A DNA stretch of 64,000 bases, from contig NZ_LWLN01000001.1 of assembly GCF_001953745.1 (NCBI RefSeq), positions 744,001-808,000 of the forward strand, read 5' to 3'. The DNA comes from Natrinema saccharevitans (GTDB lineage: Archaea; Halobacteriota; Halobacteria; Halobacteriales; Natrialbaceae). The position numbers and the translations under genes were made by a program. The notes below the pieces were generated by a model, which was given only the letters and a program-made list of their open reading frames with translations, ran no database searches and had not been told where the DNA came from. Positions within the stretch are counted from its first letter, which is position 1. The number at the start of each line of letters is the position of its first letter. Positions 1-64,000 of this stretch are shown here, piece by piece.

Positions 1-2
1 GC

Positions 3-314
3 GAGTTCATCACGTACTGTGGGACGAAAGGCGCCGTGCGACTACTCACGTATGCGATGGCGGCAAGGCTGGGACCCGACGGCGTTCGAGTGAACGCTAT
101 CCATCCGGGGCTGATCGAGACGACGATGACGACTGATGACTACCCGATTATGGGTACGGACGCCGAAGAAGACTTCTTGCAGGCGATCCCGTCGCGGCGG
201 GCGGGCCAACCTGAAGACGTCGCGGATGCGGCGCTGTACCTCGCAAGTGATCTCTCGGACTACGTAAACGGTGAATCGCTCGTCGTCGACGGCGGGATGA
301 CGAACACACAGTAG
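3..314 (+). CDS. SDR family oxidoreductase, C-terminal part (cut by window edge)
   Basis: The reading frame is open from the window edge and ends at TAG 312-314. It carries the YxxxK catalytic pair of short-chain dehydrogenases/reductases (YCGTK, nt 15-29), then RVNAIHPGLIETTM, the usual post-catalytic NxxxPG region, and the terminal VVDGGM motif. These mark the C-terminal ~103 residues of a classical NAD(P)-dependent SDR of about 250 aa. The Rossmann glycine motif lies outside the window, so substrate and cofactor cannot be told. Following this gene, nt 315-537 hold no recognisable gene. Confidence 0.9.
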   Translation, partial: EFITYCGTKGAVRLLTYAMAARLGPDGVRVNAIHPGLIETTMTTDDYPIMGTDAEEDFLQAIPSRRAGQPEDVADAALYLASDLSDYVNGESLVVDGGMTNTQ

Positions 315-537
315 CTGCTAAACGACGGTCACAGAGGGGAGTGACCGTTGGATCATTTTCCGTGTTGTACTGGTCGCACTATCCCACTGGCAGTCACCGT
401 TTACCACGGCCGCTACTTGCCGTCGATCGACAGATGTTGATCGGCCATCTCTGGTCGGAGTGCAGTGATCGATTCGCGCGTGTAGTGATCGAACTGTCCT
501 CCCCATTTCGCATAGAATTTTGAATAAAGAAACCGCG

Positions 538-1227
538 TTACGCTCTACTGGTAAACGTCAGGACGTGCCCGTCCGGGTCCCGAATCACGACCTCGTCGTC
601 GGCCTCGCGCTCGAGCGAGCCGATCCGATCCCGAACCGCGGCGAGCGCCGCGGCCGGATCGTCGGTCTCGAACCCGAGATCGACGTGGACGCCGCCGCGG
701 GCGTCGGCGATGCCGAGGTGGGGTTCCCACAGTTCCAGCGCCATCGGACCCTGCAGGCGTACGCGCTTGCGGTCGTCGCCCTCGTCGACCGCGTCGAACC
801 CCAGCACCTCGTAGAACGCCTGTGCGCGCTCGAGGTCGCGGACCTCGAGGACGACCTCGAAGATCCCGTCGATGCCCGGCCCGGCCACGTCCCGTTGTCC
901 GAGTTCGACGCAGTTGCCGTCGGGGTCGTACAGGTACAGCGATCGAGCGGGACCGAACTGTGCTTCCTCGAGGTCGTGGTCGGCGCTCAGTCGAACCCAC
1001 CAGTCGTCGTACTCGGCGTCGGGGATCGAGAACGCGAAATGGGTGTGGAGCCCGCCCCGCGGGACGCCGTCGGGACGGCGGACGACGAGGTCGGTGTCGC
1101 CGGCCGCGAAGACGACCTCGCGGGGGCCGCGCTCGCGGACGGTCAGGTCCAGTTCGTCCTCGTAGAACGCCGCTGCCGGCTCGAGGTACTTGGCCTCGAG
1201 CGCCAGCCAGGCCAGCCCGGATACCAT
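538..1227 (-). CDS. VOC (glyoxalase/bleomycin-resistance) family protein, two-domain
   Basis: 229 aa from ATG 1227. It contains two vicinal-oxygen-chelate modules: residues ~1-115 (AAAFYEDELDL ... YLYDPDGNCVEL) and ~120-229 (IFEVVLEVRDLERAQAFYEVLGF ... VIRDPDGHVLTF). The paired AFYE and DPDGxxxEL/LTF signatures are diagnostic of the family. Such proteins act as metal-dependent dioxygenases, glyoxalases or epimerases; the specific substrate is not evident. A longer in-frame start exists upstream but would run through the promoter of the divergent gene at 1370, so the ATG at the start of homology was chosen. Confidence 0.8.
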   Translation of the reverse strand: MVSGLAWLALEAKYLEPAAAFYEDELDLTVRERGPREVVFAAGDTDLVVRRPDGVPRGGLHTHFAFSIPDAEYDDWWVRLSADHDLEEAQFGPARSLYLYDPDGNCVELGQRDVAGPGIDGIFEVVLEVRDLERAQAFYEVLGFDAVDEGDDRKRVRLQGPMALELWEPHLGIADARGGVHVDLGFETDDPAAALAAVRDRIGSLEREADDEVVIRDPDGHVLTFTSRA

Positions 1228-1369
1228 AGCCGACCGTACGGGCGACGGGCGCATAGAAGCGTCGCCGCGCTCCAGCGACCGAACCGGCCGACCGTCGGCC
1301 GTCGACAACGACGACCGCGTGAAGCGGGGTTTACCTACGTTTATGCGTCGGTGGCTCATAACACACGAC

Positions 1370-2053
1370 ATGAGTTTTCGCGCCGACGAACGAGCGACGG
1401 ACTTCCGAGAGATCGACCGATTCGACGGCGGCGTCGGCTGGATCGCCCACCCCGACGAGCGGATGCAGCGGGCCAGCCACGCCCTCGAGATCGACGGCGA
1501 GGTCTGGGTGATCGACCCGGTCGACGCCGAGGGGCTCGACGACCTCCTGGCCGAGTTCGGCGACGTGGCCGGCGTCGTCGTCGGACTCGACCGGCACAAA
1601 CGCGACGCCGCCGCGGTCGCGAACCGCCACGATGTCCCTGTCTATCTCCCCGAGTGGTTCGAGGGCGTCACCGGCGACATCGACGCCGCGGTCGCCCGGT
1701 TCGACGACGAACTCTCCGACACCGGGCTCCGGGCGATCACCGTCGTCGACAACCGCTTCTGGCAGGAGGTGGCCCTCTACAATCCGACCGACGGCACGTT
1801 CGTGATCCCCGAATCGGTCGGGACCGTCGACTACTTCCTGGCCGGCGACGAGACGCTCGGCGTCCATCCGGCCTTGCGGCTGAAACCGCCCCGGTCGGCG
1901 CTGCGCGGCGTCGCTCCCGAACGCGTTCTCGTCGGCCACGGTGCCGGCGTGATGGAGAACGCGGCGGCCGTCCTCGAGGCCGCGCTCTCTCGGTCCCGAA
2001 AACGGGCACCGCGGCTGTACGCGGGGACCGCCTGGGAGATGCTGCCGTTCTGA
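1370..2053 (+). CDS. Degenerate metallo-beta-lactamase-like protein, function unknown
   Basis: 227 aa, ATG 1370. The layout resembles an MBL-fold protein: a strand region (VWVIDPVDAEGLDDLL), then VVVGLDRHKRDAAAVANRH followed by DVPVYLP. In active MBL enzymes this place holds HxHxDH followed by a GVPVYAP-like strand. Here the motif reads DRHKRD, so most metal ligands are lost. The C-terminal half ends with an alpha/beta segment (RVLVGHGAGVM) where MBL proteins keep a conserved GHG. I infer a catalytically altered or non-catalytic member; I do not recognise a named family. Upstream ATG/GTG codons give only unconserved extensions. Confidence 0.6.
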   Translation: MSFRADERATDFREIDRFDGGVGWIAHPDERMQRASHALEIDGEVWVIDPVDAEGLDDLLAEFGDVAGVVVGLDRHKRDAAAVANRHDVPVYLPEWFEGVTGDIDAAVARFDDELSDTGLRAITVVDNRFWQEVALYNPTDGTFVIPESVGTVDYFLAGDETLGVHPALRLKPPRSALRGVAPERVLVGHGAGVMENAAAVLEAALSRSRKRAPRLYAGTAWEMLPF

Positions 2054-2106
2054 ACGAGGGCCGCGTCGGGGAATACATCTAACTAGCAGCCCCCCATAGG
2101 ACGCCT

Positions 2107-2529
2107 GTGGTCTACGTCACTCGCGGTCTCGTCGACGTCCTACTGGATCTGGCCAGCGATGCGGACCCCGACGAGCTGACGACCGGCGTCTCGGTCTCGC
2201 CGGCCGGCGACCTCGAGGGAGCGGCCGATCTCCCGACCGAGACGCCGGTTTTTACCGACTTCTTTCTGCCGGACCCCGGCAACGCCGTCAACGCTGTCTT
2301 CGGCGTGAACCTGTCGACGCCCGCGCGCCAGACACAGGGGCGGTTCGTCTCCCATCCCGTCGGCGAACTCGCGGTGACCCGCCGCGACGATCTCGCGGAG
2401 GTGGTCTTCGTCGCCGTCCCCCCGTGGGAACCCGGCGAGGGCTCGTTCGCGGCGTTCGACCGTAGCGGCCGCCGCAAATCCCTCGAGATCGTCGACGCCA
2501 CGCCGCCGGGGAAGTCACTGACGGACTGA
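2107..2529 (+). CDS. Conserved-looking hypothetical protein
   Basis: 140 aa from GTG 2107. It is acidic, has no transmembrane segment and no recognised motif; the visible features are LLDLASDADPDELTTGVS near the N-terminus and a Pro/Gly-rich middle (VPPWEPGEGSF). Codon usage and third-position GC match its neighbours, which supports it being a real gene. It follows the MBL-like gene on the same strand after 53 bp and could be cotranscribed. I do not recognise a family. Confidence 0.6.
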   Translation: MVYVTRGLVDVLLDLASDADPDELTTGVSVSPAGDLEGAADLPTETPVFTDFFLPDPGNAVNAVFGVNLSTPARQTQGRFVSHPVGELAVTRRDDLAEVVFVAVPPWEPGEGSFAAFDRSGRRKSLEIVDATPPGKSLTD

Positions 2530-2600
2530 CGGCTCCGCCGTCGGCTCGAGCGACCGTCGACGCCGGCGGGCGAAAAAACGGAGCGACGGGAGGCCGGGTG

Positions 2601-2732
2601 TCAGCTCCCGGTCGTGACCGGCAACTCGCCGTCACCGATGATTCGGTCGATGATGCTCCCCGGATTCCGATCGCGCCGTTCGTCGTCGGACTCGTCGGTG
2701 TCCTCGGACGGGAAGTTCGGAACGTGTGGCAT
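2601..2732 (-). CDS. Small acidic hypothetical protein
   Basis: 43 aa, ATG 2732 to TGA 2601. The sequence starts MPHVPNFPSEDTDESDDE and ends IIDRIIGDGELPVTTGS: a charged, Asp/Glu-rich N-terminus and a hydrophobic amphipathic C-terminal helix (GSIIDRIIGD). It lies between two supported genes with no overlap, and its composition is haloarchaeal. It is too short for a family assignment and could be a non-coding frame. Confidence 0.4.
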   Translation of the reverse strand: MPHVPNFPSEDTDESDDERRDRNPGSIIDRIIGDGELPVTTGS

Positions 2733-2857
2733 CCGTCTCGCTCCGGCCGGCGGTACGCCCTCGAGAGACAAAAACGCTCTCCCGTTGCAATCGGGCCGGA
2801 GCAGTCCCGGTCGGCCCGATCGATCGGCGCGGAACGACGCGATCGGGTGGCCGCGGT

Positions 2858-3067
2858 CTACTCGAGGTAGCCCAGCCCGCGGAGCTGTTCGGTGATCTCC
2901 TCGAACTCCGCTTCGGTGAGTTCGCCCTCCTTCTGGTGCTGGATCACGATGCTGCGAAGCAGGAAGCGGACGAGGTCGCTCGTACTCTGAAAGCTCGTCC
3001 CTTCGATCGTCTCTTCGACGCGGTCCGCGAGGTCCTTCGGGATCGACACCGTGGTGTAGTCGGTCAT
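2858..3067 (-). CDS. Ribbon-helix-helix (CopG/Arc-type) DNA-binding protein
   Basis: 69 aa, ATG 3067. The N-terminal strand YTTVSIPKDLADRVEE followed by two helices (QSTSDLVRFLLRSIVIQHQKE) is the classical RHH pattern: an alternating polar/hydrophobic beta-strand that enters the major groove, then a dimerising helix pair. The C-terminal tail (ELTEAEFEEITEQLRGLGYLE) is acidic. Probably a dimeric transcriptional regulator; no operator or target can be told from the sequence. Confidence 0.8.
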   Translation of the reverse strand: MTDYTTVSIPKDLADRVEETIEGTSFQSTSDLVRFLLRSIVIQHQKEGELTEAEFEEITEQLRGLGYLE

Positions 3068-3214
3068 ACACCATACTCCGTCGCGGTCCCCAAAGGCGTG
3101 TCGACGGGCGACGCTCGTCGGCGACTCGCCCGGGGTTGTCCCGTCAGATCGCCGTCGATCTCGACCGTCTCCACAGCCATTTTTATATCCGGCTCCGTAT
3201 CGGGAGGTACAGGT

Positions 3215-3544
3215 ATGGGAGTACGGCCACCATCGAGCGGCGACGACGAGGAACCCGACAGCATCGAGTTCGGCATCGCGGCCGTCGACGCCCGCCTCAA
3301 GGACGCCGATCTGCGCTTTCCGGCCACGAAAGACGACGTCAACGCGGCGCTCGGCCACGAACGCATCCCCTACGATGTCCACGGCAACGACGTTGCGCTG
3401 TCCGAGATGCTCGAGCGGGTCCCGGCCCAACAGTTCGATTCCCGGCAGGAACTGCTGAACGCGCTCCACGAACCCTTCGAGGAGTATCGGCGGAACCGCT
3501 CGGGCGGGGTCGTCGCACAGGTCCGCTCGCTGTTGCCCTTCTGA
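3215..3544 (+). CDS. DUF5789-like small haloarchaeal protein
   Basis: 109 aa, ATG 3215, with a TATA-like TTTTATAT at 3181-3188, about 30 bp upstream, consistent with a near-leaderless transcript. The core (DARLKDADLRFPATKDDVNAALG ... VPYDV-like PYDVHG ... LSEMLERVP) resembles the DUF5789/DUF2795-like helical proteins common in haloarchaea; the family name is from memory and moderately sure. No transmembrane segment or catalytic motif is visible. Function unknown. Confidence 0.65.
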   Translation: MGVRPPSSGDDEEPDSIEFGIAAVDARLKDADLRFPATKDDVNAALGHERIPYDVHGNDVALSEMLERVPAQQFDSRQELLNALHEPFEEYRRNRSGGVVAQVRSLLPF

Positions 3545-3645
3545 ACGCGCTCGCTCAAGAGCCGTCGCGGCGCTGTATCGGCCGCGAAGCAATACCGGGG
3601 AGCGTCCCGAGCGGATCGGCCGCTCGGCGGCGTCGCGAGCGGCCG

Positions 3646-4590
3646 TTACTTCTCGGGTTCGTCCCGGGCGATCCGCTCGAGGCGGCGACGTTGCTCGCGG
3701 TGCAGCGTCACGAGCATGTCCGAGAGGACGCCGAACATGAGCAGTTGTACGCCAAGCAGGATGGCGGCCGCAGAGACAAGCGCCATGATCTCGTGGCCCT
3801 GCTGGTACTGGATCCACTCCCAGAGGACGTACATCGCGATGAGACCGCCCGAGACGATGCCGGTGATGCCGAGACTCCCGAAGTAAAACAGCGGGTTGTT
3901 CGTCTTGGCGAGCGAGTACAGCGCGAGCAGGATGGTACCGCCGTCCTTGATCGGGTGGAGGTTGGTTTCGGACTCCTCGGGACGGGCGCTGTAACTGACC
4001 GGAACGACGGTCGTTTCGACTCCGTGTTTGACACACTCGACGGCGAGTTCGGTCTCGATCGTAAAGCCGTCCGAGTCGAGCGACAGGCGCTCGAAGGAGT
4101 CGACGGTAAAGGCCCGATACCCCGACAGAATATCCTCGTAGTTCGCGCCGTGGACGAACCCGAACGCGCGGTTTATCACTCGGTTGCCGAACCCGTTCAG
4201 CGCCCGCATCGCGTCGTCGTCCATGTCGGCGAAGCGGTTGCCGATGACGTGTTCGTAGCCCCGGGAGAGCGGTTCGATCATCCGGTCGGCGTCGGCCGGA
4301 TCGTAGGTCCCGTCGCCGTCGAGCATCAACACGTAGGGAACGGTGATGTACTCGAGGGCCTCGCGGACCGCCTGGCCCTTCCCGCTGCCCGACTGGACGA
4401 TCACCTCGGCACCGTGATCGCGGGCGATCTCGCGAGTCTCGTCGCTCGAGTCGCCGTCGATGACGACGACGTTCGTGTATCCCTCGTCGTAAAAGCCCTC
4501 GATCACGTCGCCGATCGTGGCGGCCTCGTCGAGCGTGGGAATGAGGATACAGACCTCGTCGGAGGTGATCTCGCGGGAGTCGTCGGTCAT
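3646..4590 (-). CDS. aglJ: Dolichyl-phosphate hexosyltransferase AglJ
   Basis: 314 aa from ATG 4590 (a longer ATG at 4653 adds 21 non-conserved residues). The GT2 domain starts CILIPTLDEAATIGDVI, holds IDGDSSDET and the catalytic DxD region VLMLDGDGTYDPADAD (residues ~85-100), then GNRFADM and LSGYRAF. Two C-terminal hydrophobic segments (residues ~235-300) anchor it with the active site on the cytoplasmic face. In Haloferax volcanii AglJ adds the first hexose to dolichol phosphate in S-layer N-glycosylation. A TATA-like AATATAAAGG on the minus strand (4707-4716) precedes it. Other dolichol-phosphate mannosyltransferases are the main alternative. Confidence 0.85.
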   Translation of the reverse strand: MTDDSREITSDEVCILIPTLDEAATIGDVIEGFYDEGYTNVVVIDGDSSDETREIARDHGAEVIVQSGSGKGQAVREALEYITVPYVLMLDGDGTYDPADADRMIEPLSRGYEHVIGNRFADMDDDAMRALNGFGNRVINRAFGFVHGANYEDILSGYRAFTVDSFERLSLDSDGFTIETELAVECVKHGVETTVVPVSYSARPEESETNLHPIKDGGTILLALYSLAKTNNPLFYFGSLGITGIVSGGLIAMYVLWEWIQYQQGHEIMALVSAAAILLGVQLLMFGVLSDMLVTLHREQRRRLERIARDEPEK

Positions 4591-4855
4591 CGCGATTACC
4601 TCCTCGACGTCCGGCCGAGGATCCGACCCCGAACGTACCACGTCATCCTCCATCGACGACTACTCACCCGCGTAACTGCAAAAGGTTGCTGATTGATCAC
4701 CGGCGGGCCTTTATATTGGCCGCTCGATCGGTGCCGCCGTCGGCACGAACGGACCGGTACTACCGGGACTGCAGGTCACCGACGAACGATGGAACCGACG
4801 GCCGCGACTGTCGCAAACCCAAACCATACCCCGGCGAGCGTTGACCCGTCGCCGT

Positions 4856-5398
4856 ATGTGGAATCCGTTCGGGCGGCCCGATCGTCGCTTCGCCGGCGTC
4901 GTCCTCCTCGTCGCACTGGTCGGGCTCTCGCTGGGAGCGGGCGCGACCGCCGATCCCCTCGAGAGCGAGTATCCGACCGCGGGCGAGGTGACGCAAAACC
5001 GCGGGGCGTACGTCGGCGAGCGGGTCGTCCTCTCCGGGCGGGCCGCCGACGCCGATCCCGTCGTCGTCGCGACCCGTCCCGGCGGCGGGAGGTTCAGGGT
5101 GGTCGACGCGAGCGACCGACTGCACAACGGGGACGGCCCCCTCGAGCGGGGCGATCGCGTGACGGCGTCCGGACGGCTCGTCGACGAATCGACCCTCGCC
5201 GCCGAGCGAACGACTGTCGGCGACCCGATCGGGACGGCGTACATGCTCGTCGTCTCCCTTCTCGGTGGCCTCTGGACGGCCGGTCGGTTCGCGACCGACT
5301 GGCGGTTCGATCGCGATCGACTCGCGGTCGTTCGGCGGACGGGCCCGCGCTCGCTCGAGGACGCGGATCGCGGGGACGGGAGTGATCGGGATGCCTGA
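4856..5398 (+). CDS. Membrane-anchored OB-fold-like hypothetical protein
   Basis: 180 aa, ATG 4856 (a TTG 15 nt upstream is also in frame). An N-terminal hydrophobic segment (FAGVVLLVALVGLSLGAGAT, residues ~15-34) is followed by an extracytoplasmic domain, YVGERVVLSGRAADADPVVV ... GDRVTASGRLVD, with alternating strands and GDxVxxxGxL as in small OB-fold/nucleic-acid-binding-like modules. A second hydrophobic segment (YMLVVSLLGGLWTAGRF) lies near residue 130. The last 8 nt overlap the next gene, implying translational coupling. Function unknown. Confidence 0.65.
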   Translation: MWNPFGRPDRRFAGVVLLVALVGLSLGAGATADPLESEYPTAGEVTQNRGAYVGERVVLSGRAADADPVVVATRPGGGRFRVVDASDRLHNGDGPLERGDRVTASGRLVDESTLAAERTTVGDPIGTAYMLVVSLLGGLWTAGRFATDWRFDRDRLAVVRRTGPRSLEDADRGDGSDRDA

Positions 5399-5906
5399 CC
5401 TGCTCACGCACGTCCTCGTCGGCTACGCGATCGGGACGGCGCTGTCGGTCCTGTACGGGTGGTTCGACCGAGGCCACGTGACGCTGGTGATGCTCGGCGC
5501 GCTCTCGCCCGACCTCGCGAAGGTCGACCTCGTCGTTCCGGCGATCGTCGTCAGCGACCTGCTCGGCGTTCCGTTTCGCTGGTCGGCGTTGCATACCGTC
5601 GTCGGGTCGGTCCTTGCGGCGGCGCTTTGTGTACTGCTGTTCGCGCCCGAGTACCGTCGGACCGTTCTCGCGCTGGTCGCGCTCGGGGCCGCGTCGCACC
5701 ACCTCCTCGATCTCGGACTCGTGACGCCGACGGGGGAGAGCTACGCCGTCTTCTGGCCGCTGACCTCGGTCCGGCTTCCGGCAGGGGACCTCTATCTGAG
5801 TACCGACCGCTGGCCGGCGCTCGTCGCCGGGACGTGTGCCGCCCTCGCTCGGGCGGTCGCCCGCCGACGCGAGCATCGGGAGGGAGACGCGACGACGGCC
5901 GACTGA
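5391..5906 (+). CDS. YdjM-type membrane protein, metal-dependent hydrolase family
   Basis: 171 aa, ATG 5391, overlapping the previous gene by 8 nt. It begins PDLLTHVLVGYAIG, has LGALSPDLAKVD, later LHTVVGSVLAAAL, and ASHHLLDLGL: the spaced His/Asp residues (THxL, SPDL, LHT, HHLLD) seen in YdjM/LexA-regulated membrane-bound hydrolase-like proteins, set among about four hydrophobic helices. These residues are thought to bind metal in the membrane plane, but the substrate is unknown for the family. Likely coexpressed with the preceding gene. Confidence 0.7.
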   Translation: MPDLLTHVLVGYAIGTALSVLYGWFDRGHVTLVMLGALSPDLAKVDLVVPAIVVSDLLGVPFRWSALHTVVGSVLAAALCVLLFAPEYRRTVLALVALGAASHHLLDLGLVTPTGESYAVFWPLTSVRLPAGDLYLSTDRWPALVAGTCAALARAVARRREHREGDATTAD

Positions 5907-5928
5907 GAACCGGTCCGCGAGTCGCGGG

Positions 5929-7218
5929 CTACCAGGTCAGCCCCTCGTAAACCTCGAGTGCGTCCTCGTCGACGTCGATCCGGCGGCCGTCGACCACGAC
6001 TGTGCGGGCCATTCCATCGACCGAGAGCCCGTCGAACTCCGGCCAGCCGGTGGCGACGACCGCGCCGTCCGCGTCCGTGAGCGCGCCCTCCGACGAGTCG
6101 GCGTACTCGATGTCGGGGTAATCGGGGCGGACGTTCTCGATCGCGACCGGATCGTAGGCGACGACGTCCGCGCCGCGCGCCGTCAGGACGTCGATCACGT
6201 CGAGCGCGCGGGACTTGCGCACGTCGTCGGTGCCGGGCTTGAACGACAGTCCGAGTACCGCGATGCGGGCACCCTCGAGTGGAACGTGGTCCGCGAGGAG
6301 ATCGACGAGCCGCCGCGGCTGGCCGTCGTTAACCGCGACGGCCGCGTCGAGCAGTTCCGGCTCGTACCCCTGTTCGCGGGCACCGGCCCGCAGGGCGTTG
6401 ACGTCCTTGGGGAAACAGGAGCCGCCCCAGCCTAGGCCGGAGCGCATGAACCGCTCGGAGATCCGATCGTCGAGCCCGACCGCCTCGAGGACCTCGTAGG
6501 CGTCCGCGCCGTAGGCCTTGGCGACGTTGCCCAACTCGTTGACCAGCGAGACCTTCGACGCGAGGAAGGCGTTGTTCGCGTACTTGATGAGTTCGGCCTC
6601 CCGAACGTCGGTCTCGACCGGATCGGTCCCGTCGCGCTCGAGAATCGGGGCGTACAGCTCGCGGAGGGTGGCCGCCGCATCGTCGCTCGCCGTGCCGAAG
6701 ACGACCTTGTCCGGCTCGAGGAAGTCCTGCACCGCGGTTCCCATCCGGAGGAACTCGGGGTTCATGGCGACCTCGATCCCCTCGCCGATGGGGGTTCCGG
6801 ACTCGGCCTCGAGGATCGGCGCGACGACATCCTCGGTGGTCCCGGGCAGGACCGTACTCTTGACGACCACGAGGTGATCGTCGTCCTTGCTCGCGAGGGC
6901 GCGGCCGAGCGACTCCGCCCCGGCCTCCATGATCGCGAGATCGAGGCTTCCGTCGTCGGACTGGGGCGTGGGGAGACAGAGGAAGGTAACGTCCGTCTCG
7001 CGGACGGCATCGTAGTCGGTCGTCGCGCGGAGACGGGTGCCGGCGTGGGCGGCGATCCGCTCTTCGAGTCCGGACTCGTGGATCGGTGCCTCGCCGGCGT
7101 TTATGCTGGCGACGATGTCCTCGTCGATTTCGACGTTGACCACGTCGTGACCGAGGTCGGCGAGGCAGGCGGCGACTGTCGTGCCGACGTAACCGCTGCC
7201 GACGATAGAAACGTGCAT
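5929..7218 (-). CDS. aglM: UDP-glucose/GDP-mannose dehydrogenase AglM
   Basis: 429 aa, ATG 7218. NAD-binding GSGYVG at residues 7-12, LPTPQSDDGSLD, the MNPEFLRMG segment near 152, YANNAFLASKVSLVNE near 215, and the catalytic cysteine motif GWGGSCFPKD (Cys ~268); a C-terminal UDP-binding domain follows (AVLGLSFKPGTDDVRKSRA). This four-electron oxidation makes UDP-glucuronic acid from UDP-glucose. In Haloferax, AglM supplies hexuronic acids for positions 2-3 of the N-glycan. It lies 63 bp downstream of aglF on the same strand, so substrate synthesis and oxidation are probably coexpressed. Confidence 0.9.
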   Translation of the reverse strand: MHVSIVGSGYVGTTVAACLADLGHDVVNVEIDEDIVASINAGEAPIHESGLEERIAAHAGTRLRATTDYDAVRETDVTFLCLPTPQSDDGSLDLAIMEAGAESLGRALASKDDDHLVVVKSTVLPGTTEDVVAPILEAESGTPIGEGIEVAMNPEFLRMGTAVQDFLEPDKVVFGTASDDAAATLRELYAPILERDGTDPVETDVREAELIKYANNAFLASKVSLVNELGNVAKAYGADAYEVLEAVGLDDRISERFMRSGLGWGGSCFPKDVNALRAGAREQGYEPELLDAAVAVNDGQPRRLVDLLADHVPLEGARIAVLGLSFKPGTDDVRKSRALDVIDVLTARGADVVAYDPVAIENVRPDYPDIEYADSSEGALTDADGAVVATGWPEFDGLSVDGMARTVVVDGRRIDVDEDALEVYEGLTW

Positions 7219-7281
7219 GAACGGAGAGTCGAACGGTAGCGATTAGTTGTTTTTGGGTTCGGAGCGATAGTCGACCGTCAG

Positions 7282-8013
7282 TTACTGGTCGTCTTCGTTC
7301 TCGAGTTCGGCGAGTCGTTCTTCGGCTCTCTCTCGGTCCTCCGGATAGCCGACGTCGATGCGCCAGCCGTCCATCCGGATCGCGTCGATCGTCCGACCGG
7401 ACTGGATCAGCAGATCGATCGCGTCCGGTAGTTCGTACTCGCCGCGGCCGGAGGGCTGGACCAGGTGACAGGCGTGGAAGATCTCCGGCGTGAACGTGTA
7501 GAAACCCGTCATGACGAGGTTCGACGGCGGATCGTCCGGTTTCTCCATTACCTCGACGATCTCGCCGTACTCGTTGGTGTCGAGGACGCCGTATCTCGAT
7601 GCCTCGTCGTAGGGGACCTCTTCGACGAGGAAGGCGGCATCGGCCCGTTCCTCCCGCTGGCGGTTGATCACGTCCCCGAGGTTCGCTCGGAAGACGTTGT
7701 CCCCGAGCATGAGCATGAAGTCGTCGTCGACGTGGGGTTCCGCCTGCAGGATGGCGTGGGCGAGTCCGAGTTGTTCGCGCTGGTGGGCGTAGGTGATCGG
7801 AACGCCGCGGTACTCGTCGCCGTAGCGCTCGATGATCTTCTCTTTCATGTAGCCGACGACGAGGACGAACTCGGTCGCGCCGATCTCGATGAGGTTGTCC
7901 ATGACGTCCTCGATGAGGGGAGTTCCGTCGACCTCGACGAGAACCTTCGGCTTGTCTTCCGTAAGCGGCCGGAGGCGGGTTCCCTTGCCCGCGGCCAGCA
8001 CGACTGCTTGCAT
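7282..8013 (-). CDS. aglF: UTP-glucose-1-phosphate uridylyltransferase AglF
   Basis: 243 aa, ATG 8013; the upstream ATG at 8040 adds nine residues before the conserved start MQAVVLAAGKGTRLRPLT. That motif (residues 1-18) is the nucleotide-binding G-x-G-T/S-R-x-R-P signature of sugar-phosphate nucleotidylyltransferases. Further motifs are MLGDNVF (metal-binding Asp), VEVMEKPDDP and YELPDAIDLL. In Haloferax AglF makes UDP-glucose, the substrate of AglM encoded just downstream. Paralogues annotated as glucose-1-phosphate thymidylyltransferase are hard to separate by sequence alone; the context favours AglF. A TATA-like AAAGTATTTG lies ~25 bp upstream on the minus strand. Confidence 0.85.
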   Translation of the reverse strand: MQAVVLAAGKGTRLRPLTEDKPKVLVEVDGTPLIEDVMDNLIEIGATEFVLVVGYMKEKIIERYGDEYRGVPITYAHQREQLGLAHAILQAEPHVDDDFMLMLGDNVFRANLGDVINRQREERADAAFLVEEVPYDEASRYGVLDTNEYGEIVEVMEKPDDPPSNLVMTGFYTFTPEIFHACHLVQPSGRGEYELPDAIDLLIQSGRTIDAIRMDGWRIDVGYPEDRERAEERLAELENEDDQ

Positions 8014-8087
8014 ACCGAATGGGTCGAAAGAGTTGGACAAATACTTTGGGAGATAGCAGCGGTCGCGACCGGTGCGACCCAGTTCAA

Positions 8088-8173
8088 CTATAGTAGCCGC
8101 TGAACGTCATTGCACACCTGATCGCACGACTGCGCTGCGATCAGCGTGTGAATCGTTTCAGCGCCTACTATAG
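8088..8173. repeat. 86-bp palindromic intergenic element, copy 1
   Basis: Outer arms CTATAGTAGCCGCTGAA (8088-8104) and its near-complement (8157-8173) match at 16 of 17 positions. Inner arms CTGATCGCA (8118-8126) and TGCGATCAG (8135-8143) pair perfectly, and CACAC/GTGTG lie between, so almost the whole element can fold into one long hairpin. A second copy of the same 86 bp length is at 53369-53454. The element supplies the last codons (YSRR) and TGA stop of the flippase gene at 8158. No transposase is near; it looks like a MITE- or REP-like element. Confidence 0.85.
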
Positions 8174-9624
8174 CCACTCGAGGAGACCGGCAGGTCGAAC
8201 GGCACGTTCTGGTCGACGACCGTCCGGAACTCCGTCGAGATTCCCAATAGCACAGCGAAGTAGACGCCGGCACCGAGACCGACGAGCAACACGACAGTTG
8301 CGACGTTGTGGTTGAGCAGTCCGTAGGTCGACTCCGTCCAGAGTCCGGCGTACACCACGCCGGCCATGAGAACGGCGGCGAACCACTGTTTGGCGATCTC
8401 GCCCGTCGGGACCGCGAAGTCGATGATCGCGTCCACGTGGTAGTACGCCAGCATGAGACTGACCGCGACTGAAGCCATCGTCGCTACGGCCGCGCCAAGC
8501 CATCCGTACAGGTAGATCAACACGACGTTAAACGTAACGTTGAGCCCCACGAACGTGACGTTGACCCTGAAGGCGAGATCGGGGCGGTCGACCGCATTGA
8601 GGGTGTTCAGCAGCTGGTTCTGATAGCCCATGAGGAGATTTGCGACGATTAGGAGTGTCAGGACCGTTGCCCCCTTCGGGAACTCCGGGCCGTAGATTCG
8701 GAGGAGCCGCTCACCGAGGAGTGTCCCACCGAACAGCCCGGGAATCAAAAAGAGCCCGGCGAACGCGAGGGATTGTTCGACGATTCCCGCGACGGCCTGT
8801 GAATCCTCTTTGGCTGAGAGCGAACTCATTTCGGGAAACAGGGTGGAACTGAGCGCGCCGCTGAAGAGGATGAGAAATTCCGCGATATTCCAGGCCGCCG
8901 CGTAGACGCCGATCAGACCCGACGAAACGAAAAGTCTGAGGACAATGATATCGGTGTAGCTGAACATCTGCGACTGGAGACTACCCAGCCAGGAGAACTT
9001 CGCGAACTCCACGAGTCGCTCGAAGTGCTGTCGCTCGGGCCGTGAGACCTCGGACAAATTCCGCACGACGAAGTACCCGCCGACCAGAATAACGAGACAG
9101 TAGCCGACGATATGACCGGTGAACAGTCCAGCCGTGCCTGCGCCGGCGGCAATGAGACTGATCTGAAATAATGCTCGGCTTCCCGTTCGGACCGGTGATA
9201 GAGCGCCGCTTACGTGTACTAAATGTAATCCAGTGAGAAGCGAATTGAGCAGACTATTGAGAAGGACTACCAGTAGAATTACCACGATATATCCCGTGGC
9301 TGGATACCCGACATAGCCCGTGATCCGCGCTCGAAACAATATGAGTCCACAGCCGATGAGAACGAACAGACCGAAGATAATAGTCGCTCCCGCCAGGGCG
9401 TACTCCCCCCGATCTTCTCCCTCCGAAACCCGCTTCGATATCGCTCCGGAGAGGCCGACTTTCCCCACGATGGCGAGCCACGAAACGAGTCCGATGGCAA
9501 CGCTGTAAACGCCGAGCGGACCCGCACCGAGCATTCTGGCGATATAGACGGTCGCCAGAAATCCGAGTCCCGATGCGAAGAATTTCGAAATAAAATATAT
9601 GACGGAAGTTTGGCCGAGACGCAT
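8158..9624 (-). CDS. Oligosaccharide flippase, Wzx/AglR-like (MATE/MOP superfamily)
   Basis: 488 aa, ATG 9624. The start, QTSVIYFISKFFASGLGFLATVYIAR, is the hallmark of polysaccharide-biosynthesis (Wzx-type) flippases, and about 12-14 hydrophobic segments follow to near residue 470. No soluble domain is present. The predicted role is moving lipid-linked (dolichol-phosphate-bound) glycans from the cytoplasmic to the outer membrane face, as proposed for Haloferax AglR. It sits upstream of aglF-aglM on the same strand. The C-terminal four residues and stop codon come from the palindromic element at 8088-8173, so the ancestral C-terminus may have been slightly different. Confidence 0.85.
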   Translation of the reverse strand: MRLGQTSVIYFISKFFASGLGFLATVYIARMLGAGPLGVYSVAIGLVSWLAIVGKVGLSGAISKRVSEGEDRGEYALAGATIIFGLFVLIGCGLILFRARITGYVGYPATGYIVVILLVVLLNSLLNSLLTGLHLVHVSGALSPVRTGSRALFQISLIAAGAGTAGLFTGHIVGYCLVILVGGYFVVRNLSEVSRPERQHFERLVEFAKFSWLGSLQSQMFSYTDIIVLRLFVSSGLIGVYAAAWNIAEFLILFSGALSSTLFPEMSSLSAKEDSQAVAGIVEQSLAFAGLFLIPGLFGGTLLGERLLRIYGPEFPKGATVLTLLIVANLLMGYQNQLLNTLNAVDRPDLAFRVNVTFVGLNVTFNVVLIYLYGWLGAAVATMASVAVSLMLAYYHVDAIIDFAVPTGEIAKQWFAAVLMAGVVYAGLWTESTYGLLNHNVATVVLLVGLGAGVYFAVLLGISTEFRTVVDQNVPFDLPVSSSGYSRR

Positions 9625-9795
9625 ATGTGGACACTGAGAGGGCGTTGATTCGATCTATCCGCGTATGGGTTCTTCGGTCCGTCGATTCGAGTCGAAACTG
9701 ATGGAGTTCGCACGAGGCCGTCGCGACGGATCCGACCGCCGACCGAACCGGACCGCTCTGGTGGTGTGCCGTCGCCCGCTATCGAACCCGCGCCG

Positions 9796-10743
9796 TTAAT
9801 CAGCGTATCCTAAGGCTTCCAATCGGTCCGTTATCTCGTCGTCGTCCAGCTCTCTCTCGGATTCGATGGGGTCCGAACTGCGGATCTCACGGCGGTCGTC
9901 CGCCCCGATGACCAGCCACGGGACCTCGCGAAGCGTCGGCGTACTGAACCCTTCCATGTGACCCCAGACTCGGCTCGTGAACGGGTAGACCCGCTCGCCG
10001 AGCATCTCTCCGTGATCGGCGGTGACAACGGATTTCCCGGGGACCGCCTCGAGCAGTTCCTCGACGTGGCCGAGCGCTATCTCGAGGCTTTCGGTGTAGG
10101 CATCACGGATCTCCTGAAACGTCACGTCCCGCTGTTTGACTGCGCCCCAGATCTGGATCCCCTCGTCGTGTTTCCCGTACCCCTGAAGGTCCAGTCGCCG
10201 CCGTAGTTTGTCCGCCGTCTCCCCGAGATAGGGTCGATGGGGCTGCATGAAATGAACGATCAGTCGCTTGTCGGGATGCTGCTCGTGGGCAGCGATCGCC
10301 GCGCTGACGACATCGTCCGGCTGGACTGTTCCGATGTCTTCGTCCCACCGATCGGCGTGGAGGTGATCGATGTGATAGAATGTCTCCGCATCGAGATCGG
10401 TCGAAAACGGGTTCGCCGTCACGTAAACAGTATCGTGAAACTCCCCCGTCGCGAAGTTCTCCCGCATGAACTCCCAGCTTTTCTTCCCTTTCGACGGTGC
10501 CTTGTAAAGCGTCCCGTCGATCGTGTTGAGACGCTCGAAATAGTCGTACCGACACGCGTCGAGGATGATCAGGTTGTCCCAGTCCTCTGCCATGACGTCG
10601 AGCCCTTCCCCGTATTTTCGATCGGTGTATTTGCCGTATCCCTTATGTATTGGCCAGCTAGTCAACCGAACCGCCTCTCGGCCGATCAGAACCGGGTTCC
10701 GTATCGCCCGTTTCAAGTTCTCGAGTGTATAATGATTGTTCAT
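9796..10743 (-). CDS. Alkaline-phosphatase/sulfatase-superfamily enzyme, paralogue 1 of 4
   Basis: 315 aa, ATG 10743. DNLIILDACRYD (metal-binding Asp62), a conserved Ser89 in GKKSWEF at the nucleophile position, HDTVYVTANPF, HFMQPHRPYLG, the metal motif TADHGEMLGER (~242-252) and WGHME (~261-265). It ends in LEALGYAD, the C-terminal LxxLGY frequent in sulfatase-like proteins. A Ser nucleophile and no Cys/Ser-x-Pro-x-Arg formylglycine motif argue for phosphoester rather than sulfate-ester chemistry. No signal peptide; an N-terminal amphipathic region (YTLENLKRAIRNP) is shared with paralogue 3. Probably acts on glycan or lipid-linked intermediates in the cytoplasm (inference). Confidence 0.8.
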   Translation of the reverse strand: MNNHYTLENLKRAIRNPVLIGREAVRLTSWPIHKGYGKYTDRKYGEGLDVMAEDWDNLIILDACRYDYFERLNTIDGTLYKAPSKGKKSWEFMRENFATGEFHDTVYVTANPFSTDLDAETFYHIDHLHADRWDEDIGTVQPDDVVSAAIAAHEQHPDKRLIVHFMQPHRPYLGETADKLRRRLDLQGYGKHDEGIQIWGAVKQRDVTFQEIRDAYTESLEIALGHVEELLEAVPGKSVVTADHGEMLGERVYPFTSRVWGHMEGFSTPTLREVPWLVIGADDRREIRSSDPIESERELDDDEITDRLEALGYAD

Positions 10744-10847
10744 AATTCTGGTGTGTACGGGTGTTTGAATACATGCTGTCCCCTACTCAAGCCACTTTCG
10801 TCGTTCCAGCACTCTCCGCTTTGCGGTCGACAGTGGATTCCAAGAGA

Positions 10848-12002
10848 CTATTGACTCTGTATCTCTCGAACCGTTTCTTTCAGTAATATTGTATCCACAA
10901 CAATATCAGCCGACTCTGCCCGACAGTACATCGGTTCGTACGAGACGCCGAGCGTCGCCGCCAACAGCCGGTAGGGTTGTTTGACCTTGTCGCCGAACAG
11001 TTCTACGAGAGTGCAGTCGTCGGCGAAGACGATGTCGGTGAGGCCCGCTCCGTGCGGACCGACGACAACGTCTGCATCGGCGAACAGCCGCGCGTTCCGC
11101 TCGAGTGACCGTTCCTCCAGCCGATAGCACGAAAAGCCGAACTGCGACAGGACATCCATGACCTCTGTTTCATTTACCACGCGACGTTCGACGGCATTGG
11201 CACGCGAGACATAGACGTTGTCGCCGCTCTCCGGCGTCGTTTCGGGCGCGCGGTCGAGTATCTCTCCGCGGAGCCACGCGAAGTCCTCGGCGCGTCGCTC
11301 CGGGAACGACGGGACGACGAGACGCGAGACGTCGTATGCCGGTTTCGTCGCGTACTCGATTCGCCACTTGGGCCACTCGAGCAACTCGAGCGTTTCGTCA
11401 ACGAACGGCGGCGCATCCTGCGGTATCAACAGTGTCACGCGCTCGCCGGTTGCATCCTCGAACGCCCGGATATAGCGGATCTTCGGAACCGTCTCGACGA
11501 TCCAGTGATAGTAGTTCGGATACCGTGGCATAAGCGGTGCGGCGGTGTCCAGCGAGTCGGCGACTTCGCGGAAGTCGCGTCGGCGATGTCCCGATAGCAG
11601 GCCACGGAGCGGGGCGTCGCCGTAGAACAGTTGTCTGGAGAGCATCGCCATCATCGCCTGCTGAGCCTGGTCCGGCGCGGCGGCGCTTTCCTCGAGGATT
11701 TCGCGTTGCGGGGTCAGTGCCAGTCCGGTCTCCGAGAGGACGCGTCCATCCTCGACGAGCGCGACGAACGGGGACGACTGCTCCCCGTCGTCTCCCGGAA
11801 CCGTGATGATTTCACTTGCGGTCGATCCGAGGGCGTCCCGGGAGATGGTCCGAACGACGCCACGTTCGACGAGCGGATCGAAGACGGGCCGACCGAGTCG
11901 TTTCCGGGTCAGCAAATCGCCGGCCGCGACGATCGACTCCCCGGCCCCGTCGGCCGCGAGCTTTCGCGTTAGCTTTCGAGGACTGAACTCAGTCGGTATC
12001 AT
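10848..12002 (-). CDS. GT61-type glycosyltransferase (DUF563)
   Basis: 384 aa from ATG 12002; the longer in-frame ATG at 12119 would overlap the end of the upstream gene by 47 nt. Diagnostic segments: PRYPNYYHWIVETVPKIRY (~170-190), VYVSRANAVERRVVNE, then VVGPHGAGLTDIVFADDCTLVELF (~325-350), the GxHGAxxxN/D...VEL signature of GT61 capsular/xylosyl-type transferases. No transmembrane segment. It lies between two phosphatase-like paralogues transcribed the same way (12073-13014 upstream, 9796-10743 downstream), so the three form a likely transcription unit for a variable glycan step. Donor and acceptor unknown. Confidence 0.8.
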   Translation of the reverse strand: MIPTEFSPRKLTRKLAADGAGESIVAAGDLLTRKRLGRPVFDPLVERGVVRTISRDALGSTASEIITVPGDDGEQSSPFVALVEDGRVLSETGLALTPQREILEESAAAPDQAQQAMMAMLSRQLFYGDAPLRGLLSGHRRRDFREVADSLDTAAPLMPRYPNYYHWIVETVPKIRYIRAFEDATGERVTLLIPQDAPPFVDETLELLEWPKWRIEYATKPAYDVSRLVVPSFPERRAEDFAWLRGEILDRAPETTPESGDNVYVSRANAVERRVVNETEVMDVLSQFGFSCYRLEERSLERNARLFADADVVVGPHGAGLTDIVFADDCTLVELFGDKVKQPYRLLAATLGVSYEPMYCRAESADIVVDTILLKETVREIQSQ

Positions 12003-12072
12003 GTTCCCGTGAGCGAATGCGTTGTCGCTCCCGGCGGTACCGATCGCCGTCGGTGCTGGGCGAGGCACCCGG

Positions 12073-13014
12073 TCATCGATACCCCAGCGCCTCGAGACGC
12101 TCGTCGACGGTTTCTTCATCGACGCTTTCCTGCTCGACAGGCGGTTCCGTTCGGACCTCCCTACGGCCGTCGCCCTCCACGACGAACCAGGGGACCTTGA
12201 CCAGTTCCTCGGCGTGGACGCCGTACGGATGCCCGTACTTTCGGCGGCTCGGGATCGGCGATAGCCGCTCCCCGACGAAGTTGCCGTGGTCGGCCGTGAT
12301 CACCGACTTGCCCTCGAGCGTCTCGAGCAGGTCGGCGACTTCCTCGAGGACGACGTCGAGATTCTCCAGATACGCCTTCCAGACCGTTTCTATGTCCACA
12401 TCGACGGTCCCGTTTCGGAGATGGTTCCAGATACCCGGTTCCTCCTCTACGTCGAGATCCATCGTCCATCCGCCGCCGGCCATGTTTCGACCGAGTTTGC
12501 CGATAAACGGCGTGTGTGGTTGCATGAAGTGGACGATAAGACGCTTGTCAGGGTAGGTTTCGTGGGCGTCTACCGCCGCTCGTGCGACGGTTTCCGGGGT
12601 TACGGTCTGTAACTCCGTATCCCAGTCACCCAGACAATCGATGACGGCATGGAACGTGTCTTCATCAAGATTTAGACGTGGAACGTACGGGTTCGCGTTA
12701 ACGTAGACGGTATCGTGGAACGTCCCCGACGTGAAATTCCGTTCCAAGAACTCCTCGCTACTCGATCCCAGCGAAATCCGTGACTCGAGTTCGCCATCGA
12801 TATCGATCCGATCCGCGAACATGTCGTAGCGACAGGCGTCTAGAATTAGCAAATTGTCCCAATCTTCAGACATGATATGGGTTCCGTTTCCGTGTCGAAG
12901 GCGGAAAACCAGATTATTGAGTTCGATAGGAACGTATCGTAATACGCTCGTAGAGGTTTGAAGTAACCCTCCGCTGGCGTAGAGTTCCTTCGCTTTGCGG
13001 AGATGGTGACGCAT
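12073..13014 (-). CDS. Alkaline-phosphatase/sulfatase-superfamily enzyme, paralogue 2 of 4
   Basis: 313 aa, ATG 13014. It aligns end to end with the neighbours: DWDNLLILDACRYD (Asp59), SLGSSSEEFLERNF (Ser86 at the nucleophile position), HDTVYVNANPYVP, HFMQPHTPFIG, ITADHGNFVGER and KYGHPYG, ending RLEALGYR. The DHG motif has Asn instead of Glu in third place (DHGN), the only paralogue of the four to differ so. No signal peptide. It is divergent from paralogue 3, with a 97-bp intergenic region between the two starts, suggesting a duplicated, inverted pair. Confidence 0.8.
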   Translation of the reverse strand: MRHHLRKAKELYASGGLLQTSTSVLRYVPIELNNLVFRLRHGNGTHIMSEDWDNLLILDACRYDMFADRIDIDGELESRISLGSSSEEFLERNFTSGTFHDTVYVNANPYVPRLNLDEDTFHAVIDCLGDWDTELQTVTPETVARAAVDAHETYPDKRLIVHFMQPHTPFIGKLGRNMAGGGWTMDLDVEEEPGIWNHLRNGTVDVDIETVWKAYLENLDVVLEEVADLLETLEGKSVITADHGNFVGERLSPIPSRRKYGHPYGVHAEELVKVPWFVVEGDGRREVRTEPPVEQESVDEETVDERLEALGYR

Positions 13015-13111
13015 ACGATGTGGAACTTCCTTCTGGGGAAATAACGTTTCGGTTCAGCAAGCGAACGGGTAAGCGGTACAATCAAACCATTGGAATTGGC
13101 ATTTCTAGGCA

Positions 13112-14050
13112 ATGCCAGAGCGATATACTCTCGAGAACTTTCGGAAGTTACTGCGCGAACCGGAGTACGTTCTCTGGGAACTCCAACGGAAAATATTTCA
13201 GTTCCGGTTTGGGGATGGAATCGATGTGATGTCGAAAGACTGGGATAACCTTATTCTCCTTGATGCGTGCCGTTATGACTCGTTCAAATCGGAAAACACG
13301 ATAGACGGGAAGTTAACATCAGTCGTCTCAAAAGGAGGATCGAGTTGGCCGTTCATGCAGGCGAACTTCGCCAACCGTGACCTCCACGACACCGTCTACG
13401 TCACGGCAAACCCTCATACAGGAAAACTCTCCGATGACGTGTTCCATGCCGTAAAAATGCTCCATCTCGAAGCGTGGAACGATGAATACGAAACTGTCCT
13501 TCCCGAAGACGTACTCAATGCAGCGATAGACGCACACGAGGAGTATCCGAACAAACGATTGATCATCCATTTTATGCAACCCCACCGGCCGTTTATCGGG
13601 CCAACAGGACGAAAATTAAGAGAAGAGTACAATCTAGGAGGATACAATAGAATGTTGTCCTACGAGGAATCGAATGGTGAACGAGAGGAGACGGACTTCA
13701 CTGCACGCGTTGAACGAGGCGAACTTTCCCTCCCACGGATACGTGAAGCGTATCGGGAAAACGTAGCGACCGCGGTCGAATATGCAGAGAAGGTATCGAA
13801 CGCACTCTCCGGAAAGACCGTTGTGAGTGCCGATCACGGCGAACTACTCGGTGATCAATTCACGAGGTTCACAAAACCGAAATACGGACACTCATGGGAA
13901 CATCTAAAGAACAAGGAATTGTACGTCGTACCGTGGCTCGAGATTAAGACAAACAATAGAAGAACTATTACAGCCGATAGTCCCACTGAGATCAACCGGG
14001 GAAGCGAAGCGGAGGTTGAGGATCGGCTACGATCACTTGGGTATCGATAA
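13112..14050 (+). CDS. Alkaline-phosphatase/sulfatase-superfamily enzyme, paralogue 3 of 4
   Basis: 312 aa, ATG 13112. Motifs: DWDNLILLDACRYD (Asp51), SKGGSSWPFM (Ser78), HDTVYVTANPHTG, HFMQPHRPFIG, VVSADHGELLGDQ and KYGHSWEHL; the tail ends RLRSLGYR. It starts PERYTLENFRKLLREP, matching the N-terminus of paralogue 1. Codon usage is clearly more AT-rich than the surrounding genes (AAA, AAT, ATA and GAA codons are frequent), which suggests separate acquisition rather than local duplication. No signal peptide or membrane segment. Confidence 0.8.
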   Translation: MPERYTLENFRKLLREPEYVLWELQRKIFQFRFGDGIDVMSKDWDNLILLDACRYDSFKSENTIDGKLTSVVSKGGSSWPFMQANFANRDLHDTVYVTANPHTGKLSDDVFHAVKMLHLEAWNDEYETVLPEDVLNAAIDAHEEYPNKRLIIHFMQPHRPFIGPTGRKLREEYNLGGYNRMLSYEESNGEREETDFTARVERGELSLPRIREAYRENVATAVEYAEKVSNALSGKTVVSADHGELLGDQFTRFTKPKYGHSWEHLKNKELYVVPWLEIKTNNRRTITADSPTEINRGSEAEVEDRLRSLGYR

Positions 14051-14190
14051 GCTCCGATAGGTATTTTATACTCTCCACAGTATAAAGATAAATATATTAT
14101 ATAATTATTTATGGTATTTAGTCGAGTATTTTACCGAAATCAGCAGGTTTTATCGCAAATATTATCCCTGCCGTTGGCTACTTCAGACCA
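14051..14190. other. AT-rich intergenic spacer
   Basis: This spacer contains runs such as ATAAATATATTATATAATTA (14088-14107) in an otherwise GC-rich region. Several TATA-like boxes are possible for the gene at 14191 (for example TTTTATCG near 14150). No ORF or stable hairpin is seen. Together with the AT-leaning gene before it, it marks a compositional island of about 1.2 kb. Confidence 0.6.
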
Positions 14191-15207
14191 ATGCTGCGGC
14201 ACGAAGTGAGCGTCGACAATATTAAGAGGGCTCTAAAGAACCCCGATCAGGCCGTTGACGAGACTCTTTACGAACTTTTCTATCGGATCCCAATGACGTA
14301 TGCAAATACGGTAACGACCATCGGGACGAACGTCTTCACACGCGAGTGGGAGGTGTTGATTCTGCTGGATACCTGCCGTGTCGACGCGCTTCGCGCGGTT
14401 GCCGACGAGTACGACTTCATCTCATCGGTTGATAGCATTCGTTCGGTCGGCGGTCGATCCCCCGAGTGGATCGCCAAGACGTTCGTCGACGAATACGAGG
14501 GGACGATCCGGGAAACGGCGTACCTCACTACGAACGTCTTCACGGAGCCGATCCTCGACACTGCAAGCCCCGATGCCGGATCGTTAGCTGATAAAAGCTT
14601 TACCTATGATCTACTGGACAGAATCCCGACCGTCGGCGTAGAGACGCTGGGGAAGTGCGAGTACCTGTTCGAATGCGAACCGGTTGGCGAATCGGGACCA
14701 CTGGGCCACACTGAGGGAGGGACGCCGCCTCGATACGTAACTGACAGGGGTATCGATGTCGCCCGCAATGAGAGCTTCGACCGTCTTATTCTCCACTATC
14801 TTCAGCCACACCCACCCTACATGGCGCGGGCGCTCGAGGAAGACCGCCCGTTGTACAAACACGAACGAGACTGGTGGGGATACATAGGGGAAACGGATGA
14901 TAAAGACACGATTTGGGAGACGTATCTGGACGAACTACGGTTCGTACTCGACGACGTAGAACTACTCCTGCAAAACATGGACGCCGAACGGGTCGTTATC
15001 TCGTCCGATCACGGTGACGCGTTCGGTGAATTCTGGGAGTTCGGCCACAAAACGGGTAGCATGCATCCGAACGTCCGAAACGTGCCATGGGTAGAGACGT
15101 CCGCAACGGACACCGGTTCGTACACTCCGGAGTTCGAAGCACCATCGACGAACGACGCGGATAACGATCTCGCCGAGCAACTCGAGGCCTTAGGATACAA
15201 AATGTAA
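14191..15207 (+). CDS. Alkaline-phosphatase/sulfatase-superfamily enzyme, paralogue 4 of 4 (divergent)
   Basis: 338 aa, ATG 14191. The most divergent paralogue: EWEVLILLDTCRVD replaces the usual DNLxxLDACRYD (metal Asp60 kept), with SVGGRSPEWIAKTF (Ser90), RETAYLTTNVF, HYLQPHPPYMA and VISSDHGDAFGEFWEFGH; it ends QLEALGYKM. The third motif residue is Asp (DHGD). The middle has an insertion (~150-200) rich in Gly/Glu. The preceding 140-bp spacer is strongly AT-rich. It is followed by the GT4 gene at 15304 after 96 bp and may be cotranscribed with it. Confidence 0.75.
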   Translation: MLRHEVSVDNIKRALKNPDQAVDETLYELFYRIPMTYANTVTTIGTNVFTREWEVLILLDTCRVDALRAVADEYDFISSVDSIRSVGGRSPEWIAKTFVDEYEGTIRETAYLTTNVFTEPILDTASPDAGSLADKSFTYDLLDRIPTVGVETLGKCEYLFECEPVGESGPLGHTEGGTPPRYVTDRGIDVARNESFDRLILHYLQPHPPYMARALEEDRPLYKHERDWWGYIGETDDKDTIWETYLDELRFVLDDVELLLQNMDAERVVISSDHGDAFGEFWEFGHKTGSMHPNVRNVPWVETSATDTGSYTPEFEAPSTNDADNDLAEQLEALGYKM

Positions 15208-15303
15208 TTCGGGAATGATGACTCCGAGCTGAAAGGAGTGGTATGAAGAAAGCGGTATGAGAACCACTGCTCAGGTTACCTCCGCTAATCGGAGGGCAAC
15301 GAG

Positions 15304-16440
15304 ATGATACTAATGACACGACTCGCCCTCGTCACCCCTCGCTACCCGCCGACCCACGCCGGCGGCGGTGAGATCAGCGCCCGCTTGCTCGCCGAACAGC
15401 TTCACGTTCGAGACGCCGTCGACGAAGTCGTCGTCTACTCGTTCGACGGCGAGTCGACGGAAACGGTCGGGGAAGTTCCGGTTTTCCGACTTACGGACGT
15501 TCCTCAGTATCCCTACACCCTACCGAACGAAATCGCCTACCGGAAACTCAGGGCGGTCGGTCCGGATCCCGACGTAATTCACGCGTACAACATGCACCTC
15601 CATCCCGCCGTGGGACGGCTCTCCGCGACGCTCGACGTTCCCGCGGTGGCGACGCTGAACGCGTACCCGCTCGTCGACTGGGCCGAGGTGAACGTGACCC
15701 CGTCGTTCAAGCGTCGACTGTACGAGCAGACGTTGTTGCGTCTCGAACGGTCCCGCCTGCTGGGACAGATGTCGAACATCGACCTGTTCCTGCCGCTCAG
15801 CAGCGCCGTCGAGCGCGTCTACCGAAACAACGGCCTCGAGGACGCCGACTACGAGGTGATCCCGAACATGCTCGATCCGTCGTTTTCCGTCCCCGACGAC
15901 TCAGGAGAGACGGGCCGGTTCCGGTTGCTGTACGTCGGCTACCTCCGGGACACGAAGGGCGTTCGGTATCTGATCGATGCAATGGACTGGCTCCCCGAGC
16001 AGGTCGAATTGACGGTCGTCGGCGACGGCCCGGAACGAGACACACTGGCGGAGCGGGCCGCGGATACCGCCGCGGCCGACAGAATCGAGTTCACCGGCTC
16101 GGTCCCCTACGAGGCGGTCACACGAGCGTACGCTGACGCGGACGTATTCGTCCACCCCGGCGTCTGGCCGGAGCCGTTCGGCCGGACGATCCTCGAGGCC
16201 ATGCAGGCTGGATTGCCCGTCGTCGCGACCGATATCGGCGGTCCGGCCGAAACCGTCCCGCAATCGGAGCTGCTGGCGACACCCGGCGATCCAGCGAGTC
16301 TGGGCGAGTGCATCGAACACGCCATCGCGAACCGCGACCGGATCGCCCGAGAGAATCGGCAGTTCGTTGAAGACCGGTATCACCCCGACGTCGTCGTGCC
16401 ACAGTTTCACGAGGTCTACGAGCGAGTCTTGCGTGATTGA
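15304..16440 (+). CDS. GT4-family glycosyltransferase
   Basis: 378 aa. Start ATG 15304 is preceded by GGAGG at 15291-15295; an ATG nine nt downstream is the alternative. N-terminal LALVTPRYPPTHAGGGEISARLLAEQL is the GT-B acceptor-domain start; the donor domain holds LLYVGYLRDTKGVRYLIDAM and the EPFGRTILEAMQAGLPVVA signature, with the paired Glu (E-x7-E) that contacts the nucleotide-sugar ribose and phosphates. Soluble, cytoplasmic retaining transferase; likely adds a sugar to the dolichol-linked glycan. Specific donor unknown. Confidence 0.85.
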   Translation: MILMTRLALVTPRYPPTHAGGGEISARLLAEQLHVRDAVDEVVVYSFDGESTETVGEVPVFRLTDVPQYPYTLPNEIAYRKLRAVGPDPDVIHAYNMHLHPAVGRLSATLDVPAVATLNAYPLVDWAEVNVTPSFKRRLYEQTLLRLERSRLLGQMSNIDLFLPLSSAVERVYRNNGLEDADYEVIPNMLDPSFSVPDDSGETGRFRLLYVGYLRDTKGVRYLIDAMDWLPEQVELTVVGDGPERDTLAERAADTAAADRIEFTGSVPYEAVTRAYADADVFVHPGVWPEPFGRTILEAMQAGLPVVATDIGGPAETVPQSELLATPGDPASLGECIEHAIANRDRIARENRQFVEDRYHPDVVVPQFHEVYERVLRD

Positions 16441-16511
16441 CAGTGAGCGGCCACTTGCAGCCGCCGATCAACCCGTGAAGGATATGCCCGTCGGTTGAGA
16501 AGACGGACGTA

Positions 16512-17678
16512 ATGACTAATTTCGAACCCGCCAGCCGAGGACTGGCGGTCGCCCACTGGGGCGAACACGCCAACGGCGGTGGCGATCGCCTCGCTTGGGA
16601 ACTCGCCCGTGTCTTCGAAGACGCGCCGTTCTACGTCGGCTGGCGCGACGAGTCGATCGAGCCGACCGACATCGAGGCCGAACAGCTCATCCAGGGCCGG
16701 TTACTGAACCGAGCCCTCGAGCGGGGCGGGCTGGCGCGACAGCTCGCGCACCTCGTGGGCTGGCAGCTCGCCGAGCCCCTGCGGGAGTACGACGTCCTCG
16801 TCACGAGCGGGAACGAGCCGCTGTTTTACGTCGCCCCGACCGAGCAGACCTGGGTCGCCTACGTCCATCACACGAACCGCAGGCAGTCCGACCAGATCAC
16901 CGAGGTCGAGTCCGGCCGCTTCCCTCGGCTCCGATTACTCCTCTATTACGCGATTCGGGTCCTGTTCGATCACAACACTCACCGGCCGGACCGCTACGTC
17001 GTCAACTCCGAACTCGTCAAGCGCCGCCTCGAGCGCTACTGGGGCGTACCGAGCGAGAAGATCAGCGTCGTCTATCCGCCCGTCGATACCCACGAGTACG
17101 ACCCGAACGACGAGGAGACCGGCGAGTACTACGCGACACTCTCGCGGCTGGACTGGCACAAGGACGTCGACGGGATCGTCAGGGCGTTCAACGACCTCGG
17201 TCGGCGACTGCTCGTCGCCGGCGACGGTCCCGAACGCGAGCGCCTCGAGCGGTTGGCCGGCGACAACGTCGAGTTCCTGGGTTACGTCGACGAGGCCGAG
17301 AAACGACGCCTGCTGTCGGGCGCGAAGGCCTTCGTGTTCAACGGCCGCGACGAGGACTTCGGGATCGCTCCGGTCGAAGCGCTGGCGGCCGGCACGCCGC
17401 TGCTCGGCGTCGAAGAGGGGATGACACAGTTCCAGGTCGTCGACGGGAAGAACGGCTACTGCCACACGCGATCGGGCGAAGCCGGGCCCTCGCTGGCCGA
17501 GACGATCCGCCGGTTCGAGACGGAGGGGATCGAGTGGTCGCCGTCGGAGATCGCTGCCTTCGCCGAGCGGTTCTCCGTGGACGCGTTCCACGAGGGGATG
17601 CGGGAGGCGGTCGATACCGCGGTTGCGAGCGCCGATATCACGCCCGATTGGTACGAGGCGTACGAAACCGGCGATTGA
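16512..17678 (+). CDS. GT4-family glycosyltransferase
   Basis: 388 aa, ATG 16512. Retaining GT-B: N-terminal AVAHWGEHANGGGDRLAWELAR, middle WVAYVHHTNRRQSD and YVVNSELVKRRLERYWGV, donor domain YYATLSRLDWHKDVDGIVRAF and EDFGIAPVEALAAGTPLLGV (E-x7-E pair). It follows the GT4 gene at 15304 by 71 bp on the same strand; the two are not close duplicates, so they probably catalyse different sugar additions. It converges with aglG, whose stop lies 16 bp away. Confidence 0.85.
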   Translation: MTNFEPASRGLAVAHWGEHANGGGDRLAWELARVFEDAPFYVGWRDESIEPTDIEAEQLIQGRLLNRALERGGLARQLAHLVGWQLAEPLREYDVLVTSGNEPLFYVAPTEQTWVAYVHHTNRRQSDQITEVESGRFPRLRLLLYYAIRVLFDHNTHRPDRYVVNSELVKRRLERYWGVPSEKISVVYPPVDTHEYDPNDEETGEYYATLSRLDWHKDVDGIVRAFNDLGRRLLVAGDGPERERLERLAGDNVEFLGYVDEAEKRRLLSGAKAFVFNGRDEDFGIAPVEALAAGTPLLGVEEGMTQFQVVDGKNGYCHTRSGEAGPSLAETIRRFETEGIEWSPSEIAAFAERFSVDAFHEGMREAVDTAVASADITPDWYEAYETGD

Positions 17679-17693
17679 GTCGACCGCGGACAG

Positions 17694-18653
17694 TCACGCG
17701 CCGCTCGGCGCGTCGCGTTCGGCGGTCAGTTCCGCCCGGTCCACGTCGGTCAGTCCGTACAGGTAACCGAAGCCGACCGCTGCGGTAAAAATAAAGATAG
17801 TCACGAGCTGTTGGACCTTCGCACTCGAGGGCCGTCGCACGAGTTCCGACAACCGACTCGGAACGAACTCGAGCATGAGTTGTCCGAGATACTCGTTTTT
17901 ATCCCCCTTCGCCTCGGGTAACAGCAGGTCCATGATTCGTTTCGAGTAGCCCTGCCAGAACGAGCGGGCGACGAGCCACCGGAAGTCGCCCCGGTAGTCG
18001 AACAGCTTGTGGTGGACGACCGCGTCGGTGTTGTAGATCACGCCCTTCCCGTACTTGTTCGCCATCCGAATACAGACCGGTGCTTCGTGGGCCTGGATGT
18101 GGCGGTCGCCCTTTCGGCCGGTGTTCTCGTCGTAGCCGCCGACGGCAAGGAAGACGTCCCGCCGGTAGGAGATGTTCGAGCCGTACGTGTTTCGCAACTC
18201 CTCCATGTGATCCCCCATCCCGCGCTCGTCACAGCCGACGAGCCAGTAGAACTCCGCGGGGAAGAAGTCGGGCTTTTCGGTCACCCAGTCGGGGGCGACG
18301 TGGCCGCCGACTGCGATCGCGTCGGTCTCCTCGTAGACGCGAGCCAGTTCCGCGACCCAGTCCGCTTCGGCCACGGCGTCGTCGTCGATGAACGCGACCA
18401 CGTCGCCGGTCGCGATCTCGGCTCCGCGAGTTCGACTGTAAGAGATGCCCTGGTTCTCGTCGTTACAGTGGAGAACGACGTCCTCGAGGTCCCCGTAGTC
18501 GTCTCGCACGCGGTCGAAGACCGGCTCGTTGCCGTCGACGACGAGGACGATCTCGAGCGGGTCGTAGGTCTGTGCGAGGACGCTATCGACACACTCGGAG
18601 AAGACGTCGTACCGGTCCATCGCGTACGTACAGATGACGACGGAGACCTTCAT
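17694..18653 (-). CDS. aglG: Glucosyl-dolichyl-phosphate glucuronosyltransferase AglG
   Basis: 319 aa, ATG 18653. GT2 domain: MKVSVVICTYAMDRYDVFSE, VLVVDGNEPV, the DxD region VVAFIDDDAVAEADWV (~85-100), NISYRRDVFLAVGGYDE, HEAPVCIRMANKYGKG and a C-terminal hydrophobic stretch (TIFIFTAAVGFGYLYGL, ~285-301) that anchors it to the membrane. Haloferax AglG adds the second sugar, a hexuronic acid, whose donor would come from AglF/AglM. It is divergent from aglB and shares an identical 12-bp promoter core with it. AglE/AglI-like GT2 enzymes are the alternatives. Confidence 0.85.
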   Translation of the reverse strand: MKVSVVICTYAMDRYDVFSECVDSVLAQTYDPLEIVLVVDGNEPVFDRVRDDYGDLEDVVLHCNDENQGISYSRTRGAEIATGDVVAFIDDDAVAEADWVAELARVYEETDAIAVGGHVAPDWVTEKPDFFPAEFYWLVGCDERGMGDHMEELRNTYGSNISYRRDVFLAVGGYDENTGRKGDRHIQAHEAPVCIRMANKYGKGVIYNTDAVVHHKLFDYRGDFRWLVARSFWQGYSKRIMDLLLPEAKGDKNEYLGQLMLEFVPSRLSELVRRPSSAKVQQLVTIFIFTAAVGFGYLYGLTDVDRAELTAERDAPSGA

Positions 18654-18825
18654 CGGGAATCGATTTCGGAGAGGCGAGAATAAGCCTTTTCCTTCAGTGC
18701 CCCGCTCGGCGGAGGAACGGTCCGAAAATAGGTGTGTCGTCGCTCCCGGCCCTCGGGTGACGGGATATCAAACGCCGACGCGTATATGACAAGGCTTATT
18801 CTTGACTTGGGTCTGGTGGAACCTA
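18654..18825. promoter_or_regulatory. Divergent aglG/aglB promoter region with identical 12-bp cores
   Basis: AAGGCTTATTCT occurs at 18791-18802 on the plus strand, 35 to 24 bp before the aglB ATG, and again on the minus strand at 18677-18688, 35 to 24 bp before the aglG ATG. The position fits a TATA/BRE core for two leaderless transcripts. The DUF368 gene also has AAGGCTT at -33 (21779-21785). The identity suggests that aglB and aglG are read by the same basal factor set. Confidence 0.65.
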
Positions 18826-21759
18826 ATGAGTACGGACACCGAACGCGTCGACGAGGGAACTGAAACCTCCACCCTCGAGACGCTACAAAACTGGTATCAC
18901 CTCCCCGTACTCGGGGCCGTGATGCTGTTTATGGTCTGGTTGCGGACCCAGTCGTACGATCGGTTCGTCACCGGCGATGGAACGCCCGCGCTCGCGGGTA
19001 TCGACTCGTGGTATCAGTGGCGGACGATCAGCTGGACGGCCGAGAACTACCCGCACACGATGCCCTACGAGGTGTGGACCGGGTTCCCGACCGGCACCTC
19101 CGTCGGTCAGTTCGGGACGCTGTTCGATCAGCTCATCGTCACGGCCGCGATGATCGTCGGCCTCGGCGATCCGTCGCCCCAAACGCTGTACGCGGTCTCC
19201 CTGCTCGCGATCCCCGTCATGGCCGCCCTGGTCGCGATTCCCGTCTTCTACGCGGGCCGCCGCCTCGGCGGCACCATCGGTGGGCTCGTCTCCGTGGTCG
19301 TTCTCGCGCTCTCGAAGGGGCAGTTCCTCTCGCGATCGACCGTCGGCCAACTCGATCACCACGCCGGCGAGGTCCTGTTCATGGCGTTCGCCGTCCTCGC
19401 GATGATGGTCGCACTGACCGCGGGGGAACGCGAAAAGCCGGCGTACGAACTGCTCGCCGCGAAAGACTGGGACGCGCTGCGAACGCCGGCGATCTACAGC
19501 GCTCTCGCGGGCCTCGCCATGGCGCTGTACGTCTGGGTCTGGCCGTCGGCGATCGTCCTGATCGGCATCTTCGGTGTCTTCTTCGCCGTTCAGCTCTGTC
19601 TCGACTATCTCCGAGGCGTCTCGCCCGATCACGTCGCCTTCGTCGGTGCCATCAGCTTGGGCGTCACGACCGTCCTGACGACGCTGCTGATCGACCAGGC
19701 CGGGATCGGAATCACGAGTTTCAGCTTCCTCCAACCGCTGAGCGCGCTCCTCGTCGCCCTCGGCTGTGTCTTCATGGCCTGGCTCGCTCGGGAGTGGAAC
19801 AATCGGGACCTCGATCGGCGCTACTACCCGGTCGCTATCGTCGGTATCGCCGCCGCCGCGGTGCTGGTCATGTGGGTCGCGCTCCCCGGCCTCTACGACA
19901 CGTTCGTCGGGAACCTGACGAGCCGACTGCTGCCGCTCAACCCGAGTACGGGGACGCTTACGATCCAGGAAGCCCAGCCCCCGGACGCCTTCTTCGAGCA
20001 CGTGTTCCGGGAGTTCGGCAGCGCGTTCTACACGATGCTCGCGGGACTCACGTTCCTCGCGATCCGTCCCCTGCTGGGCCGGAAGTTCCGGGCTGAACAC
20101 ACCCTCGTCATCGTTTGGTCGCTGTTCCTGATCAGCATGACCGCGACCCAGGTCCGGTTCTCGTACTACCTCGTCCTCGCGGTCGCGATCGTCAACGCCG
20201 CGTTCATCGCGGAACTCGTCCAACTCTTCAGTCTCGATCTCACGGGGAGTCTCGAGTCGATCAAATCGATCGAGACCTACCAGGTGATCGTCGTCGTTCT
20301 CGTCGTCGTCCTCTTGTTCGCGCCGTTGCTTCCGCCGCTGGCGACGGCGACCGCGTGGGGGAGCGCCCAGGGTGGCGGACCGCATCCTTCCGCTACGACG
20401 TGGGAGGACTCCAACGAGTGGCTCCAGGAGAACACGCCGGCACCGGGTAACTACGGCGACGCGAACAACGCCGATCAGCTCGACTACTACGGTACGTACT
20501 CCCCCGAGGGTAGCGATTACGAGTACCCCGAGGGCGCGTACGGCGTGCTGTCGTGGTGGGACTACGGCCACCTGATAACGACCCAGGCCGAGCGGATTCC
20601 CCACTCGAACCCGTTCCAGCAGAACGCACGATCCTCGTCGGCGTTCCTGACCGCCCAGTCCGAGGAGCGAGCGGAGCTGATCCTCGACGCGATCGCCACC
20701 GGCGAATCCGTCTCCGAGCAGTCCAACGAGGAACTCGAGACGATCGTCGAGGGCAACGAGACCGACGAGGAGATCCGGTACGTGATGATCGACGATCAAA
20801 TGATCGGCGGGAAATTTAGTGCGATTACGGCATGGACCGGGCCGGACTACGCTTCGTATGTCCAGAACGAACAGTATCGATCCGGTAATAGTACGGTTCA
20901 GCTTCCGTCAAGCAACGAAAACTACGAAAACACGACGATTGCGTCGCTGTATCGGCAGGACGCGGCCAGCATGGAACACTACCGGCTGGTTCACGAGAGC
21001 GACGACTACGCGATCGTCGGCGGGATGCAGGTCGGGAATCAGCGACTCCCCCACTATTCACTCTCGTTTAGCCAGTACAACCGTGCGACCGGACAGAATC
21101 TCGAGACTGGCTGGAGCAATCAGACGGCCGCGATCCAGCAACAGCTCGCACAGGCCCGAAGCAACGATCAGGTGTATCAACAACTCGGCGTTCCGATGTG
21201 GGACGCTCACGTCGAGTCGAGAGTCAAGACCTACGAACGCGTCGAGGGAGCGACGATTACCGGCAGCGTCGACGCCGAGTCGATCGACGCCGACAACGCC
21301 ACGGCCGTAGTCAGCGTCCCGCTCGAGACGGGTCCCGGACGGACGTTCTCCTACAGGCAGAACGTCGACGTGGACGCGGACGGCAGTTTCGAGGTGACCG
21401 TCCCGTACGCGACGAATGACGAACTCGGTGTCGAAGACGGCCACACCGACAGTAGCGTCGAAGCGCTGGGCAACTACACCGTTCGAGCAATCGCGCCGTC
21501 CGGCAACGAGACCGTCCAGTACGGCGGCGAAACGACGGTTCCGGAACCGGCCGTCGTCAACGGCGAATCGGTCGACGTCTCCCTCGAGGAGATCGAGACC
21601 GACACGGGCAACGAGAGCGACGAAACTGCTGGGAACGAAACGACCGGCAACGAGGCGGACGACGACGGCACGACCGACGATGGCACGACCGACGACGGCT
21701 CGACGGACAACGAGACGGCGGCGGCCGTCGCGCCGATCGCCGCCGATCCGGCGACCTGA
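18826..21759 (+). CDS. aglB: Oligosaccharyltransferase AglB (STT3 family)
   Basis: 977 aa, ATG 18826. About 13 transmembrane segments fill residues ~25-515, including the EL1 region around GIDSWYQWR with its catalytic Asp and STVGQLDHH. The extracellular C-terminal domain starts with the invariant peptide-binding motif WWDYGH (~577) and has the DK-type motif MIDDQMIGGKF (~654). It transfers the dolichol-phosphate-linked glycan to Asn in N-x-S/T sequons of the S-layer and archaellins. The tail is Asp/Glu/Thr-rich (DDGTTDDGTTDDGSTDNET) and itself contains several N-x-S/T sequons. The nearby glycosyltransferase genes supply its lipid-linked substrate. Confidence 0.97.
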   Translation: MSTDTERVDEGTETSTLETLQNWYHLPVLGAVMLFMVWLRTQSYDRFVTGDGTPALAGIDSWYQWRTISWTAENYPHTMPYEVWTGFPTGTSVGQFGTLFDQLIVTAAMIVGLGDPSPQTLYAVSLLAIPVMAALVAIPVFYAGRRLGGTIGGLVSVVVLALSKGQFLSRSTVGQLDHHAGEVLFMAFAVLAMMVALTAGEREKPAYELLAAKDWDALRTPAIYSALAGLAMALYVWVWPSAIVLIGIFGVFFAVQLCLDYLRGVSPDHVAFVGAISLGVTTVLTTLLIDQAGIGITSFSFLQPLSALLVALGCVFMAWLAREWNNRDLDRRYYPVAIVGIAAAAVLVMWVALPGLYDTFVGNLTSRLLPLNPSTGTLTIQEAQPPDAFFEHVFREFGSAFYTMLAGLTFLAIRPLLGRKFRAEHTLVIVWSLFLISMTATQVRFSYYLVLAVAIVNAAFIAELVQLFSLDLTGSLESIKSIETYQVIVVVLVVVLLFAPLLPPLATATAWGSAQGGGPHPSATTWEDSNEWLQENTPAPGNYGDANNADQLDYYGTYSPEGSDYEYPEGAYGVLSWWDYGHLITTQAERIPHSNPFQQNARSSSAFLTAQSEERAELILDAIATGESVSEQSNEELETIVEGNETDEEIRYVMIDDQMIGGKFSAITAWTGPDYASYVQNEQYRSGNSTVQLPSSNENYENTTIASLYRQDAASMEHYRLVHESDDYAIVGGMQVGNQRLPHYSLSFSQYNRATGQNLETGWSNQTAAIQQQLAQARSNDQVYQQLGVPMWDAHVESRVKTYERVEGATITGSVDAESIDADNATAVVSVPLETGPGRTFSYRQNVDVDADGSFEVTVPYATNDELGVEDGHTDSSVEALGNYTVRAIAPSGNETVQYGGETTVPEPAVVNGESVDVSLEEIETDTGNESDETAGNETTGNEADDDGTTDDGTTDDGSTDNETAAAVAPIAADPAT

Positions 21760-21811
21760 TCGGCCGACGACGAGAAGAAGGCTTTTGCGAGATCCGTTCC
21801 AAACATCGACG

Positions 21812-22765
21812 ATGCGGGAGCTTTTCGCCGTCTACTTGAAGGGATTCTCCATGGGGTCTGCCGACGTCGTGCCCGGTGTGTCGGGCGCGACGATCGCGCT
21901 GATTCTCGGGATCTACGATCGGTTGATTCGGGCGATCACGACGATCGATCCCCGAAAATTTCGATCGACGTGGCGACTCCACGAGCCGGCCCAGCGAGCG
22001 GCCCTCCGAGTCGAACTCGAGCGGATCGACGCCGGGTTTCTGACGGCGCTCGGACTGGGGATCGCGACGGCGATCGTGGTTCTGTCGCGGGTGTTACACG
22101 CCGCGATAACCGAGTATCCGGTGCCGACTTATGGCTTTTTCTTCGGGTTGATCGGCGCGTCGGCGATCGTGTTGTACGGCGAGATCGATCGCTGGACCGC
22201 CCGTCGGATCGCCGTCTCGATCGCGGGGATCGCGATCGCCGCCGCGATCACCGGCGTGACGGCGGCCGGCGTCTCACACGGGCCGGCGATGATCGTCCTC
22301 GCGGGTGCGATCGCGGTCTGTGCGATGATCCTACCGGGGATCTCGGGGGCCTTTTTCCTGTTGTTACTGGGCCAGTACGAGTTCATGACCGCGACGCTGA
22401 CCGCGTTCGTCGACGGCCTGTTCGGGCTGGCTGGCGGCGGCGCCGCCGGGCCGGTCGTCGAGTCGGGGACCATCGTCGCGCTGTACTTGCTCGGGACGGT
22501 GATCGGGCTGTTTACGATGGCACATATCGTCCGCCGCGCGCTCGAGCGCTACCGGGCGGCGACGCTTGCCGTTCTGGTGAGTCTGATGGTGGGGGCGTTG
22601 CGCCTGCCGGCGACCGAGATCGCGACCAACGTCGGGCCGGAGCCGACCGCGACGCTGCCGACTGCGGTGGCGGCGGGGATCGTCGGCGTCGTCGCCGTCC
22701 TACTGGCGAACCGATACACCGCCGGACTCGAGTACGACGACCCCGCCGGCGATAGTAGCAACTGA
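21812..22765 (+). CDS. DUF368 family polyprenyl-phosphate translocase (PopT-like)
   Basis: 317 aa, ATG 21812. It starts with KGFSMGSADVVPGVSGATIALILGIY, the DUF368 signature, repeated in inverted-repeat fashion as ILPGISGAFFLLLLGQYEFM in the second half; about eight to ten transmembrane segments in all. Bacterial DUF368 proteins (PopT) were shown to return undecaprenyl phosphate across the membrane. Directly downstream of aglB (52 bp), it is well placed to recycle dolichol phosphate left on the outer face after glycan transfer; this role is inferred. Its stop codon lies at the edge of a diverged copy of the palindromic element. Confidence 0.85.
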   Translation: MRELFAVYLKGFSMGSADVVPGVSGATIALILGIYDRLIRAITTIDPRKFRSTWRLHEPAQRAALRVELERIDAGFLTALGLGIATAIVVLSRVLHAAITEYPVPTYGFFFGLIGASAIVLYGEIDRWTARRIAVSIAGIAIAAAITGVTAAGVSHGPAMIVLAGAIAVCAMILPGISGAFFLLLLGQYEFMTATLTAFVDGLFGLAGGGAAGPVVESGTIVALYLLGTVIGLFTMAHIVRRALERYRAATLAVLVSLMVGALRLPATEIATNVGPEPTATLPTAVAAGIVGVVAVLLANRYTAGLEYDDPAGDSSN

Positions 22766-22833
22766 CAGATCTCGTCTCTCCGATCGCACGACCGCGTCGC
22801 GAGCAGCGTGATCCGTCTCAGCAGCGACGGTAG
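22750..22833. repeat. Diverged copy of the 86-bp palindromic element
   Basis: CGATAGTAGCAACTGA at 22750-22765 aligns with the CTATAGTAGCCGCTGAA end of copies 1 and 2; GATCGCACGAC at 22782-22792 matches the element's centre exactly, and AGCAGCGTGATCCGTCTCAG (22802-22821) follows the right half. The right terminus (GACGGTAG) is degenerate. As in the other copies it sits at a gene end and contains the stop codon (TGA 22763-22765) of the DUF368 gene. Assignment is by eye. Confidence 0.5.
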
Positions 22834-22841
22834 CGTTCCGG

Positions 22842-24005
22842 TCAGCCGTCGCCGTCGGCCGTCGTCAACGCGCGGAACGCGATCGTCGGAAACCGCGGTT
22901 CGACCGTACTCGGCCGGCGACCGCTGCCGCTCGACGTTACCGTCACGGGCAGTCGTTCGACGACGCCCCGGTCGGCGAGTTCGTACAGGAACCGTTCGAC
23001 CGTCCCGGCGGTCAGCGACGACCGATCGGCGACGGCGGCCGCGATCTCGTCGATCGGCCGGTCGTCCGGCTCGAGCGCGACCAGCGCCGACAGCACCCGC
23101 TGGCGGGTTTCCGAGAGCGCCAGCGCCCGAGCGACGTGGACGCCGTCGTCGGGGACGGCCGCACGGGCCCGCTCGAGGTGGGGCCGCTCGATCCGATCGG
23201 CGTCGTCCTCGACGGCGAGGACGGCCGCGCCGAACAGCGCCGCCAGCGCGTCGTGGGCGTTCCCGTCGGCCCAGGCCGCGAGGTCGCGGACGGCGTCGTG
23301 ATCGAGCGCGCCCGCGGCGAGCCCCGTGGAGACGCGATCGGTGATCACGTCGACGAGTTCGTGATCGCGGTAGGCCGGGACGGTGACGGTCGGTCCCTCG
23401 TGATCGGCCGGTTCGGATGCGCCGACCGAGACGACGGTGACCCGATCGGCGACGGGCGCGAGCAGTTCCCGGCCCTGGTCGGCCCCGAGCGCCTCGGGTT
23501 CGTCGTGGTGATCGACGGCGACGACCGCCCGCCGATCGGCGCGGCGCAGTCGCTTGCGGAGTCGGTCGCGCAAGTCGTCGGTCCCGACGCCGCTCTCGGG
23601 GACCCGCTCGCTCGAGAGCCCGGACAGCACCGCCCGGTAGAACGCGAAGGGGCTCCCGACCCGGCGGCCGTCGACGGTGACGAACCAGGTCGCCGGGCCG
23701 GTGGTGCCGCCGCGGGTCGTCGTCTCGATCGCCCGGCTCGAGCCGCCGAACCCCTCGTCCATGGCGTCGAACAGCGCCGTCACGATCGCCGACGTGCCCG
23801 AGCCGGCGGGGCCGACGACGGCGACCGGGGGCGGCAACTCGCCGTCGAAGACCGGCTCGAGGGCGTCCAGCAGTTGCTCGAGGACCGGGCCCCGGCCGAT
23901 CGGCTCCGGCCGGTGGACGACCGGACTGAGCGCGTTGCGATCGACGACGAGCCGTCGCCCCTCTCGGGCCGACCGCCGTCTGGCGATCCGTTCCTGCAGG
24001 TCCAT
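22842..24005 (-). CDS. Orc1/Cdc6-like AAA+ protein with degenerate ATPase motifs
   Basis: 387 aa, ATG 24005, whose first base pair is shared with the glpC stop (TAATG). It has the Orc1/Cdc6 plan: the PIGRGPVLEQLLDALEPV lid before Walker A (~32-50), a P-loop GPAGSGTSA, an Orc-like LALSETRQRVLSALVAL, and a C-terminal winged-helix (~310-370). Key residues are lost: the Walker A Lys is replaced by Thr (GSGTS), Walker B reads AVVAVDHHDE and the sensor-1 Asn is absent (VVSVGASEP). It is therefore probably not an active ATPase. The overlap implies translation with glpC; a replication role is unlikely on this evidence. Confidence 0.75.
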   Translation of the reverse strand: MDLQERIARRRSAREGRRLVVDRNALSPVVHRPEPIGRGPVLEQLLDALEPVFDGELPPPVAVVGPAGSGTSAIVTALFDAMDEGFGGSSRAIETTTRGGTTGPATWFVTVDGRRVGSPFAFYRAVLSGLSSERVPESGVGTDDLRDRLRKRLRRADRRAVVAVDHHDEPEALGADQGRELLAPVADRVTVVSVGASEPADHEGPTVTVPAYRDHELVDVITDRVSTGLAAGALDHDAVRDLAAWADGNAHDALAALFGAAVLAVEDDADRIERPHLERARAAVPDDGVHVARALALSETRQRVLSALVALEPDDRPIDEIAAAVADRSSLTAGTVERFLYELADRGVVERLPVTVTSSGSGRRPSTVEPRFPTIAFRALTTADGDG

Positions 24006-25354
24006 TACTCCGCGCGTGCCCCCGTCGCGTTCGCCCCTGTCGCGTCCGCCCCGTCCCCGACGAGCGCCGCCGCAAGCACCTCGAGGGTGTGGGTGATCTC
24101 GTAGCCGGTGCCGTGTTCCATCTGCATCGAGCAGGTCGGACACTCCGTCAGGCCCGCCGTCGCGTCCGCGTCGTCCATGTGATCGAACATCTCCGCCCCG
24201 ATCGCCATGGAGGTTTCGTAGTTCTCCGCCTTCCAGCCGTAGGTGCCGGAGATGCCCGAACAGGAGTCGCCGACGTCGTGGGCCTCGACGCCGTCGATCA
24301 GGCCGAGCAGTTCGACCGTCTGACCGTCCAGACCCTGATTGCGGGCGTGACACGGCGCGTGGTAGGCGAAGTCGTCGAACTCCTCGCCGACTGCCGTCCC
24401 CTCGAGTTCGGTCTCGAGGTCCTCGTGGACCCGCAGGTACTCGACGGCGTCCCAGGTGTTCTCGGCGACGGCCTCGGTGTCCTCGAAGTCGAACAGTTCG
24501 GGGTACTCCTGGCGCAGCGACATCGAACACGAGCTACAGGAGGCGACGACGTCGGCCCCGTCGTCGATGGCCGCGGCGAGTTCCCGGACGTTCGTCTCGG
24601 CGGCGCGACGGGCGTCCTCGAGCATGCCGTTGGCGAACATCGGGGTCCCCGAACAGTCCTGCTCGGGGACCATGATCTCGTAGCCGAAGTGTTCGTAGAC
24701 GCGGACGAGCGCCTTCGCGACCTCGGGGGTGTTGTAGTTCGAGTAGCAGCCGTGGAAGTAGGCGATGCGCTTGTCGGAGTTCTCGACCCGTGCGCCGCCT
24801 CGCTTCGTCCACCACTCGCGGAACGTCTCGGTCGCGAACTCGGGCAACTCCCGCTCGCCGGCTATTCCGAGCAGTTTCTCGCCGAGCCACCGGGTCGCCG
24901 ACAGCCCCGTGACAAAGTTCGCCGTCCGGGGGAACATGGCCCCCAGCGGGGCGAGTCGGCGGTAGTTCGCGAGCATCCGATTGCGCCAGTACTCCCGGGA
25001 GAACTTGCTCACGTTCTCCTCGACGTACTCGGCGCGGGCGGTGTTGTGCATCTGCGAGAGCGGCACGTCCGAGGGACAGGCGCTATCACACCGCATGCAG
25101 TTCGAACACTTCATCACCGACTCGTCGATGTCGTGGTCGTCCTGCCGTTTGAGCCGCCACTGCTCGGGCCCCTGGAACTTCGGACCGGGGAACTCGTCGT
25201 CGACCTCGGCGACCGGACACTCGGTGTCGCAGGTCGAACACTTGTAGCAGTCGTCCGCGCCCGGCCGGAGGTCGGTCTCCCCGGCCTCCGGAAAGACCTC
25301 GATCGGTTCGAACTCGTCGCCACTGTCGTCGGTCGGTCGTTCTGCGTCGCTCAT
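24005..25354 (-). CDS. glpC: Anaerobic glycerol-3-phosphate dehydrogenase subunit C
   Basis: 449 aa, ATG 25354. Two ferredoxin-type [4Fe-4S] motifs: CYKCSTCDTECPV (~36-48) and CSNCMRCDSACPS (~84-96), then two CCG domains with the cysteine clusters CSGTPMF, CSSCSMSL, CHARNQG, CSGISGTYG and CPTCSMQM. The subunit links the GlpAB dehydrogenase to the membrane and passes electrons to menaquinone. It lies 40 bp after glpB in the order glpA-glpB-glpC. In haloarchaea this enzyme set is used in aerobic glycerol catabolism, glycerol being abundant from Dunaliella. Confidence 0.93.
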   Translation of the reverse strand: MSDAERPTDDSGDEFEPIEVFPEAGETDLRPGADDCYKCSTCDTECPVAEVDDEFPGPKFQGPEQWRLKRQDDHDIDESVMKCSNCMRCDSACPSDVPLSQMHNTARAEYVEENVSKFSREYWRNRMLANYRRLAPLGAMFPRTANFVTGLSATRWLGEKLLGIAGERELPEFATETFREWWTKRGGARVENSDKRIAYFHGCYSNYNTPEVAKALVRVYEHFGYEIMVPEQDCSGTPMFANGMLEDARRAAETNVRELAAAIDDGADVVASCSSCSMSLRQEYPELFDFEDTEAVAENTWDAVEYLRVHEDLETELEGTAVGEEFDDFAYHAPCHARNQGLDGQTVELLGLIDGVEAHDVGDSCSGISGTYGWKAENYETSMAIGAEMFDHMDDADATAGLTECPTCSMQMEHGTGYEITHTLEVLAAALVGDGADATGANATGARAE

Positions 25355-25394
25355 TGGATCACCGGAATGGGTCGTCCGAAAGCCGTCGTCTCGC

Positions 25395-26699
25395 TCATCG
25401 ACACCCCTCCGCGGCGCGTCGGCCCGCGACGTAGCCCGTCGCGAGCGAGACGCCGCTGCCTGACTTCTCGGCCGCGAAGTCGTGGCCGCCCAGTACCGCC
25501 CCCGCGGCACGGAGGTTCGCGAACTCGAGGGCGTCGTCGGCGTCGAGCGGGCGGAGGTCGCGGTCGACCGGCAGGCCGAAGCGGGCGTATGGCTGGTCGC
25601 CGAAGACGTCGTCGACGAACCAGTCGTAGCGGTCGGCGGGGTGGGGGACGTGACAGTCGAAGACCGGTTCCGAGACGCGCTCGCGGTCGGACTCCACGCC
25701 CTTCCCCACGAGTCCGCCGGTCGCGAGGACGTACTGGTCCGCGCTGTGGGGAACCTCGCTCCCGTTGCGGTCGACGGTGACGCGGTCGATCCGCGCGGGG
25801 CCGCTCGAGCCCGCGCCGTGGGCCCCGGTCTCGTAGTCGACGACCGGTACCCCCGTCGTCACGCGGACGCCCGCGTCCGAGAGCGCGTCGAACAGCAGGT
25901 CCTCGAGGCGCAGTCCGGGGAGGCTCGGCGGCCCCATCGGGACCTCGAAGACGTCGACGCCGAGCCGGTCGGCGAGATCGGCCCTGACCGCGTCGGCCCG
26001 ATCGTCGCCGAGGACCGCCGGGAACCCGACGCGGGACTCGCCCTCGAGGTGGGGACGGACCGTCTCGGCCAGCGCCGTTCGCGCGGTGGACTCGCCGGCC
26101 GCCGTCTCGACGCGTTCGTCGCGGTCGAGCAGGTGGGCGTAGCGCGTGACTTTGGCGTCGTCGCGCTCGATGCCGGGAAAGCGGACCGTGACCCCGCGGG
26201 CCGCGAAGGGGACGCCCGCGCCCTCGAGGTGGGCCGCCGCCAGCGGGGCCTCGAAGTCCGGCAGCGTCCCGAAGCCGACGAGCAGGGCGTCGCGGTCGTC
26301 GCTCGCCAGCCCGGCGGCGGTCGCGGCCGGGTACCGCGCGGTCGGTTTGACGGTGCCGCCGTGGGTCGGGACGAGCGCGTTGGCGTCGGTGTGTGCGCCC
26401 GCGTATGCGTCGCCCGCGATCCCGTCGAAGAAGGCGAGGGCGTCGCGGACCGCCTCGGCCCCGACTCGCTCGTAGGGGTGGCCCTCGGGGAGGTCCGCGA
26501 GGGCGGGAAACGGGTCCGAGAGCGGCCCCTCGCCCGCCGGCGTATAGCCCAACACGTCGATCAGGCCGCTGGCGTGGCGGAGCGTGCTCTGCTTGTGGGA
26601 AACGAGCCGGACCCGAACGTCCCGCTCGACCGCGGCCAGCGCGGCGGTCGCGCCGGCCAGCCCGCCGCCGACGACGAGGACGTCGTCTTCGATGGCCAT
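25395..26699 (-). CDS. glpB: Glycerol-3-phosphate dehydrogenase subunit B
   Basis: 434 aa, ATG 26699, directly adjacent to the glpA stop (TGA-ATG). N-terminal FAD-binding Rossmann motif VLVVGGGLAGATAAL (residues 7-21), then KQSTLRHASGLIDVLGY, typical of GlpB flavoproteins; a Gly-rich C-terminal segment (NLRAAGAVLGGHDF) binds the flavin pyrophosphate. GlpB pairs with GlpA in the dehydrogenase that oxidises glycerol-3-phosphate to dihydroxyacetone phosphate. Coupled translation with glpA fits a fixed stoichiometry. Confidence 0.92.
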   Translation of the reverse strand: MAIEDDVLVVGGGLAGATAALAAVERDVRVRLVSHKQSTLRHASGLIDVLGYTPAGEGPLSDPFPALADLPEGHPYERVGAEAVRDALAFFDGIAGDAYAGAHTDANALVPTHGGTVKPTARYPAATAAGLASDDRDALLVGFGTLPDFEAPLAAAHLEGAGVPFAARGVTVRFPGIERDDAKVTRYAHLLDRDERVETAAGESTARTALAETVRPHLEGESRVGFPAVLGDDRADAVRADLADRLGVDVFEVPMGPPSLPGLRLEDLLFDALSDAGVRVTTGVPVVDYETGAHGAGSSGPARIDRVTVDRNGSEVPHSADQYVLATGGLVGKGVESDRERVSEPVFDCHVPHPADRYDWFVDDVFGDQPYARFGLPVDRDLRPLDADDALEFANLRAAGAVLGGHDFAAEKSGSGVSLATGYVAGRRAAEGCR

Positions 26700-28400
26700 T
26701 CAGTCGTCCCTCCGAGGCTCGGCCCCTCGAGCCCCGCCGTCGTCGAACGCCGCGAAATCGACGTCCCCGGTCGCGTCCGCGGGATCCCGATCGCGGTTCA
26801 TCGTCGTCGCGTGCAGGGCGTAGTTGAGCATCGCCTGCGAGAGCTGTTCGCCCCACAGGGCGTGGCGTTGCCCCTTCCAGCGCTCGGCGAAGAGCTCGTC
26901 GAGCGCCGCCCGGACCGTCGCCTCGTCGTACTGGGGGTGGAGTTCGTGGGCCACGTTCTGACAGCAGAACCCGCCCTGACAGTTCCCCATCGAGGCCCGC
27001 GTCCGGATGCGGACCGCGTTCAGGTCCGCGCCCGACCCCTCGATCGCGTCGCGGACCTCCGCGCGGGTCACGCCCTCGCACTGGCAGATCACCGGGTTCG
27101 GCTCGTCGGTCTCGAGGACCTCGCTCGCCCGGCTCCCCAGCCGTTGCTTGCTCCGGCGGGCCACCGGCGAGCGCAGCCCGAAGTCGTCCATCCCCGCCTC
27201 GAGCCGCTCGAGGTTCTCGCTGCCGGGCAGGGGTTCGTCGGCGGTCGAACACGAGGCCGTGACGCCCAGTTTCGCACAGACGTGGTCGGCGATCTCCTCG
27301 GCCATCGCCCGGTAGGTGGTGAACTTGCCGCCGACGATGCTCGAGATCCCGGCGACGCCGTCGCGGTCGGCGTGATCGAGCAGGAAGAAGTCCCGCGTGA
27401 TGTCGGTCGGGTCCTGCGTGTCGGTCCCCGGCGGCTCGTAGAGCGGGCGCACGCCCCAGAACGAGCGGATGGTCCGCGATTCGGCGAGGATCGGAACCAG
27501 TTCCGAGAGCGTGTCGATCATCGCCTCGACCTCCCACCGTTCCTCGGGGTAGTCGTCCGGATCCGCGACCTCCTCGTCGGTCGTCCCCAGGATCGCGGTC
27601 GTCTCGTGGGGGACGACGATGTCCGCGTCGCCTTTCGGCCGACAGCGGTTGATGACGGTGTCGACCTGCCGGACGTTCATGATGGTCATGACGCCCTTGG
27701 AGGGGCGGACCTCGATTTCCAGGTCGGCCATCGAGCCGATCTGGCCCGCCCACGCGCCGGTCGCGTTGACGACGTACTCGGCGGTGATCTCCTCGGTGGT
27801 CCCGGCCGCGGCGTCGCTTCGCTTACCGGGCCCGGCACCGTGGCGGACCTCGACCCCGTAGACGTCGTCGCCCTCGCGCAGGAGGTCGATCACCTCGGCG
27901 TGGGTCTCGATCCGCGCGCCGTGGGCCTCGGCGTCGACGGCGTTTGCGACACAGAGCCGGAACGGGTCGACCGCCCCGTCGGGCACCTCGATCGCCCGCT
28001 CGACGTCCTCGGCGAGGTAGGGTTCGATCTCGCGGGCCTCTCGCCCCGAGAGGACCCGTGCCGGAATTCCGCAGTCGCGACAGCCCTCGAGTTTTGCCCG
28101 GAAGTAGTCGTCCGAGTCCTCGGGCCGTTTTACGAACAGGCCGCCGGTCTCCTCGACGCAGTGACCGGCGATCTCCCGGAGCGTTTCGTTCTCCTCGATA
28201 CACTCGGTCGCGCTGGCCCGATCGGAGACGGCATAGCGGCCGCCGCTGTGTAACAGGCCGTGCATCCGACCGGTGGTGCCGTCCGTGAGGGTCCCCCGTT
28301 CGACGAGCGTGACTTCGAGACCGCGGGTCGCAAGATCGCGGGCGATCCCACAGCCGGTCGAGCCGCCGCCGAGGACGAGAACCTCGGTGTCCCGTACCAT
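26700..28400 (-). CDS. glpA: Glycerol-3-phosphate dehydrogenase subunit A
   Basis: 566 aa, ATG 28400. FAD motif [21 protein letters not shown] (7-27; GxGxxG variant), [13 protein letters not shown] (substrate and flavin region), KGVMTIMN and the [11 protein letters not shown] segment; C-terminal BFD-like [2Fe-2S] domain with CQCEGVT (~427) and GNCQGGFCC (~460-468). Catalytic subunit, with glycerol-3-phosphate going to dihydroxyacetone phosphate. A TATA-like ATAAAATAAA on the minus strand at 28431-28440 lies ~31-40 bp upstream, implying a near-leaderless mRNA. First gene of the glpA-B-C unit. Confidence 0.95.
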
Positions 28401-28640
28401 TCGTTCACCGGACCTACGTCGACGGCACTCTTTATTTTATCGCCGCAACCCTAACGCTCGTAACTCAATCGTGATACGTCGCCGTCGACGACGGACTGAC
28501 GGACTACTCGCCGTCTCGGCCCCCAACATACCCATCGTTCGTGAGGCTGTTGATAACATTTATAATGGTCGTCGGTGTTGTTTACTGGTATCACGCGACC
28601 GGCAGTAAACGAATCGCGTGGCGATACGAGGTGACTACCA
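28401..28640. promoter_or_regulatory. Divergent glpACB / glpK control region
   Basis: Two promoters face away from each other: minus-strand ATAAAATAAA (28431-28440) for glpA and plus-strand TTTATAAT (28559-28566) for glpK. A perfect inverted repeat, GTTTACTG (28580-28587) and CAGTAAAC (28603-28610), with 15 bp between, covers the expected glpK transcription start. Its placement fits a repressor operator; haloarchaeal sugar/glycerol genes are regulated by the DeoR-type GlpR, but its exact operator cannot be confirmed here. Confidence 0.6.
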
Positions 28641-30182
28641 GTGCCAGACACAACGTACGTCGGAGCGGTCGACCAGGGAACGACCGGAACCCGGTTCATC
28701 GTGTTCGATCACGAGGGTCAGGTCGTCGCGAACGCCTACGAGACACACGAACAGATCTATCCCGAGCCCGGCTGGGTCGAACACGACCCGATGGAGATCT
28801 GGGAGAACACCACGGCCGTGATCCAGCAAGCGCTCGGACGGGCGGGGATCGCCCCGTCCCAGCTCGCGGCCATCGGCGTGACCAACCAGCGGGAGACGAC
28901 GGTTCTCTGGGACGCCGACAGCGGGAAACCGGTCCACAACGCCATCGTCTGGCAGGACCGGCGAACCACCGATCGCGTCGAGTCCCTCGAGGCGGAGGGG
29001 AAAGTGGCGGCGATCCGGGAGAAGACCGGCCTCGAGGCCGACGCCTACTTCTCGGCGACGAAAGCCGAGTGGCTGCTCGACAACGCCGATCCGATCAAAC
29101 TCGAGCGCGCTCGGCCCGAGGACATCCGCGACCGCGCGGAGAAGGGAGACGTTTTGTTCGGGACGATCGACACGTGGCTGATCTACAACCTGACCGGGAA
29201 CCACGTCACCGAGGTCACGAACGCCTCGCGGACCATGTTGTACGACATCCACGACCTCGAATGGGACGAGGACCTCTTAGCGGAGTTCTCGATCCCCGAG
29301 GCGATGTTGCCCGAGGTCCGGCCCTCCAGCGACGACGACACCTACGGCACGACCGACCCCGACGGGTTCCTCGAGGCCGAGGTGCCGGTCGCGGGCGCGC
29401 TTGGCGACCAGCAGGCCGCGCTGTTCGGCCAGACCTGTTTCGACGCCGGCGACGCCAAGAACACCTACGGCACCGGCTCTTTCTTCCTGATGAATACCGG
29501 CGACGAGGCCGTCGAGAGCGATCACGGGCTGCTGACGACGATCGGCTTCCAGCGCTCGGGAGAACCGGTCCAGTACGCGCTCGAGGGGTCGATCTTCGTC
29601 ACCGGCGCGGCCATCGAGTGGCTCGAGGACATGACGCTGATCGAGGACCCCGCCGAGACGGCGGAACTCGCCCGCAGCGTCGACTCGACCGACGGCGTCT
29701 ACGTCGTCCCCGCGTTTACGGGACTCGGCGCGCCCCACTGGGACCAGCGCGCCCGCGGCACCATCGTCGGCATGACCCGCGGCACCCGCAAGGGACACGT
29801 CGTTCGCGCGACCCTCGAGTCGATCGCCTACCAGACCCGCGACGTCGCCGAGGCGATGGAGGCCGACTCGGGGATCGAGATGACCTCGCTGAAAGTCGAC
29901 GGCGGCGCGGTCAAGAACAACTTCCTCTGTCAGCTCCAGTCGGACATCATCGGCTCGGAGATCGTCCGCCCCGTCGTCGACGAGACGACGGCGCTTGGCT
30001 CGGCCTACGCGGCCGGCCTCGCCGTCGGCTACTGGGACGACCCCGACGAGCTGCGGAGCAACTGGCAGGTCGACGCCGAGTTCGAGCCCGAGATGGACCC
30101 CGACCGCGCGGACCGCCGATACGAACGCTGGAACGACGCCGTCGAGCGCTCGCGCGACTGGGCGCGTGATGAGGAGGAGTAA
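28641..30182 (+). CDS. glpK: Glycerol kinase
   Basis: 513 aa from GTG 28641. FGGY family: N-terminal YVGAVDQGTTGTRFIVFDH (ATP phosphate-binding loop), GWVEHDPMEIW, GVTNQRETTVLWD, WQDRRT, GDQQAALFGQTCF (Asp general base), KNTYGTGSFFLMNTG, and the C-terminal DGGAVKNNFLCQLQSDIIG. It phosphorylates glycerol to sn-glycerol-3-phosphate, the substrate of GlpABC encoded divergently. It is followed after 2 bp by a membrane protein gene. Two flanking promoter elements and an inverted repeat suggest regulation by glycerol or a GlpR-type repressor. Confidence 0.97.
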   Translation: MPDTTYVGAVDQGTTGTRFIVFDHEGQVVANAYETHEQIYPEPGWVEHDPMEIWENTTAVIQQALGRAGIAPSQLAAIGVTNQRETTVLWDADSGKPVHNAIVWQDRRTTDRVESLEAEGKVAAIREKTGLEADAYFSATKAEWLLDNADPIKLERARPEDIRDRAEKGDVLFGTIDTWLIYNLTGNHVTEVTNASRTMLYDIHDLEWDEDLLAEFSIPEAMLPEVRPSSDDDTYGTTDPDGFLEAEVPVAGALGDQQAALFGQTCFDAGDAKNTYGTGSFFLMNTGDEAVESDHGLLTTIGFQRSGEPVQYALEGSIFVTGAAIEWLEDMTLIEDPAETAELARSVDSTDGVYVVPAFTGLGAPHWDQRARGTIVGMTRGTRKGHVVRATLESIAYQTRDVAEAMEADSGIEMTSLKVDGGAVKNNFLCQLQSDIIGSEIVRPVVDETTALGSAYAAGLAVGYWDDPDELRSNWQVDAEFEPEMDPDRADRRYERWNDAVERSRDWARDEEE

Positions 30183-30184
30183 CG

Positions 30185-31258
30185 ATGCTCCAGCCGCTCG
30201 TTACCGTCCCCGTCGTCGGCATGGAACTCGAGGCCTTCGCCGTCCTCCTGCTCGCCGCCCTCGCCGGCGGCGCGTTCGGCGCGGCCCTCGGTGCCCTCCC
30301 CGCGTTCGTCTTCACCGGCTTCGTCGTCTTCCTCGGCGAGGGGCTGGCCGTTCTCGAGGGCGAACTCGGCGGCCTCGAGGGCGTTCCCGCCGGTGACATC
30401 GCGACCGGCGTCACCGGGACGATCGGTTTCGGGGCTGTCACCGGCCCCCACATCGCCTTCGCCGGCGGCGTCGCCGCGACGGCCTACGCCGGTCGGGCCC
30501 ACCCCGAGATGGAGCCCGACGACTGGGATTACCACTTCGGCAAGGACATCCTCTACGCGTTCGGCACGAAACCGGACATCCTCGCGGTCGGGGCCGTCTT
30601 CGGCGCGATCGGGATGCTCATCACCCGAGTCATGGGCGAGCTCGGCTTCCCGACCGACAACATCGCGCTGTCGGTCGTCGCGACGGCCTTCCTCGCCCGA
30701 CTCGCGTTCGGGTACCCGATCGTGGGCCGGGTCGGCGGCTCGAGCGTCCTCGACATGTCGCCGTTCGAGCGCGAGGAGAAGCGCGTGGCCGCCGACGGCG
30801 GCGCCGAGACCGACCGGCTGGCGACCGAGCCCTGGCTCCCCCACCAGTACGAGTGGACAGGCGTGACCGCCATCGGGATCGTCGGCGGGCTGCTCGGGGG
30901 CTACATCTGGCTCGAGACCGGGAGCGTCTTCATGGGCTACGCGATTTCGGCGATGAGCCTGCTCTTCCTGAACCTCGGCGTGGAGAAGATTCCGGTCACC
31001 CACCACATCACGCTGCTGGGATCGACCGGCGCGGTGATCGCGGCGTCGGCCGTCGGCAGCGACCCGGTCGTGTTGCTCGTCGCCGGCGCGTTCGGCGCGA
31101 TCAGCGCCCTCGTCGGCGAACTGTCCCAGCGGGTGTTCTACTCGCACTCGGGGACCCACGTCGACCCGCCCGCGATGGCCATCGCGGCGTTGATGCTCGT
31201 CATCGGCGTCCTCCATCTGGCCGGATTGCTCCCCAACGCGGGCTATCTCGCTCTCTGA
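30185..31258 (+). CDS. Polytopic membrane protein cotranscribed with glpK
   Basis: 357 aa, ATG 30185, two bp after glpK. About nine to ten hydrophobic segments: FAVLLLAALAGGAFGAALGA near 15-35, VTGTIGFGAVTGPHIAFAGG near 80, ILAVGAVFGAIGMLITRV near 140, and repeated small-residue helices up to GVLHLAGLLP near 345. The spacing to glpK implies translation from one mRNA. Haloarchaea have a conserved membrane protein at this place in the glp locus, proposed as a glycerol permease; no MIP/aquaporin NPA motif is visible here, so if it moves glycerol it is a different fold. Function inferred from context only. Confidence 0.7.
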   Translation: MLQPLVTVPVVGMELEAFAVLLLAALAGGAFGAALGALPAFVFTGFVVFLGEGLAVLEGELGGLEGVPAGDIATGVTGTIGFGAVTGPHIAFAGGVAATAYAGRAHPEMEPDDWDYHFGKDILYAFGTKPDILAVGAVFGAIGMLITRVMGELGFPTDNIALSVVATAFLARLAFGYPIVGRVGGSSVLDMSPFEREEKRVAADGGAETDRLATEPWLPHQYEWTGVTAIGIVGGLLGGYIWLETGSVFMGYAISAMSLLFLNLGVEKIPVTHHITLLGSTGAVIAASAVGSDPVVLLVAGAFGAISALVGELSQRVFYSHSGTHVDPPAMAIAALMLVIGVLHLAGLLPNAGYLAL

Positions 31259-31395
31259 ACGGCCGGGGCGTTCGTCTTCCAGAGGAGCGTCGTCTCAATC
31301 ACGTTCGAATACGGACGACGATACGCGAGTCGCCGTTGGGGCGGACGGTCCCACCGATCCGACCGCTTTAGGGGACGGCTCGCTCATTCCTCGAT

Positions 31396-32076
31396 ATGAC
31401 CGCCGATCCGCCGCTGGTGCTGGACATCGACGGCACGCTGACCCGCCCGGAAGGGTGGGGCATCGATCCCCGCGTCTTCGATGCGATCCGCCAGTGGGAC
31501 GCGCCCGTCGTCATCGCCACCGGGAAGGCCTTTCCCTACCCCGTCGCCCTCTGTCACTTCGTCGGGATTCCGGAACTCGTCGTCGCCGAGAACGGCGGCG
31601 TCGTCTACACCGGCGACGACGTGTTCTTCACCGCCGACTGCGAGGCCGCTCGAGCCGTCGCCACGGAGTACCGCGCCGCCGGTTACGACCTGGGCTGGGG
31701 GGAGGAAGACACCGTCAACCGCTGGCGCGAGACCGAGATCGCGATCAACTTGGAACAGCCGCTCGAGCCCCTGCGCGAGATCGCCGCCGACCACGGTCTC
31801 GAGGTGATCGACACCGGCTACGCCTACCACGTCAAGGACACCGATCCGAACAAGGGCGAGGGACTCGAGACGATCGCCGACCGCGTCGGGATCGACCTCG
31901 CCGACTGCGTGGCCGTCGGCGACTCCGTCAACGACGTCTCGACGTTCGAGGCCGTCGGCCGGAGCTTCGCCGTCGGCAACGCCGACGAACTGGCGAAAGC
32001 GGCCGCCGACGAGGTCCTAGACGGCGTTCACGCCGACGGGACGCTCGCGGTCCTCGAGCGGGTCCGCGGGTCGTAG
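31396..32076 (+). CDS. Phosphoglycolate phosphatase, archaeal HAD type
   Basis: 226 aa, ATG 31396. HAD motif I LVLDIDGTLTRP (Asp nucleophile ~10, acid/base Asp ~12), motif II VIATGKAFP, then a Cof-type C2 cap (~80-150) and motifs III/IV KGEGLETIADR...VAVGDSVNDVSTFEAVG. It hydrolyses 2-phosphoglycolate (or a related sugar phosphate), a Mg-dependent cytoplasmic reaction. The archaeal subfamily (Thermoplasma-type) is recognised by length (~225 aa) and the NxxDVSTF motif. Other small HAD-IIB phosphatases are the alternative. A monocistronic unit. Confidence 0.85.
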   Translation: MTADPPLVLDIDGTLTRPEGWGIDPRVFDAIRQWDAPVVIATGKAFPYPVALCHFVGIPELVVAENGGVVYTGDDVFFTADCEAARAVATEYRAAGYDLGWGEEDTVNRWRETEIAINLEQPLEPLREIAADHGLEVIDTGYAYHVKDTDPNKGEGLETIADRVGIDLADCVAVGDSVNDVSTFEAVGRSFAVGNADELAKAAADEVLDGVHADGTLAVLERVRGS

Positions 32077-32115
32077 CCGCCGTCGGAGGCGGGACCGCGC
32101 CGCGGCCGTCGATCG

Positions 32116-33117
32116 TTACTCGCCGCCCTCGAGGGCGTCCTCGAGCCACTGCTCCGGGACGACCCGGATCTGGTCGTCCGCACCCAGCGTGTCGGTCGTG
32201 AGGAAGACGAGGTCGTCCCCGGAGCCGACCGCCAGCCCGCCGCCGGCGACCGCGTCCCAGTGGTTCAACACGGCGTCGGGGACCGTCAGCGACCGCTCGC
32301 CGTCGACCTCGGAACTGGCGACGTACCGGATCCCGTCGCCGTCCCGAATCGGATCGAACTGTCCGGAGACGACGACGGCGTCGTCGGCCTCGCGGATCCC
32401 CCAGAAGACCTCCGAGCCGAGCGACAGGATCGTCCGGTCGAACGCCGCCTGCGGGACCGGCACCTCGCTGCTGTGTTCGTCGAACGCCGCCGCACCCAGT
32501 TGCTCGTAGGATTCGGGTTCGGCGTCGTCGGCGGCGTCCGGTTCGCTCTCGGCGTCGTCGGCGGCGTCCGGTTCGCTCTCGGCGTCGTCGGCGCGTTCGG
32601 GCTCGTCCGCAGTGGTCGCCCCGCTCGCGGCGTCGGCGAGGCGCTCCGCGTCGGGGCCGGACTCGACGACGTCGGTTTCATCGACGTCCGCCGCGTCCGC
32701 GTCGCTACTGCGTTCGGGGCTCGAGGCCGCGTCCCCGATGTCGATCGACGTCCCGGCGACCTCGCTGCCGGCGTCTCGCTCCCGCCCCTCGAGACGCCCG
32801 ATATCGGGCGTCGTGCTGACGACGTCCGTCGGTTCGACGCCGGTCCGATCGCGGGCCGCCCGGCGCTGGTCGAGCGCGATCGCGAGGAGGAGTCCGCCCG
32901 CGCCGAGCCGCAGGTAGGCGTGTCCGCGGTCGCCGCGTCGCAGCGCCCGGACGCCGCTCAGGAGGCTCGCGAGGCCGGCGACGCCCGCCGGCATCCCCGA
33001 CCGAACGCCGTCCCGGACGGTTCGCAGCACTCCGGTGAGGGAGTCGCGGTCGATCCCCGCGACGCGTCGTTCGTCCGCCGGCTCCTCGTCGGTCTCGGTG
33101 GTGTTTCGCTGGCTCAT
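32116..33117 (-). CDS. Acidic hypothetical protein with in-frame DNA repeat
   Basis: 333 aa, ATG 33117. N-terminal half has basic hydrophobic segments (~35-85, including GMPAGVAGLASLLSGV and YLRLGAGGLLLAIAL) that may insert in the membrane; the middle is a low-complexity Asp/Glu/Ala linker with ADDAESEPDAADDAESEPDA encoded by a perfect 30-bp duplication (32521-32580). The C-terminal part (~210-333) looks folded: VFWGIREADDAVVVSGQFDPIRDGDG, LTVPDAVLNHW and FLTTDTLGADDQ. It is followed by the hypothetical protein at 33144-33506 in the same orientation (upstream). Function unknown. Confidence 0.7.
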   Translation of the reverse strand: MSQRNTTETDEEPADERRVAGIDRDSLTGVLRTVRDGVRSGMPAGVAGLASLLSGVRALRRGDRGHAYLRLGAGGLLLAIALDQRRAARDRTGVEPTDVVSTTPDIGRLEGRERDAGSEVAGTSIDIGDAASSPERSSDADAADVDETDVVESGPDAERLADAASGATTADEPERADDAESEPDAADDAESEPDAADDAEPESYEQLGAAAFDEHSSEVPVPQAAFDRTILSLGSEVFWGIREADDAVVVSGQFDPIRDGDGIRYVASSEVDGERSLTVPDAVLNHWDAVAGGGLAVGSGDDLVFLTTDTLGADDQIRVVPEQWLEDALEGGE

Positions 33118-33143
33118 GGTGATCCGATCCGCGTCCGCGCAGT

Positions 33144-33506
33144 TCAGTTCTCGTCGCTCGAGTCGCCCTCGCCCGCCCCCTCGGCGAACTCGTCGGTCTC
33201 GTCCGCGGCCGACGACTGGACGTCGTCCACGTCGACCGTCGAGCCGATTGCTTCCTCGTCGATCGCCCGGTCGAGGGTCCCCGTCCCGGTCACCGCGCTC
33301 AGTCCCTGTTCCTCGACCGCCGACTGGATCTCGCCCGCGTCGATCGCCGAGTCGACGCTGCCGTCGCTCGTCGAGGATTTCAACGCCCGGCGGACGACGA
33401 GATAGCCCGCGAGCGCCGCGCCGCCGGAGGCGATCGCTCCCGGGACTCCGTAGCGTTTGTAGCCGAACGTGACCGCTTTCTTGCCGATGGTGTAGGCCCC
33501 GATCAT
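33144..33506 (-). CDS. Small hypothetical protein with N-terminal hydrophobic helix
   Basis: 120 aa, ATG 33506. A basic, Gly/Ala-rich hydrophobic segment at 20-40 (GVPGAIASGGAALAGYLVVRR) precedes an acidic tail (AIDEEAIGSTVDVDDVQ ... DSSDEN). This pattern suggests a membrane-anchored, halophilic acidic domain exposed to one face. It is upstream of the acidic hypothetical gene at 32116 with 26 bp between, so a two-gene unit is likely. Not recognised. Confidence 0.6.
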   Translation of the reverse strand: MIGAYTIGKKAVTFGYKRYGVPGAIASGGAALAGYLVVRRALKSSTSDGSVDSAIDAGEIQSAVEEQGLSAVTGTGTLDRAIDEEAIGSTVDVDDVQSSAADETDEFAEGAGEGDSSDEN

Positions 33507-33643
33507 GGTCGTCGGTTGGATCGGACGGCGAAAGAGCGCGCGGCTTTCGTACGGAAGCCGGCGGCCGACCGACGGGCGACGCGACGGTGGCTCCGCGAAA
33601 CGGGTCTCAGAACGCTTTTGGCCACCTTGTCGTAAGTTCAGGT

Positions 33644-33979
33644 ATGGTTTCGCTGCAGGCGGTCGTCGTCGCCGCCGTCGGGTTCGCGATCGTCCTCGCG
33701 TCCGCGGTCGTCGTCTACCGGGACGCGAACCGCCTCGAGATCTCGCGACCGGCGCTGTGGGCGGGGTTCGTGGCCGTCACCTGCGGGGGTGGGCTGGTCA
33801 CGTACCTCGGACCGCCGGACGTGCCGATCCCCGGCCTGCTCGTGATGGTGATCGCGGGCCCGGCGCTGTACCTCTTCGAGCGCGACGACGTGAAACACGG
33901 CGACGAGCCCGCCGATCCGCACGCGCTGCCGGACGGCCCGGGCGGGGACACCGCGAACGACCGCCCCGACGAGGAGTAG
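33644..33979 (+). CDS. Small membrane protein
   Basis: 111 aa, ATG 33644. Three hydrophobic segments (AVVVAAVGFAIVLASAVVVY, LWAGFVAVTCGGGLVTYL and IPGLLVMVIAGPALYLF) are followed by a hydrophilic acidic tail. No catalytic residues are obvious. It precedes the wyosine gene at 34039 by 59 bp; whether they share a transcript is unclear. Function unknown. Confidence 0.65.
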   Translation: MVSLQAVVVAAVGFAIVLASAVVVYRDANRLEISRPALWAGFVAVTCGGGLVTYLGPPDVPIPGLLVMVIAGPALYLFERDDVKHGDEPADPHALPDGPGGDTANDRPDEE

Positions 33980-34038
33980 CCGCCGATCGCCCCCGACACC
34001 ACACACCTTTTGACGGGTCCCGTCCAACGACCGCCAAC

Positions 34039-35073
34039 ATGAGCGACTCCGCGACTCCCGGGGCCGACGGTGCGAGCGTCGACGCCGACGACGGGGACGG
34101 TGACGACGGCGGACCGGCACAGGTCTCGAGCCCGGACTACCACAGCGAGAACCACACGGCCGCCCAGACCTGCGGCTGGACGGCCAACGCCGTCCGCGGC
34201 GAGGGGAAGTGTTACAAAAACATCTTCTACGGCATCGAGTCCCACCGTTGCATCCAGATGACGCCGGTGGTCAAGTGCAACGAACGCTGCGTCTTCTGCT
34301 GGCGCGACCACCAGGGCCACGCCTACGAGATGGACGACGTCGCGTGGGACGACCCCGAGGCGGTCGTCGACGCCTCGATCCGGCTTCAGAAGAAGTTGCT
34401 CTCGGGCTTCGGCGGCAACGACGAGGTCCCCCGCGAGGTGTTCGAACAAGCCATGGAACCGCGCCACGTCGCCATCTCGCTCGACGGCGAGCCAACGCTC
34501 TACCCCTACCTGCCCGAACTCATCGAGGCCTTCCACGACCGCGATATCACCACCTTCCTCGTCTCGAACGGCACTCGTCCCGAAGTGCTTCGGGAGTGTG
34601 ACCCGACGCAGCTGTACGTCAGCGTCGACGCGCCCGAACGCCACACCTTCGATCAGGTCGTCGGCGCGATGGAGGACGACGCCTGGGAACGGCTGCTCGA
34701 GACGATGGAGGTCCTCGCCGAGAAGGACGAGACCCGGACCGTCCTCCGGACGACGCTCGTCGGGGGCGAGAACATGCACCATCCGGACTGGTACGCGGGG
34801 TTCTACCAGCAGGCCGATCCGGACTTCATCGAACTGAAGGCGTACATGCACGTCGGCCACTCGCAGGGCCGACTCGACCGCTCGGCGATGCCCGACCACG
34901 AAGACGTCGTGCAATTCGCCGAGCAGGTGGGCGAACACATGCCGGAGTTCGACGAGCTGAAGCAGGTCCCGGCCTCCCGCGTCGCCTTGCTCGCCAAGAC
35001 CGGCGACACGTGGGTTCCGAAACTGAAGAAAGGCAGCGAGTTCTGGGAGCGCGATCCGGTCGTCGGCGACTGA
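34039..35073 (+). CDS. taw1: tRNA 4-demethylwyosine synthase (TYW1/Taw1)
   Basis: 344 aa, ATG 34039, after an acidic haloarchaeal leader of ~30 residues. It has the radical SAM cluster CNERCVFCW (C-x3-C-x2-C) and an auxiliary iron-sulphur region CGWTANAVRGEGKCYK / ESHRC typical of TYW1; further segments AISLDGEPTLYPYLPELI, VSNGTRPE, and YAFDQ-like elements. It forms the tricyclic 4-demethylwyosine from N1-methylguanosine-37 of tRNA-Phe using pyruvate carbons. The C-terminal KVPASRVALLAKT-like helix binds tRNA in homologues. Confidence 0.92.
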   Translation: MSDSATPGADGASVDADDGDGDDGGPAQVSSPDYHSENHTAAQTCGWTANAVRGEGKCYKNIFYGIESHRCIQMTPVVKCNERCVFCWRDHQGHAYEMDDVAWDDPEAVVDASIRLQKKLLSGFGGNDEVPREVFEQAMEPRHVAISLDGEPTLYPYLPELIEAFHDRDITTFLVSNGTRPEVLRECDPTQLYVSVDAPERHTFDQVVGAMEDDAWERLLETMEVLAEKDETRTVLRTTLVGGENMHHPDWYAGFYQQADPDFIELKAYMHVGHSQGRLDRSAMPDHEDVVQFAEQVGEHMPEFDELKQVPASRVALLAKTGDTWVPKLKKGSEFWERDPVVGD

Positions 35074-35177
35074 CCGGAGCCGCCGCGCCGACCGTCGCCC
35101 GATCGCTCCCGATCGAGACCAGCACCGCGCTCGCGATGGCGATAACACTTAGGTACCGGACAGATCAACCTTCGATA

Positions 35178-35981
35178 GTGACCCTTCGATCGTTCATCGA
35201 TAACACGGGTTCGCCCGATCGGACGATTGCGGTCGTCGCAGACGACACTGGGGGGCCGTTCGAGGACATGCTCGCCGAGGCGTTTCCCGACCAGCAGATC
35301 GGCGTCGAGCGGACTGAAGCCAGTGCCATCGGTACCGATCTCGCCCCCGAGATCGACGACGCACTCGCGGCCGCGGGCGATACGGCCGTGTTGCTCGAGG
35401 ACGGCGAGCCGATCGCGGCCTCCCCGATGGACGAGCTGTACGACGCGATCCTCGCGATCAACTCCGACCTGTTCGTCACCGGAGCGCGCGGCGTGGGCGA
35501 GATCGAGTTCCCCGACGTGCTGGCGGGGCTGGAAGGGACCCGGCTCCGGCTGCGTGGGTATCCGCTCGCGCACAAGGAGAAGCTCCTGTTGATCGTCGTC
35601 TCGCGGTACATCGAACAGCGGGCCTGGGCGGCCGGCCGCGGCACGTTATACAGCGCGTTCCAGCGGCTCTCGCGCATCGACGACGAGATCGGGACCTACG
35701 AGACCTACGCGAAACTCGCCGAAACCGACGTCGACGTTCACGTCTACGGGATCGACGACGGCTGCCCGCCCGAACTGGGTACGACGATTCACACCGGGAC
35801 GGGGCCGGAGTATCGGGACGGCTGGTTCGTCATCTACGACCCCGACGATCGTACGGCACCCGACGCCGTCGGCACCGCACTCGTCTGTCTCGAGACCGAA
35901 CCCCGCGTCTGGGACGCCGTCTGGACGACCGAACCCGACCGCGTCGCACGGATCGAGGACTACGTCGCGCGGGAGCTGTAG
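35178..35981 (+). CDS. DICT sensory domain protein
   Basis: 267 aa from GTG 35178 (an in-frame ATG at 35136 is the alternative). The conserved block LAHKEKLLLIVVSRYIEQRAWAAG ... TLYSAFQRLSRIDDEIGTYETYAKLAE ... VHVYGIDD (~130-195) matches the DICT domain first described from diguanylate-cyclase and light-sensing two-component systems. No kinase, HTH or GGDEF domain is attached, so it is a stand-alone DICT protein as common in haloarchaea. The N-terminal part has a short alpha/beta segment (RTIAVVADDT). Ligand or signal unknown. Confidence 0.75.
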   Translation: MTLRSFIDNTGSPDRTIAVVADDTGGPFEDMLAEAFPDQQIGVERTEASAIGTDLAPEIDDALAAAGDTAVLLEDGEPIAASPMDELYDAILAINSDLFVTGARGVGEIEFPDVLAGLEGTRLRLRGYPLAHKEKLLLIVVSRYIEQRAWAAGRGTLYSAFQRLSRIDDEIGTYETYAKLAETDVDVHVYGIDDGCPPELGTTIHTGTGPEYRDGWFVIYDPDDRTAPDAVGTALVCLETEPRVWDAVWTTEPDRVARIEDYVAREL

Positions 35982-36125
35982 CCCGACCGATCACGGGAGG
36001 CGGTGGGTTTTTCCGTCCGGTCACCAATTCCGGAGTACGCGATAAACGATCGTGAACACCGTCACAGTTTCGTTACGCATGCCACATTCGGTATGCTTTT
36101 ACCGGCATGGGCAATAAGGACGGGT

Positions 36126-36833
36126 ATGTCAGTACGCACTGCGTCCGCCGTCGGGCACGACGAACTCGCCGTGCTCAAACTCCTCGCGCTCGAGGGCGGG
36201 ATCGAGGGCGACGTCAAGATCTCCTGTTCTCGCCTCGCCGATCGGCTCGACGCCTCGAACCAGACCGCCTCGCGACGCCTCCAGCGACTCGAGAGCGCCG
36301 ACCTGCTCGAGCGCGACACCGTCAGCGACGGCCAGTGGGTCGCGATCACCGACGACGGCGAGCGAGCCCTCCACGCCGAGTACGAGGACTACCGGCGGAT
36401 CTTCGAGACGGACTCACAGATCTCGCTCGAGGGGACCATCACGAGCGGGATGGGCGAGGGCCGACACTACATCTCCCTGCCGGGCTACCAGCGCCAGTTC
36501 GAGGACCGGCTCGGCTACGAGCCGTTCCCCGGGACCCTCAACGTCGACCTGCGCGAGGACAGCGTCCGCCGGCGAAGCGCGATGGCCTCCCTCGAACCCG
36601 TCCCGATCGACGGCTGGGAGTCCGACGACCGGACCTACGGCCCCGCCGTCTGTTACCCCGCGACGATCGAGACCGCCGACGGCGAGACCTACGACGAGGC
36701 CTACACCATCGCCCCCGAACGCACCCACCACGACGACGACCAGCTCGAGGTGATCGCCCCCGCCAAGCTGCGCGACGAACTCGACCTCGAGGACGGCGAT
36801 CACGTCACCGTCTCGGTGGGTGATCGCGAATGA
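36126..36833 (+). CDS. rbkR: RbkR: winged-helix regulator fused to CTP-dependent riboflavin kinase
   Basis: 235 aa, ATG 36126. Residues 1-85 form a winged helix ([44 protein letters not shown]) and 95-235 the DUF120 kinase ([36 protein letters not shown]), which uses CTP rather than ATP to make FMN. Such fusions were shown to regulate archaeal riboflavin genes and to respond to FMN. An imperfect inverted repeat GCATGCC(ACATTC)GGTATGC at 36077-36096, about 30-49 bp upstream of the ATG, could be its operator. The ATGA overlap with ribB makes a two-gene operon. Confidence 0.92.
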
Positions 36834-37537
36834 CCGGCCACCACGCCGGTCCCCGATCGAACGCCGACAGCGGTGCGGGTGCCGGGCCGGCTGCTGATGC
36901 GTTCGATCACGCCCTCGAGTCGCTTCGAGCGGGTGAGCCGATCCTCGTCCACGACGCGGCCGACCGCGAGGGCGAGACGGACCTGATCTACCACGCCGAC
37001 GCCGTCACTCCCGAGGCCGTGGCCCGACTGCGCAACGACGCCGGCGGACTGATCTGCGTCGCGCTGGGCTACGAGATCGCCGAGGCGTTCGACCTCCCGT
37101 TCTATTCGGACGCGGTCGAACACCCCGCGACGGCCGACCACGAACTCGGCTACGACGACCGGTCGTCGTTCTCGCTGACGGTCAACCACCGCGACACCTA
37201 CACCGGGATCACCGACGACGACCGCTCGACGACCATCCGGGAGTTGGGCGCGGCCGCCGCCACCCCCGAGACGGTCGAGTTCGCCGACGAGTTCCGCGTC
37301 CCCGGCCACGTCCACCTGCTGAAGGGTGCGCCGGACCTGCTCTCCCAGCGCGAGGGCCACACCGAACTCGGGCTCGCACTGGCCGACACCGCGGACCTCG
37401 CGCCCGCCGTCGTCGTCTGCGAGATGCTCGACGACGAGACCGGGGACGCGCTCTCGCCGGCCGACGCCCGCACCTACGCCGACCGCCACGGCTTCGCGTA
37501 TCTCGAGGGCAGCGAGATCCTCGAGCGCTGTCGGTAG
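36830..37537 (+). CDS. ribB: 3,4-dihydroxy-2-butanone-4-phosphate synthase
   Basis: 235 aa, ATG 36830, overlapping the rbkR stop by 4 nt (ATGA). Conserved RibB elements: a short Ala/Gly-rich haloarchaeal leader, [23 protein letters not shown] (acidic metal loop DREGETD), [34 protein letters not shown] (substrate loop), and the C-terminal [13 protein letters not shown] with its Glu/His pair. It forms the four-carbon precursor of riboflavin from ribulose-5-phosphate. Coupled translation with rbkR supports common regulation by FMN status. Confidence 0.93.
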
Positions 37538-37651
37538 GGCTCTTCGCCGATTTCGTCCCCATCTATAGCAGCGCCGTCTGGAGTCGACGACAGCGGGAGT
37601 CTCGAGCGGAACCACGAACACTTAGTACGGTGGCTTGTAACATTCTCGATC

Positions 37652-38590
37652 ATGGGATTCGACGAGATGGACGTCGACACGATCTGGATGGACGGCGAGT
37701 TCGTCGACTGGGACGACGCGCAGATCCACGTTCTCACGCACGGGCTCCACTACGGCAGCGGCGTCTTCGAGGGCGCGCGCTGTTACGACACCGCGAACGG
37801 GCCGGCGCTCTTTCGCTGGGAGGAACACCTCGATCGGCTCTTCCAGTCCGCCAAGCCCTACGAGATGGACATCGAGTACACGAAAGAGGAACTCACCGCG
37901 GCGACGAAGGAACTCATCCAGCGCCAGGAGCTGCGGTCGTGTTACATCCGCCCGGTCGCCTTCTACGGCTACAACTCGCTGGGAGTCAGTCCGAAGGACT
38001 GTCCGACCCGCACCGCCATCGCCGCCTGGCCGTGGGGTGCCTACCTCGGCGAGGACGCCCTCGAGAACGGCATCGACGTGATGATCTCCTCGTGGCGGAA
38101 ACACGCCTCGAGCCAGATCCCGACCAACGCCAAGACCACGGGCCTGTACGTCAACAGCATGCTCGCGGGCGAGGAGGCCCGCCGGAACGGCTACGCGGAG
38201 GCGATCGTCCTCAACAAGGAGGGCAACGTCGCCGAAGGCCCCGGCGAGAACGTCTTCCTCGTGCGCGACGACGAGATCTACACGCCCGGCCTCTCGGAGT
38301 CGATCCTCGACGGGATCACCCGCGATGCGGTCATTCGGATCGCCGAGGAACTCGGCTACACCGTCCACGACAACGTCTCGATCTCGCGGGGCGAACTCAA
38401 CACCGCCGACGAACTGTTCTTCACCGGCTCGGCCGCCGAAGTTACGCCGATCCGGAAGGTCGACAACGTCGTCGTCGGGAACGGCTCCCGCGGCCCCGTC
38501 ACCGAGGAGATCCAACAGCAGTTCTTCGACATCGTCGAGCAGGGTCCCGAAGAGTACGACGAGTGGTTCGAGTTCGTCGACGTCGAATAG
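37652..38590 (+). CDS. ilvE: Branched-chain amino-acid aminotransferase
   Basis: 312 aa, ATG 37652. Fold-type IV PLP enzyme: DAQIHVLTHGLHYGSGVFEGARCY (~20-45), SSWRKHASSQIPTNAKTTGLYVNSMLA with the PLP-binding Lys near residue 160, EGNVAEGPGENVFLV (aminotransferase class IV signature) and LFFTGSAAEVTPI. It transfers the amino group from branched-chain amino acids to 2-oxoglutarate. No operon partner is visible; a GC-rich hairpin field lies downstream. Confidence 0.92.
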   Translation: MGFDEMDVDTIWMDGEFVDWDDAQIHVLTHGLHYGSGVFEGARCYDTANGPALFRWEEHLDRLFQSAKPYEMDIEYTKEELTAATKELIQRQELRSCYIRPVAFYGYNSLGVSPKDCPTRTAIAAWPWGAYLGEDALENGIDVMISSWRKHASSQIPTNAKTTGLYVNSMLAGEEARRNGYAEAIVLNKEGNVAEGPGENVFLVRDDEIYTPGLSESILDGITRDAVIRIAEELGYTVHDNVSISRGELNTADELFFTGSAAEVTPIRKVDNVVVGNGSRGPVTEEIQQQFFDIVEQGPEEYDEWFEFVDVE

Positions 38591-38993
38591 CGGCGCTCGA
38601 GTCGGTTTAGATCGGTTCTCATCTGTTTTGGAGGGGGCGTTTTACTTCGAGAAACTGATTCTCGTGGCCGGGAGCGCGCCTCGAGCAGATGCGAGAGGCG
38701 CGCGACTCGGGGGAGGGCAGGCGGCTCCCCTCACCGACCGCGAGTGAGCGCCGCAGGCGCGAACGAGCGGGCCGACGACTGACGTGGAGCGAACGAAAGC
38801 GCGGCGCGAAGCGCCGCGTATAGACGAGCGGCGTAAGCCGCGAGTCGAGTGAGCGGAACGGAAGGAGAAGCGCTTTTCATCGAAGCTGAGCGGGATCGAA
38901 GATCCCGCGAGGTCCAAAAGAGCGCCTCGCGCTCTTTTGAAGATTTTCCCGAGGGTGCGCCGCAGGCGCGCACGCAGAGTAAAACTTCGTCGC
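38591..38993. other. Non-coding spacer: cluster of short perfect hairpins
   Basis: Nothing here looks coding. About 300 bp (38670-38975) contain repeated perfect inverted repeats with tiny loops: 38674-38682/38695-38703 (9-bp arms), 38748-38760 (GCGCC-GCA-GGCGC), 38800-38818 (8-bp arms, GAA loop), 38828-38841 (5-bp arms, GTAA loop), 38890-38908 (8-bp arms, GAA loop), 38916-38938 (10-bp arms, CTC loop; left arm starts AAAA and right arm ends TTTT) and 38957-38969 (again GCGCC-GCA-GGCGC). Possible terminators, a structured RNA or an ssDNA hairpin field; the long ORFs through it are chance GC-rich frames. Confidence 0.75.
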
Positions 38994-39683
38994 TTAGTCG
39001 TCGTTGGATCCGGTCCGCCCCGTCTCGTCGATGACGTCGATCGAGATGCCGGCGTCCATCCCCCGGTGGTTCGCGTCGCCGAAGCCGGCGCTGAGGACCC
39101 GCGTCAGGGCGTCCTCGACGTCTTCCTCGAGTTCGGTGATCTCGTCGGACTCGACCTCGACGACGTAGCCGGTCGTGATGTTTGGCGACGTCGGCAAAAA
39201 CAGCACCTCGCGCCCGTCGTCGGTCACCTTGCCGGTCTTGAAGGCGGTCATCCGGAGCCCCTCCCAAGTCTCGATCTTGACCGGCTTCTGCAGCGATTCC
39301 TGCTCGCCGAAGGCCGTCTCGGCGGCCATCTTCGAGGCGTTGTAGACCACCCGCATCACCGGCACGCGGTTCGCGATGTTGTCGACGAGTCGTTCGACGA
39401 GTCCGCCGACGGTCGTCCGCATGAGATAGCCGACCGAGAACGTCAGAATGACGAAGACGGTCAGCGCGACGACGACGCGGAGGAACTGGGCGATCTGCTC
39501 GCGGGTCTGGACCGCCTGTTGACCGTCGCCGGGGATAAACGCCTCGAGCGCGGCCGCGTCGAGAATGAGCCCGGGCGTCAGTCCGGCGACGAGTCCGTAG
39601 AGCCAGTAGAGCGCATAGAGCGTGACCAATATCGGGCCGAGAACGATCAGCCCGCTCGCGAAGTCCCGCTTCCACGAAGCCAT
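38994..39683 (-). CDS. DUF502 family membrane protein
   Basis: 229 aa, ATG 39683. DUF502 pattern: WKRDFASGLIVLGPILVTLYALYWLYGL (TM ~10-35), VVVALTVFVILTFSVGYLMR (TM ~70-90), the conserved RVPVMRVVYNASKMAAETAF and VLFLPTSPNITTGYVVEVESD. Such proteins are found in bacteria and haloarchaea (plant COV1 is related); no function is fixed. It transcribes towards ilvE and is head-to-head with the MFS gene at 39831. Confidence 0.82.
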   Translation of the reverse strand: MASWKRDFASGLIVLGPILVTLYALYWLYGLVAGLTPGLILDAAALEAFIPGDGQQAVQTREQIAQFLRVVVALTVFVILTFSVGYLMRTTVGGLVERLVDNIANRVPVMRVVYNASKMAAETAFGEQESLQKPVKIETWEGLRMTAFKTGKVTDDGREVLFLPTSPNITTGYVVEVESDEITELEEDVEDALTRVLSAGFGDANHRGMDAGISIDVIDETGRTGSNDD

Positions 39684-39830
39684 TATCCCCTATCTCACAC
39701 TGCGTGCTAATGAGCCCTTCCCTTCGGTCGATACTGTCAGTCGAACGCGACTGTTCCGTGCCGGCAGTCCGAGCCGGCGACGCCGGCGTCACGGACAAAT
39801 TTCAAGCCAGTAGCCCGACCATCGAGAGGC

Positions 39831-41204
39831 ATGAGCCTCGAGAAGGAGTCGTCCGAGGGGGCCGACCCGCTCGATCCGTTCCGACAGTTCGTCTCGCTCG
39901 AGCGGGACGTGTTGGTCCTCTCGGTGGCGATGTTCGCGTTCAGTCTGGGGTTTCAGATGACGAGTCGGTACATGGGCGAGTACCTGTACGCGCTCGGGGC
40001 CTCGGGGCTGGTCGTGGGGCTGTTCGGCTCGTTCGGGAACGTGATCAGCGCGGTGTATCCCTACCCCGGCGGCGCGGTCTCGGACCGGATCGGCTCGCGG
40101 GCGGCGTTGACTGCCTTCGGGCTGTGTTCGACGGTCGGGTTCGGCGTCTGGCTCGTCGCCCCGGCGCTGGCGGACGTCTCGGTCGGCCCGACCTCGCTTG
40201 CGGTCGTCGCGGTCTTTCTCGGGCTCGTCCTCGCGCAGGCCTGGAAGTCCTTCGGGCTCGGGGCGACGTTCGCTATCGTCAAGCAAGCCGTTCCCCCGTC
40301 GCGGCTGGCGGCCGGCTTCGCCAGCACCGAGACGTTCCGCCGGACGGCCTTTCTCGTCGGCCCGCTGCTGGCCGCCGCGCTCTTCTACCCGTTCGGCTCG
40401 AGCGACGGCGGCGTCGTCACCGCCTTCCAGTTGATCCTGGTCGCCGCGGTCGTCTTCGGTGCGCTTGGAACGCTGGTCCAGCACCGGCTCTACGACCCCG
40501 CTGGCGACGACATCGGTTCGGAGTTCGAGGGCGTCACGCAGTTGCTCGCCGACCTCCGGGCGCTGCCCGCGGAACTGCGCCCGCTGCTAGTTGCAGACAC
40601 GCTCGTCCGCTTCGCAAACGGAATGGTCTACGTCTTCTTCGTCATCGTCGTCACGCGCTTTCTCGAGGTCGGGCTCACGGTGTCGCTGCCGGCGGTGGGC
40701 ACGCTCGAGCTCTCGCCGCAGTCGTACTTCGGGGTGTTGCTGGGGCTCGAGATGCTCGTCGCCCTGCTGACGATGGTTCCGGTCGCGAAAGCAGCCGAAC
40801 GCGTCGGGCTCAAGCCGGTCGTCGCACTCGGGTTCGTGGTCTACGCGGTCTTCCCGATCCTGCTGATCAACGCGCCCCCGGACGCGGCCGTCCTCGCCGT
40901 TCTCTTCGCCTTCTCCGGGCTCAGATTCGCCGGGCTGCCGGCTCACAAGGCGCTGATCGTCGGCCCCGCCGAACGGGGTACCGGCGGCCGGGTTACGGGC
41001 GCGTACTACCTGCTTCGGAACCTGATCGTGATCCCCAGCGCCGCGCTGGGCGGTCTGCTCTGGGACGGCATTTCCAACCCCTTGACCGGTGTCGAACTGT
41101 TCCCCGGCGACCCGGTCGTCGCCTTCACCGTCGCGACCGCGATCGGAGTGGTCGGGGCGGGCTATTTCCTCCTGTTCGGCGAGGAATTCGAGGCCTATCG
41201 GTGA
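39831..41204 (+). CDS. MFS transporter
   Basis: 457 aa, ATG 39831. About twelve hydrophobic segments; the first-loop motif A region is GGAVSDRIGSRAALTAFG (~80-97), the usual G-x-x-x-D-R-x-G-R loop in slightly altered form. A short acidic N-terminal tail precedes TM1 (LSVAMFAFSLGFQMTSRYMG). The family ranges from drug export to sugar uptake; no substrate can be assigned. Head-to-tail converging with the SpoIIM-type gene, whose stop is 37 bp downstream. Confidence 0.8.
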   Translation: MSLEKESSEGADPLDPFRQFVSLERDVLVLSVAMFAFSLGFQMTSRYMGEYLYALGASGLVVGLFGSFGNVISAVYPYPGGAVSDRIGSRAALTAFGLCSTVGFGVWLVAPALADVSVGPTSLAVVAVFLGLVLAQAWKSFGLGATFAIVKQAVPPSRLAAGFASTETFRRTAFLVGPLLAAALFYPFGSSDGGVVTAFQLILVAAVVFGALGTLVQHRLYDPAGDDIGSEFEGVTQLLADLRALPAELRPLLVADTLVRFANGMVYVFFVIVVTRFLEVGLTVSLPAVGTLELSPQSYFGVLLGLEMLVALLTMVPVAKAAERVGLKPVVALGFVVYAVFPILLINAPPDAAVLAVLFAFSGLRFAGLPAHKALIVGPAERGTGGRVTGAYYLLRNLIVIPSAALGGLLWDGISNPLTGVELFPGDPVVAFTVATAIGVVGAGYFLLFGEEFEAYR

Positions 41205-41240
41205 GCGAACTACCGAACGCAAGAACCCCATAAACGGTTT

Positions 41241-42773
41241 CTACGGCAGGAACGGGCGGTAGTAGTACGGGCTGACGAACCCCTCGATCAGCGCCGCGAC
41301 GGCAAGTACCATCCCGATCCCGATCAAGATCCAGAACGCTCGCTCGAGGGTGTCCGCTAACTCGACTCGGCCGGCCCGTCCCCGGAGGGTCCGCCACCCG
41401 GCCGCCCCGACGGAGAGCCCGAGCGCCGCCGCGACGAGTATCGCCGGAATCTCGACGATTCCGTGGGGGGCCACGAACGCGGCCAGTTGCGTGGGATCGG
41501 CCTCGAGGCGGGCGATCGCTCCGATAAACAGACCGTTGAACAACAGCGAGACGACTGCCGGGACGGCGAGCGCGAGCCCGCCGTAGGCCGTCGAGAGCGC
41601 GACCAGCCAGTTGTTGCCGAACAGTTCGACGGCTGCTGCGGGCGGGAAATGTCCCTCGAGGCGGGCGGCGATCGAGGTCTCGACGGTGCCGGCGTAGGGG
41701 TCGGCGACGAGCCAGCCGGCCCAGAAACTCAGCCCGGCGAGGACGACGACCAGCGCGTGGGTGCCCGGATGCGAGCGGACGAACCCGGTCAGCGACGACC
41801 AGCCCCGTCCCAGGCCGGCCCCGAACTGCCCCCGGAGCGAGCGGGTCGGCGACGCGGGGGGCTCGAGCCGGCCGCGATAGCCACAGTAGACGGCCGTTTT
41901 CAGCAGATCGAGTGCCGGAAAGAGAACGAGCGACGTGGCCAGCGAGCCCAGCGCGACGACGTCGACGAGCGAGAGCAGCCCGGAGACCGTCGAGAGCGCG
42001 AGGAGCGCTCCGACGGCCATGACGTAGTAGAAGCCGGCGTCGACCGGCTGCCTGCGGACGAAGCCGGCTGCGTGCCGCAGCGAGCCGAACACGCCCGCGT
42101 CGTCGACGACGACCGCGACTGGAGCGAACGCGAACACGGCACGGATCGCGATGAGCGCGATCATCGCGACGCCGACGGCCAGCAACACGACCGGGACGGC
42201 CAGCAGACCCACCTCGCCCAGAAGCGAGACGCCGCCGGCGACCACCGCGGTCACGATACCGACGGCGACGAGGACGGCCGCCCAGCACAGTACCTCGAGG
42301 ACGAACAGGCCGAGAAAGCGCGGCCAGTACCGACGAGCGCCGGCGAGCGCGGCCACGAGCCCGCGCTCGTCCCGGAGGCGTCCGTAACAGCCCGCGAGTT
42401 GGCCCGCAGCGACGGCGGCCGACGCGAGCGCGAACAGCGCGATACTCAGGAGGACGGTTACCGCGGCGAGCGCGAGCAGCGGCGGTGCGAGGAGTTGGTC
42501 GACGACGGGTTCGAGGCCGGACGCCCACGCTTCGAACTGCTCGGGGTCGGCGTTAGGGTCGGTCGGCGGTTGCTCGAGGTCGGCCAGCTGGGTCCGGATC
42601 ATCTCGAGGCGGCCGGTCGTCGCGAGAAAGAGGTATGCGACGGCGACGGCCAGAAACGGGACGGTGCGGACGATCGCGGGGATCGACGCGCCGACGAGAT
42701 AAGCCGGCAGGAGATCGCCCGGCCGGCGACGGAGAACGGCGACGACGGCGGCGACGTAGTCGGACAGGGACAT
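41241..42773 (-). CDS. SpoIIM-type membrane protein
   Basis: 510 aa, ATG 42773. The C-terminal ~200 residues carry the stage-II-sporulation-M (DUF95) pattern: FGNNWLVALSTAYGGLALAVP, LFNGLFIGAI and VAPHGIVEIPAILVAAALGLSVG with its conserved PHG-E. The N-terminal half has a different, long set of helices (~15-300) with AAVAAGQLAGCYGRLRD, so the protein is about twice the length of a plain SpoIIM domain and likely a fusion with a DUF7544-like or related region (uncertain). Function in archaea unknown. Confidence 0.75.
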   Translation of the reverse strand: MSLSDYVAAVVAVLRRRPGDLLPAYLVGASIPAIVRTVPFLAVAVAYLFLATTGRLEMIRTQLADLEQPPTDPNADPEQFEAWASGLEPVVDQLLAPPLLALAAVTVLLSIALFALASAAVAAGQLAGCYGRLRDERGLVAALAGARRYWPRFLGLFVLEVLCWAAVLVAVGIVTAVVAGGVSLLGEVGLLAVPVVLLAVGVAMIALIAIRAVFAFAPVAVVVDDAGVFGSLRHAAGFVRRQPVDAGFYYVMAVGALLALSTVSGLLSLVDVVALGSLATSLVLFPALDLLKTAVYCGYRGRLEPPASPTRSLRGQFGAGLGRGWSSLTGFVRSHPGTHALVVVLAGLSFWAGWLVADPYAGTVETSIAARLEGHFPPAAAVELFGNNWLVALSTAYGGLALAVPAVVSLLFNGLFIGAIARLEADPTQLAAFVAPHGIVEIPAILVAAALGLSVGAAGWRTLRGRAGRVELADTLERAFWILIGIGMVLAVAALIEGFVSPYYYRPFLP

Positions 42774-42866
42774 AGCCCTCGTTTGGAGGGCGTCTCAGTT
42801 AAATGATCGTTCTCGTCGGTTGAGGAGAGCCGGCGGCTCGAGGGTCCGCCGTCCGGTCGGCTCTCG

Positions 42867-43190
42867 TTATCGGGAATACGTCTCGAGGCGGACGATCCGC
42901 TCGTCCGCGAGTTCGAAGACGTCCGCGAATTCGAAGAGCGTCGCACCGTCGTCGACGACGCGGCCTCGCACCGCGACGCGGTCGCCGTCGACGATCACGG
43001 CCGCGAGTTCGTGGCCGGTGTCCGGGTTCGGCCGCTCGTCGCGCATGAACGCGACGAACGCCGCCCGGTCGTCGAAGGTGCGGTCGGGGCGGCGCTGGAC
43101 GAACTCGGGGTCGAGGATCGACTCGAGCGCCTCGTAGTCGTGGTCGTCCAGCGCGTCGTAGTAGCGCCTGACGAGCGTGGCGGAGTTCAT
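42867..43190 (-). CDS. SnoaL-like / NTF2-fold small protein
   Basis: 107 aa, ATG 43190. The start TLVRRYYDALDDHDYEALESILDPEFVQRRPDRTFDDR is typical for NTF2-like (SnoaL/DUF4440) proteins: an N-terminal helix, a short strand and a cone-shaped pocket. Members range from isomerases and hydrolases to ligand-binding proteins; catalytic residues are not distinct here. It is preceded (on its strand) by the peroxiredoxin-fusion gene with 60 bp between. Confidence 0.7.
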   Translation of the reverse strand: MNSATLVRRYYDALDDHDYEALESILDPEFVQRRPDRTFDDRAAFVAFMRDERPNPDTGHELAAVIVDGDRVAVRGRVVDDGATLFEFADVFELADERIVRLETYSR

Positions 43191-43250
43191 ACGCGACGTT
43201 TCGTCGCAGCCGACAAAAGCGTGGGACTCTCCGATCCCCTCAGCGTGGGA

Positions 43251-44153
43251 TCAATCGTCGTCGGATTCCTCGTCGACAGTCTCGGGGAGGGTCTCGGGCC
43301 TGGGCGGCTCCTTGCGGTCGGTAACGGCGGTGTGAACGGGGTCGGCGTCCGCCCGGTAATCGTCGCCGGTCGCCTCGTCGCCGCGGCCGTAGTGGTCCGC
43401 CGCGCTCGCGTACCACTTCGCGGCGTTGCGCCGATCCGTCGCCTGTTCGTTCGCCCGTTCCGCGATCCGGGCCACTGACTCGTCGTCCGCGTACCGTCTG
43501 GCGGCGTCGAACGCCTCGAGCGCGTCGGTAAGCGGCTCGACCGCTACGTCGAAGGCGGCCGCCGCCGTCACCCAGTCCTCGGCCGCGAACGCCTCGCGGC
43601 CCCGCTCGTACTCCGTCACGCCCTCGCGGTAGTGGGTGTTTGCGATCCGGTAGCGCTCGACGGCCGCGTCGTCGTCGGAGATCGTCTCGATCGTCTCGCG
43701 GATCTCCGCCAGAGGCGGCTGTCGTTGCGGGTCGTCGCTCGACCAGGCGAAGTGGACCGTCCGTTCCCCGTCGAGGACGAACACGGCGCGTTTGGCCGCC
43801 TGCCGGTGGCCGTACTGGTCGTCCGAGCGGACGCCGTAGGTCGCCGCGATCGAGCCGTCGCTGTCCGACACGAGCGGGAAATCGAGGTCGTACTGGTCCG
43901 CGAACGCCCGATGGCTGAACGCCGAGTCGGTCGAAACCCCGACGATCGAAACGTCGTTCTGGAGCCCGAACAGGTCCAGATCGCGGAGCGAACAGAGTTC
44001 CTCGGTACAGCTCGGGCTGAAATCTGCCGGATAGAACACCAGCAGGACGACACCGCTGTCGGCGGTCACCTCGTCGAACGTGACGTGGCGGATCTCGTCG
44101 TCGACCGCTGCGGGCCCGTCGAACGTCGGTGCGGTTGCCCCCGTCTCGAGCAT
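43251..44153 (-). CDS. Peroxiredoxin (AhpC/TSA) with C-terminal helical extension
   Basis: 300 aa from ATG 44153, where the family homology begins ([14 protein letters not shown]); ATGs at 44180/44186 would start inside the divergent gene's leader. The thioredoxin-like domain (1-160) has [25 protein letters not shown] with the peroxidatic Cys of F-x-P-x-C-T and a second Cys five residues later. Residues ~165-300 form a helical, Ala/Asp-rich region ([20 protein letters not shown] ... [11 protein letters not shown]) reminiscent of TPR-like packing. Such a fusion is unusual for a 1-Cys/BCP peroxiredoxin. It reduces peroxides in the cytoplasm. Confidence 0.8.
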
Positions 44154-44336
44154 ATCACTCGTTGGATCCACGACTGCCATATGCACACCGATCGCACGAA
44201 GCGACGCGAGTCGGAGGTGGCACCGACCGCACGTCGATCAGAGTCAGCGGGGGAAAGCGACGCGGCGTCGCGTCCGGAACGGCCGACTCGAGCGCGGTTC
44301 GCGACCCTTTTGTCCCGAGCCGACCTGTGTTCGGCC

Positions 44337-44843
44337 GTGGAGTGTCACGTCTACTACGAGGGCGACGACGACCCCGAGAAGTGTACCGCGCGTCGCCTCG
44401 AGCAGTTCGACGAGGCGACCCTCTATCGCTCGATGGGGCAGGTGCCCTACGGGGTCGTGCTGAACCCCCACGCCGAGCGAGCGCTCGCGCCGGCCGACCG
44501 CGAGGCGGGGCTGGAGACGCTGGTCGCGCTCGATTGCTCGTGGGAGTCCGCCGAAGAGGCGTCGTTCCAGATGCGCGGCGTCCACCGAGCGCTGCCCTTT
44601 CTCGTCGCCGCGAATCCGGTCAACTACGGCCGCCCGTTCCGGCTGACCACTGTCGAGGCGCTGGCCGCGGCCTGCTGCATTTTCGACGAGTACGACCGCG
44701 CCGAGCAGCTGCTCGAGCCGTTCCGCTGGGGCGAGACGTTCCTGACGTTAAACGAGGAGCCGCTGCGTCGCTACAGCGAGTGTACGGACTCGAGCGAGGT
44801 CGTCGCGGTCCAGGAGGACTATTTGGCCGACGGAGAGGAGTAA
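44337..44843 (+). CDS. tsr3: Tsr3-type rRNA aminocarboxypropyltransferase (DUF367)
   Basis: 168 aa from GTG 44337, with [19 protein letters not shown] at the family start; an in-frame ATG at 44181 would give 220 aa but abuts the minus-strand ATG at 44180 and has an unconserved Ser/Arg-rich leader. Conserved RLI-like region and active-site segments: [58 protein letters not shown] and [15 protein letters not shown]. It transfers the acp group of S-adenosylmethionine to a hypermodified small-subunit rRNA uridine (in eukaryotes m1acp3-psi). Confidence 0.85.
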
Positions 44844-44882
44844 CTGGCCGACGAGGAGGAGTGACGCCGGACGCGAGGCGGC

Positions 44883-45797
44883 TCACCCGTCGCTCTCCTC
44901 GCTCGGCGGTGCCGACCGCCGTGCGAGCCACGACTCGTACACGGCGTAGCCGAGCGCCACGACGGCGAACGTGACGAGGAGGACGATCGGATAGACGGCT
45001 CGACCGCCAGCGGGGTCGCCGTTTCGGACGACGAGAGCGGCAAACCCGACCGCGACCGCGAGGAACCCGACGCCGATGGCCGTCAGGACGAGCCGCATCG
45101 GACGGGTCGTGCCGGCCGTCTTCGGTTCGGCCGTCGGCGTCGCCGCGAGCCCCCGCTCGAGGGCCCGGTCGACGGCCGCGGCGTGACGGTCCGGTACCGG
45201 AACGAAAAGCGGCGGTCCCTGAACCCGGCGGATCACGAGGAACCGCCACCGCGAGAGCCGACGCAGGGGCAACCGATAGACGGCGACCACGTCCTCGAGG
45301 GCGATCACCACTGGGCCGCCGATATCGTCGTCCGTACCCAGCTGTAACCGCCGCTCCTCCGGCTCGAGCGAGACCGTCGCCGTGAGCGGACCGAGGAACA
45401 GCATCGACAGGAGCGCGAGGACGAACAGCGCGATCGTTAGTTCGGGTGCGGTACCGATCGTGACCGTAACGAGGACCGCGCCGACGGCCGTCGCGACGAC
45501 GAGTCCGCGTCCCGTGAGCCGGTCGGTCGCCGCGTACCGGGCGACCCACTTGGATCCGTTCGTCCCGTACTGAACGAGTAGCCAGCAGTACAGCAGGGAT
45601 ATCGGACCGCCGACGAGCCCGAGGACCACGACGAGCGCCAGCGTCGATCCGGTGATCGCTCCGGCCAGCCCGAAGCCCGCGAGGCTCAGTACCAGAACGA
45701 GCCCGAGCCCGCCCCCGATCCCGTAGGGAGCGTACGTGACGAGTCGCGAGAGCCAGCTGTTGTGCGGGCCGATCGTCCACCGGACCGAGTCCGCCAT
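44883..45797 (-). CDS. Polytopic membrane protein with PH-like insert
   Basis: 304 aa, ATG 45797. Two N-terminal helices ([21 protein letters not shown], ~25-45, and [20 protein letters not shown]), a further hydrophobic pair (~115-155), then a soluble region with [25 protein letters not shown] (~185-215), and two helices close to the C-terminus. The soluble part looks like a bPH/DUF-type barrel but is not firmly recognised. No signal of substrate or partner. An in-frame ATG at 45842 is less likely as a start. Confidence 0.6.
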
Positions 45798-45928
45798 CAC
45801 TCGAGCCGACACGCCGACCGGTCCTAAATGTTGTCTCGGCAACTCGCTCTCGGCAACTCACCGTCCGGCCGCCGTCCGCCGGCGGCCCCAATCACAGCGG
45901 TTATATGGGCCACGGGCGAAGCCGGGGT

Positions 45929-46078
45929 ATGGCCAGTTTCGACGCCGCCGAGAAACGGACGCTCGAGAAGATGATCTGCATGCGCTGTAACGCCCGCAAC
46001 TCCAAGCGCGCCGAACGCTGTCGCAAGTGCGGCTACGAGAAGCTTCGCCCCAAGGCGAAGGAACCGCGCGCCGCATAA
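45929..46078 (+). CDS. rpl40e: Large-subunit ribosomal protein eL40
   Basis: 49 aa, ATG 45929, TAA 46076-46078. It has the complete eL40 pattern: basic N-terminal helix, CMRC (C18-C21) and CRKC, giving the zinc ribbon C-x2-C-x10-C-x2-C, and basic tail [12 protein letters not shown]. In archaea it is a free protein and not fused to ubiquitin. The TATA-like TTATAT at 45901-45906 is 23 bp upstream of the start, so translation is probably leaderless. Length matches family members (~50 aa). Confidence 0.93.
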
Positions 46079-46163
46079 CCGCTGGATCGACCGGCCGATC
46101 CGTTCTCCGTCGTTTTCGATCGCTCAGTGACGACGCCGTCCGAGGAGCGCCGCGGTCGCGGTT

Positions 46164-46220
46164 CTACTCGTCGGGATGCTTCGGCTCGCGCTTTTCCGCC
46201 CGCTCGAGCGCCGTCTCCGA
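46164..46220 (-). pseudogene. Vestigial second 3' end of the MBL-fold gene
   Basis: These 57 bp repeat the last 57 bp of the MBL gene (46332-46388) with about 90% identity. Differences are mainly transitions, many at third codon positions, so both copies still encode ETALERAEKREPK plus a stop. Upstream of the copy the sequence does not match the gene. It is best explained by a tandem duplication with later deletion or gene decay, leaving only a tail. Position and similarity were checked by eye. Confidence 0.6.
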
Positions 46221-46331
46221 CCCACCTTTTTTCCGTTCGGGTTCGCTCCCGACGGTCGCGAACCACTCACGCAAAAAATCTGGACCAAAAAAGACCGCTC
46301 GCTCACGGGCGCTGCCCGTTCGCTCGCGGCC

Positions 46332-46949
46332 CTACTCGTCGGAATACTTCGGCTCACGCTTCTCCGCCCGCTCGAGCGCCGTTTCCACGACGTCGCGCAC
46401 GTCGCCGTGGAAGACGCCGCCGTGGCCCGCGTACATGTGTTCGACCCCTTCGGGCATGCGCTCGAGCAGGTCACGGATGCTCTCGATGAGGCGGTCGCGG
46501 GACTGACCTGCCATGTCGGTCCGGCCGAAGCTACCGTAGTCGAAGGCCCCGTCGTCGTGGACGACCACGTCGCCGGAGAACAGCGACGACTCGGAGACAA
46601 AGGAGACGTGATCGTCGGCGTGACCCGGCGTGTAGACCACGTCGAACGCCTCGTCGCCGATCCGGACGGTGTCGCCGTCGTCGACGGCGTGGGTTCGGGT
46701 GGGATGGTCCGCGTAGGCGTAGACCTCGGGGTCGAAGGCCTCGACGACGGCCTCGAGTCGCTCGACGTGGTCGCCGTGCTGGTGGGTCATGACGACGGCG
46801 TCGACGTCGTCGGTGTGGCTCCGGACTTCGTCGACGACGCCGTCCCACGCGCCGGCGTCGACCAGCGTCGTCTGCCCGTCCTCGCCGATCGCGAGGAATG
46901 CGTTACAGGTGAAGACTTCCGCGTCCTCGGTGACGTGAACGACTTCCAT
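46332..46949 (-). CDS. MBL-fold metallo-hydrolase
   Basis: 205 aa, ATG 46949, the natural family start (EVVHVTEDAEVFTCNAFLA). Metal ligands: THQHGDHVERL (H-x-H-x-D-H, ~67-72), TPGHADDHVSF (~110-120), LFSGDVVVHDD (Asp ~130) and MYAGHGGVFHG (~175-185). This is the glyoxalase-II-like arrangement of a di-zinc hydrolase. Substrate not evident; glyoxalase II and quorum-lactonase-like enzymes are alternatives. Its last 57 bp exist in a second copy 170 bp downstream. Confidence 0.85.
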   Translation of the reverse strand: MEVVHVTEDAEVFTCNAFLAIGEDGQTTLVDAGAWDGVVDEVRSHTDDVDAVVMTHQHGDHVERLEAVVEAFDPEVYAYADHPTRTHAVDDGDTVRIGDEAFDVVYTPGHADDHVSFVSESSLFSGDVVVHDDGAFDYGSFGRTDMAGQSRDRLIESIRDLLERMPEGVEHMYAGHGGVFHGDVRDVVETALERAEKREPKYSDE

Positions 46950-47151
46950 ACCCGGACACTCGAGGGCCGACGGCAAAAACGGTGCCCTCGCCGCGGGCCG
47001 GCGACCCGTGACGGCACCGCTTCGAACACGGTAGTTGGCATCGAACGATTCGCGTCGCTGGCCCCGTTCTCGAGGGTCTACGGCGGTTCGGAAAGCCTCG
47101 CGGACTGGTAACCGCGGAATTTTTTAATCGGTATCCCATAGTACACCACGT

Positions 47152-47328
47152 ATGGGATTCGGGAGCTACGACGAATCCGAACAGCAGGAAGTCGACGCTG
47201 ATTTTGACGACGATGACGCAGTGAAATCGGGAGCGAACAGCCACGACGGAACCATCGAGTTCGAGAACGGGGCCTCCAGCGACGAGTTGCTCGACCGTCT
47301 CCAGGAGATCAAAGACGACGACGGGTGA
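47152..47328 (+). CDS. DUF5786 family small acidic protein
   Basis: 58 aa, ATG 47152. MGFGSYDESEQQEVDADFDDDD...and the C-terminal SSDELLDRLQEIKDDDG match the DUF5786 proteins conserved through haloarchaea, whose function is not known. A T-rich promoter (TTTTTTAATC, ~47120-47129) lies ~25-30 bp before the start. It is followed after 3 bp by the DUF99 gene, so coexpression is likely. Highly acidic, helical at the C-terminus. Confidence 0.8.
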   Translation: MGFGSYDESEQQEVDADFDDDDAVKSGANSHDGTIEFENGASSDELLDRLQEIKDDDG

Positions 47329-47331
47329 GCG

Positions 47332-47904
47332 ATGAAAGCCGGGGTGCGGGCGCTTGGCATCGCCGAATCGTACCGCGGTGATCGCGATCGGAATCGAAGC
47401 ACGTTCGCCGGTGCCGTCGTCCGCGCCGACCGCGTCTGTGACGGGTTCGCGTACGGCTCCTGTCGCGTCGGCGGCACCGACGGCACCGATGCCGTCGCCG
47501 GACTGATCGACGACCTCGGCCGGCCCGACGCCCGGTACGTCCTGCTCGGCACCGTCGCCCCCGCGTGGTACAACCTGCTCGATCTCACGCGTCTTTTCGA
47601 GACCGCCGATCGGCCGGTCCTCGCAGTGACCTTCGAGGCCAGCGACGGCCTCGAGGACGGTCTCCGGGACGCGTTCTCGGGGCCGGAACTCGAGTCGCGC
47701 CTCGAGACCTACCGGTCGCTGCCCGAGCGACGCGCGGTGTCGGTCAACGACGAGACGGTCTACGTCAGAGCGGTCGGCCTCGAGCCGGCCGCGGCCGCGG
47801 CGGTCGTCCGCGGATTCACGCCCGAAGGCGGTCGTCCGGAGCCGATCCGGGTCGCGCGAGAGGCGGCCAGCGCCGCGGACGCGTATGCCCGGTCGCTCGA
47901 GTGA
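47332..47904 (+). CDS. DUF99 family protein (endonuclease V-like fold)
   Basis: 190 aa, ATG 47332. The start RALGIAESYRG and central DGFAYGSCRVGGTDGTDAVAGLI / YVLLGTVAPAWYNLLDL follow the DUF99 pattern; structural work on the family places it in the RNase H/endonuclease V superfamily, but activity has not been shown to my knowledge. Here the canonical acidic catalytic triad of endonuclease V is only partly visible. Placed 3 bp after DUF5786 and upstream of a uracil-DNA glycosylase, which could hint at nucleic-acid metabolism (inference). Confidence 0.8.
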   Translation: MKAGVRALGIAESYRGDRDRNRSTFAGAVVRADRVCDGFAYGSCRVGGTDGTDAVAGLIDDLGRPDARYVLLGTVAPAWYNLLDLTRLFETADRPVLAVTFEASDGLEDGLRDAFSGPELESRLETYRSLPERRAVSVNDETVYVRAVGLEPAAAAAVVRGFTPEGGRPEPIRVAREAASAADAYARSLE

Positions 47905-47957
47905 GCGCGATGCGGGAGGACGGTCGAAGTGCGGCTCGGGGTGTGGCCGACGATCGG

Positions 47958-47995
47958 TCGGCAATCGCGACCCGAATCGGCAATCGCGACCCGAA
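47958..47995. repeat. 19-bp tandem duplication
   Basis: TCGGCAATCGCGACCCGAA is repeated twice in direct succession between the DUF99 stop and the uracil-DNA glycosylase start. No coding role. It could be a slippage product or an expression-site variation. Confidence 0.8.
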
Positions 47996-48027
47996 AGACG
48001 TAGTAGCCGCCCGTCACAGCCACCGGT

Positions 48028-48621
48028 ATGGAAATGGAGGACTGTCGGGTCACGGAGTGTACGCGCTGTCCGGCGCTGGTCGACTCGCGGAGCCGGATCG
48101 TCAACGGTACCGGTCCCGCGGACGCCGACCTGCTGTTCGTCGGCGAGGGGCCGGGAGCCAACGAGGACGAAGAGGGCGAGCCGTTCGTCGGCCGCAGCGG
48201 ATCCGTTCTCGACGACGCCCTCCGAAACGCCGGCCTCGACCGGAGCGACGTCCGCATCACCAACTGCGTGCGCTGTCGCCCCCCCGAGAACCGCGATCCG
48301 ACGGGCGAGGAACTCGAGAACTGCCGGGTCTATCTCGAGCGCGAGATCGAGGCCGTCGACCCCGAGGTCGTCGTCACGCTGGGAAAGGTCCCCAGCGAAC
48401 ACCTCCTCGAACGATCCGTCGCGGTGACCGACGAGGCGGGCTCGCTCGAGGAGGTCCGACTCGGCGACACGCCGCGGCGCGTGTTGCTCTGTGTCCACCC
48501 CGCGGCGACGCTGTACGACCGCAGTCAAGCGGAGACGTTCGAGGACGCGGTCCGGCGGGCGGCCGAACTGGCGGGCGTCACCGAGAGCGAAGGCGGCCAG
48601 TCTCGACTCGACGGGTTCTGA
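48028..48621 (+). CDS. udg: Type-4 (iron-sulphur) uracil-DNA glycosylase
   Basis: 197 aa, ATG 48028. Iron-sulphur cysteines CTRCPALVDSR (~11-14) and NCVRCRPPENRDPT (~85-98); motif A FVGEGPGANEDEEGEPFVGRSG with the family Glu/Asp, and the C-terminal motif LCVHPAAT with its His. It removes uracil from DNA as the first base-excision step. A further pair of conserved Cys (NC..., C before YLERE) completes the 4-Cys cluster. It lies downstream of DUF99 in the same orientation. Confidence 0.92.
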   Translation: MEMEDCRVTECTRCPALVDSRSRIVNGTGPADADLLFVGEGPGANEDEEGEPFVGRSGSVLDDALRNAGLDRSDVRITNCVRCRPPENRDPTGEELENCRVYLEREIEAVDPEVVVTLGKVPSEHLLERSVAVTDEAGSLEEVRLGDTPRRVLLCVHPAATLYDRSQAETFEDAVRRAAELAGVTESEGGQSRLDGF

Positions 48622-48732
48622 CAGCGGGACGGCGGGTCCTGACGACGGGACGGCGGCCGCGGGACTCGAGCGCGGCCGGAGAAAATTGACTGGAAGGGGA
48701 ATACACTTGACTGCGCCGTCCCGACTACCGGT

Positions 48733-49395
48733 ATGGACACCGTTTCGTCTCCACAGGAGCAGTCCCTCGCGTCCGTGGTCGTCGTCGACTACGGGTTGGG
48801 AAACCTCCGCAGCGTCACCCGCGGCTTAGAGCGGGCGGGTGCCGACGTCGAGATCACCGACGACCCGGCCGCCTTCGAGGCGGCCGACGGGGTCGTCCTG
48901 CCGGGCGTCGGCGCGTTCCGCGAGGGCGTCGAGAACGCCGACCCGCTCCGCGAGGACCTCCTCGCGGTCGCCGAGTCGGGAACCCCCCTCTTCGGCATCT
49001 GTCTCGGGATGCAGATGCTGCTGACCTCGAGCGAGGAGGGCGAGACCGACGGCGAGTCGGCCGTGCAGGGGCTGGATCTGATCCCCGGGACCAACGTTCG
49101 CTTCGACGAGGGCCAGAAGGTCCCGCACATGGGCTGGAACGAACTGACGGTCGAGCGCGATCACCCGCTCGTCGAGGGGATAGACGGCAAGTACGCCTAC
49201 TTCGTCCACTCCTACTACGCGGCTCCCGACGACGAGCGAGCGACGGTCGCGACGACCGACTACGAGCTCGAGTTCCCCTCGATCGTCGCCAACGACGAGG
49301 ACAACGTCTTCGGAACGCAGTTCCACCCGGAGAAAAGCGGCGAGACGGGACTACGGATCCTGCGGAACTTCGTTGAGATCTGCGCCGAAGAATAG
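48733..49395 (+). CDS. hisH: Imidazole glycerol phosphate synthase glutaminase subunit
   Basis: 220 aa, ATG 48733, after a ~13-residue leader. Class-I glutamine amidotransferase: VVVDYGLGNLRSV, LPGVGAFREGVEN, FGICLGMQMLL with nucleophile Cys ~96, and the His-Glu pair in FGTQFHPEKSGETGL. It produces ammonia for HisF in histidine biosynthesis. No other his gene is adjacent, so the pathway is dispersed as often in haloarchaea. The replication origin starts directly downstream. Confidence 0.95.
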   Translation: MDTVSSPQEQSLASVVVVDYGLGNLRSVTRGLERAGADVEITDDPAAFEAADGVVLPGVGAFREGVENADPLREDLLAVAESGTPLFGICLGMQMLLTSSEEGETDGESAVQGLDLIPGTNVRFDEGQKVPHMGWNELTVERDHPLVEGIDGKYAYFVHSYYAAPDDERATVATTDYELEFPSIVANDEDNVFGTQFHPEKSGETGLRILRNFVEICAEE

Positions 49396-49478
49396 TTCCA
49401 ACGGGACTATCGCAGCCACTGAAACGATTGCCGCGTTGACTCGAAGACGAATACGGCGACGATGGGTGGCGAAGAGAC

Positions 49479-49500
49479 ACACCCCGTGTTGCCGCTGTAT
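49479..49500 (-). repeat. ORB repeat, single copy in reverse orientation
   Basis: Reads on the minus strand as ATACAGCGGCAACACGGGGT plus GTG. It is the only one of the well-conserved copies in this orientation and defines the left border of the origin. Initiator (Orc1/Cdc6) proteins bind such repeats through the winged helix and the initiator-specific motif. The G-run end points away from the interior, mirrored by the right array. Confidence 0.85.
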
Positions 49501-49902
49501 CGATCCGTGAGATTCCGTCTTCCTCGGGAAATCCCCGGATTTCGGTTCACGGATTGCCGTGCGCTGCCGAAAGCGGTTCCGACACCGAGGCTCTAGTTCC
49601 GATCAAAATCACCAATGGTATATACGAGTCCTGTGTCATCGTTCATTGAGTGCCTTGGAAGCGGTAGCGTCCAATTGGTCTTGGACGCGTCTTCGACGCT
49701 CGAGACGAAGGATACCGTCGCTTTTGCGCCGTTTTCGGCCGAATCGTTGGATCCACGTCGGAGTCGCTGCTGGTCGGTACGGATTCCGTAGCCGGTGCCG
49801 CACCGTGTCCTATCGTTCGTTCGACCCGATCTCCCGTTCGTTCGGCCTGCTCTCTGGATCGATATCTGACCCCCGCTTCGAATCGACGGCCGCCACCACG
49901 AC

Positions 49903-50416
49903 TATACAGCGGCAACGCGGGGTGTGTGTCTCCACATACAGCGGCACCGAGGGGTGAAAACCGATCGACTCACGGCCGATAGAAACTCTTTTTACCCGAT
50001 ACAGCGGAAAGACGGTATCCGTCCCGGTCGCCGGGTCGAGTCCGTATCCGTCGACAACGGTCGTCTGACCCGGCTAACACCACTGGCGACTCGCCGCCGT
50101 CCAGTTCGCTCCCCCCGTCGCGCGGCCGCCGTGCTATACAGCGGCACTCCGGGGTTCGCCACTGCGGCTGTCTCGAGGCTATACCGCTGCGCTCGGGGAT
50201 TTTCCCCATCTATACAGCGGCACTCCGGGGTTCCGACCCGGTTCGATTCCAGCAGGGTTGCAGTTCTTCGACGGCAGTGGCCGACAGCCCAGTACGTTCC
50301 CATACAGCGGCATTGAGGGGTGAAAATAGGCCGATACAGCGGCACTACGGGGTGTAGATTCCCGGAATTTACCGGCTCAAGACGGAAAGTTTAGACTATA
50401 CAGCGGCACTCCGGCC
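49903..50416 (+). repeat. ORB repeat array, forward orientation
   Basis: Seven well-conserved forward copies of TATACAGCGGCA...: 49903, 49936, 50135, 50211, 50302, 50334 and 50397, with the variable middle (ACTCC, ACCGA, ATTGA, ACTAC) followed by GGGG, often GGGGTG. The last copy (50397-50416) ends 43 bp from the orc1 ATG and ends in GGCCCC instead of GGGG. Partial forms are at 49999 and 50180. Spacing is irregular (33 to ~200 bp), as in other haloarchaeal origins. The last copy so close to the start may also autoregulate orc1. Confidence 0.92.
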
Positions 50417-50459
50417 CCGAACGGTTAAGTGGTCGACGCCGAAAGTCGCCGGTACCCGA

Positions 50460-51659
50460 ATGTCGGACTCGACGGACTACTTCGGAAGCGAGAACGAAAT
50501 CTTCCGGAACAAGGAGTTGCTGCAGGTGTCACACCTCCCCGACGGCGATCGGATCATCGGCCGCGAGGACGAACTGACGAATCTCGCGAACGCGATCAAA
50601 CCGGCGACCAGGGGACACACGCCGAACAACGTCCTCGTTTACGGGAAGACGGGAACCGGGAAGTCGCTGTGTTCGAAGTTCATCACCAATCAGGCGATCG
50701 AACGCGCGGAGGGAAACGACGTCTCGATCGGCGTCGCGTACGTCGACTGCCTCCAGGAGTCGACGGAAACGCAGGCAGTGCAGTCCACGGGTCACCAACT
50801 CAACGATCAGTCCGAGACTGACGTCTCGATCCCACACTCGGGGCTGAGTACGGCCGAATACTACCGCCGCCTGTGGCACATCGTCGACACCTGCTACGAC
50901 GTCGCCCTGATCATCTTGGACGAAGTCGACAAGATCGAGGACGACGACATCCTGATGCAACTCTCCCGAGCGGTCGAATCCGGCAAACTCACCGAGAGTA
51001 CCGTCGGCGTCATCGGAATCTCGAACAAGGTCCGGTACAAGGACTCGCTGGACGAGCGAATCAAATCCAGTCTCTGTGAACGCGAGTACGTCTTCTCGCC
51101 GTACGACGCGACCCAGATCCGGGAAATCCTGCGCTCGCGGTCCGACGCGTTCCACGAGGGCGTCCTCGAGGACGGCGTCGTTCCCCGCGTGGCGGCGCTC
51201 GCGGCCCGCGAACACGGCGACGCACGGAAGGCGATCGACATCCTCCGCTTTGCGGGTGAGATCGCCGAGGAGAACGCCCTCGAGACGGTCACGGAGGACT
51301 GCGTCGATCAGGCACACGAGCGCGAGGAGACCAGCCGACTGGCCGAGCTGATATCCAAAAGCCCCAGTCACGCGAAACTCGTCCTCGAGGCGATGGCGCT
51401 GTTGACTCAACAAAAGGAGGGCGACGACGCGCCGGTGACGACTAACGAGGCGTACGACCTCTACAAGCGCCTCTGCGATCGGGACGGCTCGGAACACCTG
51501 AAGCTCCGTCGCGTTCGCGATATCCTCTCGGAACTCGAGTTCCTCTCGATCATCGACCAGGAGCGCAAGTGGGCCGGGAAGGGGAAGGGAAATTACATGG
51601 AGAATCGACTGATCGACGATCCAGAGGTCATCATCGCCGCCTGTAACGAGTCCGAGTAG
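50460..51659 (+). CDS. orc1: Orc1/Cdc6 replication initiator
   Basis: 399 aa, ATG 50460. AAA+ ATPase with Walker A GKTGTGKSLCSKFI (~62-75), Walker B ALIILDEVDKI (~150-160), sensor 1 VIGISNKVRYKDSLDERIKSSL, sensor 2 GDARKAIDILRFAGEIA, and a C-terminal winged helix (~300-390) with NYMENRL at the wing. All canonical ATPase residues are present, in contrast to the Orc1-like protein at 22842-24005. Placed directly next to its ORB array, it most likely binds it and loads MCM. Multiple orc paralogues, each with own ORBs, are usual in haloarchaea. Confidence 0.96.
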   Translation: MSDSTDYFGSENEIFRNKELLQVSHLPDGDRIIGREDELTNLANAIKPATRGHTPNNVLVYGKTGTGKSLCSKFITNQAIERAEGNDVSIGVAYVDCLQESTETQAVQSTGHQLNDQSETDVSIPHSGLSTAEYYRRLWHIVDTCYDVALIILDEVDKIEDDDILMQLSRAVESGKLTESTVGVIGISNKVRYKDSLDERIKSSLCEREYVFSPYDATQIREILRSRSDAFHEGVLEDGVVPRVAALAAREHGDARKAIDILRFAGEIAEENALETVTEDCVDQAHEREETSRLAELISKSPSHAKLVLEAMALLTQQKEGDDAPVTTNEAYDLYKRLCDRDGSEHLKLRRVRDILSELEFLSIIDQERKWAGKGKGNYMENRLIDDPEVIIAACNESE

Positions 51660-51778
51660 CGTCTCGACCGCCCGACATCGGTCGTGAACGTGGTGCCGTC
51701 GTGGCGACGGATATTCCCACCCCGTTCAGTCGCTTCGCTTGCGCCGTCTGCGCTCCGGAGGACCGGTACCCAAGGATC

Positions 51779-52135
51779 TCAGAGCAGTTCGCGAACTTCC
51801 GAGTACCACATATCGTGGTAATCGACGTGGCCGACCCGGCGAGCGATGGCGACGGCCAGCGAGTGCCAGCACTTTTCGGTGGGGTCCTCGGCGTCTAAGT
51901 TGTACTCGCTGTCTTTGCAGGTACAGCCGCCGTCCTCGACGATGTACTCGTCCTCGTAGCCGACGACGATGGTAAAATCGCGATAGGCCTTCACGCGGCT
52001 CTCGCCGACCGCCTCGATGGCGCGGGCCCCGCGGTCGCCGTGGATCCGCGTGATCGCCCCGACGATCTCCGGCGTCAACTCGCCGGCCTCCTCGAGAGTC
52101 GCCTGCCACCGTTCGACGGGATTGGCCTCCGACAC
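51779..52135 (-). CDS. SWIM zinc-finger protein
   Basis: 118 aa from GTG 52135 ([20 protein letters not shown]). A C-terminal SWIM motif with the pattern C-x-C-x(n)-C-x-H is visible: [10 protein letters not shown]...[12 protein letters not shown] (~75-100). SWIM fingers bind DNA or partners in recombination and transposition proteins; here no other domain is fused. The divergent start of trm1 is 122 bp away. Longer in-frame starts reach into the trm1 gene and are unlikely. Confidence 0.75.
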
Positions 52136-52256
52136 GTCCGTGACTGTGCGCCGAACTGTAAAATCGGTTTGGTTGTCTGCCGGCGGTCCGCCGTCTTCCC
52201 GTCGGCCGCCGGCGGGAGACCACACCGCTTTTCGCCTGCTACCTCCGAGACGTGGT

Positions 52257-53372
52257 ATGCGCGTCACCGAGGGCGGAGTCGACCTCGAGGTCCCCGGCGA
52301 GCAGACCGAGGGGATCGAGGAGGCGGTCTTCTACAACCCGCGACAGGAACTGAATCGGGACCTGACGATCGCGACGCTGCGGGCCTACCGCGAGCGCGAG
52401 GCGCGGGCCGAGACGTATCTCGACGCGATGACGGCAAGCGGCGTCCGCGGAGTCCGAGCCGCCGCCGACGGCTGGGACGTGACCTGCTGTGATATCGACG
52501 AGGAAGCGATCGCGCTCGCCGAAGAGAACCTCGAGCGAAACGACTGCGAGGGGCGGGTCGAACACCGCAACGTCAACGCCCTCATGCACGAGGAGCCGTT
52601 CGACGTGATCGATCTGGATCCATACGGGACGCCGATGCCCTTCGCCGACGCCGCGTTCGCGAACTGTCGGGACCTGGTCTGTGTCACCGCGACCGACACC
52701 GCGCCGATGTGTGGCGCACACTTCAACAGCGGCGTCCGCTCTTACTCCGCGATTCCCCGCAACACGGACTACCACGCCGAGATGGGCGTGCGGACACTCA
52801 TTTCGGCGCTGGCCCGCAGCGCGGCCCGGTTCGACGTCGGCATCGAACCGCTGCTCACCCACGCGACCAGCCACTACGTCCGGACCTACCTCGAGTTGAC
52901 CCACAAGGCCACCGCGGCCGACGCCGCGATCGACGAGTTAGGCCACCTCTATCACTGTGAAGACTGTCTCTACCGCGAGGCCGACCCCGGGCTGATCGCC
53001 GACCCGCTCGAGACCTGTCCCAACTGCGACGGCAACCGCGTCCTCGCGGCCGGTCCGGTCTGGCTCGGTCCCGTTCAGGACGCGTCGTTCGTCGGGGCGG
53101 TCCGCGACGAGATTCCCTACACGTTCGACACCGCGCCCGAGGCCCGCGAACTCTGTGACACGCTCGCGGCCGAACTCGACACGCCGACTCACTACGACCA
53201 GCACAAACTCTGTCGGAACTGGGGGTTGCCGGCCAACGCGATGGACGAGTTCCTCGCCGACCTGCGCGAGGCGGGCCACGCCGCTTCCCGGGCCCACTAC
53301 GGCGGGACGACGTTCAAAACCGACGCGAGCGTCGGGGAGATCAGGGCAGCGACGAAAGACGGTCTCGACTAG
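52257..53372 (+). CDS. trm1: tRNA (guanine-26-N2)-dimethyltransferase Trm1
   Basis: 371 aa, ATG 52257. SAM-binding start [21 protein letters not shown], the DxDPYG catalytic loop [30 protein letters not shown], and a C-terminal zinc-binding pair HCEDC and CPNC (~242-266). It makes m2,2G26 in tRNA. The TAG stop (53370-53372) is the first codon-sized piece of the second 86-bp palindromic element, so the C-terminus [13 protein letters not shown] may be intact or shortened by the insertion. Confidence 0.95.
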
Positions 53373-53454
53373 AGTAGCCGCTGAACGTCATTGCACACCT
53401 GATCGCACGACGGCGTTGCGATCTGTGTGTAAATCGTTTCAGCGGCTACTCTAG
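53369..53454. repeat. 86-bp palindromic intergenic element, copy 2
   Basis: Same length and layout as copy 1 (8088-8173). Arms CTAGAGTAGCCGCTGAA (53369-53385) and TTCAGCGGCTACTCTAG (53438-53454) are perfectly complementary; compared with copy 1 the T-to-G change in the left arm is matched by an A-to-C change in the right, a compensatory pair. The centre GATCGCACGAC is identical in both. It forms the trm1 stop codon. The remaining ~240 bp to the next start hold no gene, only a 14-bp imperfect direct repeat (53599-53612, 53616-53629) and a promoter. Confidence 0.9.
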
Positions 53455-53696
53455 TCCGGCGTCACCGCGCGCCGTGCGAGTCGCCGAGCGCGTCCTCACC
53501 GAGCCGTAAGCACTGATTGCCGGCGAAGCGGACGAGTCCCGTAGCGAGAATACACGAGAGACCGACCCGATCGACGCGGCGGAGCCACGACTGAACGCCA
53601 CCGACGACTGATCGTCACCAACGACTGATTGCATCGATGAACGATATGCATACGTTATATAGCCAGCTGCCGTATGTGTGTCTGGTGATAGAAACC
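53455..53696 (+). promoter_or_regulatory. Non-coding leader region with TATA box for the DUF2892-like gene
   Basis: No gene is supported in this 242-bp interval. A TATA-like TTATATA at 53655-53661 lies 36-42 bp before the ATG at 53697, giving a short leader of roughly 12-15 nt. A 14-bp imperfect direct repeat (CACCGACGACTGAT and CACCAACGACTGAT; 53599-53612, 53616-53629) has 17-bp spacing. Confidence 0.5.
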
Positions 53697-53978
53697 ATGG
53701 AAAAAAACGTCGGTGGATACGACCGCAGGACTCGACTCCTCGTCGGCCCGGTGCTACTGGTCGTCGGGATCGCCGCCCTCGCTGGATTGTTCTCGATCGC
53801 TGCCGGAACTCTCGGGATCGTACTCGCCGGCCTCGCACTCGTCGTCGGGGCGGTGCTGACGATCACGGCTCGCACGCAGCAGTGCCCGATGAACTCGATG
53901 CTCGGTCGCAACACCTACCGCGAACGGCCCCGCTCGGAGACGGAGACCGACGACCGGCAGGCCGGTCGACCCAGCTGA
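53697..53978 (+). CDS. DUF2892/YgaP-like small membrane protein
   Basis: 93 aa, ATG 53697. KNVGGYDRRTRLLVGPVLLVVGIAALAG followed by a second helix (AGTLGIVLAGLALVVGAVLTITA) and CPMNSMLG is the pattern of DUF2892 (YgaP transmembrane-type) proteins, where the two helices form a dimer in the membrane. Fused rhodanese domains are absent here. Function unknown; a conserved Cys in QQCPMNSMLG may react with sulphur species as in relatives (inference). Confidence 0.75.
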   Translation: MEKNVGGYDRRTRLLVGPVLLVVGIAALAGLFSIAAGTLGIVLAGLALVVGAVLTITARTQQCPMNSMLGRNTYRERPRSETETDDRQAGRPS

Positions 53979-54202
53979 TCCGATTTTTACCGCGGCGTTG
54001 TACTGTCACTGAGCCGGTGCTACAGTCGAGGGGCCGACCCGAGGTCGACGCGACTCCAGCCGGCACCGTGGGGCCTGACCGACCCGATGGGCCGTTTTCT
54101 GACGGCTGGCCAGCGGTCGGAACGGCTGCGAAAGCGATCTCATCCGCGTCATCAGCGTGTCGACAGCGCGACTCCGGATACTCCACCGGGCTCCGACGCT
54201 GT

Positions 54203-54403
54203 TCACTCGAGGTCGGCGTAGAGGCGAACGAGCCCGCACTCGGGACAACAAACGCCCTGTACGTTCGCCGTGTTCCGGATCCCCACCTTGCCTAACAGCC
54301 CGTCACGTTTTCCGGTCGTGATCGACAGCCGCATCCCCTCGGTATCGCGGACCGCCGTTTCCTCCATCGTCACGCCACAGTCGGGACAGCGTCGTTGCTC
54401 CAT
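54203..54403 (-). CDS. Small zinc-ribbon protein
   Basis: 66 aa, ATG 54403. Two CxxC pairs: CPDCGVTM (~6-9) and CCPECGLVRLYADLE (~53-57), with basic and hydrophobic residues between (LSITTGKRDGLLGKVGI). This is a single zinc ribbon of the kind found in nucleic-acid-binding or scaffold proteins of haloarchaea. An upstream ATG at 54427 is less likely. It lies between two ~210-220-bp spacers with no other recognisable feature. Confidence 0.65.
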   Translation of the reverse strand: MEQRRCPDCGVTMEETAVRDTEGMRLSITTGKRDGLLGKVGIRNTANVQGVCCPECGLVRLYADLE

Positions 54404-54616
54404 GCGATGGCGTTGGATCGCCGACACAAAGAACTTCGTCGTCTCCCCGGATCGCGTGGGACCGCGGTGCTGTCGGGCCGGCCCGTTCGAAACCGACTGC
54501 TACGGGATCCCGGATCGGGCCAAGCCGAAAGTATGGCCGGTCCGTCTGGACGTAACAACCCGTTGGGTACCTGTGGCGAGTAATTACATATTGGGCGCCA
54601 TCTCGAACGGCGAGTC

Positions 54617-55921
54617 GTGATCGATCGGGGACGAGGGGTGGCACTGACGAAGCGAGTCCTTCGACTCGCGAAGGCCCAGCAGTTGACGCTGCTGGCGGCC
54701 GGCGTCGCCTTCTACGGCTTTCTCTCTCTGGTGCCGCTAATGTTGCTGGCGCTCGGGCTTGCGGCGTCGATCGGCGGCGAGGCGCTCGCGGACCGCCTCT
54801 CGGCGGCCGCGACCGACATCCTCACGGTGCAGGCCCAGACGCTGCTGGCCGACGCCGTCACGGACGAAACGGGTCGGCGCGGGGCGACCGTCGCCGGCAT
54901 CCTCGGCCTGCTGTGGGGCTCGAGCCGCGTCCTCCGAGGGCTCGACCGCGCCTTCTCGCAGGTCTACGGGACGGTCGGCGAGAAGTCGCTGCTCGATACG
55001 ATCTGGGACGCGACGATCGTCTCGATCGCCATCGCGGCCGGCCTCGCGATACTGGGTGCGCTCGAGCTGGTCGTTCGGTTCCTGCCGGGGCTCGAGGTGT
55101 CGATCGCGGTCGCGGTCGTGGGACAGCTGTTCGTCGTGCTGGGGTTGTTCGTTACCTTTCTCCCGCTGTACGTGATCTTCCCGGACGCGAACGTCGGGAT
55201 CCGTGAGGCCGCGCCGGGGACGGTCATCGCCGCTGTCGGCTGGTTCGTCCTGAGTCGCACGTTCTCGCTGTACGCTGGCTTGCTCTCCGAGTACGCGGTC
55301 TACGGCGCACTGGGGGCCGTCTTCCTCGTCCTCGTCTGGCTGTACGTCGGCGCGATCATCCTCGTCTTCGCGGCGGTGGTCAACGCGGTACTCGCCGACC
55401 GTGAACTGGATCGGCAGCTACAAAGTCCCGGCCGACGACAGATTCCGACAGAAGCGATGACCGACGACGCCACGGGCGCCGACGAGGGAGCCACGGACCG
55501 CGCCAGCGACCGCGCACGCGAATCGAGCGCGAGCGCCCGAACCCGCGATCGAGCCGACGATCCGGCGGCGCTGCGCGAGGAGATCGAGCGACTCCGCGAT
55601 CGCGTCGACGACTTCGAGTCCGACGTCGAGGACCGCACCGTCAGGAAAGAGTCCCTCGAGAGCGAGTTGAAACGCTACGTCCGCCGTCGGGTCCGGCGCG
55701 GCCACGCCCGCGACTGGGGGCCGTACCTCGTCTTGCTCTACGGGACGGCGATGTCGATCGGCGCGTTCTACTTCCTCGAGGGATTCGTCGCGATCCTCGC
55801 GATGATCGTGGTCTGGACCTCGACGCTCGGGCTCTACGTCCTGATGGTCCTGATCGGCTTCGGGATCTCCCTGCTCGGACTGCCCGGTCGGCTCCGCGAC
55901 GCGGTCGGCGACCGCCGATAG
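54617..55921 (+). CDS. YihY/virulence-factor-BrkB family membrane protein
   Basis: 434 aa from GTG 54617. Residues ~20-260 follow the YihY pattern: LLAAGVAFYGFLSLVPLMLLALGL, LWGSSRVLRGLDRAFSQVYG, FLPLYVIFPDANVGIREAAPG and EYAVYGALGAVFLVLVWLYVGAIILVFAA, six helices. A hydrophilic, Arg/Asp-rich linker with a probable coiled coil (ALREEIERLRDRVDDFESDVEDRTVRKESLESELKR split over ~315-355) is followed by two further helices. Earlier names such as ribonuclease BN came from a mix-up and are not supported by sequence. Its stop adjoins the stop of the convergent hydrolase gene (TAG-CTA). Confidence 0.8.
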   Translation: MIDRGRGVALTKRVLRLAKAQQLTLLAAGVAFYGFLSLVPLMLLALGLAASIGGEALADRLSAAATDILTVQAQTLLADAVTDETGRRGATVAGILGLLWGSSRVLRGLDRAFSQVYGTVGEKSLLDTIWDATIVSIAIAAGLAILGALELVVRFLPGLEVSIAVAVVGQLFVVLGLFVTFLPLYVIFPDANVGIREAAPGTVIAAVGWFVLSRTFSLYAGLLSEYAVYGALGAVFLVLVWLYVGAIILVFAAVVNAVLADRELDRQLQSPGRRQIPTEAMTDDATGADEGATDRASDRARESSASARTRDRADDPAALREEIERLRDRVDDFESDVEDRTVRKESLESELKRYVRRRVRRGHARDWGPYLVLLYGTAMSIGAFYFLEGFVAILAMIVVWTSTLGLYVLMVLIGFGISLLGLPGRLRDAVGDRR

Positions 55922-56716
55922 CTACCGAACGCGAGCGGTCTGCCGGACGAACCGTCGCACCCGTTCCGTGTACGTCTCGGGTCGGTAGAGGTTACAGATG
56001 TGGCCGGCTCCCGCCAGCACTTCGACCCGACCGTCCCGGGCCGCGGCGGCGTGATCGCGCTCGCCCCGGCGCATGAGTTTGTCGTTCTCGCCGTTGAGTA
56101 GCAGCGTCGAGCCCGGGTACGTCGAGAGCGCAGCCCGAACGTCGCGACCGGCGACGTCCGGCCCCGCGTCGCCGAACTGTTCGGGATAGAAGCCGGCGTC
56201 GATGATCTCGCGCTCGATATCGGGCGCGAGATCGCGCTGTCGAACCCAGCGGGCGGCGAGTTTCTCGACGGCCCGCTTCCCGAGGTCGGGCTTGGTCAGC
56301 AGTCGCGCGACGCCGCCAGTCACCCGCGTGCCGAGTTCCATCGCGTTCACCGGGTTCGCGCTGCTGCCCGACAGCACCAGCCCGTCGACCGTTCCGGGAT
56401 GGCGGTAGGCGTACTCCGTCGCCGCGTAGCCGCCCAGCGAGAGCCCGACGAGCGTCGCCGAGCCGTCGGTGTGGCGGTCCACGACCTCCTCGAGGACGTC
56501 GATCGCCGGCTCCGTCCGGAACGGCTCGCCCGCGCGGGTGCCGTGGCCCGGTAAATCGGGCGCGACGGTGTGATACTCCTCGGAAAGCGCTCGCGTCTGG
56601 GGAAGCCACATCTTCCGGGTGAACATCGCGCCGTGTACGAACACGATCGAGTCGGCGTCCGACGGGCCGGCGACGTCGACGCCGGCCCCGTCGGCTCCCT
56701 CGCCTGTCCAGTCCAT
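55922..56716 (-). CDS. Alpha/beta hydrolase
   Basis: 264 aa, ATG 56716. Oxyanion loop and first strands IVFVHGAMFTRKMWLPQ, DLPGHGTRAG, nucleophile elbow LVGLSLGGYAATEYAY (Ser ~93), acid region LLLNGENDKLM and final His in LAGAGHICNLYRP. This is the canonical catalytic triad of a soluble esterase/lipase/C-C hydrolase. Substrate unknown. No neighbour in the same direction suggests a pathway. Confidence 0.85.
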   Translation of the reverse strand: MDWTGEGADGAGVDVAGPSDADSIVFVHGAMFTRKMWLPQTRALSEEYHTVAPDLPGHGTRAGEPFRTEPAIDVLEEVVDRHTDGSATLVGLSLGGYAATEYAYRHPGTVDGLVLSGSSANPVNAMELGTRVTGGVARLLTKPDLGKRAVEKLAARWVRQRDLAPDIEREIIDAGFYPEQFGDAGPDVAGRDVRAALSTYPGSTLLLNGENDKLMRRGERDHAAAARDGRVEVLAGAGHICNLYRPETYTERVRRFVRQTARVR

Positions 56717-56929
56717 GCCGGTGAGCGTATCACGAGAGCGACCTTAGTGGTCCGCCCGGCCCATTACGGCGACGGCGGACGGGAAAGGCAGTTTCCGGCC
56801 CGCCTGCGTCGGTTCCGGTGCCGACGTTGTTCCCCTCGCAGGCCGGGACGATCGGCTCAGAACGGCGGCCGAGACGATCTTCGCCCGCAGCGAGCGCGCA
56901 CTCGAGCGGGCGCGTGACCGCTCCGTCGC

Positions 56930-57226
56930 TTACTCATCCCGGCCGTCGTCGATCTCGGAACCGGCATCGGAGTCCGGTTCCGTCGGCAGCTCACCCTCGA
57001 GCCGGACCGCGTCGGGAGTGATCTCACGGACCGAGTTCCGGCCCAACGCGACGCGATACCGGAATCCTTTCTCCCAGCCGAGCGAGGATGTGATCGACTC
57101 GACGGCCGACGGATCCGGCTTGACGTGAGCGACGTCTCCCTCGACCGCCGCGACGACGCCGACGGTCTCGCCGGTTGCGTTCTCGACGGGTTTGCCGACG
57201 TCGTCGTCGGAAAAGACGGCGCACAT
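56930..57226 (-). CDS. PRC-barrel-like hypothetical protein
   Basis: 98 aa, ATG 57226. The first ~70 residues, DVGKPVENATGETVGVVAAVEGDVAHVKPDP, resemble a small beta-barrel (PRC-like) domain with a Gly-rich turn; a short strand RYRVALGRNSVREITPDAVRLEG and an acidic tail follow. Similar small proteins are widespread in haloarchaea. It may bind RNA or regulatory partners, but no evidence from context. Confidence 0.6.
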   Translation of the reverse strand: MCAVFSDDDVGKPVENATGETVGVVAAVEGDVAHVKPDPSAVESITSSLGWEKGFRYRVALGRNSVREITPDAVRLEGELPTEPDSDAGSEIDDGRDE

Positions 57227-57381
57227 ACCTCCGCTACCGCGACTCGCAATAAGTCGGTAGCGCCTGCAATGGCCGGTCGGTGATCGGCGGGACGGTCGAT
57301 CGGGGACGGTTCGTCGTCAGTCGATCGGAACCGAAACGGCGTGCCGACGGCTCGAAAGCGGATCGAATTCCAGTCTCGCGC

Positions 57382-57996
57382 TCACTCGTCGTCCGCGTCC
57401 CCGCGCTCGAGTTGGTCGCCGCCGAATTCGTCGTCGCTCTCGATGCGGGAGGCCTGGGGCCCGCTCTGGTCCTGATACTTCGAGCCCCGCTCGCTCCCGT
57501 AGGGCCGGTCGGCCGCGGTCTTGAGTTCGGTGAAGGTGAGCTGGGAGATCCGCATGCCGGGTGTGAGCGCGACGGGTGCAGAGCCCAGGTTCGACAACTC
57601 GAGGGTGATCTGGCCGCGATAGCCGGGGTCACAGAGGCCGGCGGTGGCGTGGACGACGACCGCGAGCCGGCCCAGCGAGGACCGGCCCTCGACGTGGGCG
57701 ATCAGGTCGTCCGGGATCTCGACGCGCTCGTGGGTCGTTCCCAGCACGAAGTCGCCGGGATGGAGGATGAAGTCGTCGTCCTCGTCGACGACGGTCTCGG
57801 AGACGTACTCCTCGACCTCTCGCTCGGAGTTGGGGTGAATACAGGGGATGTTCGTCCGCTGGAACTCCAGAAACTCCCGGCCCAGTCGGAGGTCGACGCT
57901 CGCGGGCTGGATCTGTAGTTCCGGGTCATCTAACGGCTCGACGACGAGGTCGCCGGCCTCGAGTCGGTCGAGGATGTCCGCGTCGGAGAGGATCAT
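57382..57996 (-). CDS. dcd: dCTP deaminase
   Basis: 204 aa, ATG 57996 (a further ATG at 58020 adds an unconserved octapeptide). Family motifs: [68 protein letters not shown], and the C-terminal [19 protein letters not shown] with the loop that closes the active site. It deaminates dCTP to dUTP in dTMP biosynthesis. Located next to DNA-precursor-independent genes, so probably monocistronic. Confidence 0.93.
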
Positions 57997-58198
57997 ATCG
58001 AGAGGGAGCGAACACGGCACCCTAAAGTCCTCGGTCCGCCGTCGCTCGCGGCGCGGTCCCGGTCCGGTCTCCCGGTGATGGCGGCCCTCGACCGAGTCAA
58101 CGGCTTACATGATTTATGATGTTGATACAATTCAAGCGCCTGTAACCCGCGGACGGACGGCCTAACCGATTATAACGCTGTACGATGAAGGGGGGTCC

Positions 58199-59014
58199 AT
58201 GAGCGGGAGGCGGGGCCGATTCAACGGGGACGCGGAAGTGCTACACCAGCGGGCTGTCAGGGTTCCGCTCCCCGATCTCGAGGCCGAGCGGGTGTTTCAC
58301 GAGAACATGCTGACGATCGCGGCCGCGCTGGAGCGGAAGGCGGACCTGCTTGCCGATCCCGAAGTGACGGTGTTAGACGCCTACGAGGCACAGTTCGACC
58401 ACGCCGCCGAGAGCTTCGAGCGGCGACTTCGACGGATCGTCGGCGACGATTACAAGGCGGTCGCACGGGCGTATCATCGGGGGGACCGCGACGACCGCAT
58501 CGGTGCGATCGCCGCGTACTACCTCGAGGGGGCCTGGCGCGCCCAACAGCAGGCCACGATCACGGACATGCTGTACGTCCCGCTGGTCCTCCGGTATCCG
58601 GACAGTTTCACGGTCAACATCCGCTTTGCCAGCGGACACGAGACGACCGAGGCGATTCGATACGAGTCGCCCGAACACTCCACGGAAGACCTCGACGAGG
58701 AGTACGCCGAGACCTACTACGACGAGAGCTACTACTCCCAGCGGCGGGCGGCGTCGTATCTCGAGCAGGGGGCCGAGATCATCCGCGAGGAGTTTCCCGA
58801 TCCCGACGAGACCCCCCGCGAGGAACGGGAGTACGGCGGTTTCGTCTCGGCGAGCGGCCGCCGGGGATCGGTGTTCTCGGCGATGATCGCGCGGGTCGAG
58901 CCCGATCCCGGCCGGTTCTCGGAGCCGGTCGACGAACCGATGCTGGTCGAGGCGGGGCCCGAGGCGAGACGAACGGAACGGGAGTACTTCCGCGAGAGCG
59001 AGGTCGTTCACTGA
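58199..59014 (+). CDS. Haloarchaeal hypothetical protein (nucleic-acid context unknown)
   Basis: 271 aa, ATG 58199. A long helical N-terminal region ([43 protein letters not shown] split over ~35-80) is followed by an aromatic-rich stretch ([21 protein letters not shown]) and a glycine-bearing block ([17 protein letters not shown]). No transmembrane segment. TATA-like ATTATAACG at 58168-58176 is about 25-30 bp before the start. I do not recognise a family; it looks like a conserved cytoplasmic protein. Confidence 0.6.
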
Positions 59015-59082
59015 CGGCTCGTCGGCGTCCGTCGCAGCGATCGATAGGTACCGCTAAAGGCGTCGGCGTCCTCGAGTCGGCC

Positions 59083-59421
59083 ATGAAACAGGCCATCGTC
59101 GCTCGGACGGACGTCGGAATGGGACAGGGAAAGCTCGCCGCACAGGTCGCCCACGCGTCGCTGTCGGCCTACGAGAACGCCGACCGGCAACTACGAGACC
59201 AGTGGAAGGAGGGCGGCCAGAAGAAGATCGTCCTGAAAGGCGAGAGCGAACGGCAACTGCACGAACTCTCCGAAATCGCCGAGCAGGCGGGGATTCCGAA
59301 CGCCCTCGTTCGGGACGCCGGCCACACCCAGCTCGAGCCGGGGACCGTCACCGCGCTGGCGGTCGGTCCGGCGGCGGACGACCGCGTCGACAGCGTGACC
59401 GGCGAGCTGTCGCTGTTTTGA
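59083..59421 (+). CDS. pth2: Peptidyl-tRNA hydrolase, Pth2 type
   Basis: 112 aa, ATG 59083. [26 protein letters not shown] is the Pth2 signature start (the conserved Lys and Asp that contact peptidyl-tRNA), and [42 protein letters not shown], with its D-x-G-x-T-x-x-x-P-G, closes the active site. The family cleaves stalled peptidyl-tRNA. Size (~110-115 aa) is normal for archaea. It precedes the EamA gene, which is on the other strand (3 bp between stops). Confidence 0.95.
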
Positions 59422-59424
59422 CCG

Positions 59425-60504
59425 TCAATCGGAGCGGTAGCCGCGGGGTTCGTCCCTGACCGGGGTTTCGTCGTCGGGCAGCCGCGGGTCGGGGGTGAGC
59501 CGCTCGCGCAGCGAGCGGAGATCGACCGACTTACTGCCGAGTACCGCGAAGCCGGCGAAGATCGTCAGGAAGCCGGCGATCGCCGGCGCGTCGATCGTCT
59601 CTCCCAGCAGCGCCCAGCCCCCCAGCGTCGAGACGACGGGCACGACGTAGAAGATCAGGTTCGCGCGGATCGCGCCGGCCGTGTCGATCAGGCCGAAGTA
59701 GGCGATGTAGGCGAGGACGCCCGCGAAGACGCTGACGTAGCCAAGCGCCGCGACCGCCTCGAGGCTCCAGTCGATCGTGGCCGCCGACTCGCCGCCCGTC
59801 CAGGCCAGCAGGTGACACAGCGCGGCGGCGAAGGGCAGCCCCCAGGCGACCCGGACCGTACTCGAGAGGTCGCTGTCGGCTCGGCGGATCAGCACGGCCC
59901 CGAGCGCGGCGGCGATCGCGCCGACGAAGAGGATGCCCTTGCCGACGGCACCGCCCAGCAGGTTCGCGGGGTCGGGGCTGACCACGAGACCGACTCCGAG
60001 CAGGCCCAGACCCAGCCCGGCCGCGCCGCGAGCGGAGAGGCGCTCGTCCGAGAGGAAGAACGCGGCGAAGATCGGCGTCATGATGGGGTTGAGACTGTAC
60101 ATGATCGAGCCCACCGCGCTGGTGACGTACTGCTGGCCGACGAACAGCAAGGCGTTGGTCAGCCCGATCGCGAGGACGCCGGTCGCGAGGACGGCTCCGA
60201 CGTCGCCGCGGGTTCGGGGCAACAGGTCGGCCCGCGAGGTCGTCAGTCCGACGTAGGTGAGCATGATGACCGCGGCCACGTCGAACCGGAGCGCGACGAA
60301 CAGCAGAGGCGGGAAGTACGCGAGCCCGGCCTTCGCGGCGACGAACGTACCGCCGAAGAACAGGCTCGAGAGGGCGAAGAAGACGGCGGTACGACGCGCT
60401 ACCACGGCGTCGCCGCCTCCGTGCGAACCGCGTTCGTCGACCCGAATTCGGGCGACGCGCGAAGAGTGGAAATCATCGTACTCGGACGTACGAGCGGCGG
60501 CCAT
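59425..60504 (-). CDS. EamA (DMT) family transporter
   Basis: 359 aa from ATG 60504. The ten-helix EamA pattern: FFALSSLFFGGTFVAAKAGL near TM1, IMYSLNPIMTPIFAAFFLSDERL in the first EamA repeat and LIFYVVPVVSTLGGWALLGETI in the second. A hydrophilic N-terminal extension of ~30 residues (MAAARTSEYDDFHSS ...) precedes TM1. Substrate unknown (family: metabolite exporters). Head-to-head with a FilR1-type regulator gene (138 bp), with a palindrome over this gene's start region, so it is the probable target of that regulator. Confidence 0.85.
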   Translation of the reverse strand: MAAARTSEYDDFHSSRVARIRVDERGSHGGGDAVVARRTAVFFALSSLFFGGTFVAAKAGLAYFPPLLFVALRFDVAAVIMLTYVGLTTSRADLLPRTRGDVGAVLATGVLAIGLTNALLFVGQQYVTSAVGSIMYSLNPIMTPIFAAFFLSDERLSARGAAGLGLGLLGVGLVVSPDPANLLGGAVGKGILFVGAIAAALGAVLIRRADSDLSSTVRVAWGLPFAAALCHLLAWTGGESAATIDWSLEAVAALGYVSVFAGVLAYIAYFGLIDTAGAIRANLIFYVVPVVSTLGGWALLGETIDAPAIAGFLTIFAGFAVLGSKSVDLRSLRERLTPDPRLPDDETPVRDEPRGYRSD

Positions 60505-60642
60505 ATAGTTTCGTTTAGAAACTATTTCATAGTAAGAAATCAGAGCGGGCCGGGAAAGGGACAGTCGACGCGACACCCGCGCGGGCCGTGAAACGGTTTC
60601 ACGGTGCGAAAACGGTTTGGTCTCGGCCCGGAGAGGAGACGT
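60505..60642. promoter_or_regulatory. Divergent promoter region with tandem palindromic operators
   Basis: Close to the EamA start lie TAGTTTC-GTTTA-GAAACTA (60506-60524) and ATTTC-ATAGTAA-GAAAT (60524-60540), both perfect inverted repeats. Near the regulator start lies CCGTGAAACGGTTTCACGG (60586-60604), a perfect 19-bp palindrome, and the core AAACGGTTT is repeated 19 bp away (60610-60618), about two DNA turns later. The layout suggests a regulator that binds to both sides, controlling EamA and itself. Confidence 0.65.
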
Positions 60643-61437
60643 ATGGAATCGGCGCTCGAGGAGATCGAGTTCCTGGCGCTCTCGGAGAACCGCGTCGAAG
60701 TGCTGGAGTTGCTCTCGGCGGGGCGACACACGCGCAGGGAACTGGCCGACGCCACCGGGGCATCGCAGGCGACGCTGGGCCGGATCCTCGGGGACTTCGA
60801 GGACCGATCGTGGGTCAGACACGAGGGCAGCGAGTACGTCGCGACCGCGACCGGCCGACTCGTCGCGGAGGGGTTCACCGACTTACAGGAGATCCTCGAG
60901 ACGGAGGGGCGGCTCCGCGACATCGTCGACTACCTGCCGACCCACGCGATGGAGTTCGACCTGCGGCGGCTCTCGGACGCGACGATCACCGTCCCGACGG
61001 CGACGCGGCCGAACGCGCCGCTCTCGCGACTGCTCGAGTTCGTCCGCGAGGGCGAGGCGATCAGGACGTTTTCACACACGTTCAACGGACAGGCGCTACG
61101 GGTCGTCAGCGAGCGCGTGATCGGCGGCGACCAGCGCTTTCGGGGCGTCTTCGGCCGCAGCGCGATCGAGGCCCTCGCCGAGGAGTCGGAGCTTCGCGAC
61201 CGGCTCGAGGCCCTGCTCGCGGCCGAAACGGCCGAGATTCGGGTTCGAGACGAGGGTGTCCCCATCGCGATCATGATCGTCGACGACGTGGTCTATCTCC
61301 TCCTGCGCGACGAGACCGGCGTCCTGCGGGCCTCGGTCGACACCGACGACGACGCCGTCCGCGCGTGGGCCGAGGACTCGCTGGATCACTACTGGCGGAC
61401 CGCGACGCCGCTCGATATCGACGACCTCGCCGACTGA
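60643..61437 (+). CDS. FilR1/TrmB-like winged-helix transcriptional regulator
   Basis: 264 aa, ATG 60643. An N-terminal winged helix, EEIEFLALSENRVEVLELLSAGRHTRRELADATGASQATLGRILGDFEDRSWV (split; ~5-58), and a C-terminal domain of ~190 residues that resembles the FilR1-type ligand-binding domain (MEFDLRRLSDATITVP, FSHTFNGQALRVVSERVIGG, IAIMIVDDVVYLLLRDETGVLRASV). In methanogens FilR1 has its own ligand; the effector here is unknown. Divergently placed to the EamA transporter with tandem palindromes between, it likely autoregulates and regulates the transporter. Confidence 0.8.
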   Translation: MESALEEIEFLALSENRVEVLELLSAGRHTRRELADATGASQATLGRILGDFEDRSWVRHEGSEYVATATGRLVAEGFTDLQEILETEGRLRDIVDYLPTHAMEFDLRRLSDATITVPTATRPNAPLSRLLEFVREGEAIRTFSHTFNGQALRVVSERVIGGDQRFRGVFGRSAIEALAEESELRDRLEALLAAETAEIRVRDEGVPIAIMIVDDVVYLLLRDETGVLRASVDTDDDAVRAWAEDSLDHYWRTATPLDIDDLAD

Positions 61438-61495
61438 CGTGACTGCGGCGCGGAAACGGACCGATACCGGCGCTCGAGGCGGTCGTCGCTCTCCC

Positions 61496-63178
61496 CTACG
61501 GCTGGGCCGGCGCGGCTCCCGTCGCCTCGCGTTCCGTCGGGAACGGCGTCGAGACCTCGAGGCCCGCGGCGGGTCGTGCCGTCGCAAGCGGGTCCGGCCC
61601 GACCGCGATCGAGGCGGGCTCCGGCTCCGTCTCCTCTTCACCGGTCTCCTCGATGACGTACTCCTGGCCGATCGTCGACGCCTGCAAGTTGTCGACCGGG
61701 GCGTGGTCCTCCGTCAACACCGGCACGTCGTCGGTGTTCGGTTCGTCCATGTAGGCGTCGACCTCGCCGCTCAGGTCGATCCCCAGCTCGCGGCGCTCGT
61801 TTCGGGCCGCGAGGTCGGCCTCGGTGAACTCGGTGTCGGCCTTCGTCGCGACGACCTCGATGTTCTGGACCGAGCCCAGACTCGAGGTCCGGAAGCTGTA
61901 GGTCGAGGGGAACGCCTCGTCGATCGTCTTGTACTGGGCCCGGTAGAACGCCGAACCGGCTCCGCTGGGCGCGGCGATGACGTTCGCGAGGAAGACCCCG
62001 TCGTCGGAGAGTCGGTCCTCGACGAGTTCCATGAAGCCCAGTTGGGTCAGGTGGATCGGAACCTGATCCTTCTGGTAAGCGTCGAGGACGATCAGGTCGT
62101 AGGTCTCGTCGGTCTCCTGCAGGAAGATCCGGCCGTCCTCGGTGTGGGCCGTCATGTTCTCGCCCTCCTCGAGGTGGAAGTAGTCCTTGGCCGCTTGCGT
62201 CACCTCGGGGTCGAGTTCGACGACGTCGACGTCGACGTCGTAGGTCCGCTCGAAGTCCTTCGGGCCGGTGTAGCCGCCCCCGCCGATGAACAACACGTCG
62301 TCGACCTCGTCGGGGTCGTCGGTCATCAGCATGGGCAGGTGGAAGTACCGCGTGTACTCGAAGACGTGTCGGTCCGGGTCCTCGAGGTCCATCGCGCTGT
62401 GGCGCGCGCCGTCTAAATACAGCGTTCGCACGTCGCCGTCGTCGATGACCTCGAGGTCCTGATAGGCCGTCTGGGTCTCGTAGACGACGTCGCCGCGGTG
62501 GTCGAACGCGACGGGACCGACGCCGCCGGCGACGATCAACAGCAGGGCGATACCGACGCTCGCGGCCGCGGGTCTGGGCGCGACCCGCGGGAGGGTCAGC
62601 GCGAACGCGGTGCCGACGAGGATAAAGCCAAACAGCAGCCCGATCGCGTCGATTCCCAGCGTCGGAATCAGGAAGTACGTGGTCGCGCCCGCGCCGACGA
62701 TGCTGCCGATAGTGCCCAGCGCGTAGACGTGGCCCGACGCCTCGCCGGTGCCCTCCTTCTCGGAGAGTTCGGCCGAGTAGGGGCTGATAAAGCCGAGCAG
62801 ATAGGTCGGCGGCCCGAACAGGATCAGGACCGCCGGCAACGAGGCGTACCGAGCCGGCAACGGTAGCGTCGACGCCGAGAGCAGGAGTTGATCGCTGGCG
62901 TAGACGACGATCGCGACGTAACCGGCCGTCCCCAGCAGGATCCAGCTCATCCGCGCATTCGAGGCGGTATCGGCGCGCTTGCCGCCCTGCCAGTAGCCGA
63001 GGCTCAGTGCGGCGAGGAAGACGGTGATGATACTTCCCCACGTGTAGATGCTGCTCCCGAACTGCGGGGCGATGATCCGGCCCGCGAGAATTTCCAGACC
63101 CATACTGGTAACGCCGGAGACGAACACCGCGACGTCGGGCTTCGTCGGGCGGTACGCGGAGGGCTGCCCCAGACTCAT
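61496..63178 (-). CDS. Membrane-anchored spermidine-synthase-like protein
   Basis: 560 aa, ATG 63178. Residues ~15-240 contain seven to eight hydrophobic helices (FVSGVTSMGLEILAGRIIAP, GYVAIVVYASDQLLLSA, ALGTIGSIVGAGATTYFLIP and others); residues ~260-480 form a spermidine-synthase-type Rossmann domain with GGGGYTGPKDF, DVVELDPEVTQAAKDYF and DLIVLDAYQKDQVPIHL. The amine-binding Asp/Tyr seen in true spermidine synthases are not evident, and the fusion to a membrane domain marks the haloarchaeal/bacterial "fused MFS/spermidine synthase" group, for which no product has been fixed. It ends in a Pro/Thr-rich acidic tail. Confidence 0.75.
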   Translation of the reverse strand: MSLGQPSAYRPTKPDVAVFVSGVTSMGLEILAGRIIAPQFGSSIYTWGSIITVFLAALSLGYWQGGKRADTASNARMSWILLGTAGYVAIVVYASDQLLLSASTLPLPARYASLPAVLILFGPPTYLLGFISPYSAELSEKEGTGEASGHVYALGTIGSIVGAGATTYFLIPTLGIDAIGLLFGFILVGTAFALTLPRVAPRPAAASVGIALLLIVAGGVGPVAFDHRGDVVYETQTAYQDLEVIDDGDVRTLYLDGARHSAMDLEDPDRHVFEYTRYFHLPMLMTDDPDEVDDVLFIGGGGYTGPKDFERTYDVDVDVVELDPEVTQAAKDYFHLEEGENMTAHTEDGRIFLQETDETYDLIVLDAYQKDQVPIHLTQLGFMELVEDRLSDDGVFLANVIAAPSGAGSAFYRAQYKTIDEAFPSTYSFRTSSLGSVQNIEVVATKADTEFTEADLAARNERRELGIDLSGEVDAYMDEPNTDDVPVLTEDHAPVDNLQASTIGQEYVIEETGEEETEPEPASIAVGPDPLATARPAAGLEVSTPFPTEREATGAAPAQP

Positions 63179-63315
63179 TACCGGGACATAGCGGGCCCGG
63201 CAGGAGAACTTGTCGCCTCGGTACGGATTCGTCGGGAGTCACGCGAGCGAAAGGACTCGCCGGGAGCCGGTCGGTAGTCCGGCGTTTTATCTCGGTCCCG
63301 TGCGTGCGGGTCGAT

Positions 63316-63726
63316 ATGCGCGAGGTGACGGTCTCTCGAGTCGTCGCTGCGGCCCCGACGGAGCTGTCGGCGTGGCTCGAGCCGGCGACGATCGTCGAAG
63401 CCGAGGGGAGTTTCGCGGTCGAACGCGTCGAGGAGCGAGACGGGACGACGGTCGTCGTCGCTAGCGGCCCGGGACTGCAACTGCCGCTGCGGTTCGAGGA
63501 CCGCGACGGGACGATCTACTACACGCAGGAGAGCGAGCGCGGTCCCTTCTCGGCGATGGAGACGTCGCTCGAGACCGACCCGGTCGACCACGGCCGGACC
63601 CGGCTCGCGGCCCGGTCGGCGGTCGAACTCGCCGCACCCCTGCCGTTCGGCGATCGGATCGCAGCCTGGAAGCGGCGGGGCGAACTCACGACCCTGCTCG
63701 AGTCGGCCGAGGCTGCTTTCGAGTAG
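63316..63726 (+). CDS. SRPBCC-like small protein
   Basis: 136 aa, ATG 63316. The start EVTVSRVVAAAPTELSAWLEPATIVEAEGSFAVE, then strands GTTVVVASGPGLQLPLRFE and TRLAARSAVELAAPLPFGDRIAAWKRRGELTTLLESAE with a long C-terminal helix, fits the START/SRPBCC helix-grip fold: alternating strands and a long terminal helix over a hydrophobic pocket. Ligand unknown. Such proteins are common in haloarchaea. Confidence 0.7.
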   Translation: MREVTVSRVVAAAPTELSAWLEPATIVEAEGSFAVERVEERDGTTVVVASGPGLQLPLRFEDRDGTIYYTQESERGPFSAMETSLETDPVDHGRTRLAARSAVELAAPLPFGDRIAAWKRRGELTTLLESAEAAFE

Positions 63727-63829
63727 CGGATCGGGTATCGCCGGGAGGCGAGATCGCCGACCCCCACCTATTTCTGAGCCAGAATGTAATGAAAACCTAC
63801 TTGTAGTGTCGGAAACGAAAACGGATCGT

Positions 63830-64000
63830 ATGCCGCAGTATCCCCGCCGAACCCTCCTCGGTGGTATCGGGACGACGATAGCGCTCGGACTGGCAGGCAA
63901 CACCGTCAGTTCGACCGACGCAAACGGCGAACGCGACCCTGCCGACGCACCGAGTTTCGAGACCCTCCTCGATCACCTCCCGGCCTCGGTCGCGACCGAG
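63830..64000 (+). CDS. Tat-exported protein, N-terminal part (cut by window edge)
   Basis: 57 codons from ATG 63830, open to the window end. The N-terminus PQYPRRTLLGGIGTTIALGLAGNTVSS has the twin-arginine pattern (RRTLLGG) followed by a hydrophobic h-region (IGTTIALGLAG) with a small-residue cleavage region (SST DANG) and then an acidic mature start. This is a Tat signal peptide, the standard export route of folded proteins in haloarchaea. The mature function cannot be told. Confidence 0.75.
   Translation, partial: MPQYPRRTLLGGIGTTIALGLAGNTVSSTDANGERDPADAPSFETLLDHLPASVATE

Follow-up and report, generated by a model that had tools for sequence, protein, structure and literature searches.

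In the 3.98-Mb genome of Natrinema saccharevitans, a 64,000-nt stretch of DNA, hereafter the window, carries two palindromic sequences of 86 bp each, and the question that they raise is whether such a palindrome is kept for its fold or has arrived as mobile DNA. The first-pass annotation took it as a sign of selection for a foldable structure (an RNA hairpin, a cruciform or a protein site) or of a history of gene conversion. We regard it instead as a mobile element, because of a TA duplication seen against empty sites, IS630-like ends and identical copies at unrelated loci. This reading retains two of the earlier proposals, a protein site, putatively for a transposase, and gene conversion in the form of arm-to-arm copying. 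On these grounds we are confident that the element is a non-autonomous IS630-type intergenic MITE inserted at CTAG, whose palindrome would be kept by transposase binding together with arm copying.

The copies in the window and their fold

Copy 1 (8088-8173) and copy 2 (53369-53454) are of equal length, as first described, and are 91% identical over 86 bp. Both contain the core GATCGCACGAC, and a 20-mer common to the two would be expected 0.01 times by chance. The complementary arms extend beyond the 17 bases originally assigned to them, since each copy pairs nearly end to end (36 pairs) into one long hairpin. Over the outer 17 positions, pairing is perfect in copy 2, and copy 1 has a single mismatch (8097/8164). 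On either strand, the hairpin of each copy was 24-32 kcal/mol more stable than those of shuffled sequences (z = -8.3 to -10.9).

Copy 1 lies on the plus strand and has the form C-TA-[80 bp]-TA-G. Comparison of filled and empty sites places the duplicated target TA at 8089-8090 and 8171-8172. The 80 bp between them consist of a 27-nt left terminal inverted repeat (IRL, 8091-8117), an inner stem-loop (8118-8143), which is lineage-specific among some genera and almost always paired, and a 27-nt right repeat (IRR, 8144-8170, minus strand); both repeats are conserved across genera and resemble the ends of IS630 elements. A polysaccharide flippase gene (PF01943; 8158-9624, minus strand) terminates inside this copy at the TGA codon 8158-8160. 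Copy 2, also on the plus strand, begins with CTAGAG and ends with CTCTAG; the same comparison places its target TA at 53370-53371 and 53452-53453. Its 27-nt IRL (53372-53398) and IRR (53425-53451, minus strand) were delimited by cross-genus conservation and its inner stem-loop (53399-53424) by folding and covariation. The TAG stop codon of the preceding tRNA N2,N2-dimethylguanosine methyltransferase gene (PF02005; 52257-53372, plus strand) is formed by the target TA and the first base of copy 2.

A covariance model made from 33 copies detected a decayed third copy in the window (22750-22833, plus strand; 34 bits, E 5.6e-7), which is situated between convergent genes and holds the stop codon of the gene at 21812-22765. 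This degenerate copy adjoins a gene for a second, more divergent Cdc6-like AAA protein (22842-24005, minus strand). Elsewhere in the window, a 1-kb non-coding region (49396-50459) upstream of an Orc1/Cdc6 gene (50460-51659) contains at least seven CTATACAGCGGCACTCCGGGGTTC-like repeats, and is probably a replication origin with ORB-type repeats.

Insertion at CTAG, dispersal and gene context

Two genomes, G004 and G006, lack both insertions. At copy 1, the filled site of N. saccharevitans (G000) reads CTA[TAGTAGCC...GCCTACTA]TAG-CC and the empty site of both other genomes CGACTAGCCGC, so that the junctions are CTA[80]TAG-CC and CTAG-CC, respectively. At copy 2, the filled site is CTCGA-CTA[GAGTAGCC...GGCTACTC]TAG-TCCGGCG; the empty site is CTCGACTAGCCCGGCG in G004, where the flank is 94% identical, and CTCGACTAATCCAGCG in G006, giving CTA[80]TAG-TCC versus CTAG-CCC and CTAA-TCC. 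At the two loci resolved in this manner, 80 bp had been inserted into CTAG and the TA doubled, which is the signature of IS630/Tc1-mariner transposition; CTA...TAG flanks were found in most copies. According to Tenzen and Ohtsubo (1991), as cited in PMC2170065, IS630 prefers TA within CTAG, and IS630/Tc1 elements normally duplicate TA only (PMC2170065). The target is scarce, with 12 CTAG sites in the 64-kb window versus 64 expected from trinucleotides. CTAG is rare and strongly avoided in all haloarchaea, in which an orphan methylase for CTAG is nonetheless conserved (PMC6471742).

The genome-wide and wider haloarchaeal search that the first-pass annotation had proposed shows that the element is far from rare. 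In the home genome, a covariance-model search gave at least 150 matches, 21 of which (hand count) were opposite-strand duplicates; this leaves at least about 129 places, or at least about 127 when copies in the repeated termini of contig C2 are counted only once, with roughly 125 distinct copies among the matches listed. They occur in both orientations, on the chromosome and on a second large replicon. With a length of 80 bp, into which a transposase gene would not fit, no coding capacity and at least about 125 copies, the element has the size and dispersal of a MITE. It was present in 105 of the 125 genomes of the family Natrialbaceae (25 of 29 genera). Beyond the family it was sporadic (1 of 16 other-family genomes), with occurrences on plasmids of Haloarcula, Halomicrobium and Halostella, among others. 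The closest named relatives with a match to the exact 25-base core were all Natrinema. A viral origin was also considered and rejected, as the exact core had no match in viral contigs and none was found in phage records.

Identical copies were observed at unrelated loci, eight in N. ejinorense, six in N. mahii and four in this genome, each set with its own compensated variant (CAACTG/CAGTTG, CCACTG/CAGTGG and CCGCTG/CAGCGG, respectively). Such copies indicate recent, species-specific bursts; together with the absence of insertions from close relatives they point to recent mobility, and the element may still be mobile at present.

Several arrangements of copies were noted in passing. Tandem pairs at L098:7168-7333 and G000:C1:1112793-1112964 have periods of 80 bp (with a common CTATAG) and 86 bp; the 80-bp-period pair is represented by one copy in L079. 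Two copies appear at both ends of contig C2 (about 1-15500 and 406400-421898), shifted in each case by the same distance of about 406,415 bases and with the same scores, which suggests that this contig represents a circular replicon whose ends are redundant in the assembly. At L188:566-820 and L076:7838, a MITE is followed about 160 bp further on by a solo right end that reads as codons for HRFSGYYS close to where a small ORF terminates, possibly a case of coding exaptation.

Gene context was scored for 57 copies, using gene calls from a simple codon-usage gene finder. No gene was interrupted by any of the 57, whereas 30 of the 108 remaining CTAG sites of these stretches lay within genes. Neighboring genes were tandem in 24 cases, convergent in 13 and divergent in 14, with no orientation call in six. 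As for stop codons, relative to which it had been proposed to examine the element's positions, 12 of the 57 copies contain that of a gene, and its place within the element is almost always one of two, TAG at 4-6 (four copies) or TGA at 14-16 (six copies). IS870, to judge from a reference title in PMC6471742, likewise acquires a stop codon from CTAG. We propose that the element moves by excision and insertion into the TA of CTAG, with the TA being doubled. CTAG is scarce in coding DNA and can coincide with a TAG stop codon, and insertions within genes are presumably purged; the copies that persist would then be intergenic or sit precisely at a gene's 3' end, in which case the element comes to enclose the stop codon.

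This placement bears on a rival view, in which the element has been domesticated as a transcription terminator or an RNA-processing hairpin and its folded RNA is what selection maintains at the ends of genes. The very stable fold on both strands, the strong cross-genus covariation, which extends to the inner stem beyond the conserved ends, and the enclosed stop codons all speak for such a role. However, convergent neighbors were not in excess, 14 copies lie in divergent promoter regions, no T-tract was present at either end, and CTAG targeting alone can explain where the stop codons fall. Since target choice and purging of harmful insertions account for the placement, a terminator role is not needed; we consider it improbable, and the RNA function first suggested is unsupported. 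An intrinsic terminator in particular was rejected on the missing T-run and the 14 of the 57 copies that have divergent neighbors, and a regulatory RNA on the Rfam covariance-model search, which gave no match to the element. Far less probable still is a REP/BIME-type element mobilized by a RAYT (IS200/IS605-like) transposase. Such elements are likewise short, palindromic, high-copy and intergenic, and the occasional tandem copies and a GTAG near the foot of the hairpin would fit, whereas IS200-type insertion makes no target duplication and the present element has a duplicated TA and terminal inverted repeats with IS630-like ends. We rejected this assignment because a 20-40-bp unit and duplication-free insertion would be expected, as opposed to the 80-bp unit and TA duplication observed.

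Reading the element as an IS630-type MITE has consequences for annotation and for the biology of CTAG. Its copies provide genes with stop codons and form small hairpins between genes, so annotators should not call them regulatory RNAs. One of the commonest repeats of the family gains a defined target and mechanism, and an abundant mobile element that targets exactly CTAG makes a link of CTAG avoidance or methylation with mobile-element load testable.

Terminal repeats, partner transposase and covariation of the arms

The 27-nt end pair of the MITE is IRL TAGTAGCCRCTGAAMGTCATTGCACAC and IRR TAGTAACAACTGAAACGATTTACACAC. Similar ends are found in the ISNma7/ISNpe3 group of IS630 elements (1055-1057 bp), which occurs in many genomes of the genus; these begin with TAGTA, mostly in a CTA...TAG context, and have IRL TAGTAGACGTTAGAAATAATTGCTCAC and IRR TAGTAACCGTTAGAACTTTCTACTCAG. 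When the cross-genus MITE ends (TAGTAGCCACTGAAMGTCATTGCACAC and TAGTAACAACTGAAACGATTTACACAC) were compared without gaps to those of the ISNma7 group, 19 of 27 and 17 of 27 positions, respectively, were identical by hand count. A left-right difference, G6/A6, is common to both kinds of ends; in the inner part of the ends the similarity is no more than moderate (p about 0.02-0.04 relative to background). Taken with the TA duplication at CTAG, these ends indicate a non-autonomous IS630-type MITE.

It had been noted that no transposase adjoins the two copies. This holds for the copies, and the expected type was not found in the home genome either: a partner in the same genome is usual, not obligatory, for an IS630 MITE, and here the search gave no DDE_3 match, no IS DNA match and a best NF033545 score of 18.7 bits (cut-off 100). 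DDE_3 was found in 18 of 29 genomes of the genus. A DDE_3 search of the genus and of MITE-rich genomes, a degenerate end pattern applied to 392 genomes and end detection around IS630 genes revealed relatives, but no autonomous IS whose ends match those of the MITE exactly. G335, a genome rich in a 117-bp relative of the MITE, also has no DDE_3 IS630 transposases; considering both this genome and the home genome, the mobilizer was either not found or has been lost. The 117-bp sister MITE of G335 (L228:1400-1700, L237, L239 and L240; at least 21 end-pattern matches) has the same ends and another inner palindrome, ACCCTCACGA...GTGAGGGT enclosing CTCAGAACCGGT. In G355, an ISNma7-type IS630 element (L243:798-2000) has apparently inserted into a MITE copy or next to one.

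The first-pass annotation had based its case for compensatory change on position 4/83, where copy 1 has T-A and copy 2 G-C. The change is real, and its compensatory reading is ambiguous: CTAG is self-complementary and is also the target, and therefore a 4-bp CTAG duplication would look alike. Indeed, copy 2 may have arisen by duplication of the full CTAG and loss of the terminal T/A, an origin that we hold to be possible though not the likelier one. This would agree with CTAG at the empty site, with CTAG-AGTAGCC...GGCTACT-CTAG at the filled one and with the restriction of G-C at 4/83 to copy 2 among 128 collected full-length copies; against this, IS630/Tc1 elements normally duplicate TA only (PMC2170065), and the covarying ends of other copies (TCG/CGA, C-G at 4/83) cannot be CTAG duplications.

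Covariation of the arms as such, by contrast with this one example, was borne out. Within this genome (33 copies) it was weak on double-change counts. Across genera, nine pairs covaried, among them 12/75, 13/74 and 33/55, with 21 both-side cells versus 5.5 in shuffles and none of 500 shuffles as high; the alignment (A2) was hand-picked to span variants, and so these counts show that compensated variants exist, not how frequent they are. The inner stems vary among genera and yet pair (CTGATCGCA/TGCGATCAG, TCGATCGCC/GGCGATCGA, TCTATCG/CGATAGG and ACCCTCAC/GTGAGGGT).

What produces this covariation is a separate matter. One account, compatible with the MITE explanation and competing only with selection for the fold, is that covariation is a by-product of palindrome self-correction, either through hairpin repair or through intrastrand template switching, after which transposition spreads the corrected copy. 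One copy that consists of two left arms (C2:357336) and another with an inverted loop (C2:43100) indicate that arms can be copied or flipped; one-sided intermediates occur at 5/82 alongside fully compensated copies, species-specific variants are shared by identical copies (such as the eight with CAACTG/CAGTTG), and in the ISNma7 group the two ends differ from each other, so that their identity is not a requirement. Left-right differences between the arms (GTCATTGCACACC versus ACGATTCACACAC) are nevertheless stable in most copies, and correction cannot be very efficient; moreover, almost all of the lineage-specific inner stems pair. On balance, self-correction is the account that we somewhat favor. 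Given the copying and flipping of arms, we think that most covariation reflects palindrome correction and the subsequent spread of copies so corrected; selection on the stem is unproven. It is doubtful that the element belongs to a family-wide MITE lineage with conserved, putatively transposase-binding ends and an inner stem replaced several times by unrelated sequences that stay palindromic. The full-length hairpin would in that case itself be required, perhaps as a folded single-stranded or cruciform form in transposition or to insulate host genes. For the IS630-type MITE, the palindromic form would instead be kept because two ends are needed to which a transposase would bind, and because one arm is occasionally copied onto the other; a single master copy corrected in this way would then spread in each species.

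Comparison with known systems

In the literature searched, we found no account of the element's sequence or of a named Natrinema MITE, although an ISfinder entry may exist. Among haloarchaea, the MITEs, SMRs and PATEs of Haloquadratum walsbyi are comparable as transposase-free mobile repeats, and some of these MITEs are mobile without an intact partner transposase; they were reported from one species, and the portion of that account considered here names neither the element's sequence nor IS630 (PMC3119063). Within the genus, the ISNma7/ISNpe3 group shares with the MITE the CTA...TAG context, the TAGTA ends, imperfect 27-nt repeats and the same left-right difference. It differs in its length of about 1057 bp and its transposase gene, and with 17-19 of 27 end positions identical it is at most a candidate parent.

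Among bacterial systems, the Correia (NEMIS) elements of Neisseria also have TA at their ends, a target duplication and a long hairpin, and they form two size classes with the same ends, as do the 86- and about 120-bp forms here (PMC2229807); their sequence is unrelated, and IHF and RNA-processing features are known for them. RUP, an IS630-Spn1-type MITE of Streptococcus pneumoniae, is similar in being about 100 bp long, intergenic and without an ORF, in its TA target and in its roughly 100 copies per genome, and its ends resemble a resident IS630 just as the ends described here are IS630-like (PMC2229807). Unlike the present element, RUP has its IS630-Spn1 in residence and short 9-bp ends, whereas the element of Natrinema has no resident IS630 that we could find, targets CTAG and is palindromic over almost its whole length. 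It is an unusually widespread addition to the IS630-type MITEs.

Follow-up and report, generated by a model that had tools for sequence, protein, structure and literature searches.

Gene arrangement at the glp locus

The stretch of DNA analysed here (the window, 64 kb) contains a set of glycerol genes in which glpA, glpB, glpC and a gene that we designate orcX follow each other in this order on the minus strand, with glpK divergent from position 28641. The orcX gene (22842–24005, minus strand; ATG at 24005–24003, stop codon ending at 22842) encodes an Orc1/Cdc6-derived pseudo-ATPase of 387 amino acids, with an AAA_16 domain, a Cdc6-type lid and a winged helix. It is preceded on the same strand by glpC (24005–25354), which encodes subunit C of glycerol-3-phosphate dehydrogenase and was assumed to start at MSDAERP, by glpB (25395–26699) and by glpA (26700–28400). 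The glpC stop codon overlaps the orcX ATG (TAATG, one base common to both), as an earlier note on this DNA had described. The same note gave the partner as glycerol dehydrogenase, which is the wrong enzyme, as glpC is part of the glycerol-3-phosphate dehydrogenase GlpABC. The junction was surveyed in 42 loci of the window's relatives and could be resolved in 41: the two genes overlap by 1 nt in 30 loci, by 4 nt in five and by 10 nt in one, abut in four and are separated by a 2-nt gap in one.

On the plus strand, the promoter of the glycerol kinase gene glpK (28641–30182) contains a TATA box, TTTATAA (28559–28565), 21 nt ahead of a perfect dyad, GTTTAC-N19-GTAAAC (28580–28610), which we propose as the OrcX operator. 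A weaker dyad-like site, with a matrix score of 8.5, is present in the glpA promoter (28435–28465, minus strand). A conserved gene for a hydrophobic, membrane-type protein (30185–31258, plus strand) starts 3 nt past glpK. Its product, 55 % identical to the Haloarcula counterpart and without a match in Pfam or NCBIfam, is probably a membrane protein and a candidate glycerol transporter. A HAD phosphatase gene (31396–32073, plus strand) lies further on; the protein resembles phosphoglycolate phosphatase, with a score below the equivalog cut-off.

Fold and ATPase motifs of OrcX

The AlphaFold2 model of OrcX (pLDDT 87.6) had its best PDB matches among archaeal Orc1/Cdc6 proteins (Foldseek, 2v1u_A, E 6.9e-18). 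In VIA comparisons the model gave a Z of 22.4 with 2qby_A (rmsd 6.2, 322 aligned) and of 22.3 with 2v1u_A (rmsd 6.0, 334 aligned), and a profile built from 26 OrcX relatives found 2qby_A with E 6.5e-26. With archaeal Orc1/Cdc6 as the solved structures nearest to the model, the Orc1 architecture that the earlier note had recognised is confirmed. Pfam gave AAA_16 (7e-13), with the Cdc6-type lid and winged-helix families below cut-off. The NCBIfam Orc1/Cdc6 model TIGR02928 scored 66.3 bits against the whole protein, under its curated cut-off of 181.3, and a genome search with it returned two OrcX pieces of 35.8 and 27.2 bits. PF09079 (Cdc6_C) was detected in none of 26 OrcX members at E 0.01; it matched five of the eight Orc paralogues of the window's own genome.

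The C-terminal winged helix (residues 287–387; 22845–23147, minus strand), when compared alone, gave a Z of 10.5 with yeast Cdc6, 9.5 with 2qby_A and about 8 with MarR-type structures. Since this domain by itself ranks Cdc6/Orc first, divergence is a simpler explanation than a domain swap. The swap had been considered because of Pfam IclR and HVO_A0261-type matches, the lack of Cdc6_C and a weak profile match to the Lrs14-like regulator 6cmv (E 5e-4), and was rejected on the fold ranking, which favours Cdc6/Orc.

Residues were counted in 158 OrcX rows, each of at least 300 aa and with duplicate species counted in, and the motifs were compared with those of the eight Orc paralogues of the window's genome. 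The degenerate Walker A motif GPAGSGT (codons 65–71; 23793–23813, minus strand) has Thr in place of Lys at residue 71, and Walker B has Asp-His, i.e. His in place of Glu, at codons 165–166 (23508–23513, minus strand). All three features reported in the earlier note, a P-loop GPAGSGTSA without Lys, a Walker B reading AVVAVDHHDE and a missing sensor-1 Asn, were confirmed in the sequence. The corresponding motifs of the canonical paralogues L202–L204 are GKTGTGKS, ILDE, GISN and GDARKAI.

The change of the Walker-B Glu to His is found in all 158 rows, the sensor-2 Arg in none, and Asn is not among the commonest residues of the sensor-1 columns (192–197). The Walker-A Lys is present in 114 rows and replaced by Thr in 44, all of the window's family. 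The loss of ATPase motifs is thus conserved family-wide for the Walker-B Glu, but the loss of Lys that the earlier note had placed beside it is limited to one family. The initiator-specific motif region, identified from PMC9738581 together with the alignment to the canonical paralogues, contains Gly139 in 158 and Pro136 in 157 of the 158 rows, and T335, R338 and R351 of the winged helix are invariant. With the Walker-B Glu and the sensor-2 Arg gone, and Gly139, T335, R338 and R351 retained throughout, ATP hydrolysis appears to have been lost at the root of the OrcX family and the DNA-contact features to have been kept.

In the phylogenetic tree OrcX was monophyletic with respect to the eight Orc paralogues, on a long stem with a support of 100. 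The Thr-type rows, all from one family and all linked to glp, fall in a clade of 45 rows with a single Lys-bearing member nested inside. This member is the OrcX of Halopiger goleimassiliensis (L041, 6001–7146), in which the P-loop Lys is an apparent regain. In three genomes (G047, G105 and G045) the glp-linked copy has Thr and a second copy still has Lys. Loss of the Lys was a single late event in one family, which rules it out as the event that defined OrcX. The dN/dS values were 0.075–0.29 for nine close pairs of the Lys-less (Thr) clade, 0.252 and 0.046 for two Lys-type pairs and 0.023–0.168 for five pairs of glpC. Such low values indicate that orcX is under purifying selection and is not a decaying gene.

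Linkage to glycerol genes

A scan of an 84,980-species genome collection gave 78 orcX loci, and in 74 of them a glp gene was present in the fetched flanks; the others are L058, which has only a 44 % GlpA-like match, L060, L072 and L077. Linkage was also determined in 50 genomes of 47 genera, picked for having OrcX and containing 58 orcX loci. In 47 of these genomes a copy lay no more than about 8 kb from glp genes, with several different arrangements of the genes, so that the linkage seen in the window extends to other haloarchaea. The 11 loci without glp linkage are mostly second copies. Three genomes had unlinked copies only: in G082 this is due to a contig break, with glpK ending one contig and orcX opening another, and in G030 orcX adjoins a 47 % identical glycerol-kinase-like gene that is below the TIGR01311 cut-off. 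The orcX gene lies directly 3' of glpC in the window's relatives. In most other loci it comes after glpK and the membrane-type protein gene (in L048 the latter stands between the two), follows glpK directly, or is oriented divergently to glpA or convergently to glpC. The earlier note had named as evidence against its reading homologues in which Walker A is intact and replication genes are the neighbours; the homologues with an intact Walker A, 114 of the 158, sit next to glp genes.

The commonest neighbours in the 46 linked loci are glpK (43), glpA (39), glpC (38), glpB (36) and the membrane-type protein gene (34). The 22 largest neighbour clusters, inspected by eye for size and N-terminus, showed no recognisable DNA-binding family besides OrcX. 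Further clusters, which we in part only presume to be AglB-like, HAD phosphatase and DUF368 proteins, were found in 20, 15 and 13 loci, respectively. In the window, genes for an AglB-type oligosaccharyltransferase and a DUF368 (PF04018-like) protein occur near glp-orcX (about 17694–22765) without obvious reason.

OrcX was present in 297 (threshold E 1e-40) and glpK in 339 (E 1e-150) of 391 genomes of the class: 294 had both, three OrcX only, 45 glpK only and 49 neither (Fisher p 3e-32, uncorrected for kinship). In two of the three genomes with OrcX only, a glpK adjacent to orcX is truncated where the contig ends. The sole genome of genus g1 without glpK is also without OrcX, and so are the listed glpK-less genomes of genus g29 (G003, G012 and G023), the absence of OrcX from G023 being deduced, as this genome is outside the 297.

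The fold of the model could suggest an ordinary role of OrcX in replication, as initiator or as regulator, its location in the glp locus being incidental. OrcX is like the Orc1/Cdc6 initiators (TIGR02928, COG1474; 2v1u, 2qby) in fold, domain order and a VIA Z of about 22, and the H. volcanii gene HVO_1537/orc15, in the same place by locus-tag order, is listed as a replication initiator in Table 4 of PMC2841640. However, the ATPase signatures are gone, PF09079 is undetected, the TIGR02928 scores (66 bits for the whole protein, 36 and 27 for the pieces) contrast with a cut-off of 181, and the linkage is to glp genes. The flanking glp genes and the overlap with glpC leave little room for an adjacent origin, whereas the canonical orc1 gene of the window (50499–51611, plus strand) has nine origin-box-like direct repeats of the ATACAGCGGCACTCCGGGGT type, plus inverted copies, alongside (49473–50419). 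We regard a replication role of OrcX as scarcely credible. The repeats and the canonical orc1 probably form a replication origin. In Table 4 of PMC2841640 orc15 is simply annotated as orc, with no origin assigned to it. HVO_1537/orc15 is likely the OrcX ortholog, as its locus tag neighbours the glp genes: glpK of H. volcanii is hvo_1541 in PMC12366361 and is written HVO_1542 in PMC3863723.

A promoter dyad that accompanies OrcX

The 31-bp dyad GTTTAC-N19-GTAAAC recurs in glpK promoters. Both the TATA box and the dyad were found in 70 promoters, and in 64 of these their first positions are 21 nt apart, the TATA box coming first. When a dyad was counted from 10 matching positions of 12 upwards, a level reached by 1–4 % of shuffles, it was present in 40/40 of the window's relatives, 54/76 other OrcX loci and 2/45 from genomes with glpK but no OrcX, counts in which rows are related and some species appear twice. 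A matrix was trained on the 40 relatives of the window only, made symmetric and given a threshold from shuffles. With this matrix the dyad was found in 66 of 76 other glpK promoters from OrcX-positive sources compared to 3 of 45 from OrcX-negative ones (MWU p 4e-14), and outside the window's family in 59 of 69 OrcX-positive promoters. For glpA promoters the corresponding counts were 53/68 and 0/25 (p 1e-10), with 38/41 in the window's relatives. Promoters of glpK entered the analysis only when the locus included the start of the gene, as was so for 116 of 137 sources. The set of 76 includes seven promoters of the window's family (L144, L145, L151, L167, L171, L188 and L199) and some species from two collections; it also takes in L156 and L162, the kinase neighbour of L162 being 47 % identical and below the TIGR01311 cut-off.

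Of the three OrcX-negative exceptions with a dyad, two are incomplete genomes, G282 (91 % complete, in 140 contigs) and G381 (88 % complete), and the third, G365, carries a disrupted orcX adjacent to glpK. In a second, genus-matched sample, consisting of 29 OrcX-positive genomes from 13 genera that also contain OrcX-negative genomes, the dyad was found in 24 of 30 glpK promoters. OrcX-positive glpK promoters without a clear dyad numbered 10 of 76 in the first sample and 6 of 30 in the second. This group includes the two sampled representatives of the large genus g30 (L154 and L170), and there glpK appears not to be the first gene of its operon. The dyad is retained in the promoters of the Thr-type family (40/40, one of these, L041, being Lys-bearing).

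On the glpK tree (148 rows) the OrcX label switches 22 times, at least 12 of them on well-supported branches; 13 of the 103 OrcX-positive rows lack the dyad and 3 of the 45 OrcX-negative rows have it. The repeated changes indicate that protein and site come and go together, and this repeated joint loss provides an unusually clean comparative test. Covariation with presence cannot name the binder, and an exact dyad that is single in the genome would also suit a different dedicated factor. A second, unlinked regulator with the distribution of OrcX, OrcX itself acting in some other way near glp, is nevertheless improbable, since no DNA-binding protein other than OrcX was recognised in the best-conserved gene neighbourhood of the 46 linked loci and the dyad was lost along with OrcX many times. 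Still less probable is that the inverted repeat is an RNA hairpin in the glpK leader and not a DNA operator. Pairing of the arms in the RNA would require a transcript that begins upstream of the dyad, but with the TATA box 21 nt upstream the start should fall within or past the first arm. In many half-sites complementarity does not extend beyond five bases, and the dependence on OrcX would be left unexplained.

In the 3.98-Mb genome of the window the exact dyad occurs once (28580–28610), with nothing at one mismatch. A wide regulon in this genome was considered but is not supported: of 34 sites in the forward pattern every one except the exact copy has two mismatches, and a reversed-pattern control gave 18. 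The promoter of orcX itself had a dyad over threshold in just 11 of 87 cases. General autoregulation through this promoter is thus unsupported, and autoregulation would depend on co-transcription with the glp genes. The full loci of unlinked or odd orcX copies (15 loci) gave two scattered near-exact matches. A 2011 study of glpK/gpdA1 regulation in H. volcanii reportedly treats these promoters and might already describe a promoter repeat, and the dyad itself may not be new.

Proposed function of OrcX

On comparative sequence grounds we consider it very likely that OrcX, derived from Orc and no longer an ATPase, regulates the transcription of glycerol catabolism genes at the dyad of glpK and glpA, probably as a repressor. 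A metabolic regulator is suggested by the repeated glp linkage, the co-occurrence with glpK and the dyad that tracks the protein, and a switch of the glycerol genes in particular by a site that is usual with OrcX and almost always gone without it. The comparative data favour the proposal of the earlier note that a dead initiator relative has become a metabolic DNA-binding regulator; the loss of the Walker-A Lys, however, is younger than the function and did not create it.

OrcX would bind the 31-bp dyad via its winged helix and probably also via the retained initiator-specific motif. The dyad would straddle the presumed transcription start of glpK, with the weaker form at glpA, and this position points to repression, most likely by blocking RNA polymerase. 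Release would follow once glycerol or glycerol-3-phosphate is present. As orcX is usually the last gene after glpABC, downstream of glpK or divergent from glpA, it may form a local negative feedback loop with the glp genes.

The same dyad could also serve an activator that brings in the transcription machinery, in analogy to the activation of DNA-damage genes by Orc1-2 of Saccharolobus. According to PMC9738581, Orc1-2 is an Orc1 protein that is not an initiator and whose raised level activates DNA-damage-response genes. The up-regulation of H. volcanii GlpABC by glycerol, described in PMC11962113, fits either sign. We find activation unlikely, as the dyad follows the TATA box at a constant distance of 21 nt and covers the presumed start instead of preceding it. 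Repression by OrcX remains our preferred reading.

The use of an Orc1 paralogue as a promoter-binding regulator is itself already known from Orc1-2 of Saccharolobus (Sulfolobus) islandicus, a global DNA-damage-responsive regulator (PMC9738581). Both proteins are archaeal Orc1 paralogues of the AAA+ type with the initiator-specific motif and winged helix kept, and the role of Orc1-2 as a non-initiator, promoter-binding regulator is the one proposed for OrcX from the covariation with the dyad. PMC9738581 describes an Orc1-2 that keeps Walker A and B and in which ATP binding is the on state and hydrolysis the off state; a K72A mutant had weaker DNA binding and E154A was not viable. OrcX, in contrast, has a native His at the Walker-B Glu and, in one family, Thr for Lys, and its site is a 31-bp dyad compared to ANTTTC for Orc1-2; stimulus and lineage also differ. 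New in OrcX would be the other lineage, the other site, a metabolic target and, judging from its motifs, the absence of hydrolysis.

The loss of the Walker-B Glu, sensor-1 Asn and sensor-2 Arg, and in the window's family of the P-loop Lys, argues against an Orc-type ATP on/off cycle, and ATP binding and hydrolysis probably do not act as the switch of OrcX. Glycerol-3-phosphate is our best guess for a ligand, based on glpK, glpABC and the ugp-type paralogue described below. Tentatively, the pocket with the near-invariant T95, T97, R98 and R114, either the nucleotide pocket or a neighbouring one, may be a sensor of glycerol-3-phosphate or another phosphorylated C3 metabolite, hydrolysis having been given up family-wide. 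A paralogue would then control glycerol-phosphate uptake, and in one family even the phosphate-binding Lys would have been replaced. If true, OrcX would be the first metabolite-responsive one-component regulator on the ORC fold.

OrcX would resemble the bacterial glycerol regulators and the haloarchaeal DeoR-family GlpR in placing carbon catabolism under a DNA-binding protein. Bacterial GlpR is released by glycerol-3-phosphate, and GlpR-type regulators have a fold unrelated to that of OrcX. The haloarchaeal GlpR represses glucose and fructose genes, not glycerol genes, and the mechanism by which glycerol metabolism is activated is not fully understood, according to a 2025 paper (PMC12853182). 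No function assigned to orcX or orc15 was found in the literature on these genes and on glycerol regulators, coverage being mostly outside subscription journals. Glycerol is a main carbon source of haloarchaea, and OrcX is a candidate regulator with an exact putative DNA site and a gene in a model organism. It may account for one of the many orphan haloarchaeal orc genes, and would exemplify the conversion of an origin-binding ATPase to a metabolic switch that works without ATP hydrolysis.

OrcX paralogues beside other genes

Second OrcX copies in L164, L168 and L169, which represent three genera, are located immediately downstream of a four-gene ABC transporter of the glycerol-3-phosphate (UgpBAEC) type. 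In L164 (3538–9161) the score of the ATP-binding subunit is above the cut-off for UgpC (452 vs 432 bits) and the binding protein matches UgpB below cut-off; the transporters of L168 and L169 were assigned from gene layout. A looser half-site search found related dyads in the three ugpB promoters, with shuffle fractions of 0.002, 0.022 and 0 of 500, and their relationship to the OrcX site is suggestive only. In L186 (7860–10678) a second OrcX copy adjoins a fructose-1,6-bisphosphatase gene.
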